From Heterodera schachtii (lineage: Eukaryota; Nematoda; Chromadorea; Rhabditida; Heteroderidae), in contig SIJG01000021.1 in NCBI GenBank assembly GCA_023374025.1, positions 335,675-399,674 of the forward strand: a stretch of 64,000 nt of DNA, read 5' to 3'. Below the pieces are notes generated by a model. That model had not been told where the DNA came from. It made no database searches and saw only the letters and a list, made by a program, of their open reading frames with translations. Shown here piece by piece: positions 1-64,000 of the stretch. Position 1 is the first letter of the stretch. Each line of letters starts with the position of its first letter. Position numbers and translations under genes: made by a program.

Positions 1-815
1 TTTAAATTTATTTCTTGATGGTGGAAATAGACAAATCATACAAAACATTTTTTTGGAAAAAGCGCGCCGCAAAAAAAAAGTCGTCGATGCCGGAATCATT
101 CACAAATTTATGAATTACAGAAAATTTCGAAAAACTCACGAAAAGTCATAAGAAAAATGCTGTTTATGAGCCTCTTATGCGATAGCATTTGCGTAAAAAA
201 TATATGTAAAAACATATAAAATTAGAACATCTCAAATGAACAAATCCACAGGTTCATGGTCATTTGACAAGGTAATTTTGACCATGCTGAACTTGTTGGT
301 GGTTCGTGAACGTACACCAAAAGAAAATGGTTAGTGGTTAGACAAAATCGTCCGTTTTCCCGACCGAGTCCAGAAACCCGGCTTACCAAATACCCGGTCC
401 CGTGCGACCATGTTTAATGTTATTTTTGGTTGATGACTAATACTTTGATAGACAGTAGTAGTGATCAGCCTGGTTCCTTTTGGCCCAGGACTGGTTTTTC
501 CTTGGTCCAAATCAAGGTCGTTTTTCGGCAACTTGGATTTGCCTTTACAGGATTTCACGAAAACAAAGGTTTAAGTCAAATATAGAACCCAAGTACAGGC
601 TAAGCATGAAAAATTGTATTTGATTTTATTTAAAAAATTTTCATACATTTTTCGTCCCAGTAGATCATTGATACCTTTTAATAGCTACACAATTTTGCAC
701 AGAGACGATTTTTTCGGCTCGTAAAACGATGACTGAAAATTTTCAGTTTTCCTGGAAATTTCCTTAAAAAAATATAAGATAAAATATTAAAAATGAAAAT
801 TATTTGAGTTTAGGA
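1..815. other. Gene-free upstream stretch
   Basis: AT-rich sequence with no exon I can support. A GC-richer part at about 350-560 contains short self-complementary pieces (CCCGG, CCAGG, CTTGG words) resembling the word-repeat elements described elsewhere, but I cannot define its ends. The region just before 816 should hold the promoter of the glutathione-synthetase-like gene; I see no diagnostic motif. Confidence 0.4.
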
Positions 816-3638
816 ATGAATATTTTGTTTTTATTTGCGATTTTCTTCATTTTACTTCCGTCGTTTGGAGAAGGGACAAAAAATTTGGAGGACATTCCTT
901 CCGGCAGCACAAACAATGACACGGGTGATTTTGATAAAAATTATTTGAAAGTAATAAAAATTTTATTTTAAATTGGGGACACGGAAAAACTTTTGAGAAT
1001 ATTTTAACATGAAATTGTGAAAATGATAAAATCTGAAAAATTTTGCCGAGGATGTCCAGCAAAGGGATGAACAATTTTTGATGGGCCAAATTGACAAGGC
1101 CAAAAAGTGGGCGTTGGAGAACGGACTGGTGATCAAGCACGGGCGGTTGTTCTAAGATCGGTGCTTTTTAGATCAATCTAAACTTTTAGATTGATGCCCT
1201 TTTCGCTGTTTCCGTCGCCATTCCCTCGCGCAATTTTCCACCAAGCGGTGGACGTACAAAAGATGATTGATAATTTGCTTAAAAGCACGTTTATGCCCGG
1301 ATTAATTTACAAAAGCAGAATATAAGAAAATTGGCATAATGCCCAAAAAACAAATAATTAAAAAAACTGCCGATTTTTTCATTTATGTTATTTTCATCAA
1401 AATCTTAAAGAATTAAGCGCATTTTACGCAAGAATAATTGATAAAATATAGAAAGATATTTTCATAAATCACCCAAGAAAGCAAAATTTTTATATTTTTT
1501 TTTTGTAAATTTTAATATGCCTTTGAAAGGTGAACCCTTTTTTAAAAAGAAACTATGCTAAAAGAATCACATTTAAATTTGATTTTTTAGAAAAACCTCT
1601 TTAAATACAAAAATCGAAATTTTCCAAATGTTTTTTCTTACCGTATTATTAAATTTTGCTTTTAGTCATTGCAATTACTGTACTTCCGCGCAATGCGCGA
1701 CTTTGACTTTCTGAAGGAAATGCACCGCGACATAACAGAGGAATTTCGGCAAACTGTTGACTTCATAGAAAATTGTTATAAAGACGGATTCAAACAGCCG
1801 CTGACTTTGTTTTGTCTAAGAGCGGTAAAAAATAATGGAATTTAAATTTAAAATAAATATTTATTTTATAAATAATTGAATTTTAATTAAAATAAACATT
1901 TAATTTATTTTAGGATTATGTGGCACATGAAAGTGAAGAAAACAATGAGAAGAAATTGGAACTAAAGCAGGTAAACCCATGTTTTGAGCTTGAAAGCTTT
2001 CGTATTTATATGATCCTTTCATAAATTATCATATTTTTGATTTTGAAAAATTTTAAGACACCCCGTGTCACAATGCTTCATCAGCATGTCCTTTCAATGG
2101 CTAAAGCGGACACTTCGCCCTCGGCGCTTCCGCCCAATCACACGGACACAATGGTGGCCAAGGCACTGCACATGGCATCTTATATTTTACTAATTTGAAT
2201 TGGTGTTTTATAATTAAGTAATGAATTGGCAATAGCGAGGCGGTGATCGTTTTTCTTCACTTTCTCTTTTCGACAGACTTTTAATTGAATCGCGCCAAGT
2301 CGCAAATGAGGTGGAACGAATTTCAAACGGACGGACGAAGTACGTTTTCCTCCTTCTGCGCCATGCCAATAGACGGTCGGTTAACTTCGAAATTGTGAAT
2401 TTTCTGTGAATTTAATATTTCAAGGCTTAAAACCAAAAATAAAAAATTAAGGCTGAAGCTCCATCCGAAGAATTTCTCATTGATTTTGGACGACCAATTT
2501 TTGGTAGCCGTCGCTGTCCATCGCTACACCAGAGCAACTCCACAGGAATTGACATTTACTCGTGAAATTATACGCCGGTCAACGGCTATTGTAATACAAT
2601 TTTACATTACTGCATCAGATTAATTGAATAATTATTTGTGGATTATTTTATCTTTGACTCCATTTAGCAAGATACATACCGTTCTTTATTGGCACACACA
2701 AAGCGAATGCAGCAGGTACAAGCGAATAACTATTATTAAATTAATTATCTAATTTAATTAGTAAATTTTTTATTTAAATTAAATTAATGATTAATTTAAT
2801 TGTTAAATTGGTTTATCCAATTTAAATTAAAGCTTTTCAAAATTTTTGCTTTCAAAATAAGAAATAATACTTAGGGTGTAGCATAAGTTTCGCACAATTT
2901 GTCTGCCTAATTAAAAATTCCTAATTCCGTTCCGTAATTTTGCACTTACTTTATTATTTCCCGACCATGCCAAGTTGGAAATTGGCCCAATAATTCTTCT
3001 CGATTTGATATGGTAAAAAACGAAATAAAAAACGAAAAATTGATATCAGTTGATGAGACAATTCGGCTGATGGACAACTCAGCCGTACAATAAAACTTAC
3101 AAAATAAAGCTTAAGCCTAAACCTAGGCCTCGCCTAAAGCTTAGGCCTAAGTCTGAGCCTAGGCCTAGCCTAAGCCATTGTACGAGTTGTCTTTTGTAAA
3201 TTCTCGTAAAGCTGAGTTGTCCATCAGCCGAATTGTCCTCGGATGAATTGTCCTAGGCTGAATTGTCCCCAGCTGACTGATCCTGACGCGACTGGCGGGT
3301 ATTTCGAATAATGATTGTGATTTGTCGGATTTATATTAAAAAGTTTTAAAAAACGTAGTTTTACGGAAACTTATGTTATATTTTAAGTATTAATTATCTT
3401 TATTCATTTAAATTTTTAGAATCATTTCATTTTTCCCAACTCGACGCCGCCCCTTTTGAATGTCGAAGCAACGCCCGAATTGGGCGTTTTCGGCTGTTTG
3501 CTTGGCAACATTGAGGACGGAACGGTGTTGCAACAATTCAGCGGAGAGGCGCACCAAATGAAGACGAAATTGGCCAGCGAAAACGAAGGCGGAATTTGGA
3601 AAGGCAAAAGTGTTTACGACTCGCCACTTTTGGTGTAA
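816..3638 (+). pseudogene. Glutathione synthetase-like gene, copy 1 (signal peptide; central exons missing)
   Basis: Exon 1 (ATG at 816) gives a secretory signal, MNILFLFAIFFILLPSFGEG. Later pieces match eukaryotic glutathione synthetase in order: a helix ending KKWALENGL (about 1095-1133), FSLFPSPFP (about 1200-1225, canonical APFTLFPSLVP), a helical exon at about 1675-1825 (LYFRAMRDFDFLKEMHRDI), DYVAHESEENNEKKLELKQ (about 1915-1970), RVTMLHQHVLSM (about 2068), an exon ending IIRRSTAI (about 2460-2590), AHTKRMQQ (about 2693-2716), and the C-terminal exon (3420-3638) ending GKSVYDSPLLV, against LDNPYPV in the canonical enzyme. The exons covering the ATP-grasp core, present in copy 2 at 5700-6080, are absent: homology breaks near 2836 and resumes near 3380. 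The substrate-loop segment before RVTML is also deleted. Family knowledge: cyst nematodes carry secreted glutathione-synthetase-like effectors lacking normal activity. I infer a broken paralogue. Confidence 0.72.
3057..3237. repeat. Foldback element with 27-bp perfect inverted repeats
   Basis: The segment GACAATTCGGCTGATGGACA and the rest of a 27-bp arm at 3057-3083 is repeated inverted at 3211-3237. The loop carries self-complementary CCTAGGCCTA words (3115-3176). Just after it, GAATTGTCC recurs with a 15-base period (3229-3285). It lies in the stretch that replaces the central exons of copy 1. Confidence 0.85.
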
Positions 3639-3639
3639 A

Positions 3640-5186
3640 TAAAAATGTAAAAGAAAATTGGAAAGAATTGGAAATTCGGGAAAAATATAAACGATAACAT
3701 ATAATTGTTATAACCATTCTATTATTTATATTACAATCAATAAAACTTAAGGTTAAACATAGAAAATGCCCAATTAATCAGGCCAATAGAAATTCTGATA
3801 GAATCTTTTTATTCCAATATTCCTACTTTCATTAATTATCAATTTTTCACTATATTAAAGGCATTAAAAGATTTTATTATATATAATCCTATTGTCCGTC
3901 AGCACCAATGGGTGGATAATATCCATTTTTATTGCTTACAATTAGCATTAAACAAAAACATCGATGCTTAACTAAATTACTTATTTTAATCATATTCTTA
4001 AGATTTTGGTAATATTTTTTGAAAAATTTGCCCCGATTTCTTAGCAGCTGTAAGAGATAAATAAATTAACATTAAATTGCCGAAGCATTTCTCATTTTAT
4101 TTTCACATTCATTTTAATGCCTTTTCACTTCATTTAATTGCTTCTCCGTTAGCCAATAAGCGACAGATCTGACTCCTCCCCTTCCCATTTATGTGTGTTT
4201 AATATGCGATTTCCCACTGTTCATCACTTAATCCGGACTAATAAATATTATCATTTCGTATTATTATTTATTTTATTCACATTTATTTCCCTGAGATAAA
4301 GCCATTATTTAATGGACTTGGAGTTAGGGAGGGAAATGGAACTGATCACCCCAGGAACCCCCTCATAAAACAGTTGGCACTTCTGAAGGGTTTGGTCCTC
4401 AAATTCCCCAATCGTGTACGGCGTCCTTAGGCCTAATTCAGTGCGTTCCCCTGCCATGTGTGTTAGTGTTACTGGTAGCACCGGATGGTTTTGGAATTGG
4501 ACAACCACGATCCATCTGACCTGGACAGCCGCAGGACCATCGAAAAGGAAAAGATAAGTGAAGGGAAAAATGTGAATTTACGAAGCATTTATGGCTTGGA
4601 AAAGCATCGGCAAAAACTTCGTTCATACCAGAGAAAATATAACCGAAATTATAATTTCTTAAAAATTTAATTTAAATGTTTCAAATTCTTTTGGCTTTTT
4701 CTCTTCAGTTCAGTACATGTTCTTATTTAGAGACGGCTTTATGCTGATGGACAGTCAATTGCTTAAATGAAAATTTTTACCATAAAAAATGTCAAAAAAA
4801 AAGTTTTTGAAAATTTTATTATTTTTTTAATCGGTCCGCAATTCTGCACCATGAAAATCTGTTTAAAATGGTCAAAATTTCCAAATTTTGCCCGGCGGCG
4901 CCTATCGCAACCGAACAACAAAATTTCCATAGCTAATTTCCGTGAATGTGCGTTTTTTTTGGGGGGGGGGGTGCCAAAATTTGGTCGACCAAATTCACAG
5001 ATTAGGTCTTGCACCCACTAATTTGATTATAAATAAATTTTTGAGTTTTAAATTCCCAATAAATGGAGCAGTTGCCCTTCAATTTGATTTATTTTAATAA
5101 TAAAATGATTGCATATTACAAATATTTGGTTTTGTTTATTTCTATCCTAAATTTCAATTTCTTTCAGTTTTTCTTTTCCATTTTCT
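3640..5186. other. Spacer between the tail-to-tail gene pair
   Basis: About 1.55 kb separate the stop codons of the two glutathione-synthetase-like genes. It holds AT-rich sequence, one GC-richer stretch (4140-4640) with a 61-codon open segment on the plus strand (4485-4670, rich in Lys and Arg, starting MVLELDNHDPSD), and a run of ten G at about 4970. The open segment may be an exon but I find no splice partners or family; unassigned. Confidence 0.35.
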
Positions 5187-8100
5187 TTACACCAAAAGCG
5201 GCGAGTCGTAAACACTTTTGCCTTTCCAAATTCCGCCTTCGTTTTCGCTGGCCAATTTAGTCTTTATTTGATGCGCCTCTCCGCTGAATTGTTGCAGCAC
5301 CGTTCCGTCCTCAATGTTGCCAAGCAAACAGCCGAAAACGCCCAATTCGGGCGTTGCTTCGACATTCAAAAGGGGCGGCGTCGAGTCGGGAAAAATGAAA
5401 TGATACTAAAATTAAATGAACAAAATACAATAAAATAAACAAGAATTTAATATTAATGATTTGAGCTCTTGGAGTCGTTTTTAAGAAGCAATTTAAATAA
5501 CAAATTTGGAGGAGAACTTACAAGACTGTTTTTTGCCTTTTGTAACCCAAATAATTATTCAAATTAAATGCAGCGGAAGAAACCATAACATTTCACCAAT
5601 TATTGGAAATTCGTCCAGAAAACAAATTTGTCAGTGACATGGTCCCGGTTAATTGCCTTTTCCTATTCATTTTCTGGGATTTGCAAAATTTGTCCAATTA
5701 CACATTTGTCTTCCATTTACTCACTTGGACTTGCGCCGGCTTCAGCTTTTCCATTATAATATAATAATTGTTCCTTTCAAAATTTGACGTTCCTTCCAAT
5801 TTTTCGACCATTTCTTTACCAAAGAAAATATATTGGCTCAAATTAATATTTGCAAATAGATTCCATTTCATCACGTAACTTTCCGGGTTCATTTTTACTT
5901 TCTATTTTAAATTTTTTAAATTAATTTTGAAATTGTTTACTCACTTTTATTATTTCCTCCGCTTCTTCGTCCCCTTCTCCGATGCTCCAACTTTTTGTGA
6001 GCACTTCTCTGATGGCTTTGACCATGTGAGCTTCTTCAGGACGGGGAAAGAAGCGTTTAACAACTCCGGGCAATGTGAAAAGCTTAATTTAAATTGGATA
6101 AACCAATTTAACAATTAATTAATCATTATTTAAATGAAATAAACCATTTATAATTAAATAATTAATCATCTTTACCTGCTGCATTCGCTTTGTGTGTGCC
6201 AAACGCATGGTGCTTGAATTTTGCTAAATGTAATTAAATGATGAACTTTAAAAATGTTTTTTTATTTTTTTTATTACAATGGCGGTCGATCCTCGTACAA
6301 TTTCAAATATAAATTCCACTTGATCCGGGCTTGGATCCACTGAGCAATAGCAATGATCAACGACGGCCACCAAAATTTGTCCATCCAAAATCAGTGAGAA
6401 ATTTTCAGGATGGCGAGTAAGCCTTAATTAGGTATTTGATTTATTCAACAGAAATAATTGCATTTAATCACCGACCGTTTAACGGCTTGGCGCAGACGGA
6501 GGAAAACGCACTTCGTTTGTCCGTTCGAAATTCGCTCCACCTCATTTGCGACTTGGTGTGACTCAAGGAAACGAGGGTCGACAGGAGATACGTAAAGAAA
6601 GAGGATCACCGCTTTTCTGTTGCCGAATTCATTCCTTAATTATTTATACCGTTTCCCATTTATGAAATTTTTAACAATTTTCGTCTGTCTTTTACCATGC
6701 CATGTGCAGCGCCTTGGCCACCATTGTGTCCGTGTGATTGGGCGGCAGCGCCGCGGGCGAAGTGTCGGCATTGGCCATGGAAAGGACATGCTGATGAAGC
6801 ATTGTGACACGGGACGAAGCGCCACGGCCGCCAATTGGGCCGGTATTGACTTCCACCAGAAAAATAAAAGCTTTTATTTCTTAGAATTTTTGTCAAATTT
6901 CCAAAATTTTTGAAATAAAATTCAATTTTTACCTGCTTCAATTCCAATTTCTTCTCATCGTTTTCTTCACTTTGATGTGTCATATAATCCTCAAATAAAT
7001 TACATATTAAATTTAAATATTTAATTAATTAAGGATTCATTAAAATTTAAATTTAAATTCAATTATTTTTACCGCTCGTTGGCAAAACAAAGTCAGCGGC
7101 TGTTTGAATCCGTATTTATAACAGTTTTCTGATAGGTCAACCATTTGTCGAAATTCTTCATTTGTTTCTATTATGTTGCGGTGCATTTCCTTCAGAAAGT
7201 CAAAGTCGCGCATTGCGCGGAAGTACAGTAATTGCAGTGACTAAAAGCAAAATTGAATACGGTAGGGAAAATATTTGGCAATTTCGGTAATTTGGGTTGG
7301 AGTAACCTCTTTAAAAATGGTTTTTACCAGAATTTCTTCTAAACAAGGTGTGTACTTTTCGATTACTAAATGTACGAGTCAAGTCTTGATGAGATTTTGA
7401 TCAAAATACTTCTAAATTAAAAATTTTATTTAATTATTTGGATTTGCTTTCCTGGCGTTATGCTCATTTTTGGTGCCATTTTTCCCTTTTCTCTTGGTGC
7501 TAGTGCGTTAATTTCCCAAAAGTGCCACCCATGCTAACTGTTGTGACTGAGCTGTATACCATTTAGCCAAATGGTCTATACAGCTCAGTCACAACAAAAA
7601 GGAACTTCAAGTTTTTAGCTCTGAACTGAGCACTCAGTCACAAACGAATTCATAAGTCTGCCACACCATCTTTTGATGGGAACTTGGCTCGACTTTTCAG
7701 TGCCGAAATTCGATTACGCACCTACTTCCTCCCCTTTACACACTCTCTGGTGCTTATCGGCACAACATTGCTACCGTGTCGGCCTTACTTTCAATGCTGC
7801 CGTGGCGGCCTTGTGGAATTATTTTTAAATAATCCACCGCCAGGAGGAGTCGAACTTGAAGTTCCTTTTTGTTGTGACTGAGCTGTGGACCATTTGGCTA
7901 AATGGTCAACAGCTCAGTCACAACACTAACAATAAAATAATTAATTACTTTTTGTACGTCCACCGCTTTGTGGAAAAGTGCGCGAGGGAATGGCGACGGA
8001 AACAGCGAAAAGGGCACATGCGTAACGGGTGCAAAGCTAAAAGAAGTTTAGATTGATCCAAAAAGCAGCGATCATAGACAACCGTCCGGGCTGGGTGATC

Positions 8101-8415
8101 AGTCCGTTGGCCAACGCCCACTTTTTGGCCTCTTCAATTGGCCCATCAAAAATTGATCGTCCTTTTGCTGGGCATCCGCTTCTAATATTTTTCATGCTTT
8201 TATCAATTTAAAAAATATTTCATGTTAAAATATTCTCATCGCTTTTTGTCCGTCCCCAATTTACAAAAATTAAATTTTTATTTTCGAATAAATTTAAGCA
8301 AATCACCCGCTTCATTGTTGTTGCTGCCGGAAGGAATGTCCTCCAAATTTTTTGTCCCTTCTCCCAACGGCGGAAGGAAAACGAAGCAAATCGCAAACAA
8401 AAATAAAATAGTCAT
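5187..8415 (-). pseudogene. Glutathione synthetase-like gene, copy 2 (nearly all exons, one frameshift)
   Basis: ATG at 8415 starts MTILFLFAICFVFLPPLGEG, a signal peptide. Exons in order: 8060-8177; THVPFSLFPSPFPRALFHK (about 7950-8025); 7073-7240 (168 nt, ends TLFCQRA); 6933-6989 (DYMTHQSEENDEKKLELKQ); 6710-6850 with VNTGPIGGRGASSRVTMLHQ; about 6480-6560; 6285-6420; LAHTKRMQQ near 6180; LPGVVKRFFPRPEEAHMVK (about 5950-6080); NPESYVMKW...YYIIMEKLKPAQVQ (about 5725-5885); terminal exon 5187-5400. The canonical KPQREGGGNN loop reads KWNLFANINLSQ, so the Gly-rich ATP-binding loop is lost, as expected for the non-canonical secreted clade. Compared with copy 1 there is a one-base deletion in exon 2 (near 8135), a frameshift or a sequencing error. 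An inserted foldback element sits in the intron at 7539-7925. Without the frameshift this copy would be essentially complete. Confidence 0.75.
7539..7925. mobile_element. 387-bp foldback MITE with hairpin ends
   Basis: Starts TGTTGTGACTGAGCTG and ends CAGTCACAACA, flanked on both sides by CTAAC (7534-7538 and 7926-7930), a 5-bp target duplication. The inverted ends are about 75 bp and each end is itself a hairpin of about 54 bp centred on CCATTTAGCCAAATGG or a close variant. Copy 1 of the host gene has no such insertion at the equivalent place. A 65-codon open frame inside (7684-7881) looks like chance. Confidence 0.85.
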
Positions 8416-9158
8416 TGTCTAAATGAAAAATGGTTTAAAATGGGGGTATTTAAAAATGGGATTAAACCAATTAAAATGTATAATTATATAGATAAAAATT
8501 CAATTATTTTCTTTTATCATATACTATGTTATTTTATTATATAATATGTTATGTTATTTTATTTTATCATTTTCAAATTCGAAACAAATCTACCAAGAAA
8601 AACCGGACATTTGCTAAGTATAAACATTGGTCTTTTGAGATAACAAAAACTGTTCGTCGCACAATCCGGATATTTGATAAAAAATTTAATAAAATCAGGG
8701 CAAAAACTTAAAAAAGACTACAGGCTTAGCTTAGCATTTGACTTTAAGAAAAGAATATATTAAATTATTTATTGCTCCATCCGTAATTTTATCCTCTCAT
8801 CCTTTCTTATGAATGTATTTTTGGGTCCGGTTGCCGGACCAATCGAGTCGAGTCCTGGTCTGGAAAGATCCGGGTTCCTGGACCCGGTCGACTAACGTCT
8901 ACCATTGGTAGAATGATACCGGTAGTACGGAGGGGGTCGACCACCAGGAACGAGATGCCATGTATAGTAAAAGGTAACTCGCCATGCCGGGTCTTGAAAG
9001 CAACAGCCTTCCCAAACCGTGGGATGTTCTCACTGACTGATGGGACCCAATTAACCGACTTAGTCTAACCTGGCGCCGAATTTTCGGAAACTGAGTGAGA
9101 CGTGCGGAATTTTTTTTGGAAAAATGTAAATAATAAATTTATGTTTAATGCTAATTAT

Positions 9159-9733
9159 TAGGGATCATTTTTTTATGTAAGAAAAATCGCGAAATATGTA
9201 AATAAAATATGTATAAAAAATACTGAAATATGTATCAAATATGTACAAAAATCCAGAAATATGTACTAAAATATGTAAATAAAATTTTTTAAATGGTGAT
9301 TTTTTGGAAAAAAAATTCTTTCTAAAGAGTGAAATAGGCACAAATTGCCATAAAATGACCTAAATAGGTTTAGAATTATCTTTTAGTAATTTCAAAATTA
9401 ATTTTTGATATCCCATTTTTGAAAAAAAAAAACTATTTTTGGGGCACATTTTCAAAAAAAATTTTTTTACTTTTCGCAAAAAATTTCTATAAATTCTCAA
9501 AATTTTAGAAAAAAATTGCGAAATTTTGGATATTTTTGGGGGTATTTCATAAAAAAATTCCTTAAAAATTCTCAAAAAATGCAAAATATGTACGAAAAAA
9601 TGCGAAAAAGTCCAAAATATGTATAAAAATATGTACATATGTAATATGTAGAAAAATCCGAAAATATGTAAAAATATGTAAATAAAAGTCCCAACTTTTG
9701 TACGCAAACACAAAAAAGAAAGTGTTTTTCCTA
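9159..9733. mobile_element. hAT-type word element, word ATATGTA
   Basis: Begins TAGGGATCATTT and ends TTTTTCCTA. Flanks are CTAATTAT (left) and CTAATTAG (right), 7 of 8 matching, as for an old 8-bp target duplication. The interior contains AAATATGTA with slightly varied neighbours roughly 15 times at irregular spacing. Its right end (ACTTTTGTACGCAAA...GTTTTTCCTA) reappears near 30590-30628 and 35315-35359. Confidence 0.7.
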
Positions 9734-9938
9734 CTAATTAGGCTATGGAGAATCCAGGAAAAAAACATGTATTTACATAAAAAAATTTAATTTGTTTATT
9801 TCCGGCGAAAGTCATGAAGAATTTGCCGAGGGATAATTTATTAGTAATTTACCGAGTAGCAAAAAGAAATTAGTATCCGCTTCGCTTCATTTATTTTATG
9901 CTGGGTAATTTAGACAAAATGAATATTATTGTAATCAG

Positions 9939-10544
9939 TAGGGCTTCCAATTATATGGAAATCCATACCTGAAACGCATGAAAAACATGTTTTTAGCTTG
10001 GTTTGAAGCTTCTAGGGTGGATTTCTATATCAATATTTTCCATATTTTTCCATATTTCGCGATTTATGTCCATATTTCTATATTTGTCCATATTTTGGCA
10101 TTTTTCCAGAAAACCTCTATTAGAACCGCCCCATCAGTTAAATTGATCTTTTTGACCTCTAAAGATCGGAAAAATTCCCGAAAAATCAATTTTTAGCAAA
10201 ATTTTCTCAAGAATATTGAACAAATTTAAATTTTCATAAAAATGGTTAATTTATGTCAAAAATAAGCAAAAATTTTGCTTTTGGGTTGATTTTTCGCTAA
10301 AAACGAGTAAATTTTAGCTTTATCATTGTTTTTTTCATCTAAATGATTTTTAATACCATATTTGGCCATTTTTGAATGTTTTGCCTTACATTTAGCGAAT
10401 TTGAAGAAATTTTGAGAAATTACACCCTCAATTTGAAAAATTTATGTCAATATTTTTGCCATTTTATGTCCATATTTTGCAATTTTTGGTCCCTATTTCA
10501 TGGCCATATTTCGGGATTTTATATCCATATTTTTGGAAGCCCTA
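9939..10544. mobile_element. hAT-type word element, word TCCATATTT
   Basis: Starts TAGGGCTTCCAATTATATGGA and ends TCCATATTTTTGGAAGCCCTA, a clear terminal inverted repeat. Flanks are GTAATCAG and GTAATCAA (7 of 8). TCCATATTT and variants recur through both subterminal regions (10020-10110 and 10440-10535). Confidence 0.85.
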
Positions 10545-10552
10545 GTAATCAA

Positions 10553-10972
10553 TAGGGCTCACATTTATAGTTTTTTCACTATTTTTTTTTCCTGAGCTCC
10601 CCGTGGCCTGAAATGCACGAAAAATATTTTTTTTCAGCTGTTGTTAAGCTACTTTTCGAGTTATTAGCAACTTTTTATAGTTTTTTATTTCAACGACTAA
10701 AAAACTATAAAATTTTTGAAAAAAAACTATTTTCAACTATTTTGGCGTTTTGCCCGGAATTTGTTAACAAAAATGCAATAAAAAGGAAAAACACACCCTT
10801 AAGAATCGACCCAAAAATTTTTTCAAAAAATACACCCCTAAGAATCGACCCGAAAATTTTAAAAAATACACCCCTGAAAAATGAAAAAATTTTCAAAATT
10901 CTTCTCCAAATTTTATTTGTTTATTTTCTTGACGAGAATTTTTGATTTTGAAAATTATACATCACATTCCTA
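10553..10972. mobile_element. hAT-type element directly abutting the previous one
   Basis: Starts TAGGGCTCACATTTATAG and ends CATCACATTCCTA, flanked on both sides by GTAATCAA (10545-10552 and 10973-10980), a perfect 8-bp duplication shared with the preceding element. The interior holds ACTATAAAA/TTTTATAGT words and two ACACCCCTAAGAATCGACCC units (10790-10875), a sequence that also occurs at 30040-30100. Confidence 0.75.
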
Positions 10973-11396
10973 GTAATCAATAGATAAATTAAATGAATAA
11001 TTTTAATTCTACCTGAACGCTTTACCAGGTGCGGACAATTTCGAAAAAAAATTTAAAAAATTCTTAAATAATTCTCAATAAGATTTTCTGAGAAAATGTG
11101 GCCTCGTCAATATTCAAATAAAAAGAAAAATATTTTTTATTTTTTTGGGGATGCTTGGTCGCGAATAAAATATTTTAACAATTTCAAAATGAACAAGATT
11201 TATAAAAGTGCCAAACACCAGCTGCACGAAATTCCGATGACATCCGATTCCCGTAATTTCTGGCATCGTAATTCCGATTCCCCTTTTCCGAAAATTTAGA
11301 GACCTCTGAATGCTATCCCGCTGAACACTAGAACAAGCTTTAATCTAGTCTTCCTCGTCGATAAATCGAGAAAAATATAGGTTTTTTGTAAACAAA

Positions 11397-11665
11397 AACC
11401 CCGACCCCGACGCTTCCAACCCCGACGAATCCCGATTCTTAACCCCGACTCGGGGTCGGGATTAAATATACCGCTAAGAATGGCAATTTTGTGAGAGAAA
11501 AAGCAAAAAACTATGCAATTTTTGAATTTTTTAGCCATTTTGTTACCAAATTTTTATTAATAAATTTTTGCTTTTTTTTGATACATATATATTGTGGTGC
11601 AGTGGTTATTGCATCATCTCTTACATTACTTTCTGTTGAGAGTTCCATACCGGTTGACTTTTTCT
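11397..11665 (+). repeat. Composite tRNA-related SINE, copy S1
   Basis: Order: CCCCGAC words in both orientations (11399-11462), TAAATATACCGCTAAGAATGG (11463-11483) leading into GAGAGAAAAAGC, an AT-rich spacer, then a tRNA-like part (about 11590-11660) with an A-box-like GTGGTGCAGTGG and a B-box-like GAGTTCCATACC. The same order occurs at 58518-58785 (minus) and 63363-63560 (plus). Confidence 0.65.
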
Positions 11666-11880
11666 TTGTTGATTTTTTTTTTTCATTAATGGGAAAATAA
11701 AAACACCCATAAAAATTGACCATTCTTGGCATAATTTGATAACAAATTGAACTCAAATTTTCAATATTTTCCCACCAAAAAAAAGCGGCAAAAATATTTC
11801 ATACAAAAAATTGGCATTCTGTAAATTTACTTTTTATCTCTATTTCTCTCAATTTTATATACTATCTCATCATTTTAAAC

Positions 11881-12587
11881 CAGAGCTGCGATCTCAAAAT
11901 TTTGAAAATCCTCATTTCAGCCATAAAAAATCCTCATTTGCCACTAAAATACCTCAAAAAAATCCTCATTTGGCATGAAAAATCCTCATTTTTTAAAACA
12001 TCATAAAATGCGAACAAAATCAGTTAAATGTCATATTTTTCTTTTGAAACAATCAATCATCTCTTTCTTGTCAATTGTAAGCATTTTATGGAAGTCTGAG
12101 CACGAAAAATCGAAGTTGCATTTCATTTGGGCCATTGCTTTTACAGTGTCCACGTGTAATGAATTTCGTTTATCTGTCCATTGATGTGAGACCCACAAAA
12201 AAAATTGTTTTTTTTTGTGCGCGGTTTTTCCAAAAAAACTTTTTGGGAACGTTGGGAGGGGTCCGGCAGTGCCGATAGGCGCTGCCGGAAATTTTTTGAG
12301 ATTTTGAGTGCGATTTGTTAACAGATTTTGTCAAAAAAATGATTTTGACTGAGGATTTTTCGAAAAAATGTTTAAGATTTGAAGAAAAAGTTCGAACACT
12401 TTGCCAAATATACCTAATTTTTCAAAAAATCATGCGTTTTTGTCACTTTTTTATCAAAAGACCACAAAAATCCTCAAATTTCTCAAAAGACCACAAAAAT
12501 CCGCAAATCCTCATTTTCCAAAAAAATCCTCCTTGACCCTCTAAAAGACCACAAAATGAGGAAAAATCCTCACATATCGCAGCTCTG
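11881..12587. mobile_element. hAT-type word element, word ATCCTCATTT
   Basis: Starts CAGAGCTGCGATCTC and ends ATATCGCAGCTCTG, with a perfect 8-bp duplication TTTTAAAC on both sides. AAAATCCTCATTT recurs about ten times near both ends. A copy of the GATAGGCGC hairpin repeat (12250-12345) lies inside. An open frame at 11975-12184 has no recognisable content. Confidence 0.9.
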
Positions 12588-13019
12588 TTTTAAACAATGT
12601 TATGAACAACATTTACTTCGCTCTATAGAACTTTTTTTCCGCCTTACAGATTTTCTTTAAATTATGTGAATAGAGAAAAAAAATTCTGATTCTGATGATA
12701 TAGAAGGTTTTTGCAAAAATAAGGCTCACTGAAAAGTTATGGGGAAGTGCAAATTTTGCATTTCTTTTTCCCTCATTTTGGCGTACTATTTTCATGTCTC
12801 TAACCTCAAAAGAGCATTTGTAAAATACATGCTTAAAACTTCTAATAAATGTTGTAGATCAATTTTAACGCAAACAAACTTTAAAAAATACTTGTTTTAT
12901 TGCATTGAAATGGATTTAAGAAGTTAACGCTTGATTAGTATTTTTGATCACAGTTAAGGCTATTTGTTTTTCATTTAAATGTGTTGGCACTTTGTTTTTT
13001 AAGCCAATGATTTATTTTT

Positions 13020-13110
13020 TCTTTTTTTACCGTCCATGCGATAGGCGCAGCCGGGAAAAATTTTGAAAATTTGAATGCAATTTGATAAAAGATTTTGTAA
13101 AAAATGACCT
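13020..13110 (+). repeat. GATAGGCGC interspersed repeat
   Basis: Contains GCGATAGGCGCAGCCGGGAA followed by the family tail AAATTTGAATGCAATTTGAT..AAGATTTTG. One of seven copies in this window; see the finding on the family. Confidence 0.6.
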
Positions 13111-13809
13111 ATTTGTAGCTATAAAAATCAATTTTTTTTAAAGAAATTAAAGATTTTGTCGGCTCCAATGAAAAAATTGGAATTTAAACGAATTTTTCGA
13201 GAAAAATAACTCAAGTTTTCAAAAATTTATTTAGATTTGAATAATCAAAATTTATAATTTTTTTTAATAAAAATATTGTTCCAATCCGCGGCGCGCCGCG
13301 CAAAAAAAAAATCCCGCGATCGGGGATTCTAATTGCCGCGGTCGCGAATCGTGGAAAAAAAACGCCGCGAATCACGGTTGCGTCCCACCCCTACTCTGCA
13401 CAAATCTTTTTCTCGATGTCAATATTTGGCTCTTTTCTTACATTTATAATAAGTTCCTGATACTAAGCTCTCGTTTAATTAATTAAAATTCCTAAAAAAC
13501 GAAAAATTCTTAAAAAATCTGGTAATACTGACTTTTACTGGTCCCATAAAATTTTTTTACGATTCTGCGTTGCACTCAGGGGTTATCGGGGCTGCTGATC
13601 ACGAATATGACATCAGATTTATCATATGACATCATCTAATCTATGATTTTTGTCAAGTCTATGATTTCCCATCAAATTTTTTTCATTTTGATATGGGATA
13701 ATTGTTGCTTCTATGTCATGCATATTCTCTATTTTTTTAGCTTTTATCTCATTTTAGCTTTAATCTCATCCGATTTTCTTCAAATTGCCTCATTATCCGC
13801 CATTAATTA

Positions 13810-16800
13810 ATGTCTGCTCCCCCATCGCCAAATTCCGCCCAAATTTTGGAGGCGCAGGCCGATTTTGCGTTGAATTTGCTGCGCGAAGTGTCCACCGACG
13901 ACTGTTCGTGCATTGTTTCGCCGTTTTCTGTCGCCGTCTCTCTGTCCATGGTTTACGCGGGCGCAAAGGAAAAGACCGGCGAAGAAATGGGCAAACTGCT
14001 CGCAAAGGGTGGGAATTTTTTGAAATTTTCAACAAACTAATATTATTAAAACCATTTCTAGAAATGTGAAATTTGAAAAATGCTTTCGGTTTAGTTCAAA
14101 TTAGGGTCCATAATTCGGATTTGGCCGGACATCATTTCCTGCAATAAAATATCGTTAAATCATTTTTAGACGAAAAATTTGAGCTTCGATTTTTGTTTCG
14201 AATTCGGGTCCGGGGTGGGCCTCGTACGAAAAATTGGTCCTGGCGCACCCCCCCCTGCGCCAATCGTCCGTCGTATGGGCCTCGCCTCGCCCTGGCGCAC
14301 CCCTTGTCATGTATGGTTTGGAATCATGTTCAGCATGCCTGAAAAGCCCCATAGAAAACAGGGAGCAGGACATGTCGCCGCCGAAACGTCGCCGGACAAA
14401 ACGTCGCCGGCCGAAACGTCGCCTGGACATAACGTCGCCGCAAAAAATTTTTTTTAAAAATTTTCAAACCTAGAAATTTTTCATAAAGAAATTCTTAGGA
14501 AATTTCTTAGTAAGAAAATTTCAAGAAAAAAATTTTTTGAAAAATTTTTCAGCGATTTTTTTGAAATTTTCTGATGAACTACTAAGTTTTTTCAAAAATT
14601 TTCAAAAAAAAATTTTTTAAATTTTTTTTTTCTTGAAATTTTCTTACTATGAAATTTCCTAAGAATTTTTTTATGAAAAATTCCTAGGTTTGAAAATTAA
14701 AAAAAATTTTTTTTTGCGGCGACGTTATGTCCCGGCGACGTTTCGGCCGGCGACGTTTTGGGGTGTACTCTAGAAAACAACAGACTTTAAAATTAAAAGA
14801 AATTTTTTTGAAAAAGCTCTCATGCCCTCTGAACTATTACCACCGGATATTTTTAATCCACTCCCTCCATTCTTAATTGCCCCCCATTATTTCTAATTGC
14901 CCCCCTTTTCTTTTTGTTAAGGTGCGCCCGAGTCGGAAGTGCACAATTATTTTGGCGCTTTGCTCAAATCGGTGACAAATGGACAGAAGAACAGCAGCAA
15001 CACTTTGGAGACGGTCAACAAAGTGTACGTGAAGAAAGGCTTCAGCGTGAAGAGCGCGTTCAAAGGACAAATTGAGCAAAATTACGGGGGACAGTTGGAG
15101 ACGGTGGACTTTGAGAACAGCGAAGGGACGGCGAAGGTGGGAAAATTGTTTTGTTGGCACATAATGCCAAGTCAGTCTCGAAAATGTATATTTCATCATA
15201 AAATTCAAAAAAAAAAATTGAAATTCTTTTTTGAAACAAAATTTCTGCGCTACTTAAAAAGCGTTCATTTTTGAAATAATTTCTTAAAAATAATAGGGGA
15301 ACGGATAGTGGGGGATCCTTTTCTGTCATAAAAACTCGGGAAAACGTGTTCCCGGAGATTTTCTGGGTTTTTGAGTCACGAATCTGACAGCCATTTAGAT
15401 CATTTCGAATCTCTGAACTGGATTAGAATAATTTCGTGGTCAATCAACAATCCACAAACCCACGGGAACACGTTTTCTCAACTTTTTATGAAAAGATCTT
15501 GTTAAAAAAGGTGGAGGTCCTCACTTTTTGGTTTTTGATAGCGCCAATTTCTAATGGACGGTCAACAAATTGATGGCCATTTTTTTGCCTTTAGACTATC
15601 AACAATTTTGTGAAAAAAGCGACCCATCAGAAAATCCGCGATCTGATCACGCCCAACGCTCTTGACAAGAACACTCGGTAAAGCACAACAAATGCAATGA
15701 CATCATTTTTAAATGAAATTTTATTTTGTTTTTTCCAATTTTGTAATTTTTACATATTGAATTTCGTTTTTCAAAAAAAAAAATGAAATTTGTAAAAATT
15801 GTAAATGCTTTTCTTTCAGTTTGGTGCTGATCAACGCGCTTTACTTCAAAGGCACATGGGCGGTCACATTCAAATCACAACTCACCGTGGAGGCGAAATT
15901 TCACGTGGACGAGAAAACCACCAAACAGGTGTTTAAATGAGAATCTGGCACATCACATTTTGAATTGTTAGAAAATCAAAAATGCCAATATCAGTGTTTA
16001 AGAACACTAGTGCCCACGAATCTGGCACACATTTCGATCAAATTAAAAGGGGTACATCCCAAAATTTCTTCGCCGGAAAAAATTTAGCCGCCGAAATTTT
16101 TAAAAAAGAATTTTCAAACATATAAATTTTTCATGAAAAAATCCTAGAAAAAATAATTTTTAAACGATTTTTTGGAAAATTTTTCAAAAAAGCAACTTAC
16201 TATTCAACATAAAATTTAGCAAAAAAAAAAAAAAAAAATCGTGAAAATTTTTTTTCCTTGAAATTTTCTTTTAACTTTTTAAAAAAAATTTCATGGGATT
16301 TTCTTGTCTTGGACCAGTCATTTTGTCTTTAAACGACTAAATCTGACTATTTTTAGCTCGAAATGATGCATTTGAAGGCCTCTTTGATCTATTCTGAAGA
16401 CACTCAGGTCGTTCAAACATTTTCATGCATTTTTTCCTTTTCATTTGCCAATTTTTTGATTGCTTGTGCAGCTTCAACTCCTCGGCATGCCCTACAAAGG
16501 TGAAAAGGAGTTCATGTTCGTGTTGTTGCCAAAGGAACGCTTTGGACTGGCCAAATTGTTGGCTCAATTGGACGGCAAAAAGCTGATGGAACTGATCAAA
16601 AATTGGTACAAATGCACTGTAAAGGTAAAAAAATCTTTTTTTTCTGCTTTTCGGGTCAATATTTTCTCGCCATTACCGGAGAGCAAAACACAGGGAATTG
16701 TAGCCGTTTTTCGCTAAAGTGGATAAATTTTGCCATTTCTGGTGCCCAATTTCAAAAACGAAGGTATAATGGAGGGTCTGCTGGCGGTGCCGATAGGCGC

Positions 16801-17945
16801 CGCAATGCATTCTGTTAGGAAAATCGATTAAAATTTTTAAAGAATTACCATTTTTTCCTGAAATTTTTTCATTTCGGGGGAGGGGGGGGGGGATTCGGTG
16901 CACCCCAAAACTCCGCCGCCGAAACTCCGCCGAGACATAACTCCGCCGGGGAAAAATTTTCTAACTTAGAAATTTTTCAAGAAAAAAATCTTAGAAAAAT
17001 TTTTTCTTAAAAAATTCGAAGAAAAAACTAATTGTAAAAAAATTTTAAGCGATTTTTTTGAAAATTTTTTGAAAAATCAGTTTTTCATCATTAAGTTTTG
17101 AAAAAATCGCTTGAAATTTTTTTGAAATTACTTTTTTGTCTAAGATTTAGTTTTTAAAATTTTTTTCCCGGCGGAGTTATGTCTCGGCGGAGTTTCGGCC
17201 GACGGAGTTTTGTCCTGCTCCGGGGGGGATTCCCTGGTGCACCCCAAAATACAGCCGAGCTGCTAGAAACCATTTCACTTTCGTTTTTGGACTGTTTGAA
17301 AGTTTTTTTTTATAAAAATTTCGTTGACAAGATTTTGAGATTATTTCCCAGGTGGAGTTGCCCAAGTTCACGTTGGAGGCAACGCACAAATTGAACAAAC
17401 CTTTGACCAACATGGGCATGGCCACCGCATTCACCGACGGCGCCAATTTTGGGGGCATTACCGCCGAGGAACCATTGCTGATCAGCGAAGTGGTGCAAAA
17501 GGCGTTCATTGAGGTGCGTTGATCGCTCATGATTTGAATTCGATTTGAGATATCGAATTTTTTAAAAATTTTTCGAGAATTTGGTCCCATTTTTAATTGA
17601 AACTTTTCGTCTATTTTCTGCTAATTTTAGTTTTTGTGTATGTAAATCTGTCCCCTCCCTACCCATGGTCATGGGCAGAACAGGGTGCATATGAATCATT
17701 TATTTGTAGTTACTTATCCCAGCTTTGGAAAATAGTTAATTGTAAGCATAATTATCAAAAAGAAAAACAACAACGAAATTTAGGTGAATGAGGAGGGCAC
17801 TGTCGCCGCAGCAGCCACAGCAAAGAATGTGAGATATTGTTCGAGCAGTCCGGGCAAAGAATACCGTTTTGTCGCTGACCATCCGTTCTGTGTGTTTCTG
17901 ATCCGTGATGACACTGTGCTGTTCAGTGCGATTTTCCGCAAATGA
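13810..17945 (+). CDS. Serpin (inhibitory type), eight exons, 377 residues
   Basis: Exons: 13810-14008, 14922-15136, 15595-15677, 15820-15928, 16357-16407, 16472-16624, 17352-17513, 17784-17945. They add to 1134 nt, all phases join, and all introns are GT-AG. Serpins are suicide inhibitors of serine or cysteine proteases. Visible hallmarks: SPFSVAVSLSMVYAGAK near the N-terminus, INALYFKGTWAVTF, MPYKGEKEFMFVLLPKE, VELPKFTLEATHKL, the hinge VNEEGTVAAAATAKN, and the signature FVADHPFCVFLI. The Ala-rich hinge with Thr at P14 is that of an inhibitory serpin. Counting 17 residues from the first Glu of EEG puts P1-P1' at Cys-Ser (RYC/SSS), with Arg at P3; this is an estimate. The N-terminus (MSAPPSPNS) has no signal peptide, so an intracellular role is likely. 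Introns 1, 4 and 6 hold foldback repeats. AATAAA signals follow at about 18045. Confidence 0.95.
14362..14767. mobile_element. Foldback element in serpin intron 1, word ACGTCGCCG
   Basis: Left arm GGAGCAGGACATGTCGCC then three ACGTCGCC units (14365-14443) and AT-rich sequence ending in CTAGGAATTT-like text. Right arm is the reverse complement: GCGGCGACGTTATGTC, CGGCGACGTTTCGGCC, GGCGACGTTTTGGGGTG. Total about 400 bp, nearly all self-complementary. Confidence 0.85.
16045..16310. repeat. Degenerate relative of the serpin-intron foldback element (intron 4)
   Basis: GGGGTACATCCCAAAATTTC, then CTTCGCCGG and AGCCGCCGAAAT, then the same AT-rich inner arm (CAAACATATAAATTTTTCATG) as the intron 1 element. 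Only one GC-rich arm remains. Confidence 0.5.
16755..16840 (+). repeat. GATAGGCGC interspersed repeat
   Basis: Reads AAGGTATAATGGAGGGTCTG then GGCGGTGCCGATAGGCGCCGC, inside serpin intron 6. The same lead-in (AAGGTATAACTGGGGGTCCG) precedes the copy at 56180. Confidence 0.7.
16900..17221. mobile_element. Foldback element in serpin intron 6, word ACTCCGCCG
   Basis: Left arm starts GCACCCCAAAACTCCGCCGC and has three ACTCCGCCG units; right arm reads CGGCGGAGTTATGTCTCGGC, then GACGGAGTTTTGTCCTGCTCC. Same architecture and same outer ends (GGAGCAGGACA and TTTTGGGGTG) as the intron 1 element, in the opposite orientation and with a different GC-rich word. Confidence 0.85.
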
Positions 17946-18149
17946 TTTCCTTCCATCATTGATATTTAATGCGTTTGATTCTAGGCTTAATTGTATGAAT
18001 TCTAAAAATCTTTTTGTGTGTGAAATACCTCAAATTTGTGCCAAAAATAAATAAATAAATTTATTTTTGATTTTTGCGCAAAAATTTTTACAATTAAAGA
18101 GAGACAAAGAGGGAAGCAAAATGGGAACGGGATTTCACGTCATTTCCAA

Positions 18150-18640
18150 ATTGATAGTTCAAAAAAATTAATTAATGCATAAAGTACGAAATGAATGAAT
18201 TATTTCTAAATTGAACGTTTACAAAAATTACTTAATGCATATGAATTATTTGAGATTTAATTGTAATCAATTATCCATCGTCCATTTATTTCTTCTATTT
18301 TTGCCTTTTTCACTTTGTTGGCCAATTCGCACTTTTCTGACCAATTGGCGACGTCATTTATCTGAAAAACGAACCGAAAATATAGTAATGAATGAGGAGT
18401 ACGGTACCAGAGTTACATTAATTAATTATAATTAAACAATTAACTAATCAAAAATGAAAAAGTGTAGTGAAGGAAAAGTGACGGCACACCAAAACAGACG
18501 ACGGCACTTGGCACGGCCACGAACGGCACTCATCGAAGTGCAACCGACAGATGCAGCGCCAATGCCAATGGAATTCGGCTGATACTGCGGCACTGTTTGG
18601 TGGACAATCCTTTGGCTGCAGCGGGGGACAAATCACGCTA
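18150..18640 (-). pseudogene. Relic copy of gene B (unit 0)
   Basis: On the minus strand, 18460-18636 contains QRIVHQTVPQ, SVGCTSMSAVRGRAKCRRLF and FWCAVTF, matching gene B first exons downstream, with the early part missing. The second exon is at about 18285-18357 (ANKVKKAK). Its 3' flank (two copies of TTACAAAAATTA-TTAATGC, 18150-18240) matches the flank of the other B copies. It shows that a fourth segment once lay left of the Helitron. Confidence 0.65.
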
Positions 18641-18983
18641 TAATAGAGATTTGGTTGCCGACAGCGGAAAAATTTTGGGATTTTCCATGAATATTTAGCC
18701 TAATAGCACCCAAAATATCTGACGCGGTTTTACCCTAAAAATGGCAATGGATGGTAAGGAATTGCGGTTCCTCATTTATCTTCATTTTTATTTTGGCTCT
18801 AATTCAGAAATTATTTAAAAAATTAAAAGGTTCTACTTTGAGAAAGAAATTCCTTGAAGAATAAGAGTATAGACTCCTCCTATTAATTAAAAAATTGTAA
18901 CAATAAATTAAATAAACATATACATATAAGATGATTTAAATAGTATTTACATAATTAAATTTAATTTAATAAAAAAAAATTGC
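18641..18983. other. Gene-free AT-rich stretch
   Basis: No exon, repeat or RNA gene recognised. It separates the gene B relic from the tRNA-like sequence. Confidence 0.5.
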
Positions 18984-19055
18984 GTGCTGGCGGGACTGAA
19001 CCCGCATTAGATTGTTCCCTTGTGGCTGCGCTAGTACCAACTGCGCTATTTGCAC
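18984..19055 (-). repeat. tRNA-like sequence (pseudo-tRNA or SINE head)
   Basis: On the minus strand: GTGCAAATAGCGCAGTTGGT (A box with a GCGC/GCGC D stem) and a B box GCGGGTTCAGTCCCGC. Only four pairs of the acceptor stem form (GTGC/GCAC) and no anticodon stem is visible, so it is not a working tRNA gene. It lies 150 bp left of the Helitron coding region. Confidence 0.6.
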
Positions 19056-19205
19056 GACCAATTGGGCCCTTTTTAAACAAATTTATGATGTAATTTTCTT
19101 TCTTTTTTTGATTTATTTTGTTTTTTGTAATCTTGGCCGACCAATTATCGCGCGGTGTCCTGATTCTACACATCAAAATAAGTCTGTTTACAGCTTTTCA
19201 TCACA

Positions 19206-21613
19206 TTGAGGCGAAATAACAATTTAACTGATTTATTTATCACATTTACATGTAATCCAAAAGATACCGATATACAGAAATGTTTATTGCATGGACAACA
19301 AACACACGATCGGCCTGATATTGTTGCCAGAGTGTTTCATTTAAAAGTTAATCAATTTTTAAAAGAAATAGTAGAAGGTAAAATTTTTGGAGACGTTGCT
19401 GGTTTTTGCTATACAATTGAATTCCAGAAAAGGGTCTTCCCCACCTTCATATGTTATTAACTTTAAATTCAGAAAACAAGTGGAAAAATACAGATGACAT
19501 AGATAAATTTATTTCAGCTGAAATACCTGAGAAAAATAAAGATGAAGAGTTATATAATTTAGTTGGTTCTTTTATGATACATGGTCCGTGTGGGCCCGAT
19601 TTTCCAGACTCAATGTGTTGGTGCCAAAAAAAGAAAAAATGCAATAAAAAATTTCCTAAACAATTTCGTGAAAAAACGGAAATTAATGAAAACGGCTATC
19701 CTTTATATAAACGACCAAATAATGGGAAAACATTTATAAAAAAAGATTGGAAAACTGGAAAAAATAAAGTTATGACCAACCAAGATATTGTACCATATAA
19801 TCGATATTTGCTTAAACGATTTAAGGCACATATAAATGTTGAAAAAGTAGCAGATATTAAAGCAGTAAAATATATTTATAAGAATATATTTAAAGGTTAT
19901 GATGCAGCTATTTTACGCTGCATATCACAGGAAAATGGCAATATTAAAGAATTGGTTTATGATGAAGCTGGGTCTTACCTTGACGCAAGATATCTTAGTC
20001 CCATTGAAGCGTGCTGGAAGATTTTTAAATTTGCATTACAAGAAAAATCACATTCTGTTCAAAGATTGCCTGTACATTTAGAAAAAGAACAAATAATTTA
20101 TTTTGACGAAAATGATGATGATGAAGCCATTATGGAAAAAAGGGATAAGAGGAGCAAATTAATGGCTTATTTAGCATTTAAAATCCAACAGCACCTTTGT
20201 TTTTGTATTCGGAAATGCCAAAGTTTTGTACATGGAATTCTAAGACGGGGAAATGGTTACCACGAAAAAACCCGTTAATTGGTAAGACAATAGGAAGAAT
20301 ATATCCGGTCAATCCAACAGAAGGCGAAAAATATTATCGCCCAAGCTTGCTTAGCTAGAGGATTAACTAAAAATGATGATGAATGGAAATATTGTCTAAG
20401 TGAACCGAGTCAATTTAGATTTCCACCGGCATTAAGGAGTTTATTTGCAAGTATTTTATTATTTGGAGATCCCAAATATCCGGAAATTTTATGGGAGCAA
20501 TTTAAATATAATTTGGCAGAAGATCTTATGCGAAATAATTCACCAAATAACGCTTTTAAGCTCGCTTTATCATTTATAAACAAAAAATTAATGCAAGAAG
20601 GTAAATCTTTGGCGAATTTTAAAACAATGCCACAGGAAATAAATCAAAATAAATATGATGAAGAAATTGTAAATCACACTGAAGAAATGGAAAAAGCAAA
20701 AAAATTATATGAGTTTATGAATGCAGAACAAAAATTTATTTTCGATATAATTGAACAGGTCATCAGGTCAGATAAAACAAAAATTAATTTATATTGATGG
20801 GCCAGGAGGTTCAGGAAAATCATTTACATTAAATGCTATTTATCATTTAATTCGTGGTTATAAGAAAAATATTACAAATATGGCTTTCTCAGGAATTGCA
20901 GCCACTTTATTAAAAAAATGGCCGAACAATACATAATCGTTTTAAACTTCCACTTAATTTAAATGCACAAAGTGTTTCAGGTGTTGTCAAAGGCACTAAC
21001 GCTGGCGAAGAAATAATAAAAAGTGATTTTTTGTAATCGATGAAGCACCCATGGCACCCAAATTTGCAATCGATGTTATAGAGAAAAAACTAAGAGAATG
21101 ACTGATTACCATAATGCAATAGCGTTAGAGAAATTTCCAGGAGAATCTATAACATATTTAAGCATTGATGAAGTTGAAACAAGTTGTAATTTTCCAGTAA
21201 CAACTGAAATAATAAATTCTTTTAATGCTCCAGGCTTTCCTCTTCATGAATTAAAACTAAAACAAAATTGTAAAGTAATGCTTTTACGAAACATAAATAT
21301 CGAAGAAGGCCTTTGTAATGGAACAATGTTGCAGATTTTAGAATTAAAAGAGAATTTGTTAAGATGTATAATTCTTGGAGGAGATAAAGATGGCGCAGAA
21401 GTTTATATTCATAGGATTTCTTTACTAACAGAAAATGAATTTCCCGTCCCATTAAAGAGGCACCAATTTCCAATACGATTAGCTTTTGCGACAACTTTTA
21501 TAAAAGGACAGGGTCCTACATATCAAAAAATTGGAATAGATTGGACACGCCAAAGTTTCTCTCATGGACAAACTTATGTGGCTTTATCACGAGTTGGTTA
21601 TGGGAACAAATAA
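19206..21613 (+). pseudogene. Helitron Rep/helicase, frameshifted and internally deleted
   Basis: Helitrons encode a rolling-circle replication initiator (HUH nuclease) fused to a Pif1-type helicase. Rep part: LTDLFITFTCNPK, DRPDIVARVFHLK and YTIEFQKR (19206-19435), a frameshift where PH-H is expected, then YLDARYLSPIEACWKIF and AVKYIYKNIFKGYDAA (19451-20278). After another frameshift, FRFPPALRSLFASILLFGDP (about 20410) leads to the helicase: MNAEQKFIFDIIEQV, Walker A GPGGSGKS (about 20800), Walker B VIDEAPM (about 21035) and the final motifs LKLKQNCKVMLLRNI and SFSHGQTYVALSRV (21098-21613). At least five frame breaks and a deletion between VIEKKLRE and MTDYHN show it is dead. The normal N-terminal part is absent. 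Confidence 0.93.
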
Positions 21614-21794
21614 AAGTTAAATTAGCACCTGAAAATATATATGCAAAAATCGATAATATAGTTTTGGAAAGAAAATTTATAAAGAATTTATTACTAACAA
21701 ATTAAATAAAAAACAATTTTTAAATTGAATGATAACATTTAAATTTTAGTTTATACATACATACATCTATGATCAATTTGAAACTTTTAAAATT

Positions 21795-21956
21795 CTTCAT
21801 AAAAAAAGAGCCAATAGAGGTAAGTTAATCGCTGCATTATGAGGGCGGTGTAGCGTATGATAGGGTGGGACAAAAGTAGTCCCTCTAACTATCATTTAAG
21901 CCCTCGGCTCTTTTGGTACCCACTGCTTTGGTGCGTTCTCGCCGCGGGTACCGTTA
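21795..21956 (+). other. Structured region in the Helitron 3' tail
   Basis: Nested complementary segments: AAAAGAGCC with GGCTCTTTT, CGCTGCA with TGTAGCG, TGATAG with CTATCA, and GGTACCC with GGGTACC, which together draw a multi-helix fold. Probably terminal sequence of the Helitron, though a non-coding RNA is possible. Confidence 0.4.
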
Positions 21957-22025
21957 GTAGGCATAATTGCCGAAGCAAAAACCAAAGCAATAATATTAGA
22001 GAAATTTAAAAAATTGTGAAGAGTT

Positions 22026-22052
22026 TTTTGGCGCCGCGAAGCGGCGCCAAAA
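22026..22052. other. Helitron-type terminal hairpin
   Basis: TTTTGGCGCCGC, loop GAA, GCGGCGCCAAAA: a perfect 12-bp stem about 410 bp after the last helicase codon. Helitrons carry such a GC-rich hairpin just inside their 3' end. The usual CTRR terminus is not evident in the bases that follow (CGCTCGTTTC). Confidence 0.65.
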
Positions 22053-22341
22053 CGCTCGTTTCAATTAAATATGGGCATTTTCAAAAATTTAAATTTTGCA
22101 AAAAGTTAAAAATTCCATAACTAATTTAGTTCGCAACTTTGCAATTTTCGCGAATTTTTTTATTGTTACAATTCATTACTTGAAAAATGAAATATGTTGA
22201 TATAATAATATGGAAAAAATTTCGTCAAATGGACATAAATTTTGTCCAAAGATGGTTAAAAATTCAAAGTTTGTTTAAAATTTTTGCCTTTTATCCCACG
22301 AATATGACATTCTTAGGGGTAGCTTTTGAGGAAAAACCTAT

Positions 22342-22396
22342 GGGACGGGCCTGCTTTGAACTTGCGTCTGCGACTTTCCAGCTGAACTATCGTCCT
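22342..22396 (-). repeat. tRNA-like fragment
   Basis: On the minus strand AGGACGATAGTTCAGCTGG resembles an A-box region and GCAAGTTCAAAGC a B box, with GGACG/CGTCC as a residual acceptor stem. Too short for a tRNA. Next to it is CATTCTTAGGGG (22309-22320), a motif also found in the composite SINEs. Confidence 0.45.
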
Positions 22397-22679
22397 GCCA
22401 TGACAAGATCAAAAAATAGATAGGACAAGCCTTTGTGATAAAGTGGCGTTTTCCCAAGGGGAGTTCGATATTTCACGCCAAAATTTCCGCATAAATATCT
22501 TTTTTATCAAATATTTATTACTTAAAATAAATGTTGGACATGTCAACAAAATGATTTTCAAAACTATGAATTTCCTTCTAATTTATTCAGTTTTCTATGC
22601 TCTCAAAAGTCAAAATCAGATCACAACGGTTCGTCATCCTTTCCATGGCCAACCGAACTCTTTTGGCCAGGGTTGGCAA

Positions 22680-23495
22680 TCACATGGCTTGGACTTGGCA
22701 CATTTTGGTGGGCAGAAAATCCTTGATTTTTTTAAACAAATAAATTTTTATTTAAATTTTTTTGTTTGCCTTTGCTTGGGTATCCAACATGCACATCCGT
22801 AACTTTAATGTTCAATTCTTGGCCAATTGTTTTGATTGCTTGGCTTTCTTGCTCAAATTGTCCTTTCATGTTTTGTCATTTTGTGTCGGTGCCCGCATGG
22901 CCAGCAGCAGCAGCGGCCAAGTCGAACATGGCACGGGCAAAGCCCAAATTGTACGGGCACTCGTCCTCATAATTGATCTCCATTTTTACAATGTCTTAAT
23001 GAGTTAATTTGGTCAATATTTTTTAATCAATTATTTTCTCGTAAAAAATTCACACTTCCCCAAAAATTCCTTTAATTATTTTCCAAATTTGTTTTATTAC
23101 TCTTCAGCTGTCGATCGATTTCGCCTATAATTTGTGCTTCTCCTCCGCTTGGGCATCCGCCGCGAGAGGACAAATCACTTTTTATTCCATCCACAGTATT
23201 TTTCGCGGTTGAGCATACTGTAGATTTGTCCGCGTCAGCAGCAGAGAAAGTGTCAATGTATTTGGACATCACAGCAACCACCTGCTGACTGCCCGGGCAG
23301 CATGGGAATTCTGTGGAATTTAAATGTAATAAATAATGTTGTAAATTAAATACCAATTTAGAAAAATAAACATTTCCACTGAATGGTTTAAATATTAAAA
23401 TTTGATTTTTTTTAAATTTATTTGAATTTACTTGGCATTGCATTGCAACAGACCAAAAAGACCATTGTGAAGATGGAGAGCAGCAGAGAAGACAT
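22680..23495 (-). CDS. Secreted protein of unknown family, gene A copy 1
   Basis: First gene of segment I. Exon 1 at 23495 encodes MSSLLLSIFTMVFLVCCNAM, a signal peptide, split by a phase-1 intron. Exon 2 encodes EFPCCPGSQQVVAVMSKYID and a Ser/Thr-rich helical part ending EIDRQLK. Exon 3 begins NIAKMEINYEDECPYNLGF and continues with an Ala-rich stretch ending ELNITVTDVH. I do not recognise the family; it looks like a small extracellular helical protein with a CC pair and a few further Cys. The last exon is uncertain: a GT donor after TDVH gives a stop at 22680, and a GC donor a few codons on would read to 22621. Copies at 31098-31916 and 35851-36594 keep the same structure. Confidence 0.72.
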
Positions 23496-23499
23496 GGCA

Positions 23500-24493
23500 A
23501 AAAAATATTTTTATTTAATTAATGAATAAAATTTGAATTGATGATATTTTACTATTGTTATTTCTGTGCGCTTAAATACCTCCTTTTTTTGATTTAATTA
23601 ATTGATGTGGCTTTTATTAGACAAAAACATGAAAAAAACATTTTTGCGGAAATTGCTGGTTTTCTTATATTACTCTTTCACATGAATTTTCAAAGACTTA
23701 TGAAATGTAGAGAATTTTAATAATAATATTTTTGTTTTTAAATTATAAGTTTTTCTTAATATTTTTGAACATGAAATATTTCATAATTTCTCAACAATTT
23801 TAAAAATTCGTCATTTTTATTGCAAAAATGTATTTCGGCCGAAAAAGCAAGCCAAAAATTTTAATTTTATTTTTTAAGAAAATGCCCAAACATAAAGGTG
23901 CCATCTGTGAAAAACCAATTCAAATATGGTTCAAAATAAGTTATGGACCCAATTGTTTTAAAATTTCGAAAGTTTTTTGAAAGTGATTTTTATGATTGTT
24001 TAATTTAATTATTTATGCAAAGTTTTTGTCAAAAAATTTTTCTTTTGACAGTTTTTGAGTAAGGAAAGGTTCATTTGGTAGGAAACTATAGTATTTCGGG
24101 CTAATGGTTTTGGATTTTTTTCCCATTTTGGGTTCGCCATTTGGGCCAGCAAAAAAGGATTGGTTGCCCCAATCAGTTTTTGCCTTAGGCTTTTTTAAAT
24201 AATAAATAAACGGAAAAATGATGACCTAATCCCTATTAATTGGGTCTGTCAGCACTAATAAATTCCATAAATTTTAATCCTGTAGCCAATTAAATAATTC
24301 TAATTAAATTTAAAACCAAATTTTATTGTAAAGTAATGAGAATATCCAAATTGATTGTTTACAAAAATTAATTAATGCTTAAGGTAAGAAAATTAGTGAA
24401 GAATAATCGAAAATGCTATCGTTAATTAACAAATTCCATTTTAATTGTCTCGTCAATCATCAATGCTTCTCAAGCCCTTCTCAATTTGGCCAT
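23500..24493. other. Intergenic stretch between A1 and B1
   Basis: AT-rich promoter-side flank of A1 and 3' flank of B1. Much of it is repeated nearly unchanged in segments II and III (for example AATGGTTTTGGATTTTTTTC near 24105 and 32635). No exon recognised. Confidence 0.5.
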
Positions 24494-24894
24494 TTATTTC
24501 TTCTCATTTTTGCCTTTTTTGACTTTGTTGGCCAATGCGCGTTTTGCTGAACGCATTTTTTTGACCAATTCGGCAACGGCATTCACCTGAAAAAGCCGAG
24601 GAAAATATTGCAATGAAAGGGAGAGGTATACGGTAACAAAACTTACAGTAACAATTTATATAAATAAATAAATAACTGACCGGAAAAGTGACGGCACGCC
24701 AAAACAGACGAAGGCACTTGGCACGGCCACGACCGGCACTGACCGAAGTGCAACCGACAGAAGTAATGTCAATGGCATTGGCATTCGGCTGAGACTGAAT
24801 CGGCGGCACCGTTTGGTGGACAATCCGTTGGCCACACTCAACACAAACTTTGGCACCGGCAACAGCAGTGTTTTGTTGGAGCATCTTTAAAATT
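24494..24894 (-). CDS. Gene B copy 1 (or last exons of the homeobox gene)
   Basis: Exon from ATG at 24894 encodes MLQQNTAVAGAKVCVECGQR, a Pro/Gln-rich stretch and RGRAKCLRLFWRAVTFPV. A GT-AG intron (about 24590-24680) joins VNAVAELVKKMRSAKRALA and ends in a Lys-rich tail NKVKKGKNEKK. No family recognised. It starts only 25 bases after the stop of the homeobox gene on the same strand, and TTTTAAAG sits directly before its ATG as a possible splice acceptor. So it is either a second gene in a pair or the 3' exons of the homeobox gene. Copies lie at 18.5, 33.0 and 38.2 kb. Confidence 0.55.
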
Positions 24895-24919
24895 AATTTA
24901 ATTCGAAACAAATATTAAT

Positions 24920-27549
24920 TCATATTATTGCCATTAATGACTGATGCTCTTTGTTATTATGTCTGCTGTGTTTTGCCTGTGCGTTTTTGAACCATTTCTA
25001 AAAATAAATAAATTTAAATTTGAAAAATTAAAATAATTTAATTATCAATTGAAATTGCCTCCCCAATTACATGGATTAGCTCCTCCGTAAGGTCCGTTTC
25101 CTTGGCCAATTCTTTGATCATAAAAATGTCCGGGAAATGGTTCTCCACAAACGCATTTTTCAATTTACGCAATTGATAATGTTTAAATTCTGTTCGTTGT
25201 CGCTTAAAATTAATTCACAATAATATAAATAAGTCAAAAATTTAATTTAAATTCCAGATAAACATATAACTACCGGTATCTTGTTCAATGTTTCTCCAAT
25301 TCTTCGCCCTTGTGAAATCCGTCTGTAAAACCATTCCTAAAAATGATTTAGATATTTTATTTTTTAATTATTTGAATTTTTTTTGTCAACCTTACCTCAA
25401 CTTGCTTCTCCGTAAGGCCCGTTTCCATGGCCAATTGTGCGCAATCAGAAGCATTTGGGCATTTCGTCGTGCCAAATTTGAGTTCCAATTTGTCCAATTG
25501 GTCGGCTGATAAGTTTTGTTTTTGTGCCTTTAAAATTATTATTTTAAAAAATATTTGAAATAATAAATAATTGTTTCTAAGATGAATGAAAGCCAATAAA
25601 TTCCTTTCCAAGCATCGACTCTCGAACAAAGGGAAACTTCGGGAATGGCAAAAATTAACAAAATTGAAAAAAAAGTCAGACAAAATAAAATAAATTAAAT
25701 AATTCCATTCAAATGTTTTTTAATAAAATATAATTTAAAATATTTCATTTGACTTACAACATCACCAACACCATTTTGTTGTGAATTCTGTTCAACTTTG
25801 ATCGTTTTTTGTCCAATCGCCTCCGTTTTCACAACATTTTGTTGTGATTGTTGTTTTTTGAGTCGGTGGTCACAAAAAATTGGATTTATCCACTGTCTGC
25901 GCCGATATTCGAACCATTCCTTAATTAGACATTAATTAATTAAATAAATATATTACAAAATATATTTTTTTCGTTGGGTCCTTTGAAATTTCTCACTTTC
26001 ACTTGCGTTTCCGTAAGGCCAATTTCCTTGGCTATTTTTTCATTTCTTTTCTCAAATTCGCGTTCCAATTTGTCCAACTGCTCAGTCGAAAAGTTTTGTA
26101 GTTGAGCCTTTAAAACTATCATTTAAAAATATTTTAATAGCTTTAATTACTTTTTCCCTCTCAACTCGTTTTTGTTGCATTTTTTTGGTCTCTTCCCGAT
26201 TGTTTTTTGCTCTTCTTTTGTAATATTTCTAAATTTAAATTTTTTATAAATTTAAAATTTGAAATTCCTTCCATTTAATGCATCATTATCTCCCTCTTAC
26301 TTCATCTTTAGCACATTGTTTTGCATTTTGTTCTTCTTTCAACACTTTTTGCACAGCAACAAAAATTTTGTCATAAATTGGTGGTGGTGGTAATTTTTTA
26401 TTTTGAAGGTCACTAAATTAAAAAAATCATTCAAAAAAAATTTGATTAAAGCATTGCAAATTCTTCAAAAATTTAAAAAAAAAGGCGCATGGATTGGACA
26501 AAAACGACAGAATTACTTAACCATTTCAAATATTTCCATTTCCATTGCGAGCGTCGTTCATTGAACCATTCCTAAGAAGAAAAAAACAAATAAAAAATCC
26601 GAATGTGTTAATTAGTTCGTTTTTGGTTTCATTTTCTTCTGCATTTTGTTCGTCCTCCATAACTTTTTGAATTGCTGCCACAATTTTAGCATCAATCGGT
26701 TCTCTCTTTTTTTGTTTTAGTTCCCATTCTAAGCGTCGTTTTTCGAACCATTCCTAAAAAAGTGTTTAAATTGAAATTAATTTAAAAATTATTTTTAAAA
26801 TAAATTACTTCGACTTGGTTGTCTGTAATGCCAATTTCCGTGGCATATTTTTTCATGTCACCGACACTCAGGTATTTACGTACCACAAATATTTCTTCCA
26901 ATTTGTCCAATTGAGCGGCCGAAAAGTTTTGTCTCTGTGCCTTAACAATTAAATGACTTAAAATTTCCTAATATTTAAAAACCTTTAAAATAAAGAATAA
27001 ATTGAAATTAAATTTAAAATATCCGAAACCAGAAATTTTTTTTAAAGATTTTAGAGAAACTAAAATTCTTAAAATTGTTTATCCAATTCAAAATTTTTTC
27101 AATTTTTTTGACTAAGTTTATTGAAAAAAAGAATTTTTCAAAAATCTTCCAATTTACATTATATTTTTGTAGTGCGTTTTCATTCTTTTCAATAGTGCAT
27201 TGACCATCCAAAAATGCATCGAAACAAAATTTCCATAATTTGCGCTGATCATCGAAACATTGCTAATTAAAATTTGGAATTAAAATTATTATTTTATTTT
27301 TTAAATTTTATTCCCCAACTTTGACTTGCTTCTCCGTAAGCCCAGTTTCCTTGGCCAATTGTGCACAAGAAGAAGCACTCGGGCTCATTGTTTTCGCAAA
27401 TTCGTCTTCCAATTTGCCCGATTTGTCGGCAGAAAAGTTTTTCTGTAGCATCATTATAATTAATTATTTATTTATTTATTTTTAATACAAATTCCACTTA
27501 CAAAAACGAAAATTCTACAAATTCTGTCTCGTACCGAAATAAACTCCAT
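24920..27549 (-). CDS. Multi-homeodomain gene C, copy 1
   Basis: First exon 27502-27549 (MEFISVRDRICRIFVF). Homeodomain-like units follow; the recognisable ones are split by a phase-0 intron between helices 2 and 3. Helix 1-2 exons: NFSADKSGKLEDEF...LTEKQVK (about 27320-27440), NFSAAQLDKLEEIF...ITDNQVE (about 26820-26940), NFSTEQLDKLEREF...LTETQVK (about 26000-26107), NLSADQLDKLELKF...LTEKQVE (about 25400-25530), RTEFKHYQLRKLKNAF...LTEELIH (about 25070-25200). Helix 3 segments: CFDDQRKLWKF, WFEKRRLEW, WFNERRSQW, KYYKRRAKNNR, WFEYRRRQW, WFYRRISQG, WFKNAQAKH. Two helix 3 exons (26.57 and 26.22 kb) have no helix 1-2 partner. A Gln-rich linker (KKQQSQQNVVKTEAIGQKT) follows WFEYRRRQW. Asn51, which contacts adenine in normal homeodomains, remains only in the last unit. 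Likely a nuclear DNA-binding or dimerising protein; nematodes are known to have divergent multi-homeodomain genes. Confidence 0.75.
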
Positions 27550-28339
27550 CGCTTAATACACTGAATGTTAGAAAATTAGTTTTAAAAAAACTGCGCCGTT
27601 TTTTACGGCACATTTTTTCCTCTTTCTCCTTCACATCATTTAAAAAAGATTCATTTTCCGTCCATAATTAACCCAACAAAATGTGCAGTGTTTCCCCATT
27701 TTGACTCCTCTGCTGAGAATGGGCATTAATCACAACAGAAAATTATTGGTTTGACCCCAAACGGAGGATGAGACGCCGTCCTCTGATGAGAGACACTTTT
27801 TTTTTGTAATGGGACGCCAAGCCAAAAAAAAAGAAGCCAAAAGTACCGTATAAAATAAATGAATGATGCGAGTCGTTACGGTTGATAAATTTAAAAATAA
27901 AATTGTTTGAAAAAATGTCGCAAAAAAGCCTTTTAAATGTAAAAATGGTGTTGCTCGAATTGCAAAAATTGGCCTTTTTGGTGAAAATTTATTAATAAAC
28001 CAGAAATTTACCAGGTGTTTTTGGAAAAAGCAGGCCGCAAAAAAAACATTGCTATTTGAGATCGACCTTTTGAAAAAAGCATGGCAAAAACCCAGGAAAC
28101 CCCAGGTCCAGGAAAAATCCAGGCTCCTCTAGACCTGGATACAGGCCTTGATTCAGATCCAGGTCGGTCTCTATTAATGATACTTTGAGTACATTTGTTT
28201 TAACAATGATATTTAGCAAAATGATCCATAAACCCGGAAATTCCCGACCCGGTTCAGGTCCCGCGCAGTTCTAGTACTAAATATTAATCTTTTTTTTCAG
28301 TTCGCCTATTTAAAATTTTGTTTAATTACCATCAAAAAA
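27550..28339. other. Divergent promoter region between C1 and D1
   Basis: About 790 bp between the minus-strand homeobox gene and the plus-strand F-box-like gene; the equivalent region is 41146-41790. It includes the CCTGG-word element (28056-28173). No other exon recognised. Confidence 0.5.
28056..28173. mobile_element. Short hAT-type word element, word CCAGG/CCTGG
   Basis: Starts TTGAGATCGACCTTTTGAAA and ends AGGTCGGTCTCTA; the interior is made of CCAGG and CCTGG words in both orientations. The same element, with TAGAGATCGG and CGATCTCTA ends, sits at the equivalent place in segment III (41495-41640), so it predates the duplication. Confidence 0.65.
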
Positions 28340-29363
28340 ATGTCTGACAATCCAAAAGAAGCGGAAAAACAAATGGAAAAAGCGATGTAACAATTCAAAT
28401 TTGAATTCCCATGGTAATCACTTTGCTTTTCCGTTTTAAGCTTCATCTGTGCCGACTGTTGGCTCAATGTTTTCGATTTGCTGCCGCCCTTTCAGCTTGG
28501 CCTCGGAATTGCATTGATCAGCCACCGATTGGACTATTTGGTCGACGAACATTTCAAAACGCGCAAATGGAGTTTGGCGAACCCAATTCAAATTCGACAA
28601 AAAATTGGAGAGAATGGCACAAAAGAAATGGAAATTGTCAATTACGATGGAAAAGCATTGCAAATCCCTGAAAAGGTGTTGCCGAACAAAGGCATGGCAT
28701 TCAGAGGCATTTCAATCACGTAAAAACTAACTGATTTTTAACCGTCACATTTAACTGATCGATGTTCAGCTTCATCAACCGCAATGTGTTCACTTTTCTA
28801 CGCCGTTTTCACCGTTTTTTCGCCCCATGCGAAACAAAATTTGACATTACCACGGCAAATTCTCGCATTTTGCAGTTCGTTTGGTTTTTTGTTCAATGAC
28901 CTCAATTTTGTCAACATTTTGTGCTGATTGTTGTATTTTGAGTCCGTGGTCACTGAATTTTAAATATTTTAAAAAATTATTCGCAGTTTTTTGTCAGTAA
29001 ATCAAATTGATAATTTATTTGTTACTATGCGAATTTATGCATCCACTGTCGGAGCCGATTTTCGAACCATTCCTTAATTAGATAATTAATAATTCTGTCA
29101 ATTTCATCATTCATTTTAAAATGCCCGACTCAACGCCAATTGAGCAATTTGAATTGGTGAACGAACTGACGAATGAAAAGTTGATACTGATGAGCAAAGA
29201 AACAAATTTTAATTGGGTGATGAAGCGAAGCCAAATTGGGGAGACGACGGCGGCGATTCAATGGGATGACGAAAATTCGGACAATTTGAACAATGTCAAA
29301 TTTACGCCTTTTCGTGACATTCCATCGAGTTGGAAAATATTTTTGCTTTTGTTGGAGTTATAA
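28340..29363 (+). pseudogene. F-box-like gene D, copy 1 (interrupted by homeobox-derived DNA)
   Basis: Exon 1 starts MSDNPKEAEKQMEKA at 28340; a short intron (to about 28439) restores AIFICADCWLNVFDLLPPFQ, an F-box-like core, then LGIALISHRLDYLVDEHFK and KWSLANPIQIRQKIGENG. A second intron (about 28719-28770) joins FINRNVFTFLRRFHRFFAPC and FDITTANSRILQF. Homology to the full copy D3 then stops at about 28880. The next 230 bases match, in antisense, the helix 3 and Gln-rich linker exon of gene C (25790-25930). After that, 29121-29363 resumes with the family's C-terminal part (FELVNELTNEKLILMSKE). F-box proteins recruit substrates to SCF ubiquitin ligases; that role is inferred. The middle of the family protein is missing, so this copy is probably dead. 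Confidence 0.7.
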
Positions 29364-29742
29364 AATTTAAATTTGCATGAATGAATTATTAAGAAATGAT
29401 TGAATTGGTTGATTGAGATTGGAAATGTTCATCGCTTTTATTTGTTGATTTCATTCGCTCGAATATATTTATTTTTTGCCCTCAAATCCGGGTTCGGGCT
29501 AGAATTGGGATGAAATGGAGAAGCGAATTCTCTGGCTCTGAAAATGGGGACCGGTAAATTGGACACCAGAAAATTGGACACCACGCGGAAAACTGGACAC
29601 TGCCCGAATTTTGGACACCAAAGGAAAATTGGCACCGGAAAACTGGACACCAAATTCTTCTTTTTAAAAAATAAACGCAGAAATTAAGTGAAAAATAAAT
29701 TTGGGTAGGGTAAATCAGTTAATGAATTGAGACACTTATAGT
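29364..29742. repeat. AAATTGGACACC word repeats in a gene-free stretch
   Basis: Between D1 and the AATAGTGAC element. At 29545-29660, GGACACC and variants follow AAAATT or AAAACT about seven times at irregular spacing (for example AAATTGGACACC). No ends of a mobile element found. Confidence 0.5.
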
Positions 29743-30342
29743 TAGGGCCCCGACTTTTAGTGACGAAAAATCGCAAAATAGTTAACTAAAATAGTGACGA
29801 AAAAATGCCAAAATAGTGAAAAAAAGTCCAAAATAGTGACGAATAGTGACATAATTTTCAGTCAAAAACTAAGCAAAATTTTTTTTTAATTCACTGATTG
29901 CAGTTGTAAATGAAGTAAATTTACTTTTTTAATAATTTCTTGGCAAATATTGACATTTTTAAACCAAAAATTTTTTCAAAAAAAAAAAAAATTTGGTGAA
30001 TGAATTTTTGAGAAAATTTTTCTAAAAATTTTTTAGTTCGATTCTTAGGGGGTGTATTTTTGAAAAAAATTTAGGTCGATTCTTAGGGGTGTATTTTTTG
30101 GTTTTTTGACATTTTTGTTAATAAATTTTACTAAAAACCTCGAAATAGTGAAAAATAGTGACAAAAAGCCAAAAAAGTGAATTTTCACTATTTTAAGTGA
30201 CAAAACGCCAAAATAGTGATTTCTAGTGACGAAAAATGACGTCCAAATGAAAAAATTTTAACGCAGAAATGCGTTTTTTGAGCTCCTTTCTTCAAATCAA
30301 TTGAGCAAAAAAAAAGTTTTTTCACTAGAAATCGGGGCCCTA
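29743..30342. mobile_element. hAT-type word element, word AATAGTGAC
   Basis: Starts TAGGGCCCCGACTTTTAGTG and ends CACTAGAAATCGGGGCCCTA, with a perfect 8-bp duplication CTTATAGT (29735-29742 and 30343-30350). AAAATAGTGAC recurs about ten times in the outer parts; the middle carries CGATTCTTAGGGGTGTATTT twice (30040-30100). Confidence 0.92.
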
Positions 30343-30370
30343 CTTATAGTATACCAGTTTCAGTAGGCAC

Positions 30371-30465
30371 AATGATTGGCCAAGTGCCAAAAAATGCACA
30401 AAAGTGGGGCGATGATTGGCCAAGTGCCAAAAAATGCACAAAAGTGGGGCGATGATTGGCCAAAT
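30371..30465. repeat. 40-bp tandem repeat, about 2.4 copies
   Basis: GATGATTGGCCAAGTGCCAA followed by AAAATGCACAAAAGTGGGGC, repeated head to tail at 30371, 30411 and (partial) 30451. Confidence 0.95.
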
Positions 30466-31097
30466 CACGGTTATAAATTAAAAGTGTACATTAAAATAAA
30501 AATCTTTTAGCCAAACCAAAATCGTTGTTTTATTTATTTTTAATTAATTTATTTATTTATATCAAATAGTGTCCAATTTAAGTCCTAACTTTTATACGCA
30601 AATGTTAAAGAGAAGATGTTTTTCCTACTAAAAAAATATGCATTTGAATATTTTTGACAGCCCTGCTCATCAGCAATTTTAAGTCGAGTCGAGATTTGTG
30701 ATTGGGAATAAGTTCGGGATAGGAAAAGCGGGACTGAAAGGCCGATTTTTTTTTTTGGTTAGCTGGGTTATTGTTGATGGCATTATTGTACACTGTAAGA
30801 GTCGAGTTCTCGCATCGGCGACAAGCATCACAAAACAGATAGGACAAGCCTTTGTGATAAAGTGGCACTTTCCCAAGGGGAATTAGATATTTCGCACCAA
30901 AATTTTCGGATTGAATAATTTTTTATCAAATATTTATTACTTAAAATAAATGTTGGACATGTCAACAAAATGGTTTTCTGTACTATGAATTTCCTTCTAA
31001 TTATTCAGTTTTCTATGCTCTCAAAAGTCAAAATCAGATCACAACGGTTCGTCATCCTTTCCATGGCCAAACGAACTCTGTTGGCCAGGGTTGGCAA

Positions 31098-31916
31098 TCA
31101 CATGGCTTGGACTTGGCACATTTTGGTGCGCGGAAAATCCTTGAAAATTATTTTAAACAAATATTTATTTAAAAATTTTTTTTGTTTGCCTTTGCTTGGG
31201 TGTCCAACATGCACATCCGTAACAGTAATGTTCAATTCTTGACCAATTGCTTTGATTGCTTGGCTTTCTTGCTCAAATTGTCCTTTCATGTTTTGCCATT
31301 TGGTGTCGGTGCCCGCATGGCCAGCAGCAGCAGCGGCCAAGTCGAACATGGCACGGGCAAAGCCCAAATTGTACGGGCACTCGTCCTCATAATTGATCTC
31401 CATTTTTGCAATGTCTTAATGAGTTAATTTGGTCAATATTTTTAAATCAATTATTATCTCTCGTAAAATTCACATCTCCCCCAAAAATTCCTTTACTTAG
31501 TTTTCAAATTTGTTTAATTACTCTTCAGCTGTCGATCGATTTCGCCCACAATTTGTGCTTCTCCTCCGCTTGGGCATCCGCCGCGAGAGGACAAATCACT
31601 TTTTATTCCATCCACAGTATTTTTCGCGGTTGAGCATACTGTAGATTTGTCCGTGTCAGCAGAAGAGAAAGTGTCAATGTATTTGGACATCACAGCAACC
31701 ACGTGCTGACTGCCCGGGCAGCACGGGAATTCTGTGGAATTTAAATGTAATAAATAATTTTGTAAATTAAATACCAATTTGGGAAAATAAACATTTCCAT
31801 TGAATAGTTTAAACATTAAAATTTGATTTTTTTTAAATTTATTTGAATTTACTTGGCGTTGCATTGCAACAGACCAAAAAGACCATAGGGAAGATGGAGA
31901 GCAGCAGAGAAGACAT
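31098..31916 (-). CDS. Secreted protein of unknown family, gene A copy 2
   Basis: Exons: 31853-31916 (signal peptide MSSLLLSIFPMVFLVCCNAT), 31522-31731, 31209-31414, 31098-31139. All introns are GT-AG, the phases join, and the product is 173 residues. The mature part contains EFPCCPGSQHVVAVMSKYID, a Ser/Thr-rich helix, SSRGGCPSGGEAQIVGEIDR, then DECPYNLGFARAMFDLAAAA and GQELNITVTDVH. There are about six Cys in the mature chain, so disulphides are likely. Family not recognised. This copy has no frameshift and is probably functional. An alternative GC donor at GGCAAAC in exon 3 would extend the C-terminus to 31039. Confidence 0.78.
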
Positions 31917-32849
31917 GGCAAAAAATTATTTTTTATTTAATTAATGTATAAAATTTGAATTAATGATATTTTTTTATTGTTTTTTCTGTGCGCTTAAATA
32001 CCCCCTTTTTCTGATTTAATTAATTGACGTGGCTTTTATTAGACAAAACCATGAAAAAATCATTTTTGCTGAAATTGCTGGTTTTCTTATATTAATTACT
32101 CACTCTTTCACATGAATTTTCAAAGACTTATGAAATGTAGAGAATTTAAATAATAATATTTTTGTTTTTAAAGTATATGTTTTTCATTTAATATTTTTGA
32201 ACATGAAATATTTCATAATTTCTCAACAATTTTAAAAATTCGCTATTTTTATTGCAAAAATGTATTTCGGCCGAAAAAGCAAGCCAAAAATTTTATTTTT
32301 TTTTATCAAAAAACTCTTATTTCTTTTCTATAAATAATCAAATTAAAATATGATATTAGAACTGAGAATTTAAGTCAAATGACTTTTTTCGTACTTTTCT
32401 TTCAATTTTTAAGAAAATACCGAAAATAAAGGTGCCATCTGTGAAAAACCAATTCAAATACGGTTCAAAATAAGTTATGGACTCAATTGTTTTAAAATTT
32501 CGAAAGTTTTTTGAAAATAATTATTATGATTGTTTAATTTAATTATTTATGCACAGTTTTTGTCAAAAATTTTTCTTTTGACAGTTTTTGAGTAAGGAAA
32601 GGGTCATTTGGTAGGAAACTATAGCATTTCGGACTAATGGTTTTGGATTTTTTTCCCATTTTGGGTTCGCCATTTGGGCCAGCAAAAAAGGATTGGTTGC
32701 CCCAATCAGTTTTTGCCTTAGGATCCAAATTGATTGTTTACAAAAATTAATTAATGCTTAAGGTAAGATAGTGAAGAATAATCGAAAATGCTATCTTTAA
32801 TTGTCTCGTCAATCATCAATGCTTCTCAAGCCCTTCTCAATTTGGCCAT
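31917..32849. other. Intergenic stretch between A2 and B2
   Basis: Repeats the sequence of 23500-24493 with a short inserted piece at 32290-32400 (AATTTAAGTCAAATGACTTT) that also occurs at 57088. A deletion near 32720 removes about 140 bases present in segment I. Confidence 0.5.
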
Positions 32850-33490
32850 TTATTTCTTCTCATTTTTGCCTTTTTTGACTTTGTTGGCCAATGCGCGTTT
32901 TGCTGAACGCATTTTTTTGACCAATTCGGCAACGGCATTCACCTGAAAAAGCCGAGGAAAATATTGCAATGAAAGGGAGAGGTATACGGTAACAAAACTT
33001 ACAGTAACAATTTATATAAATAAATAAATAACTGACCGGAAAAGTGACGGCACGCCAAAACAGACGAAGGCACTTGGCACGGCCACGACCGGCACTGACC
33101 GAAGTGCAACCGACAGAAGTAATGTCAATGGCATTGGCATTCGGCTGAGACTGAATCGGCGGCACCGTTTGGTGGACAATCCGTTGGCCAACTCAACACA
33201 AACTTTGGCACCGCAACAGCAGTGTTTTGTTGGGCATCTTTAAAATTTTAATTCGAACAAATTTAATGACTGATGCTCTGTATTATGTCTGCTGTATTTT
33301 GCCTGTGCGTTTTTGAACCATTGCTAAAAATAAATAATTAAAATTAATAATTATCAATTGAAATACTCCCCATTACTTTGATTGCTCCCGTAAGGTCCGT
33401 TTCCTGGCCAATTCTTTGGCCGGAAATGGTTCTTCGCAAACATTTTTCATTTACGCAATGGATAATGTTTAATTCTGTCATTGCCTTAAA
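32850..33490 (-). pseudogene. Gene B copy 2 with remnant of homeobox gene copy 2
   Basis: 32850-33237 corresponds to gene B. Its second exon is intact, but small deletions in the first exon (TTGGCACCGCAAC for TTGGCACCGGCAAC, and two bases lost after GGCCA) create an early stop after MPNKTLLLRCQSLC. Upstream, 33240-33490 holds only the last homeodomain exons (helix 3 WFKNAQAK and part of the helix 1-2 exon), riddled with one-base deletions. The remaining six units of gene C are gone; a 76-bp inverted-repeat insertion (33619-33685) marks the break. Confidence 0.7.
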
Positions 33491-33765
33491 ATTCATTCAC
33501 AATAATATACATAACAAAAAATAAACTCATTAAAAAAAGAAGATTATTACATTTAAATATTAATTTTGAAGTCCTCCCCAAGTACATGGGTTGTTTGTTT
33601 CATTTACATTATTAGAACATGGCTAGGAATTATCTAAATCAAAAACTATCAACAAAAATAGGTTAAATTAAAAATCCTAGCCCTTTAATAACAGATATCG
33701 GATGGTTTTTTTTGGTTTTTATACGACCCGTCATATTAAAAAATTTTAAAATAACCGAAATAAAC

Positions 33766-34790
33766 GGACGAATGAAAAGTTGATACTGATGAGCAAAGAA
33801 ACAAATTTTAATTGGGTGATGAAGCGAAGCCAAATTGGGGAGACGACGGCGGCGATTCAATGGGATGACGAAAATTCGGACAATTTGAACAATGTCAAAT
33901 TTACGCCCTTTCAGCGTGGCCTCGGGAAGTGCGCTGATCAGTCGGCGATTGGAAATATTTGGTCGACGAACATTCAAAACGCGCAAATGGAGTTTGGCGA
34001 ACCAATTCAAATTAGACGAAAAATTGGAGAGAATGGCACAAAAGAAATGCAAATTTTAAATTACGATGGAAAAGCATTGCAAATCCCTGAAAAGGTGTTG
34101 CCGAACAAAGGCATGGCATTCAGAGGCATTTCAATCGAGTAAAAACTAAATGATTTTTAACCGTCACATTTAAAATTATCTGATGTTCAGATTCATCAAC
34201 GCAATGTGTTCACTTTTCTCCGCCGTTTTCACCGTTTTTTCGCCCCATGCGACAACAAAATTTGACATTACCACGGCAAATTCTCGCATTTTGCAGTTCG
34301 TTTGGTTTTTTGTTCAATGACCTCAATTTTGTCAACATTTTGTGCTGATTGTTGTATTTTGAGTCCGTGGTCACTGAATTTTAAATATTTTAAAAAATTA
34401 TTCGCAGTTTTTTGTCAGTAAATCAAATTGATAATTTATTTGTTACTATGCGAATTTATGCATCCACTGTCGGAGCCGATTTTCGAACCATTCCTTAATT
34501 AGATAATTAATAATTCTGTCAATTTCATCATTCATTTTAAAATGCCCGACTCAACGCCAATTGAGCAATTTGAATTGGTGAACGAACTGACGAATGAAAA
34601 GTTGATACTGATGAGCAAAGAAACAATTTTTAATTGGGTGATGAAGCGAAGCCAAATTGGGGAGACGACGGCGGCGATTCAATGGGATGACGAAAATTCG
34701 GACAATTTGAACAATGTCAAATTTACGCCTTTTCGTGACATTCCATCGAGTTGGAAAATATTTTGCGTCGGTAGAAAAGTGAATGAATGA
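33766..34790 (+). pseudogene. F-box-like gene D, copy 2 (rearranged)
   Basis: The order of parts is scrambled. 33770-33915 encodes the C-terminal piece (LILMSKETNFNWVMKRSQIG to VKFTPF). It then runs in frame into a frameshifted form of the F-box core (QRGLGKCADQSAIGNIWSTN) and the downstream QIRRKIGENGTKEMQILNYD (to 34142). 34195-34290 is a piece of the next exon. 34302-34525 is the same homeobox-derived insertion as in D1. 34542-34790 is a second C-terminal piece starting MPDSTPIEQFELVNE. The junction lies at CCCTTTCAGC, shared by the two partners, suggesting unequal recombination. Confidence 0.65.
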
Positions 34791-35773
34791 ATTATTTAGA
34801 AAATGATTGAATTGGTTGATTGAGATTGGAAATGTTCATCGCTTTTATTTGTTGAATTCGCTCGTTTGTTAAAAATTGAATTCTCGACTTTTTACTCTCA
34901 AATCCGGGTTCGGGCTAGAATTGGGATGAAATGAAGAATCGAATCTCCGATTCTCTGAAAATCCTTTAAAAATCATTTCTTCCTAATAACATTTTTATTG
35001 TCCGTTAGTGGGGCCAATAAGTGCCAAAAAGGTAAAAAAAAATTGCAAATTTTTTACATGTGCTACCATTTTTTGCACAGACAATGACCATTTTTTTTGT
35101 TTTTGACTAAATTTACCGTATTTATTGCATTTGAACCCCGCCCCCCTGAATTAGATTTAGGGGGGGGGGTTGAAAAACAGAATCCCCGGGGGTTCTAATT
35201 CAGTAAATACGGTAAAAAAAATTACAAGGATAAAGGCACCACTTTCTCCGCTTTTCCTTCATTCTCATTCATTACACATTTTTTCCTGCGTTCATATGAT
35301 ATGCAAATAAAAGTCCCGACTTTTATACGCAAATGTTAAAGAGAAGATGTTTTTCCTACTAATTAAACTACTTAGACAGGAAAAAAAAATATGCATTTGA
35401 ATATTTTTGACAGCCCTGCTCATCAGCAATTTTAATTCAAATCGAGATTTGTGATTGGGAATAAGTTCGGGATAGGAAAAGCGGGACTGAAAGGCCGATT
35501 TTTTTTTTGGTTAGCTGGCTTATTGTTGATGGCATTATTGTACACTGTAAGAGTCGAGTTCTCGCATCGGCGACAAGCATCACAAAACAGATAGGACAAG
35601 CCTTTGTGATAAAGTGGCACTTTCCCAAGGGGAATTCGATATTTCGCGCCAAAAATTTCGGGATAAATAATTTTTTATCAAATATTTATTACTTAAAATA
35701 AATGTTGGACATGTCAACAAAATGGTTTTCTGTACTATGAATTTCCTTCTCGTTTATTCAGTTTTCTATGCCC
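34791..35773. other. Gene-free stretch with inverted C/G-rich repeat
   Basis: Contains an imperfect inverted repeat around 35115-35215 (ACTAAATTTACCGTATTTAT ... AATTCAGTAAATACGGTAAA) with GGGG and CCCC loops. A hAT-element right end (CGACTTTTATACGCAAATG to TTTTTCCTA, 35315-35359) and the flank shared with segment II (35400-35660) follow. Confidence 0.5.
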
Positions 35774-35850
35774 TCAAAAGTCAAAATCAGATGACAACGG
35801 TTCGTCATCCTTTCCATGGCCAACCGAACTCTGTTGGCCAGGGTTGGCAA

Positions 35851-36594
35851 TCACATGGCTTGGACTTGGCACATTTTGGTGCGCGGAAAATCCTTGAAAA
35901 TTATTTTAAACAAATATTTATTTAAAATTATTTTTTGTTTGCCTTTGCTTGGGTGTCCAACATGCACATCCGTAACAGTAATGTTCAATTCTTGACCAAT
36001 TGCTTTGATTGCTTGGCTTTCTTGCTCAAATTGTCCTTTCATGTTTTGCCATTTTGTGTCGGTGCCCGCATGACCAGCAGCAGCAGCGGCCAAGTCGAAC
36101 ATGGCACCGGCAAAGCCCAAATTGTACGGGCACTCGTCCTCATAATTGATCTCCATTTTTGCAATGTCTTAATGAGTTAATCCGATCAATATTTTTAAAT
36201 CAATTAATTTCTCTCGTAAAATTCACATCTCCCCAAAAATTTCTTTACTTATTTTCCAAATTTGTTAATTACTCTTCAGCTGCCGATCGATTTCGTCCAC
36301 AATTTGTGCTTCTCCTCCGCTTGGGCATCCGCCGCGAGAGGACAAATCACTTTTTATTCCATCCACAGTATTTTTCGCGGTTGAGCATACTGTAGATTTG
36401 TCCGCGTCAGCAGCAGAGAAAGTGTCAATGTATTTGGACATCACAGCAACCACCTGCTGACTGCCCGGACAGCACGGGAATTCTGTGGAATTTATATGCA
36501 AAATTTTGTAAATTAAATATTAAAATTTACTTGGCATTGCATTGCAACAGACTAAAAAGACCATTGAGAAGATGGAGAGCAGCAGAGAAGACAT
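35851..36594 (-). CDS. Secreted protein of unknown family, gene A copy 3
   Basis: ATG at 36594 encodes MSSLLLSIFSMVFLVCCNAM. Intron 1 is shorter than in the other copies. The second exon reads EFPCCPGSQQVVAVMSKYID through IVDEIDRQLK, and the third DECPYNLGFAGAMFDLAAAA to ELNITVTDVH. The copy is intact and differs from copy 2 by a few substitutions (for example Arg to Gly before AMFDL). Same uncertainty over the last exon. Confidence 0.75.
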
Positions 36595-38021
36595 AGCAAA
36601 AAATATTTTTATTTATTAATGAATAAAACAAATTTAATGATATTTTATTGGGTTTTTCTATGCGTTTAAATACCCCCTTTTTCTGATTTAATTAATTGAC
36701 GTGGCTGGCCTTTATTAGACAAAAACATGAAAAAATCATTTTTGCGGAAATTGCTGGTTTTCTTATAATATTCTTTCACATGAATTTTCAAAGACTTATG
36801 AAATGTAGAGAATTTTAAATAATAATATTTTGGTTTTTAAATTCTATGTTTTTCATGATATTTTTGTTTTTATTATGCGACCAAATTTTATCACCACCAA
36901 AAAGCGAGTGGCTTAAAACCGCAAAGCGGGCTAATTGCGTTTCATACAACATTAAGAAATAATAATTATCAATTTCAATAAATTTAATATATCCCTGGAT
37001 TAACAAACAACCGTAACCAACCCCTAATTTATAAAAGTAATTTATAAATTATTCAAAGGGCACACCTTGATGGTGATCGAGCCATTTCCGTGATTGCCAC
37101 ATTGTTAAGCCACCCATCTTCTTTCTTTTTTTCTTTTTTTTTACAAATTAACTGTAATGCAACTGGGTGCGCCACCAATCTGACCGGGCTGAACCCCGGA
37201 CCTAAAATTTTTATTTTATAAATTTTCGGCCGAGAAATGGCTTTTTTTCTTTCAGAAGCGTTTTTCTCGAAAAAATGTTAATGGTAGTTGGGTTTTTTTT
37301 TCCAATTTTTGGATGGTCATTTTGCCGAAGACTTGGTAATTTTTTCGTCCATAACCTAAACCCACACAAATGTGCAGTGTTTCCCCATTTAGACAGTGCT
37401 GGGAATGGGAATTATGAGTCAGTAAAAAATGATGGTTTGCCCCTAATCGGTTATGCCTTGGACTTTTTTTATAATAAATAAACGGAAAAATGACGAACTA
37501 ATCCCTATTAATTGGGTCTGAATTTTCCTTTTTTACTAAGATTCCACAAATTTAATCCGTAGCCAATTAAGCTCCATGGCCTAATTCAGGAACAAATTGT
37601 AAATTGGTTTTGTTGCATTTGGAAATTTTTTGCCGGTTTTTGTGGCACACATTTCCATTCTCTCATTCTCATCCGAGGCCTTATGTAGTCAACAAAAAAT
37701 GATTGTTTTACCCCAACAAAATGCCTTTTTTTCGAAAATAAATAAATGGAAAATAATTACCTGCCATAAATAGATGCTTATCATCAATAATGGATCATGA
37801 AATATGAAACTACACCAGGCCAAACAATAAATTATTAAATTTAAACCAAATTTTATTGTAAAGCAATGAGAAGATTCCAAATTGATCGTTTACAAAAATT
37901 AATTAATGCTTAAGTAAGAAATTAATGAGTAATAATCGAAGATTCCATCGTTAATTAGCAAATTCCATTTTAATTGTCTTAATCATCAATGGCTCTCAAA
38001 ACACTTCTCAATTTGCGCCAT
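36595..38021. other. Intergenic stretch between A3 and B3
   Basis: Starts and ends with sequence shared with segments I and II. The middle part (36850-37740) is unique to this segment and contains no exon I can support. Confidence 0.45.
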
Positions 38022-38325
38022 TTATTTCTTCTCATTTTTGTCTCTTTTGACTTTGTTGGCCAATGCGCATTTTGCTGAACGCACTTTTTTGACGAATTTG
38101 ACGACGGCAAAAAAAATAATAACTAACCGGAAAAGTGATGGCACGCCAAAACAGACGACGGCACTTGGCACGGCCACGAACGGCACTGACCGAAGTGCAA
38201 CCGACAGAAGTAATGTCAATGGCATTGGCATTCGGCTGAGACTGCGGCACCGTTTGGTGGACAATCCGTTGGCCACATTCAACACAAACTTTGGCACCGG
38301 CAACAGCAGTGTTTTGTTTCAGCAT
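38022..38325 (-). pseudogene. Gene B copy 3 (intron acceptor deleted)
   Basis: The first exon is intact (MLKQNTAVAGAKVCVECGQR to RRLFWRAITFPV). The intron is cut short: after the donor, the sequence jumps into the second exon without the TTTTTCAG acceptor and the first codons seen in copy 1. The Lys-rich end survives. Either a truncated product is made or the copy is dead. Confidence 0.55.
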
Positions 38326-38339
38326 CTTTAAAATTAATT

Positions 38340-41145
38340 TAATTTGAAACAAATATTAAATTCATATTAAAAATTGCCATTAATGACTGATGCTCTTTAT
38401 TATTATGTCTGCTGTATTTTGCCTGTGCGTTTTTGAACCACATCTAAAAAATAAATAAATTTAAATTTGAAAATTAAAATAATTTAAATTATCAATTGAA
38501 ATCCCTCCCCAATTACTTTGATTTGCTCCTCCGTAAGGTCCGTTTCCTTGGCCAATTCTTTGATCATAAAAATGTCCGGGAAATGGTTCTCCACAAACGC
38601 ATTTTTTCAATTTGCGCAATTGATAATGTTTAAATTCTGTTCGTTGTCGCTTAAAATTCATTCACAATAAATATAAATAACACAAAAAAATAAACTCATT
38701 AAAAAAAGAAAGATTAATTACATTTAAATATTAATTTTGAAGTCCTCCCCAATTACATGGGCTGTTTGTTTCATTTACATTATTAGAACATGGGCTAGGA
38801 TTTTTAGGTGCTAAATCAAAAAACTATCAACAAAAAATAGGTTAAAATTTAAAAATCCTAGCCCTGTTAATAACTCTTTAAAAAAATAAATTCCACATAA
38901 ACATATAACTACCGGTATCTTGTTCAATGCTTCTCCAATTTTTTGCCCCTGTGAAATCCGTCCGTGAAACCTTTCCTAAAATGATTTAGATATTTTATTT
39001 TTTAATTATTTGAATTTTTTTTTTGTCAACCTTACCTCAACTTGCTTCTCCGTAAGGCTTGTTTCTGTTGCCAATTGTGCGCAATCAGAAGCATTTGGGC
39101 ATTTCGTCGTGCCAAATTTGAGTTCCAATTTGTCCAATTGGTCGGCTGATAAGTTTTGTTTTTGTGCCTTTAAAATTATTATTAAAAAAATATTTGAAAT
39201 AATAAATAATTGTGTCTAAGATGAATGAAAGCCAATAAATCCCTGTCCAAGCCCCGACTCTTGAACAAAGGAAACTTCGGGAATGACAAAAATCCACTGC
39301 CTGCGCCGATATTCGAACCATTCCTTAATTAGACATTAATTAATTAAATAAATATATTAAAAAATATATTTTTTCGTTGGGTCTTTTGAAATTTCTCACT
39401 TTCACTTGCGTTTCCGTAAGGCCAATTTCCTTGGCCATTTTTTCATTTCTTTTCTCAAATTCGCGTTCCAATTTGTCCAAATGATCAGCCGAAAAGTTTT
39501 GTTGTTGAGCCTTTAAAATTATCATTTAAAATATTTAAATAACTTTACTCTCTTTTCCCTCATTACTCTTTTTTGTTGCCTTTTTTTGGCCTCTTCCCGA
39601 TTGTTTTTTGATCGTCGTTTGTAATATTCCTAAATTTAAATTTTCATAAAATTTAAAAAATTTAATTTTTTAATTCCTTCAATCATCAGCCCTTTTACTT
39701 TGTCTTTAACTTCTGCTTTTGCATTTTGTCCTTCTTTCATTGCTTTTTGCACAGCATCAGAAATTTTATCATAAATTGGTGGTAATTTGGCATTTTGTAG
39801 GTCACTAAATTAAAGAATTATCATTCAATAAAATTTCGTATAAAGCATTAAAATTGCTTAAAAAATATTCGTTTTAAAAACTAAAAAATCGCATGCTTTG
39901 GCAAAAATAGACAAAATTAATTAACCATTTCATGTATTTCCATTTCCATTGCGAGCGTCGTTCATTGAACCACTCCTAAGAAGAAGAAAAAAATGTAATG
40001 CCCCAATTAGGGTAATTAAATGACCAAAAGCTATGATACAACTTGTCCTAAGGATTTGATAAAAATGGATTTAAATGATTATTTTAGATTTAATATTAAT
40101 TAATTAATTGTTTTTATTATTTCTGTGATATGATAATTCGAATGTGTTCAATTACTTCATCTTTAGCATTTTCTTCTGCATTTTGTTCGTCTTCAATAAC
40201 TTTTTGAATTGCTGCCACAATTTTAGCATCAATCGGTTCACTGTTTTTATTTATTAGTTTCCATTCTAAGCGCCGTTTTTCAAACCATTCCTAAAAAAGT
40301 ATTAATTTAAAAATTATTTTTAAAATAAATTACTTCGACTTGGTTGTCTGTAATGCCAATTTCCATGGCATATTCTTTCATATCACCGACACTCAGGTAT
40401 TTCTGTACCACAAATATTTCTTCCAATTTGTCCAATTGAGCGGCCGAAATGTTTTGTCGCTTTGCCTTATAATTAAATGATTTAACTTTTAAAACTGTTT
40501 AAAAAACATTAGAAAAAAATTGAAATTAAAAATATGTGAAGCCAGAGAAAACATTTTTGGATACAAAAATTTAAAATTGTTTGTCCGGCAATAGCAAAAA
40601 GATTTACTCAAAAATTTTTTCTAATTTTTTGACTAATTTTGTTTGAAAATGAACAAAATTTTCATAAATCTCCCAATTTACATTATATTTTTGTAGTGCG
40701 TTTTCATTCTCTTCAATATCGCATTGAGCATCCAAAAATAGACGGAAATAAAATTTCCAAACTGTGCGGCGTCGTTCGAACCATTGCTAATTAAAATTTA
40801 GAATTAAAATTATTATTTATTTTTAAATTTGAATCCTCCTACTTCGATTTGCTTCTCCGTAAGCCCAGTTTCCTTGGCCAATTGTGCATGAGCAGAAGCA
40901 CTTGGGCACATTGTTTTCGAAAATTCATTTTCCAATTTAATCAATTGGTCGGCTGAATAGTTTTGTTGTTGCAACTTTAAAATTTAAATTAATTAAAAAA
41001 GGAATTTTAAAATAATAAGTGTTTTTAAAAATTGGCCAAAATTTTTACTTTTACATATTATAATTAATTATTTATTTATAATATAAATTCCACTTACAAA
41101 ATCAAAAATTGCACGATTTATGTCCCGTAGCAAATTAAAGTCCAT
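38340..41145 (-). CDS. Multi-homeodomain gene C, copy 3
   Basis: Starts MDFNLLRDINRAIFDF at 41145. Helix 1-2 exons: NYSADQLIKLENEF (about 40975), NISAAQLDKLEEIF (about 40455), NFSADHLDKLEREF (about 39510), NLSADQLDKLELKF (about 39160), then the final RTEFKHYQLRKLK unit (about 38640, with a one-base insertion). Helix 3 segments: WFERRRTVWKF, WFEKRRLEW, WFNERRSQW, EYYKRRSKNNR, WFEYRRRQW, RFHGRISQG, WFKNAQAKY. The first unit is better preserved than in copy 1 (WFERRR against CFDDQR). After WFEYRRRQW a deletion has removed the Gln-rich linker and fused the helix to former intron sequence. An 85-bp inverted-repeat insertion lies at 38790-38865. The deletion and frameshift suggest partial decay. 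Confidence 0.68.
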
Positions 41146-41790
41146 CGCTAAATTCAAGGAATAAATTATAAAATTAGTTTCAAAAATATGCCAATTCCAT
41201 CTCCTCCTCATCATTTAAAAATGTGACTCATTTCCGTCCATAATTAAGCACAAAATGTGCAGTGTCTTCTCATCATTTGGACAGTGCTGCTGGGAATGGG
41301 CATTAATCACAACAGAAAATTATTGGTTTGACCCCAAAACGGCGGCGGATGGGACGCCGTCCTCTAATGAGAGACACTTTTTTATAATGGATTCCAACGC
41401 CAAAAAAGAAGCTAAAAATACCGTACAAATTTGGTGCTGGGTCGTTACGGTTGAAAGTTGTTGGGAAAAGCGCGCTGCGAAAAAACATTACTATTAGAGA
41501 TCGGCCTTTTGAAAAAAAGCTTGGACCTGGACCTGGATTTCCAAATTGACCTGGACATGGATTTCCTGGACATAAATCCAGGAAAACCCAGGTCCAGGAA
41601 ACATCCAGGCCTGGATCCAGGTCCAGCAGGTCGATCTCTATTAACTATACATTGAGTACATTTATATCGGCATTAACAATTATATTTATCCAATGATCCT
41701 ATAATCTACACGAGTATCTTTATTAGTATTAAATATGGATTAATTTTTCAGATTGCCTATTTAAAATTTTGTTTAATTACCATCAAAAAA
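41146..41790. other. Divergent promoter region between C3 and D3
   Basis: Equivalent to 27550-28339. It contains the shared sequence CAACAGAAAATTATTGGTTT (41310) and the CCTGG-word element. Confidence 0.5.
41495..41640. mobile_element. Short hAT-type word element, word CCTGGACCTGG
   Basis: Starts TAGAGATCGGCCTTTTG and ends CAGGTCGATCTCTA; the interior is almost entirely CCTGG and CCAGG words. Flanks ATTACTAT and TTAACTAT are imperfect duplicates. Same insertion as 28056-28173. Confidence 0.75.
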
Positions 41791-42969
41791 ATGTCTGACA
41801 ATCCAAAAGACGCGGAAAAACAAATGGAAAAAGCGATGTAACAATTCAAATTTGAATTCCCATGGTAATCACTTTGCTTTTCCGTTTTAAGCTTCATCTG
41901 TGCCGACTGTTGGCTCAATGTTTTCGATTTGCTGCCGCCCTTTCAGCTTGGCCTCGGAATTGCATTGATCAGCCACCGATTGGACTATTTGGTCGACGAA
42001 CATTTCAAAACGCGCAAATGGAGTTTGGCGAACCCAATTCAAATTCGACAAAAAATTGGAGAGAATGGCACAAAAGAAATGGAAATTTTAAATTACGATG
42101 GAAAAGCATTGCCAATCCCTGAAAATGTGTTGCCGAACAAAGGCATGGCATTCAGAGGCATTTCAATCACGTAAAAACTAACTGATTTTTAACCGTCACA
42201 TTTAACTGATCGATGTTTAGCTTCATCAAGCGCAATGTGTTCACTTTTCTCCGCCGTTTTCACCGTTTTTTCGCCCCATGCACAACAAAATTTGACATTA
42301 CCACGGCAAATGCTCGCATTTTGGAGTTCGTTGTGCTCAACATTTGGCCAATGTTCAATGAAACCATTCGCCTGGATAGAGTTGAAATCCACCGCTTTTC
42401 ATCGAATCCGCCAATTTGCCCCGTCCATTCTCCGCAATTGTCCGTGTCTTCAAACTGTCCTTTTCCATCACCGCAACTTTTTGCCCGAATTTCCGCCCGA
42501 TGACAGTGCCAATGCGTCGGATGGCCAAGCGGTGGCCAAATGGCTGTTCTCGCCTCATCCCAACAAATTGCCAAAATATCTCATATGCTTTGTGAATTCA
42601 GCGGTGAAACAACAATTTTTGACAAATGTGGCACAAATCAAAGCGGTGATTTATCTAATTTAATTCATTTTTTTGACTATTTTTTGTCTTTTTTTTTGTT
42701 TTTAGTTTTTTTCCATTGCTTCTTCTCCCGTTGCTTTCGTCATTTCATTTAACTTTACGTCGTCCTCTTCGCCTTCTTCCGTTGTGCCATTTGAACTGAT
42801 CAACGAATTGACTGGAGAGAAATTGACACTGTCACAATTTTCTGGAAATTTTCAGCTCATTTGTTGTCCAATAAAACCGGGAAAGGCGATGAATGAAGAA
42901 CTTCGGACTGATCGACTGAAGAACCAAATTGAGATTTGGATCGGAAATTCCGCATTTGACAAAAGGTGA
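41791..42969 (+). pseudogene. F-box-like gene D, copy 3 (full length, one frame break)
   Basis: MSDNPKDAEKQMEKA at 41791, intron to about 41889, then FICADCWLNVFDLLPPFQLG through MAFRGISIT. A second intron (about 42170-42221) leads to FIKRNVFTFLRRFHRFFAPC, FDITTANARILEFVVLNIWP and, after a one-base frame break near 42390, FHRIRQFAPSILRNCPCLQT, DDSANASDGQAVAKWLFSPH and PKYLICFVNSAVKQQF. The last exon (about 42708) reads SIASSPVAFVISFNF, VVPFELINELTGEKLTL and ends IGNSAFDKR. As I remember it, this matches the order of an F-box-like family expanded in Globodera. The frame break may be a sequencing error; otherwise the copy is complete. Confidence 0.68.
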
Positions 42970-44048
42970 ACAATTTTAAATTTCGCAATTAAAGAAAATT
43001 TGTTTTTGAAGTCTTCTCAACGCTTCTTCTGTCGGGCCGAGTGGTGATCAGAAACAGCAGAAAATGAATTGATTGATTGATCGATATGTGATCTAAATGT
43101 TGGGCAATCATCAAGAATTGGTGTCCCGAGGAAAAAAAATGTTAAAAATTTGGCAGGCGTTTTTTCTAGGCTTAAAGAAATACGCTGACTACTATGAATC
43201 TGAGCTCAAATTTTTGTAGATTTATTGATTTTGTCTATGTTTTCATCAAGTACTTGACTTTTTGCCATCAATCCTTAAATAAGAGATCATATACCTATGT
43301 CGTTTTTGAACCAAAAATGTTAAATTCGAAAAATTTGGACTTTCGACTTTTTGTTCGAGTTCGGGTCCGGGGTTCAAAATTGGCAGAAATGGATACCGGA
43401 CTCGTGATCAGTGACATCGAAAATACAAGGAACTTCTTTTTATGAAATTAAAATCTTTACTGATGCATTTTCCACTGACACATTTTCCGGGCGCCAACAC
43501 CTTGAAATGTATTTGATTTGCTATTGTGCGGGCGAAAATGATAAAAATGAGATTTTTTGGAATCTTTATGCAAAAAAACATTTGATTTTTCCAATTTTGA
43601 ACACATATTTTGGCATTTTTTGGGGTTTTTAGCACATAAAAATCCCATCCCTAGTAATTAACAGTATAAACAACAAAATTCATTTAGGCATGAAAATATT
43701 ATGAAGTTTTAACCTAATATTAAATTCAAATTCTATTATTACACAACTGAATTAAAAATGGTTCGTAATTATGTACTAACAAATAAGTAATTTCCCCTTT
43801 TTCTGTGTGTTTTTGGGCTGGGTTTATTAAATTATTTAAAAAAGTAAAAAAATTTCAAAAAAATGTGAATCCATCTTAAAAATTTTAAATGTTTATTTAA
43901 TGATTTATTGATTTCATCGTATTCAAATAAAAAATGTATTTTTTCCTTCTAATGTAAGAATTACAAAGAAAAAAAAATTTGCTGCTATCAAGCTAAAATA
44001 ATTATTTATTTGCGAAAATTCGGTTTTAATTTAATTTCAATTTTTATA
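42970..44048. other. Gene-free stretch with an interspersed repeat
   Basis: 43330-43400 carries the repeat TCGAGTTCGGGTCCGGGGTT, also seen at 14190, 57690 (minus) and 58020. The right end of an element, AAATCCCATCCCTA followed by GTAATTAAC, is at 43640-43662. Sequence upstream of the next gene (43720-44000) is duplicated at 50350-50610. Confidence 0.5.
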
Positions 44049-45191
44049 ATGCATCAATTTATTTTTTGTATTATTTTTCCGTTATTTTTTGCAATTTCAT
44101 TTGGCGCAATTGGCAATGAATTTAATTGTTTCCGTGAAATTGTCGCGGGATTAATCCAAGGCACAAAGGAACGAATTGAAAAGCGCGAAACGAAAATGAA
44201 TAAAAGCTCAAAATGCTCAATAGTCCCGATCGATTTTAAGTCATTCAAAGAAAAAATATAATAAATTTTAATTAATTTTAATTAAATTTTGCATTTTTCA
44301 GAGACGTCCAAAAAAAATTTGAAACATTTTTGAACGGAGAAAAAAGCAAAGCATTTGAAAGCGTAAAAAGGGCAATGAAAAAGGCGAAAAATGTATTGAT
44401 GGCCAACCCGAAATATGCCAAAGAAGTGATCGAAAAAATTGACAAAATGATCGAAGAAAGCCAAGCGACCGATCAGCGAATTGACGGGCTCAAAAATCTT
44501 ATCGAAGAGCACAAAAATTCGTCAATTCGTCTGACCGAATTGAAAGACAAAGAAAAGTGAGTACAATAATAAAACAATTAATTAATTAAATATTATATTA
44601 AATAGTATGTATATTATTTTATGATGATGCATTTGGAGGAAAGAGCAAAGCAAAGGCCAATTGACGACTCGCGGGGGGCAATTAACCCCCGTCCCATCAA
44701 AATAAAATTAAAATTAAGAGAAAACCCATAATCATCTTAAGTTTTGATTTAGCTTAGACGACATTCCCGAAATTGGGCACGAAAATAATGAAATTAATAA
44801 ATTCGACATTTTGTTGCAATGGGAGGAAAGTGAGAGCAAAAAGATAATCAGTGAACTGTTCAATGAAATCAGAAACTTCTCCAGGGAATTGGCTAATGAA
44901 TTTGCCGGGTTAAAGTTCAGAGCGATTAATTTAATGTACTGTCTGACGGATTTGCTTAAACAGCCAAAATATTTGGTGGACAATTGCGCATTGCTTGACT
45001 TGGCCAGGCAATTGTTGGAGGAACAAAATGAGACGGAAAATCAGAAGGCACTGATTTTGAAAATCGAAAAGCGTGTCGAACATTTGTCCGTTATTGCGCG
45101 ACTTGGCATTTTGAACAACGAGGGACTGAACCAAAACGGCACCCAGCAACAGAAGAAGAACGCTATTAGAAAGTTTTTATTTGGCAAATGA
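44049..45191 (+). CDS. Secreted helical protein of unknown family, 294 residues
   Basis: Exons 44049-44239, 44302-44556 and 44753-45191; GT-AG introns, phases join, 885 nt in total. Starts MHQFIFCIIFPLFFAISFGA, a signal peptide. The rest is hydrophilic and helical with many Lys and Glu: FREIVAGLIQGTKERIEKRE, SKAFESVKRAMKKAKNVLM, DKMIEESQATDQRIDGLKNL, then LLQWEESESKKIISELFNEI and YCLTDLLKQPKYLVDNCALL. Coiled-coil or helical-bundle structure is likely. No family recognised. The start is fixed by the signal peptide; an upstream in-frame start at 44010 would place extra residues before it. A truncated copy of its upstream region and exon 1 lies at 50350-50722. Confidence 0.82.
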
Positions 45192-45526
45192 CTAGTTAGA
45201 CATTGTACATCAGCAGGGATTGAACGTTTTGTGTTTCGCGTTTTGTATTTTCATAGTTTTTAGAGCATTTCATATTGGTGTTTCGCATTTTTTGAAAAAT
45301 ATATATATATATCAAAACTTTCTTTAATTTTTTAAAATTTTATTGAAAAAATTAAAGAATTAAAAAATAAGTCAGCTTTCCAAAAAAATTGAGCATGTTT
45401 TGAGCCTTTAGCACTCTGTTTGAATGTCATAATTAATTAGTCATCTAACCAATCGAATCGCAAAAAATGCCATTTGTGTCATTTTATTTGGCCGACACCC
45501 AAACTGCTGCTGCTTGATGGCCGTGG
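45192..45526. other. Short gene-free stretch
   Basis: AT-rich 3' flank of the secreted gene and upstream region of the next gene; nothing recognised apart from a short (AT)n run at 45300. Confidence 0.4.
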
Positions 45527-48462
45527 TTGTGTTGCTGCTTTATCTTCTTGCCAAGTTTCATGCGCTTCTTATCCTGTCCCTCTCTCCCCCAATTGCTTAT
45601 GGTTTCCCTCCGTCTCTCTTTGATCAAAGTCAGTCGAAGTGATCGAATGTCTGTCCCCCGTGCCCCCGTTCTTTTCCCCCGGAAAAGCACAGCTGCCAGC
45701 TGCTCGTCACATTCCAATCGGCTGGCAGCAAAATTGGGGGAAGAAGAACCGTTTATTTTTCTTCTTCAACGACCCTTTGAATGTTGGCTCAATTTTCGCC
45801 GCCACTTCTTCTCTTTTTGCGTGTTCAATGAACTCCACTTTTTGCACAAAATCCCTCTTGAGTCGGTTTGTCGCCGATGGAATCGAATTTTGAGAGTAAT
45901 GTAAAAAATATTAATAAAATTCATTATTTTTAAATATTTATTCATTTTTAAAAAGAGTCACTCGCCGTACAGCAAAATGCAAAGTGTTAACATCGCCGAA
46001 TATGTCAACGGACAGAGGCAAAATGACAACGAAAAAGATCATTATCAGGTCACAAAGGAGTGGGACATGAAAAAAGAAATGTTCATTACGAAATTTGATT
46101 AAATTTGCTCAACAAATGCCATCACTCAATTAGGCAACCATTTCGGGCGTAATTGGTCGTGCCGGTCCCCACATCCGCGAGTTCGACTTTGGCCAGCGGT
46201 GGCCACAGATTCCGCAAAGCATCATAAGTCAACTAACAATGTGTTGAAATTAAATTACATTTAAAATAAATAAAATATTTTTTATTTTGCCAGAAAATGC
46301 AAAAGTATAACCAAAATTGAGATGGGATGGGTACGATTGGAGGCGGACATTTCGCCATTACTTGAACAAATTGCCGGACAATTAGTTGACTTTTCGCTGG
46401 AAGAAACGAGTTGGACGAAATCGGAGAATGCGGCAAAAGTGGGAAAAGCAAAGAGAGACAAAACTAATTCAAAGGGATTTTGATGAAAGGTTCCGCCTTT
46501 TTTGCCAAAAATGCGACTGTTAAAACGGCTGAATTTGCGCAAATTTGACGAGGCATTGGACGAATTGGCACAGCTTAACAATGGCACGATGGAGTGAGTT
46601 TTTGTTTACCAAGATTTACTTTTGTCACCTTAATTAATCCCTCCCTTTACCACTTTTCATGTTTCTCGACGTGAGTGAGTGCACTGAATTGGCATCGGAC
46701 ATTCTCGTCCAATTCTTCGAGCAGAACCCCCAACTTTTGGTGCTTCACCTCTGTCCCATGCCTTTCTCGTGTCTTCCACTGATTGCCATGTCCACAACTT
46801 CGTCCATTAATCTCCCGGGACCATTTTTGGGCTTTATTCGTCCCAAGAAGCAGATAAAAAGACATTACAGTGAAAGTAATTTAAAAATGATTTTATTTAA
46901 TAAAATTAAATTTAAGATGGGAAAATAATTCGAAAGGCAAAAAACAAACACAAAAATGGAATTGATCTGCAAGTGCTCATTAACAAATTGGCCTCATTAA
47001 AATGTTTGCGGACTTTGTGGCTCGGACACATTCCGTACTCGGCACATTTTTTGTCACTTAAAGCGTTGTCCGAGCTGCGGGAATTGCGCCATTTTCATAT
47101 AAAAGTGTGCTTTTTGTCCACTTTTTTTTCGGCAATTTTTAATTGCCAATGTCCGCGAAGGGAAAAAACTCTCTCTTCACCAATTAGCACTCATGACAAT
47201 CTAATTAAGGAATGTAATTCGTTGGATGGAAATGCTTTGGACTTTATTTTGAAGGGAGTCGCACCAACACTTCGCCAACTTTCACTGTTAAATTGCGCAC
47301 AATTGGAGAATTTTGGCGCATTGTCAAATTGTCAGACACTGAGTCAAATTGACATCGAAAAAGTTAATGAGTTTTTTTGGTGGAAAAATTACAATAAATA
47401 AATCATTGGCTGTTAATTAAAAATTTGGCTTATTACAAATAAATTTTAAGGGAAATTTCCTGAAGAATGCCGACTTGAGGGACTTGGCAACGAATGGCAA
47501 ACTAAGGATTTTGAGGTTAAAGGAATGCCCGGGCATCACCGCTGAATCTGTCCAATTGGTGGTAGAAAATTGCAGTTCTTTGAAAGAGGCAAATTGAAAA
47601 ACAATAATTTAATCAAACTAAATGACTAAATAACTTTTGAAAGTCCAAATTTTTTGGTGGATCAGAAAACCGAGCCAACCTGGTTCGGGAAGGCCGGTAT
47701 GGGCTTTTATAACTCACGGGGAGTCATCAAACCCTTTTCTCATCACTTCCACCATTACTTTTAGTAAGCTTCACCTACTAAAAAGACCAAAGAAGTGGGA
47801 CACCCAGCGCATCTTCCATTTCTTTTGCAATTTAAAAATGATGGGGTCCATTTTATGGGAGGAAGGAAGAAATGCAGCAATGCTATTTCTCTTTTCTCTC
47901 GACTCTCTAGCGCACTCTCATTTGGACGAAATATTTCGTTGCAAAAAGAATAATTATTAAACAAAATCTTATAATGGAATAAAATATTTTCAGCTGGAAT
48001 TGATAAAATGCAATGGACTTGACGACAAACTTTTTCCTCAAGCGAAGGCATTTTCTAAGCTGCAAAATTTGGAACGTTTGGCATTGTCCGACTGCGAAGG
48101 GATCACCCGGTAAAATGAGCAATTATAAATCATATTTTACTGTGTTAATTAATCCATTTTTTTATCTGTTAAGCCAATCGCTTTTGGAGGCCATCGATGT
48201 GCTTAATTGGGACTCATTGAGTCAGTTGGACCTCAGCAAAAATATGAACATTGACAGTTCCATTTTGGTGCCGATTTGGGAAAAGTTGAAAGAACGGAAG
48301 CAAAAGCGGAACAATAATAAAGTTGATGGATTATAATAAATTATTTTTTTATTAAATTTTATTTAGTGTTTGACTTTGCTAATCGGAGGCACGGGAATTA
48401 TGCGAGAAAGTGAAAGTGACCAGCAGACGAAATTTGAGCCACAAATGGAATTAATGTTTTAA
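45527..48462 (+). CDS. F-box/leucine-rich-repeat protein, about twelve exons
   Basis: The first exon ends HFLHKIPLESVCRRWNRILR, the typical end of an F-box. Next exons: SHSPYSKMQSVNIAEYV (45958), ATISGVIGRAGPHIREFDFG (46135), CKSITKIEMGWVRLEADISP (about 46293), PKMRLLKRLNLRKFDEALDE (about 46491), FLDVSECTELASDILVQFFE (about 46660), KLASLKCLRTLWLGHIPYSA (about 46960), LDFILKGVAPTLRQLSLLNC (about 47180), GNFLKNADLRDLATNGKLRI and LKECPGITAESVQ (about 47450), LELIKCNGLDDKLF and LERLALSDCEGIT (about 47993), QSLLEAIDVLNWDSLSQLDL (48174), and CLTLLIGGTGIMRESESDQQ ending at 48462. These are the Cys-containing leucine-rich repeats of FBXL proteins, which select targets for SCF ubiquitin ligases. The start is unsure: the first exon reads in two overlapping frames, and a frameshift or an earlier start is possible. 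Confidence 0.72.
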
Positions 48463-50349
48463 CTTTAAAATTGATTGACAATTTTTAAATTGTAATTTAT
48501 TCCCTTTTGTATAAAAAATATATTTATTTTTAAAGCTTTCCCATCTCACTAATTTTCTGTTTTTTATGATGAATAAATAGTATGTTAAGTGATCGGATAA
48601 ATTTTTTATCTTGAAAATGGAAAAAAAGAATTCTTCTTTTTGGCGTTGAAGTAACTCTCTGAAAGAAATGTTAAATAAAATAAATCCACTTTAAAAAATT
48701 ACTTACAAGTCACCAAAATCGTCGGATCTTTGTGATCCAATTGTTTGTTGGATCAGCGCGAACTGAAAATTGAAAGGGAGGGGAAAGTGAGGTCGGTCAT
48801 CAGCAGTTTATGAACGCATGTTGGGGGGGGGGGGGGGGGACAGCGACGGGAGCAGCTCGTCCCCCGCCCCCCCCCCCCCCACAACGTTTCCCTTTTTTAT
48901 TTGCTAACAGAAACTTTGAAAGTTTTTTTATAAGAAAATCCACGAAAAAATTTTGTAAAATTTTCAGCGATTTCGTGTAAAAGGTTTTGAAAATTATTAG
49001 TAATTCACCATAAGGCCGCACCAAGCAGCTTCAACGGGAGTGGCGCTAATGCCTAAAGATCAAAAAGTGATTTTATGGAAAACCCTCAAATATTGGTGGT
49101 ACCAATGAGACTGGATTCGACAAGCAGAGAAGGCAAAAAGCCAAATGTGATCAGAAGCACAAAAGCGATCAGACGAATGGGGGACATTTTTGGAATGGAG
49201 TGATCGAAAAGAGAGACCGAAAAGCGACTGGAGGGAATTAAAAGTGATCAGAAGCAAAAAGTGAAAGCAATCAGAAAAAAGTAAAAGGGTTAGCCAACTT
49301 TTGCATAATTTTGAGCAGTGAACAGTTAAATGAAATTTTAAAAAATAAATATTTTGGGGCGACCTTTTTGAGTTTTTGGAAGTGAAGTATCATTTTTGAA
49401 ATGCTTGTGAATTTTGCATTTTGCTTTTTTATTTTGGTAAATCATATATTCCACAAAAGAAAGGTCACTAACAAAATATTGTTTTATTCCTAAATATTTT
49501 TATGTCATAAAATTAATTATTTTTTCTTTCCATTTGGGTGGTAATTGGGAAATGGGACAAAAAATGCTAACAAATGGGGGAGAAGCCCGAAGCCCGCTTA
49601 TAATTGGCGAATGAAAATAAATGAATGGTGGAGGAAAATATGAACAGTAAGATGAAGCGGGGGGGGGGGGGAGAAGACGGACGGGGGAAGAGCCCCCTGG
49701 CACGAAAATGTTGAACAACAAATCAAAGCAAAGGGATCGGCCAAAAGCCGATCAGATTAACACAGAATGGGACGGAAGAGAGAGAGAGAGGGGGGAGGGG
49801 AGGGGGAATTGGCCGATGCAATCGTAAAAAGGGGACGAACATTTGCATTCAGCGGGAGAAAAAATGGCTAGCAAAGGGAGGGGGACAAAAATGCAAATTG
49901 GACAAATGATGGGAAGTGAGAAATTGGATAAAAAAAGGTGGAGATGAAAATGGCTGATGAAGGGGAATGGAGTGATCCGGTCAAAGATGGACTCGGGAAT
50001 GGCTCTCCCGCCCTCTCGAGGCACTCATACCCCCAATTAGTGCTTCTGTTCTGGGTTGGGCCCTTCCGTGGTGTCCCGTCCCATTTGCCCTCCCTCGTCG
50101 CCAGAAAATAATTTAGCCATAAATTTTAAATTCGCTTTTAAAATAATTTGTTATTCTGCATTTTGAGTTTGTTTAAGGTCTTACAATTAGTCACTTTTTT
50201 GAATAATACTAGTACCCTCACCAAATTCGACAATGATTTTATCTACGCCTCTCGGCCTGTAACGCGTGAATCCGAAGGAATTTTTTGGCGGAAAGCAATC
50301 AAATCAGTGGCACGCACCATAACATGTTAATTTCGTTATATTAAAAGAT
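48463..50349. other. Gene-free stretch with G/C homopolymers
   Basis: Contains the G/C palindrome at 48821-48886, G runs at 49660 and 49790-49805, and purine-rich sequence through 50030. No exon on either strand that I can support. Confidence 0.5.
48821..48886. repeat. Poly-G/poly-C palindrome
   Basis: A run of 17 G, then CAGCGACGGGAGCAGCTCGT, then C runs, bracketed by GTTG and CAAC. The whole is near self-complementary and G-quadruplex-prone; run lengths are probably unreliable in the assembly. Confidence 0.8.
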
Positions 50350-50722
50350 GAATTCGAAGTCTGTTATTACCCAACTGAATTAAAAATGGTTCGTAATTAA
50401 CTTCCCCTATTCTGCGTGCTTTTGCTTGGGTTTATTAAATTATTAAAAAAAGATAAAAACATTTACAAAAAATGTCAATCCATCTTAAAAATTTTAAATG
50501 TTTATTTAACTATTAATTAATTGTATTCAAATAAAATCTAAGGTAAGAATTATACAGAAAAAAATTTGCTACTATAAGTTAAAATAATAGTATATTTGTT
50601 CAATTTTTGCAATGCATCAATTTATTTTTTGCAATTTTTCCGTTATTTTTTTCAATTTCATTTGGCGCAATTGGCAACGAATTTAATTGTTTCCGTGAAA
50701 CTGTGGCGGGATTAATCCATTG
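50350..50722 (+). pseudogene. Truncated copy of the secreted helical gene (promoter plus exon 1)
   Basis: ATTACCCAACTGAATTAAAA and what follows repeat 43738-44000. ATG at 50612 then gives MHQFIFC and, after small indels, SFGAIGNEFNCFRETVAGLI, equal to the first exon at 44049. Homology ends at about 50720, eighteen bases before the stop codon of the heat shock gene on the other strand. Confidence 0.75.
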
Positions 50723-50740
50723 ACGGCATTTGCCGTTCAG

Positions 50741-51283
50741 TCACTTTTTCTTTTGGGCGGTGACTCGCAAAATGCCCTGCAGCGTCAGATGCGATCGGAT
50801 GGTGGCCGTGTCCACGTCGTCCGGCAGTTTGTAGCTGCGCTTGATCTCGCGACTTATTGAGCCGTGCTCATCCGATCGTTCTTCGTGGTGACAATAGACG
50901 AACAGATGGTCACCGGCCAAACTGATCTAAGCGGAGGAAAAATAAATAAAATGGTAGAAAATATTGGATTTATTAAACCAAATATTTTAAATGCCTCAAT
51001 TTCGTCGGGTCGAAAAAAGGCCGCGTCTAAGCCGACCTCCCAGCGGTCGTGGCCATTGTGGACACGTACAACGCCATCCTTGTGCTTCAAATGAGAGAGC
51101 ATTTAGGGACGCAGACAAATCCGGCATTTTAGTAAAAAAAAACCCAAAAAATACTGTAATTAACGGACAGATGGACCACCGGCTTAAGCGTTTTTCTTTT
51201 CCATCGTCGCCTCTCATTTTTACCTGTAAAGGCCAATCCCACAAATCGGCAGACCATTCGTGCGTCAGGTCAATCACGTCCAT
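50741..51283 (-). CDS. Small heat shock protein (HSP12-class, alpha-crystallin domain), 111 residues
   Basis: Exons 51224-51283 (MDVIDLTHEWSADLWDWPLQ), 50995-51084 (HKDGVVRVHNGHDRWEVGLD to FFRPDEIE) and 50741-50926 (ISLAGDHLFVYCHHEERSDE, HGSISREIKRSYKLPDDVDT, LTLQGILRVTAQKKK). All junctions are phase 0. Small heat shock proteins are ATP-independent holdases that bind unfolding proteins. The alpha-crystallin domain is complete, with very short N- and C-terminal parts like the 12-kDa class of C. elegans. The second intron has a GC donor (GAG/GCATTT) and AG acceptor; the only nearby GT would bring an early stop. No signal peptide, so cytosolic. Confidence 0.93.
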
Positions 51284-52119
51284 TGGGTGCTTAAAGTAAA
51301 TGGAAAATTAAAATTTTAAATTAGCTTCATCAAACAATGCAAATAATTAATTAATTAATTAATTAGCAATTTGGGTCCATTTGTCTGTTTAGTTCTCGGA
51401 AGGCTTCGCCCCTTTTCCTCAACTGCGCTTATTTTTTCCCCTCGTTCGCCTGCCTTTGCTTTTCTCAAAATGATTAATTTTTCCTCCAAAAATATTTTTT
51501 GTTTTTTTCGATTTTTCGGTAGCGAAAACAAAGGCTTTGTGTTGCTGACAAAAACAGAAAATGTGCACACATTTATCCACTTTTATATATACATTTGTTT
51601 ACCAGTGAAAGTTTGACAACATTTTCCAATTTTCGGATGGAAAAGCGAAAAACGGACGGACTGAGAGGGGGGGGGGGGGGGGGGGGGGGGGGGAGAGAAG
51701 GGATCGCATTTCATCGATCAAGAAAAATACCCACAAATAAAATGCCGATTTTGATCCCCTTTAAATGTTAATCAGCGGAAATTGCCCCAGGCAAACACTG
51801 ACAATCATTTAACCATGCTGAGTCGAAGCACGAAAAGTGCAAGGTTGGGCGAAGCACGAAAAAGGCTAATAGAGCATGCTAAGAACTTTCGAGTGATGCC
51901 AAGATTGTTGGATTTGGATGCCCAAGAAAAAAGGAAAAAAGTTTCTTAGAGAGAAGTAAATGCTATTTTTTAATAATTAAATGAAGAGATAGTACACCAA
52001 AGTGAGAGAAATTACAAAGAAAAAGAGAAACGATGAGATAGTACTAGGCTTTCTCTGCTCAGTGGAGCGTCCCATAGTGTCGCCATGTGTTTATGATTTT
52101 TGGCTCTGAGCCTTACAAT
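51284..52119. other. Gene-free stretch with homopolymer
   Basis: ATTA microsatellite at 51340-51364 and a run of 27 G at 51667-51693. AGCACGAAAA occurs twice near 51826-51865. No exon recognised. Confidence 0.5.
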
Positions 52120-53991
52120 TAGAGATCGGAATTTTGAGAAAATACGGATAAGGGTAAGGGTTACGGGCTTGCCATCTATACGGGTTACGGGCTTACGGGC
52201 TAAAAACCCGTAAAACCCTTAACCCGTAAAAACCCGTATTCAAAAATAATACGGGTCCGTATACGGGTAAGGGTTTTTTTCTTTTTGATAAAAATAGGGG
52301 GTGTACTATAGTCAACCCCCCGTAAAAAAACGGCACAAATGATATACCAATCGATTCGTCTCGACGAGTTATGCACGAAAAAGTGGGTCTCCAGTTGCGG
52401 AAATGCCAAAAAAACCGGTTTTTGAACCGGTTTAAAACTCGAAAATTTGAGTGAAAAGGGGGGCTCCTAACCTTTTAAAATGGTTAAAATCACACAAATT
52501 TGGTATCATTCGAAAGGTCTTGATGAGCTAAGTCTAAAAAACAAGGTATAAATTCGAACTGATGCCATTTAGGCACGGGGACAACTGAGTCCCAGTGAAA
52601 TGGACACTTCAGTACCGAAAAATAATAAACGCGAGACAACAATTTAAAAGCAAAATTTCGCAAAAGGGAGCATGCGAAGACGGAGTAAGTAGTGGGGCGA
52701 GACGGAGGGCGGAGGAAAAAGTCTGACGAGCGCCACAGGCGGTTGACTGCGGGGGCCCGAAGGGCCCCCGCCAATCAGTCAACCGCCTGCGGATCACGCG
52801 CGGACTTCTTCCGTAGCCCGTAGTCTCGCCCCACCTACTGGCCACCGTAGTCGAGTGTGCGGCGGTTTTTTAGCGCAATACTCGATATTCAAGGCTAAAC
52901 GATTTTCGTGCATCATATAAGAAAAAAGTTTTTGGTACTGAAGTGTCCATTTTCACTGGGACTCAGTTGTCCCAGTGCCTAGATGGCATCGGTTCGAATT
53001 TATACCTTGTTTTTTAGACTTAACTGATAAAGAGCTTTCGAATGATACCAAATTTGTCCGAATTTGACCGTTTTAAAAGGTTAGGAGCCCCCCTTTTCAC
53101 TCAAATTTTCGAGTTTTAAACCGGTTCAAAAACCGGTTTTTTTGGCATTTCCGCAACTGGAGACCCACTTTTTCGTGCATAACTCGTCGAGACGAATCGA
53201 TTGGTATATCATTTGTGCCGTTTTTTTACGGGGGGTTGACTATAGTATATCCAAAATAGGTTTAATAAATATAAATTTTGAATATTTAAAGCTAAAAGAC
53301 ATTATAATAATTTTTATTATAAATTTTAAGCAACAAAATTCAAAAAACACAACAATTGGCATCCGGCGGTGACCGTTGGGCGCCTCCGGGAAATTTTTTT
53401 TAATTTGATCGCAATTTGTTATTAGATTTAATAGAAAAATTGACCAAATTTGCGATTTTTAACTGATTTCATGAATTTTGCGATCAGTTTTTCATTAAAA
53501 TTACTTATAATTTTGAAGAATTTACAAATCCAATTCGTAAAAAAAAGAATTAAGAAAAACAAAAAAGAATTTCATAAAAAATTTAAACGAAAGCTATTCA
53601 ATAACTTAAAAAATTTTTGGTACAGAAATAATTGATTTCTTTTCAAATTACATAAATTTTACAATATTTACCAATGCTTTTTCGATTTTTCACCGAAAAT
53701 TTTACGGAATTGACCGCCCAATTTCAAAGTTTTGGCGAATTGACTGCACAAAATTTAAAAATTTACTCCATTTTCACCTTAAAAAATGAAAGAAAATTAA
53801 CCCGTAAAACCCGTATCGTAATTGTACGGGTAAGGGTAAGGGTTACGGGTTTGACATCGATACGGGTTACGGGTTTACGGGCTAAAAACCCGTAAAACCC
53901 TTAACCCGTAAAAACCCGTATCGGCCAAAAAAAGTACGGGTTACGGGCCCGTAAAAACCCGTATACGGGTCCGGCCCGTATCCGATCTCTA
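52120..53991. mobile_element. hAT-type word element, word ACGGGTAAGGGTTACGGG, with a nested foldback
   Basis: Starts TAGAGATCGGAATTTTGAG and ends GTATCCGATCTCTA; the 8-bp duplication CTTACAAT flanks it exactly. Both ends (52135-52275 and 53805-53985) are dense in ACGGGTT/AACCCGT words in both orientations. Nested inside are the foldback 52303-53250 and a GATAGGCGC repeat (53350-53470). Confidence 0.92.
52303..53250. mobile_element. Nested foldback element, arms about 315 bp
   Basis: The left arm ACTATAGTCAACCCCCCGTA onward (52308-52620) is the near-perfect reverse complement of 52932-53245. The centre holds a second palindrome: GTGGGGCGAGAC with GTCTCGCCCCAC, GGCGGTTGACTG with CAGTCAACCGCC, and GGGGGCCC-GAA-GGGCCCCC at the apex (52757-52775). 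The arm contains GGACACTTCAGTACCG, also present in the tandem repeats at 61.6-62.1 kb. Confidence 0.9.
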
Positions 53992-54062
53992 CTTACAATC
54001 AATATTTACCGATTTAATTGCTTGTCTAAAAAAACAACATTATTTTTTAATTGAGGTTTTTA

Positions 54063-57000
54063 ATGGATTTTTATCCTACTCAATTTTCGTCAACGTCAGC
54101 AGCTTTATCTGCTACAACAATTCCGCAAAATTTTTTATACCGATGCGAAAAATACGTCGCCAAAATGTTTTATGCCGAACGAAAATTCAGCGAATTGAAA
54201 ACGGGCAAATATTACCAAGCACGGAAAGCTCAGGTTTTTTCATTAGAATTTATTAAATACATTCACGGGCAATGGTAAAGAACATTGGTCCCGAAAAAAA
54301 TATTTTTTAATTTGAGAAATTATTTTTAGGGGTAATCTGAGGTGAAAATCACGAATCTAAAATTCTTTTGGCTTTACTAGGTCGTTGCATAAAAAGTTGC
54401 CGTTTTTATTAACACATTTGAGAATCTCGAAAGTTTGGTGTGGGAAAAATCTGCTTTTGTCCCTATCTGTCCTCTACAAAATCGCATTAAAAGGTTTTGA
54501 TCAGCTTTTCAAACTGGCGAGAAAAAAATTCATGAACCAGTTTGGGTCGAAATTGCGTTTTTCGGGTTTTAGACCGGTTTAACGTTGAGTTCGGGGTTCG
54601 TTACCAGCGGTGTATTTTTACACCACCTAATTCTGAATCGAATACAACAACTCTTTGATTTTTTATGATTTTTTGAACTTTGGCTTGAAAACAACGAGAA
54701 AGCTCATAACTTCTAACATTTTTTTTAACTTATTTATGTAATATTTTGTGATTTTTTTTGCATATTATTCCTAGCTTGTTTGTTAACAGTGGTAACAATC
54801 ACCATAACACTTTTTTGTTTTTTGTTCTTCACCTTATTGTTTTACTATTTATTGTCAGATTGAGAAACGGCGTGAGTCGGTCAGAAAACGAATTTGCCCG
54901 TGCTTTTTGAGACGCAAATCGGTGATTGACGACCAATACAACGAAAAGAAAAAGGTTGTCAAGTGAGAGCAAACGAATGAATTAAAATAATACGACAAAA
55001 AATCATAGACTGATGAAACCATAGCTTTGTGTTGTCTTATGACAAAACTGATAGCGTTTTTTCGCTCATTATCAGTAGAGCCCGGAATTTTGAAAGTACC
55101 GAGAACGGGACCGGGCTTAGACAATTGGGCCCGTAAGGGCCGTCCGTTCAAAAAAAAAGCCCGTTTTACCGGGCCCGGTCCAAAATTTTGACCGGGCGAC
55201 CGTACGGGACCGGGCTTTTTTCAAAATTTTAAAAATTCATAAAATAAAAAAATTTCGTAATTTATATATTGCTGTTTTAAATCAAACGTTGATGGAAAAT
55301 TTTAATAAAATTTTTATCACCCAACAAAATTAAAGATGGTTTTTGTGAGCGATTTGGTGCTGAAGTCTGGCATGCCAAATTCATATTTGGCTTTTCCCAA
55401 ATTTTCAAAAATCCTAAGTTCTATCTTGAAATTTTGAATTAAAGATATTTCGGCAAAAATAATTATTAAATTTTTCAAATTTTGGAACAGTTTCGCTGGC
55501 GAAATTTAAGCCCGTTTTAGCCCGGTCAAATTGACCGGGACCGGGCTTGGATAATTTGACCCGTACGGGGCCGCCCGTCAAAAAAGCCCGTTTTACCGGC
55601 CGCCCGGTAAAAGCCCGTCCGGGCTCTAATTATCAGCACCTTTAACAACTCATGAGTGAAATAAAAAATCGTTTAAATCGGGCATTTTATATTATCTCCA
55701 GTATTACCCGAAAAAAATAATACGTAAAAAATTTAACACACCCCCCCCCGCCCCTCACAGAAATTGGAAACCGTCCGTTCTCTTCGTTTACGCGCGGCGG
55801 AGCGCTGTCGGGAGGCCGAATTGAGTGCAGCTCGGTTGAATTTGCATGAGTTGGAGACGACGGTGGTGCGGCAGCAATGCGAAAGAATGGTGGAGGGTAA
55901 AATGGAGCAACTCAAAGCGGAGACGGAAGCGGTGGAAGGTGTGCAATTTTGTGGTTTGGGCAACTTACCGAAACCAATGCAATGAAAAATCCTTATTACT
56001 TCGAATTAACCGAACCTAGTTATGATCATAATGTAATTTCGAATTCCTCCAGTTTTATTTCGCTCTATACCAAAATCCATTAGCAAAACTTTTTCCAAAA
56101 GACTTTTTGCTCTTCGGGCCAAATTTTTTTCTCCTGTGTTATATCAACAATTTCAGTGGTGTTAAAATTTAAAAAAAACCAAGGTATAACTGGGGGTCCG
56201 GCGGTGCAGATAGGCGCAGCTGGGAAAATTTTTTTGGAAATTGTAAAGAATATGATAAGAAAAATTGCAAATTTTCCTTTTTTTCAAAAAATACTAAAAA
56301 AGGCATCAAAAGGCACCAAATTACGTGCCCGGCATAAGGCACCAAAATTGCAAAAAAGGCATAAAAACTTCAAGCTAGAAGCTTCAAACCAAGTTAAAAA
56401 CTCGTTTTTTGTGCGTATTAGGCCATAGCAAGTTAGCAAAAAAAAAAAGGCATATGCCTCAAAATCCGGGCTTAAATAATTATCCACTCAAAATTTATTG
56501 CCGCTTTTTTTTCTTTTTCACCGTCCACATAGTGTTTTCCCTCTTCTGTTTGTAATTTCGAATTCCCTCCAGTTTTACCGGTGAATTATTGGTTCAAAGA
56601 CTAAGTACTCTCACCGCATACTTAAATTTTTAAAATTTAATCGTAAAAGCATTTTCAGAAATTCTACAAGAACGTTTCAACTCGAATTTGTCAAAATGCA
56701 ATGATGAGTACGAATCTCAATCGATGAACAAATATTTGGTGGAAGGCGAAGTGAGTGAATGAGTTGGTTGGAAAATTCGATTGCAGCTTATTTTCCTCAC
56801 CTCAAACCTGTGTTGTGGTTGAAATGGGAATGAATCCCGAATTTAGGACTTTCAGCACCTCCCATTTAGGGCCTATAAGATAAAATGGGCACGGATTCGG
56901 TTACCCCACATTTGCGCCCCGGACATTTGTGGGTAAAAGTCGGGAACATTGGTCCCATAAAAAGGGTAAAAAATGCTCGGGCCAAGACGTTTTCGTACCG

Positions 57001-59004
57001 CCATTTTCGTACCGCCGTTTTCGTACCGGAGACGTTTTCGTACGAGTGGATATGCATTTTTAATCTTTAAATAATTACTAGGGCTGGGAATTTAAGTCAA
57101 ATGACTTTTTTTCGCTAACTTTAAATGGAGGAGTTTGATGACATTTTGAGGCAAAATTTGAATCTTAGTGAAGAACATGCCGAAAAATACAAAGAAAATT
57201 CCGAAAAATAAAAATTTCGATCGATAAAAATGCAGTGAAATCTGGCTGAATTTTTCTTAATTGTTGGAAGAATCTCTTAATGTTTGACAATTTAGCTTTT
57301 ATTAACTACAAAATGAACCAGCAGCAAGTAATTAAAACAAAACATAAATAATGATAAGTTGGTGCATGATGGTGCACTCTGTGTTCCACAAAGTCAGTAA
57401 CTGGACTTAACAATATTGTTCCTCAAAATGATCATAATTATGCCAATGTCAATCCCGAAAACCTTAACAATTTTCTTCGTGTATTTTCCGAAACTATGAA
57501 ATGCGACCTTATTTTGTCCCGGAATTTTGTTATTTTTGTTAAATTTATGAATTTTCTACATTCTATTTTATGAATGGGAAATAAAAATTAAATTGGTAAT
57601 AGTAGGGTTTGTCCCCCCCCCCCCTTTTTGAAAATTTTTTTTGATTTCAAAAATGAAAACATGTTTCAAAGGGTTTTCGGGGTCGCTGATCACAAATCCG
57701 GCATCCATTTCAACCAATTCCGAACCCCGGACCCGAATTCGAACAAAAAGTCGAAAATTAAAATTTTTCGCGACCCTGACCAAAAAATGCTTGTTTTGAG
57801 CGTTTATCTGACATTAATTTTGAACAATTTCTAACCCTGAAACAAATTCGAACAGAAAGTCGAAAGTCCAAATTTTCGAATTTCACTTTTATGTTCGTAT
57901 CTGTACAGAATGCTCATATTTTGTTGTTGCAATGGTTTCTGTTTAATTTGGATTGTTTTAGGTCAATTCATAACAAGCGTGAGAATTTTTAAAAATTTTG
58001 AATTTCAATTTTTTGTTTCGAATTAGGGTTCGGGGTTCGAAATTGGTGCAAATGAATGTTAGATTCGTGATAGCTACCCCAAAAACCCTTGAGTACATGG
58101 CAAAATCGCTCAAAACTAGCATTTTTGCCCCTTTTTAATGGGACCAATGTTCCCGACTTTTACCCATTTGCGCCTATGTCCAAAATCGAGGTCAAACTTA
58201 AGTTCTTTGAATCCTTGATAGGTTAAACAGCTTTAAATAAGCGACTGAAAGTGATTGTATGCGGTAATTTGAATTAGTATTTTTAAAATCACAAGAAAAG
58301 CATTTAGAAAATGTAGTTTTGTGGAAAAAATGGGAGATTGAGAATTATTGACTTAATAAAATAGAAAAAATTAAATTACCGATTTAATAACCTCACACCA
58401 GAAAAAACCGAAGGCGAAGGTGTTAAGAAAGATGACTTCGTAGGGACAACAAGATTTTACAATGTGCTTCTTTTTTTAAATCCTATTAATCATATAAAAA
58501 TAAATTAAAAAGGAAACAGTCAACCGGGTTCGAACTAATAATACCAAAGGTAGTGTTAGTGCTAAAGCACTAACCAATACATCACAATACACTTAAACAA
58601 AAACAAATTTAATTAATTTAATAAAATTTGGCAAAATGGTTAAAAAAAACTCAAATTTTGTATAAATTTTTGCCTTTTCCCCAATAAAAATGCCATTCTT
58701 AGGGGTGTATATTTAACCCCGACCCCAAGTCGGTGTTAAGGGTCGGGGTTGGAAGCGTCGGGGTCGGGGCGGGGTCGCAACCCTAGTTTACAGAGCCTAC
58801 GGCACTGCCCCTCTTTTAAAGAAAAAATATGGAAGTGATGGTGGAAAAATTTTTTTAATTAATTTTTTCCATGTTAAGGCGCCAAATGACCCAGAGGAAG
58901 GCACACGGACTCCGAAGAAACAATGGCGCAATGTTCCGGCAATGATTGCTCAACTACCACCCCACTGCATTCACGACGACCTCATGAAAATTTATAATAG
59001 ATAA
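54063..59004 (+). CDS. Sds3/BRMS1-like coiled-coil protein, five exons, 220 residues
   Basis: Exons 54063-54233, 54859-54954, 55761-55938, 56659-56750 and 58879-59004; all GT-AG, phases join, stop TAA. Start MDFYPTQFSSTS; then CEKYVAKMFYAERKFSELKT and KYYQARKAQIEKRRESVRKR, a basic middle, a long coiled coil (RAAERCREAELSAARLNLHE to MEQLKAETEAVEE), and the end APNDPEEGTRTPKKQWRNVP, LPPHCIHDDLMKIYNR. The pattern of two coiled coils followed by PNDP, a basic PKK motif and an acidic helix with DL resembles human SUDS3 (RRRPNDP, PDKRRKP, IMEDL). Those proteins are subunits of the Sin3 histone-deacetylase complex. The match is partial, so the function is a suggestion; the exon structure is firm. 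Introns 3 (inter-exon 54955-55760) and 4 (56751-58878) are filled with repeats. Confidence 0.6.
55076..55628. mobile_element. hAT-type word element, word ACCGGGC/GCCCGGT
   Basis: Starts TAGAGCCCGGAATTTTGAAA and ends GTCCGGGCTCTA, with a perfect 8-bp duplication ATTATCAG. CCCGGT, CCGGGC and CCCGTA words fill both ends. It lies wholly inside an intron of the Sds3-like gene. Confidence 0.92.
56175..56475 (+). repeat. GATAGGCGC repeat followed by AAAAGGCA words
   Basis: AAGGTATAACTGGGGGTCCG then GGCGGTGCAGATAGGCGCAGC starts the copy. The following stretch (56300-56460) carries AAAAGGCA or AAGGCAC about seven times, then ends GGCATATGCC. Intronic. Confidence 0.55.
56751..58878. other. Repeat-filled intron 4 of the Sds3-like gene
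   Basis: Holds TTTTCGTACCGCC words (56990-57045), the start of a TAGGGCTGGGAATTTAAGTC element (57079), a run of 11 C (57615), two copies of the CGGGTCCGGGGTTCG repeat (57680-57740 minus, 58010-58060 plus), and the composite SINE copy S2. Confidence 0.55.
58518..58785 (-). repeat. Composite tRNA-related SINE, copy S2
   Basis: On the minus strand: TAGGGTTGCGACCCCGCCCC at 58785, CCCCGAC words, AAATATACACCCCTAAGAATG (58690-58710), GGAAAAGGC, spacer, then GTATTGTGATGTATTGGTTA and a B-box TAGTTCGAACCCGG (58520-58595). The most complete of the three copies. Confidence 0.7.
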
Positions 59005-59155
59005 GGGCAGGCTGAGCTCGAAGGCAGAAGCCTAAAGATGAAAAGATCAAAATTATTAATTTTCAAAAAAACTATTAAATTTATTTTAAAAAACGGAATT
59101 TAATCGCTGTAAAAAAATCCCAAAAGATATTTTAAAGAAACCAAAACATATGAAC

Positions 59156-59830
59156 CAGGGCTACCCTTGAAAATTTCCCAAAATAAGTATATCGCTGGTC
59201 AAAATAAGTTTTAAGGGTCAAAAATAAGTACATTTTTTAAAATATGCTTCCAAACTTTAAATCAACTTTTTATTCAACAAAATCAAGCATTAGCAGCATA
59301 TTTCTCACCGCCAACTATTTTCTGAGCAATTGCGGCTTAGAAATGAGAAATTTATACATTTCCGAACAATTTTGATCAAAATTCACTTTTACTTGAACAG
59401 GCTTTTCACTGTTTCTACTTCATGCAAATTTCTCGTATTTTTTTCGCGGTTTTAAATTCGGTACCAGTATCCACTGTATGTGGCTTTACTTTGTATATTT
59501 GCAATTTTAGGCAGACAGTTTGAAAAATAAAAATTGGACTCAAAACTTTATTAAAAATCATTGGACTCATAAAAAATGTTTGGACTCATAAATTGTCATA
59601 GGACTCATAAATATTTTATTGGACTCGTAAACTTTGATTGGACTCATAAAAGTCAGATTGGACTCATAAAGTGCACTAGAGCCCCAAATTTTTGCGGGGT
59701 TTTCAGCCAATTTTTTAAGGAAAATAGGGTTTTGGGTGCCGATAGGCGCCGCCGGGAGAATTTTGAAATTTTAAGGCACTTTATTAATAGAATTAGTGCA
59801 AAATGGCAATATTTTATGATTTTAAATGTT
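59156..59830. repeat. Word-repeat region: AAAATAAGTA, then TTGGACTCATAAA
   Basis: Starts CAGGGCTACCCTTG (a YARNG end) and contains AAAATAAGTA words to 59240. At 59533-59665 TTGGACTCATAAA or a close variant occurs seven times at 18-22 base intervals. A GATAGGCGC copy follows (59735-59810). No right terminus with a matching duplication found. Confidence 0.6.
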
Positions 59831-60129
59831 AAAATTATGAATGAATTCCATCGATAAAGGAATAATTTTGAAAAATTAAAGAAAAATAATTGCTTGGAGG
59901 GGAATGATCCGACGATAAAATGAAGAACAAAACAAGATCACAACCCACTGGACCACGCATACGAGTAAGTAATGAAGCAAAAAGTAAGATTTTGGATATT
60001 AATTCGCTTCAAAAAAATTTCTTTCAAAATTATCATTTAATATCTAAATTCTCTCTGAATCCAAAAAATAAGACTAAAATAAGGACAAAGAGCTTAAATA
60101 CGGACAAATTTCGAGTATAGGGTGCAGGT

Positions 60130-60250
60130 GGTGCCAAGCAGGGACGGGCGAAACTTCGGCTTCGAAAAACTTTGAAAAATTCGGGTTTTTTGAGCTTCGA
60201 AGTTCGTGCTTCTGCTTCGGTTAATTTACCCGAAGTTTTGGGAAAAATAC
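60130..60250. repeat. CTTCG/CGAAG word repeat
   Basis: CAGGGACGGGCGAAACTTCGG begins a stretch rich in CTTCG and CGAAG words in both orientations (GAGCTTCGAAGTTCG); probably the left end of another hAT-type word element. Confidence 0.5.
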
Positions 60251-60964
60251 ACCTCTAAAGATCGAGTTTTAGGTGTGAAAAATGCACCCCTAATGATTTT
60301 AAATTTAATATATTTTTAAACTTAGTGCCCATCGTTCATTCACATGTAGTCAAGTGGGTTGTGCTTAGGTTTGTTCCCTATTTTTGCTTTGGATCAGTTC
60401 CTCTCCAAGTATTTTTAATTTTTCAAAACATTACTTTTTTCGATGGAAATTCAATACAAATTTAACAATTCCGTTAGATTTTTTCAGTTTAATAATTTTA
60501 AAAGCGGAACAACTTTTACATTGCAATCCGCTTAGTTTTTAATGCTTGACCCCTTATTTCGCCGCTAACATGTCTATTTTGCATGCGGTTTTCTCCAAAA
60601 CATTGAATAGCAGTGGGTGTTTTATGTGGCTGCTGGTGTCGGTTTGGGTTGAGTCTCTCAACTCCAAATTTTGCAGTTCCCCTCTTTCATGCTCCAAATA
60701 CGCAAACATCTACGCATTTGCTGTCCAAATTGCAATTTCTGTTTTCCGCCATTCGGCAAAAATTTTGACGATTTTTAGGAGTTTGGCGTGGCGAGAGTGA
60801 AGTTCAACCCGAACTTTCCAAACCGCAATTAAATGAAAGTCCAACCGGATCTTTCTAGGCAAAGTTCAACGGGATCTTTCCTTTTTTCGTTTAATAATTC
60901 TGAAGATGACCCAGGCTGCTTGCTATAGCCTGGGTAACATTTTTGCTAATCAATGCTTTATATC

Positions 60965-61345
60965 AGATATAGACTTTAACATCATCGAGACACAAAAACT
61001 TTTGAAAAAACTCCCGGATAAAAATGGAACATCCCGGATAATATAAGCTATAAAACATTGAAAAACTGCTATTCTTCATTAGCAACTGTTATTACTGACC
61101 TATTCAGGATTTCTTTAGATTCTGGTTCTCTTCCAGATATCTGGAAGGAATCAATTATTCCTCTTTTCAAAAAAGGGAATAAATTTAATCCTGAAAATTA
61201 TAGGCCTATTTCTATAACCTGCTCACTTTGCAGGGTTATGGAAAGAATTCTAAGCATGAATATTTACAATTTTCTACTAAAAAACAACAAAATTTAAGAA
61301 TATCAATTTGGTTTTGTTAGGAATAGGTCTACAACGAGTTTTGCA
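60965..61345 (+). pseudogene. Non-LTR retrotransposon (LINE) reverse transcriptase fragment
   Basis: On the plus strand, about 60985-61297: LLKKLPDKN, TLKNCYSSLATVITDLFRIS, SLPDIWKESIIPLFKKGNKF and NPENYRPISITCSLCRVMER, typical of RT domains 0-2 of jockey/CR1-like LINEs. An in-frame stop follows NNKI, and EYQFGFVRNRSTTSF continues to 61345, where unrelated sequence begins. 5' and 3' parts are missing; dead fragment. Confidence 0.85.
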
Positions 61346-61394
61346 GGTATAGGCATCTCGGGACGGCGCATCTGGGAAAACTATAGAGAAAAAT

Positions 61395-62500
61395 TTAGCA
61401 CGGCCAACTGAGTCCCAGCGGCTGATTTCTCATTTTTTCGTGCCTTTGTTGGCCCATAACTTTTTCTAAAACCTGAAGCATAAAAGTCCGCTGGTAGGGA
61501 CCTAAGTTGAAGTGTTGACTAAAATTTAAAAAATTCCAGACCTCTATGTCTAATAGGGAAGGCTGTAGGTTCGTGAACTTTTTCAGTACCAACTTTGTCC
61601 ACTTCAGTACCAGGCGAATAACTTATCAGGAGTAGAACTGAGCGGGCGGGGACCAGCGGGACTATTGTAGAGTTTTGAAAGCTCGATTTTTCCAAATTTT
61701 AAAATTTCGAAAATTTTCAAAATTTTTCGAGCTCGGCCTAAAAGTTGGTTTTTGAATTTTAGGATTTTTTAACGAATTTTCACAGAAAAAAGGAGACCAC
61801 TTTCAAGCAACCGTTTTTCGAGCTGTAGTGATTGGTTACATTTTTAGAAAATTTTTATTTTTTTCCGGAAATAGAAATTTTTTTTGACCTGTGCGGGACA
61901 TTTCAGTCCCGGGCCCATATTTTGCTTTTGCTTTTTTGGCTTAGTGAACCCCAAAAGCGAAATGCCCCAACTGTGCCCTACAACTTTTCCAGCAAAAATT
62001 TTTTGATCAGACCAAAGGCCTGGCCTGGAAAAATGGCAATACAAGGACTACCTGATTTGGACACTTCAGTACCAGGCGAATGCCACGCCAGGTTTTGCTT
62101 GGAGCAGGGGGTCACCAGTGGACTTTTTGTAGAGCTTTTAAAGCTCTATCCAACCATGTTTAAAAATTTCAAAAATTTTCGAGTTAGGCCTAAAAGTCGG
62201 TTTTTTCGTTTTTGAATTTTAGGATTTTGATTTTTCCCGGGAAAACGGAGACCACTTTCAAGCAACCGTTTTTCGAGCTCTATCGATTGGTGTTGTTTTC
62301 GAAAAAATTTCGATTTTTTCCCGGAAATAGAAACATTTTTTGGCCTGAGTGGGACATTTCAGTCCCGGGCCTATAACTCGTCAGGGGTTGGTTTTAGCGA
62401 AAAATTGCCTTAGAGCAAAATTGTAGAGCTTTTTAAGCTCTATCGAACGGTGTCCTATATGGCCAGAAATTTTCAAAATTTTTCGAGCTAGGCCCCTAGA
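61395..62500. repeat. Long imperfect tandem repeat, unit about 450 bp
   Basis: GGAGACCACTTTCAAGCAAC to GGACATTTCAGTCCCGGGCC occurs at 61791-61915 and again at 62248-62372; CACTTCAGTACCAGGCGAAT occurs at 61601 and 62064; GTAGAGCTTTTAAAGCTC-like text recurs three times. Shares phrases with the foldback at 52.3-53.2 kb and with 54530-54600. No coding content. Confidence 0.75.
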
Positions 62501-62954
62501 AATTTTCGAAAATTTTTTTTGGGTTGAAGAATGGAGTGAAAAATATTTTTCTGGGGTATTTTGAGGTGCTGAACACGAATATGATGTTTGTTTTCAGTTT
62601 CGGAAATTCTAGAATTTTTTAAAAATTCTATTTTTTGACAATTTTTTGGTCCTCGGGATTTTGGGCGAATATTTGAAAATTCGTAACTCACTTCACTGTG
62701 GGACAATTTTCATGTAATAAGGCTTTAAAAATAGCAAAAAATAAGGAGAATTTTATGGGATTTATTTAAGATTTATATATCAAAAACAAAAAAATTATTC
62801 CAGAAATTCTGGAAATTTTCGAATTTTCAGAAAAAAATTCAGAACTCGGTTCTGAAAAGAAATTCTTTTTTTCCCCGTTGTGGGTCAAAACTGCACTTTT
62901 TCACTAAAAATGATCCAATTTTGGCCGTTTTAAGGCAAAAAACTTGTAAAAATA

Positions 62955-63060
62955 ATGGAAAATGGAGGTCCGGCGGTGCCGATAGGCGCCGCCGGGAAAA
63001 TTTTTCAAAATTTGAGTACTATTTGTTATGAAAATTGCCTATAAAATTTTTAAATTTTCG
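62955..63060 (+). repeat. GATAGGCGC interspersed repeat, best copy
   Basis: GGAGGTCCGGCGGTGCCGAT then AGGCGCCGCCGGGAAAATTT and TTTGAGTACTATTTGTTATG. The core CGGCGGTGCC-GATA-GGCGCCGCCG is a 10-bp stem (one mismatch) with a GATA loop. Confidence 0.8.
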
Positions 63061-63064
63061 TTTG

Positions 63065-63175
63065 GGGGGGGGGAATTCGAAAAATTTTTCCATTATTTGC
63101 TGGAAAATTTTAAAAAATTTTCATTTCGGGGGGGGGGGGGGGGGAATTCCCCCCCTTTCCCCCCCCCCCCCCCCC
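63065..63175. repeat. Inverted G/C homopolymer block
   Basis: G runs (63064-63072, 63129-63142) followed by GAATTCCCCCCC and a C run to 63176: a near-perfect palindrome of homopolymers around GGAATTCC. Confidence 0.7.
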
Positions 63176-63362
63176 CTAGATACGCCCTTGACTATTTGAA
63201 TGAATCTTTGCGTGATTTTGACCGGGAGCGGGAAATTCCCGGTTTTCCCAGCCAAAAAGACCGGGTTTTCAACCCGATAAGTCCCGGTCCCGACCAGCCC
63301 TTATTTTTATCCAATTTTATTATTTTTGTAAATTCTCGCTTGTTCTACACTTTCATTTTAAG

Positions 63363-63560
63363 TAGGGTTGCGCCCCGACCCCGACATTTATGGCCATTTC
63401 CCCTAAGAATGGTATTTTCGTGGGAGAAAAGGCAAAATATTTTTTAATTTGACTTTTTAATCATTTTGAAAATTTTTTATAAATAAACGTATTGTGGTGT
63501 AGTGGTTAGTTCTGTAACACTAACCTTTTGTCATGAGTTCGATACCGGCTTATGTTTTTC
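63363..63560 (+). repeat. Composite tRNA-related SINE, copy S3
   Basis: TAGGGTTGCGCCCCGACCCC, then CCCCTAAGAATGGTATTTTC and GGGAGAAAAGGC, a spacer, then the tRNA-like GTATTGTGGTGTAGTGGTTA and B box GAGTTCGATACCGG (63489-63552). Confidence 0.7.
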
Positions 63561-64000
63561 TTTTCAATTAATTTTTTTCTGAGTTTTATAGGGTTTTTAA
63601 TCAAAAATACCATAAATTGGTTTTTTGGACAAAATCTGTTAACAAATCCACCCAAATAATGATTTTTTAAATTCATATGGAAAACCAGGACTGCCAGATG
63701 AAAATTTTAATAATTTCCCATCGCAATTTTTTCACCTTTGAGCCAATTTTTTTAAGATATATGCATGAAATAGGCTTTGCTCATTATTGTGTAATGGTTT
63801 TTTTTTCTGTTATTAAATATTAAACATTTATATTGCAATGGATATATTGTAAAAAGTGCATAAAAAAGAAATGATAAAAATAGATTTGACCGATTATTCC
63901 TCGTCCTGTTTATCCGTTCACTCCGCATTTTCTAAATATTTTAATAGGCTAAAAGGTGATTTCAAAAAATGCTTTTGGTATATTTCCGTATTTGCTTGAA
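63561..64000. other. Gene-free AT-rich end of window
   Basis: No exon or recognisable repeat. A TTATTGTGTAATGGTTTTTT stretch at 63783 faintly resembles another tRNA-like A box. Confidence 0.4.

Follow-up and report, generated by a model that had tools for sequence, protein, structure and literature searches.

Several short insertions with hAT-like ends, each carrying copies of a short word of its own, lie in a 64,000-bp stretch of the Heterodera schachtii genome (the window; positions 335675-399674 of contig C21). The insertion that begins at position 52,120 raises the question of what these words are and why they differ from one insertion to the next. The genome searched was the 178.5-Mb assembly, in 356 contigs, from which the window is taken.

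Insertions in the window and their families

An earlier note on the window had listed seven insertions flanked by 8-bp duplications (A to G in Table 1). The duplications are exact in five of them and have one mismatch in F and G. The note had also described ends of the form YARNG with the complement at the other end. Under a strict test (exact 8-bp duplication and 12-bp inverted repeat with at most one mismatch) this description held for four of the seven; E and the right end of G fit it poorly. Strict pairs of ends and duplications occur four times in the window and in none of 100 first-order Markov sequences. The ends of E agree poorly past TAGG, and only its exact duplication passes. E and F lie side by side (9939-10972) with GTAATCAA between them, as if one had entered the duplication of the other. 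A further short element, H, has the ends TAGAGATCGG.../...GATCTCTA and the flanks ATTACTAT/TTAACTAT, which agree at six of eight bases. A comparison of joined flanks with the window, most of the fetched loci and the paralogous segment near 34-36 kb revealed no empty site of the hAT insertions.

Table 1. Elements of the window and their parts (positions count from the first base of the window; class names are the most likely assignments).
Feature	Position	Strand	Ends	Flanking duplication	Word	Remark
A, hAT MITE	52120..53991	.	TIR TAGAGATCGG	CTTACAAT, exact		916-bp consensus element plus nested palindrome
A, left subterminal word zone	52149..52274	.			ACGGG/AAGGG and complements	limits read off sequence
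A, right subterminal word zone	53800..53980	.				limits read off sequence
Palindrome nested in A, 954 bp	52299..53252	.	GGGTGTACTATAGTC/complement	AAAATAGG, 8 bp		
B, hAT MITE	55076..55628	.	TAGAGCCCGG	ATTATCAG, exact	CCGGGC/CCGGGA	words close to both ends
C, hAT MITE	11881..12587	.	CAGAGCTGCGAT	TTTTAAAC, exact	AAATGAGGA	
D, hAT MITE	29743..30342	.	TAGGGCCCCGA	CTTATAGT, exact	AATAGTGA	
E	10553..10972	.	inverted repeats poor	GTAATCAA, exact	weak	adjoins F
F, hAT MITE	9939..10544	.	TAGGGCTTCCAA	GTAATCAG/GTAATCAA, one mismatch	AAATATGG	
G, MITE	9159..9733	.	left end TAGGG	CTAATTAT/CTAATTAG, one mismatch	AATATGTA	
H, 146-bp element	41495..41640	.			CCTGG	seventh word of the earlier note
H, second copy	28056..28173	.				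diverged; within paralogous stretch; limits hand-counted from sequence

We rejected the reading of the locus at 52120-53991 as one 1.87-kb element (1,872 bp): it is a 916-bp element split by the 954-bp palindrome, which is a separate element inserted in A. Other A-type copies have a majority consensus of 916 bp (n = 17), and those with exact duplications mostly measure 835-918 bp. AAAATAGG is found twice in window A, around the palindrome, and once in the consensus of the other A copies, which provides the empty site. The two arms of the palindrome differ at 69 of 451 aligned positions; we take the palindrome to be perhaps Merlin-like. At another locus (L004:2492-3129), a 638-bp neighbour with A-like ends and the exact duplication CTGATCAA lies about 70 bp past an A copy.

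First-look searches of the genome gave 567 candidates for A (query, its first 281 bp), 218 for B, 2974 for C, 3680 for D, 2759 for E, 1402 for F and 2258 for G; these are candidates, unconfirmed as copies, and 40 per family were scored. Of the 40 scored, the majority run over the whole element or close to it for each of C to G, and for B the majority span one or both end parts. In F, the match starts at base 30 of 606 in nearly all copies other than the one in the window, and in E it stops at base 406 of 420 in most of the other copies (40 scored for each). An exact 8-bp duplication is present at 16 of 29 A loci outside the window, and the second end is absent from some of the fetched loci. 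The insertions are most likely ordinary small hAT-type non-autonomous elements (MITEs) of several different families. According to the earlier note, long internal homology among genome copies would reduce the words to ordinary satellite content. Such homology does exist in part, as in ordinary multi-copy MITE families, but it does not make the words satellite content, since for A the words are the part held in common with an autonomous partner (see below).

Word arrays and transposase partners

The enrichment of one word in each element is borne out by the final form of our test, which used dinucleotide shuffles and non-overlapping counts and excluded words without G or C or with five A/T running. 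None of 300 shuffles attained the best 8-mer count of A (consensus), B, C, D, F, G or H; for E, 8 of 300 did so. An initial test against first-order Markov surrogates had put no top word of the window above the largest of 100 surrogates, and had given p <=0.05 in only 8 of 19 tips of other hAT elements; it was dominated by A/T runs and was replaced after that result was known.

The words are not spread through the elements. The interiors had been described as full of the word, amplified through the element, and we rejected this description, as all counted copies are subterminal: none is farther than 200 bp from an end in A (33/33 inside this limit), B (11/11), C (6/6), D (8/8), F (7/7) and G (12/12). 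The count is least informative for B, G, D and F, whose middles measure only 153, 175, 200 and 206 bp. With the word of C defined slightly differently, one inverted copy near position 470 of 707 falls outside the end zones; the word of C given in Table 1 is the complement of the ATCCTCATTT of the earlier note, with a one-base shift. In A, 13 copies lie in the left zone and 20 in the right. Copies are present in both orientations, and some are clustered.

The interiors were also said to share no sequence, which does not hold: a stretch of 115 bp is 83% identical in D and E, and one of 42 bp is 86% identical in D and F. A comparison with a shorter seed adds a 69-bp stretch of A and C at 81% identity (not listed with the longer seed). 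Near the tips, F resembles G, and G resembles D. The left tips of D and G and the right tip of F form an ungapped alignment of some 60 columns. Word-like stretches coincide in it at three places, and some of these differ from the exact word of the family.

At least 141 matches to the hAT dimerisation domain (PF05699) were found in the genome among 150 scored of 238 candidates, and one of them adjoins an A end. It belongs to a 2,584-bp element (L091:2621-5204) with TAGAGATCGG tips and the exact duplication TTATTTAT, whose last open reading frame (ORF) contains the domain (E 1.8e-15). The tip of this element is 96% identical to that of A over 159 bp. ACGGGT is confined to its first ~190 and last ~160 bp, and the shorter word ACGGG occurs twice more in the body, beyond these zones. 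L091 shares its tips with A and has the word of A at both ends, which supports it as a complete partner. The tip of B is 82% identical over 50 bp to the tip adjoining the hAT domain of another locus, L031. Membership of the hAT superfamily is thus supported in A, through its complete partner, and in B, through tip resemblance only. The same holds for the idea that each word may be the binding site of the element's own transposase.

We read 42 of the at least 141 hAT-domain loci and found no partner for C, D, E, F or G among them. The ends of F (TAGGGCTTCCAA) and C (CAGAGCTGCGAT) resemble the tips of L093 (CAGGGCTGCCAA) and L096 (CAGGGTTGCGAT), which suggests where their transposases may be sought; L093 has no significant word. 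Tips were mostly placed by eye or where homology between copies stops. This succeeded in 29 of the 42 loci, and failed in 9 of 30 longer loci and in 4 of 12 short ones (L099, L100, L101, L103). An enriched 6-mer, with a count reached by at most 1 in 300 shuffles, is present in 15 of the 19 tips tested; L092, L093, L094 and L098 have none that is significant. The 15 tips use 13 different 6-mers, some of them overlapping (CCGGGA, GCGGGA and TCGGGA share CGGGA): CCCGTA (L091), CACGGG (L053, L054), TACGGA (L043, L046), CCGGGA (L031), GCGGGA (L036), GCAGGA (L033), TCGGAA (L034), TCCCGA (L037), AATCGG (L042), CCGTGA (L095), ACCGAA (L097), CGAAGC (L102) and AAATCA (L096). L037 and L097 have the same start, TAGAGACCGGACAA, and different words.

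A C-x2-C...H-x5-H pattern, recognised by eye, is present at the N-terminus of the transposases of L091, L053, L043 and L046 and may represent a BED-type zinc finger. Pfam reported no family in the L091 ORF with this putative finger, a PDB search gave one irrelevant match (E 1.5), and a protein search with one L091 ORF gave no match.

Taken together, the sequence patterns make it very probable that the insertions are non-autonomous hAT MITEs, each of its own multi-copy family, moved in trans by a hAT transposase that binds the family's word. The putative N-terminal BED-type finger would bind many word copies near each end and so bring the ends together ahead of cleavage at the tips, in the way established for Hermes, with the middle of each element as cargo. 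The word would differ among families because each transposase reads a different site, and in related families the tip and layout would be kept while the word is rewritten.

Word differences between related hAT families

The tip of A can be aligned with that of L043 over 165 bp without gaps. The third G of GGG (or the first C of CCC) differs in 13 of 13 word copies, compared to 24 of 152 other columns (Fisher 5e-10). A second L043-type tip, in L044, gives 13/13 word copies and 20/152 other columns, and L046, which has mixed words, 10/13 and 25/152. GGG sites in the transposase body show this third-base change in 1 of 6 cases for L043 and in 1 of 7 for L046. L053 and L054 keep GGG; there, the T before ACGGG has become C in five of six forward copies, with the matching change in one of three reverse copies.

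L036 and L033 are close relatives: two stretches of their transposase region are 96.8% and 99.2% identical. Between the two, 11 of 13 copies of CGGGA differ at the second base (A in seven, C in four), compared to 17 differences in the 172 other columns among the first 190 (Fisher 9e-9). These p-values are nominal, as the word position was chosen after looking at the alignments, and the tests treat columns as independent. Judged by identity, both word classes look amplified. Among 40 matches to the L033 tip, 21 cover all 160 bases at >=92% identity and 15 (self included) at >=97%; six loci that are 96-100% like L036 show 88-91% identity to the L033 tip, and the others are partial or 92-93% identical to L036 and may form a third group. 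In the B family the words are mixed and grade into one another, with no clean switch. The L034 and L037 groups were too alike for a word comparison, and L044 was left out because its own tip was not found; for the L042 group, tip and coding divergence were compared.

The word positions have also changed more often than the 3-prime non-coding part: 11/13 compared to 20/70 for L036 and L033 (p 2e-4), and 13/13 for A and L043 compared to 45/111 for L043 and L059 (p 2e-5). We read these in-register differences as a turnover of the word, which perhaps tracks transposase specificity. The putative finger was compared at six positions matching the base-contacting stretch of Hermes; the first zinc histidine served as the anchor, with no structure to guide the placement. 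L091 and L053, whose word keeps CGGG, differ at none of the six. L091 differs from L043 or L046, whose word has CGGA, at three of six; in the loop, moreover, Leu-Gln takes the place of Arg-Pro. Elsewhere, 12/59 and 12/57 positions differ from L091 (Fisher 0.13 and 0.14, from one lineage). The finger differences are only suggestive, and fit a changed reading of the word.

Our tentative explanation, to which we give rather less than an even chance, is that hAT families split by switching their binding word, keeping tip and spacing, probably in step with the DNA-reading helix of the transposase. The switches in question are GGG to GGA, TACGGG to CACGGG, and CGGGA to CAGGA or CCGGA.

The turnover, as distinct from the binding role, might instead be a product of recombination, in which a transposase body was exchanged between older families that already differed in their tips; the words would then not have changed quickly. 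We regard this as a serious contender that nevertheless falls short of even probability. Coding and 3-prime non-coding parts disagree strongly, with 2/280 compared to 20/70 changes for L033 and L036 and 22/280 compared to 51/148 for L054 and L059, which can mean either constraint on the coding part or body exchange between families, and the mixed words of L046 also fit an exchange. Against it, the tip scaffolds keep their register and have changed little outside the words (6 of 147 non-word terminal positions for L033 and L036, compared to the 20/70 of their 3-prime part), and an exchange pushes the coherent rewriting back in time and leaves it unexplained.

The turnover is unlikely to stem from biased mutation (CpG decay, for example) or from gene conversion of short tracts among the word copies. 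The base that differs between L033 and L036 does sit in a CpG, and G to A or C to T accounts for 7 of the 11 changes, but the remaining four are G to C or C to G. L043 keeps its CpG and has changed the third G of GGG on both strands, a change that its transposase body shows at just one of six sites (few as these are). Conversion tracts would need to be very short, since the spacers are not homogenised. We therefore rejected CpG decay as a general cause on the L043 pattern, and regard it as a possible contributor for L033.

Finally, MITE interiors can gain repeats, and words present in both orientations and partly clustered could be satellite-like tandem repeats spread by slippage with no binding role, but this is highly improbable: the counted copies keep to the outer 200 bp at each end, L091 has the same arrays on either side of its transposase gene, most of the other hAT elements read have word arrays at their tips, and the spacing of the words is irregular and in register between related families.

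Relation to known systems and other features of the window

Binding of BED domains to subterminal repeats and diversity of hAT specificity are already known, and coherent word turnover is the part that deserves attention. In Hermes, as described in the part of the published account used here, BED domains bind the left-end subterminal repeats and no BED domain binds the right end (PMC10368747); thus, an array may lie at each end without both being bound. The same part places the base-contacting stretch within R63 to R70, before the zinc ligand H71. Short repeats near the ends are common to both systems, and the putative N-terminal BED-type finger (by eye, in L091 and its relatives) would be a further likeness. 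The repeats here are denser, with the 13 left and 20 right copies of A, and their binding role is a predicted one.

hAT-derived binding proteins, in the portion of PMC8097297 considered, have diverse specificities, mostly for CGG and some for AT-rich sites, and four hAT-encoded proteins have motifs that match the subterminal regions of their own elements. CGG words are likewise found in A, B, L031, L034, L036, L037, L042, L043, L053, L095 and L097, and AT-rich words in C, D, F, G and L096, but L033 (GCAGGA) has lost CGG. That portion treats the specificities of many proteins and contains no case of in-register rewriting between related elements. Ds shares its tips and some subterminal repeats with autonomous Ac (PMC3260210, in part). 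Like the Ds-type elements and hAT MITEs in the excerpts compared (Ac/Ds, PMC3260210; Drosophila mar, PMC3517528), the elements of the window have no coding capacity. They differ in that several families, each with its own dense word, occur in one window, and in that a single position separates the words of related families in almost every copy. Among the titles and abstract openings of open-access papers searched, none describes subterminal repeats that have changed coherently and in register from one element to a related one.

A transposase that changes its specificity and yet keeps its own ends poses a puzzle, as one amino-acid change needs a match at a dozen DNA sites. The pairs A or L091/L043, L036/L033 and L091/L053 are candidate matched variants of protein and site in one genome, which opens the specificity question to a binding assay. 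If word switching is true, related elements would form a natural series of transposase-site co-evolution, and switching would let new elements and their MITE families escape cross-mobilisation by, or competition with, the parental ones. The word may also help in annotation, as a quick way of tying a MITE family to its transposase, as shown for A only.

Elsewhere in the window, several segments of 150-1,495 bp within 22402-42332 repeat at 77-99% identity (for example, 22402-23874 with 30820-32304), apparently a local segmental duplication. An Rfam search of the window gave no match. Helitron-like ORFs occupy 19421-21613, with a Pif1 2B domain at 21044-21610. The closest relative of the first of these ORFs (75% identity over 68% of the query) is found in Meloidogyne enterolobii, a root-knot nematode.
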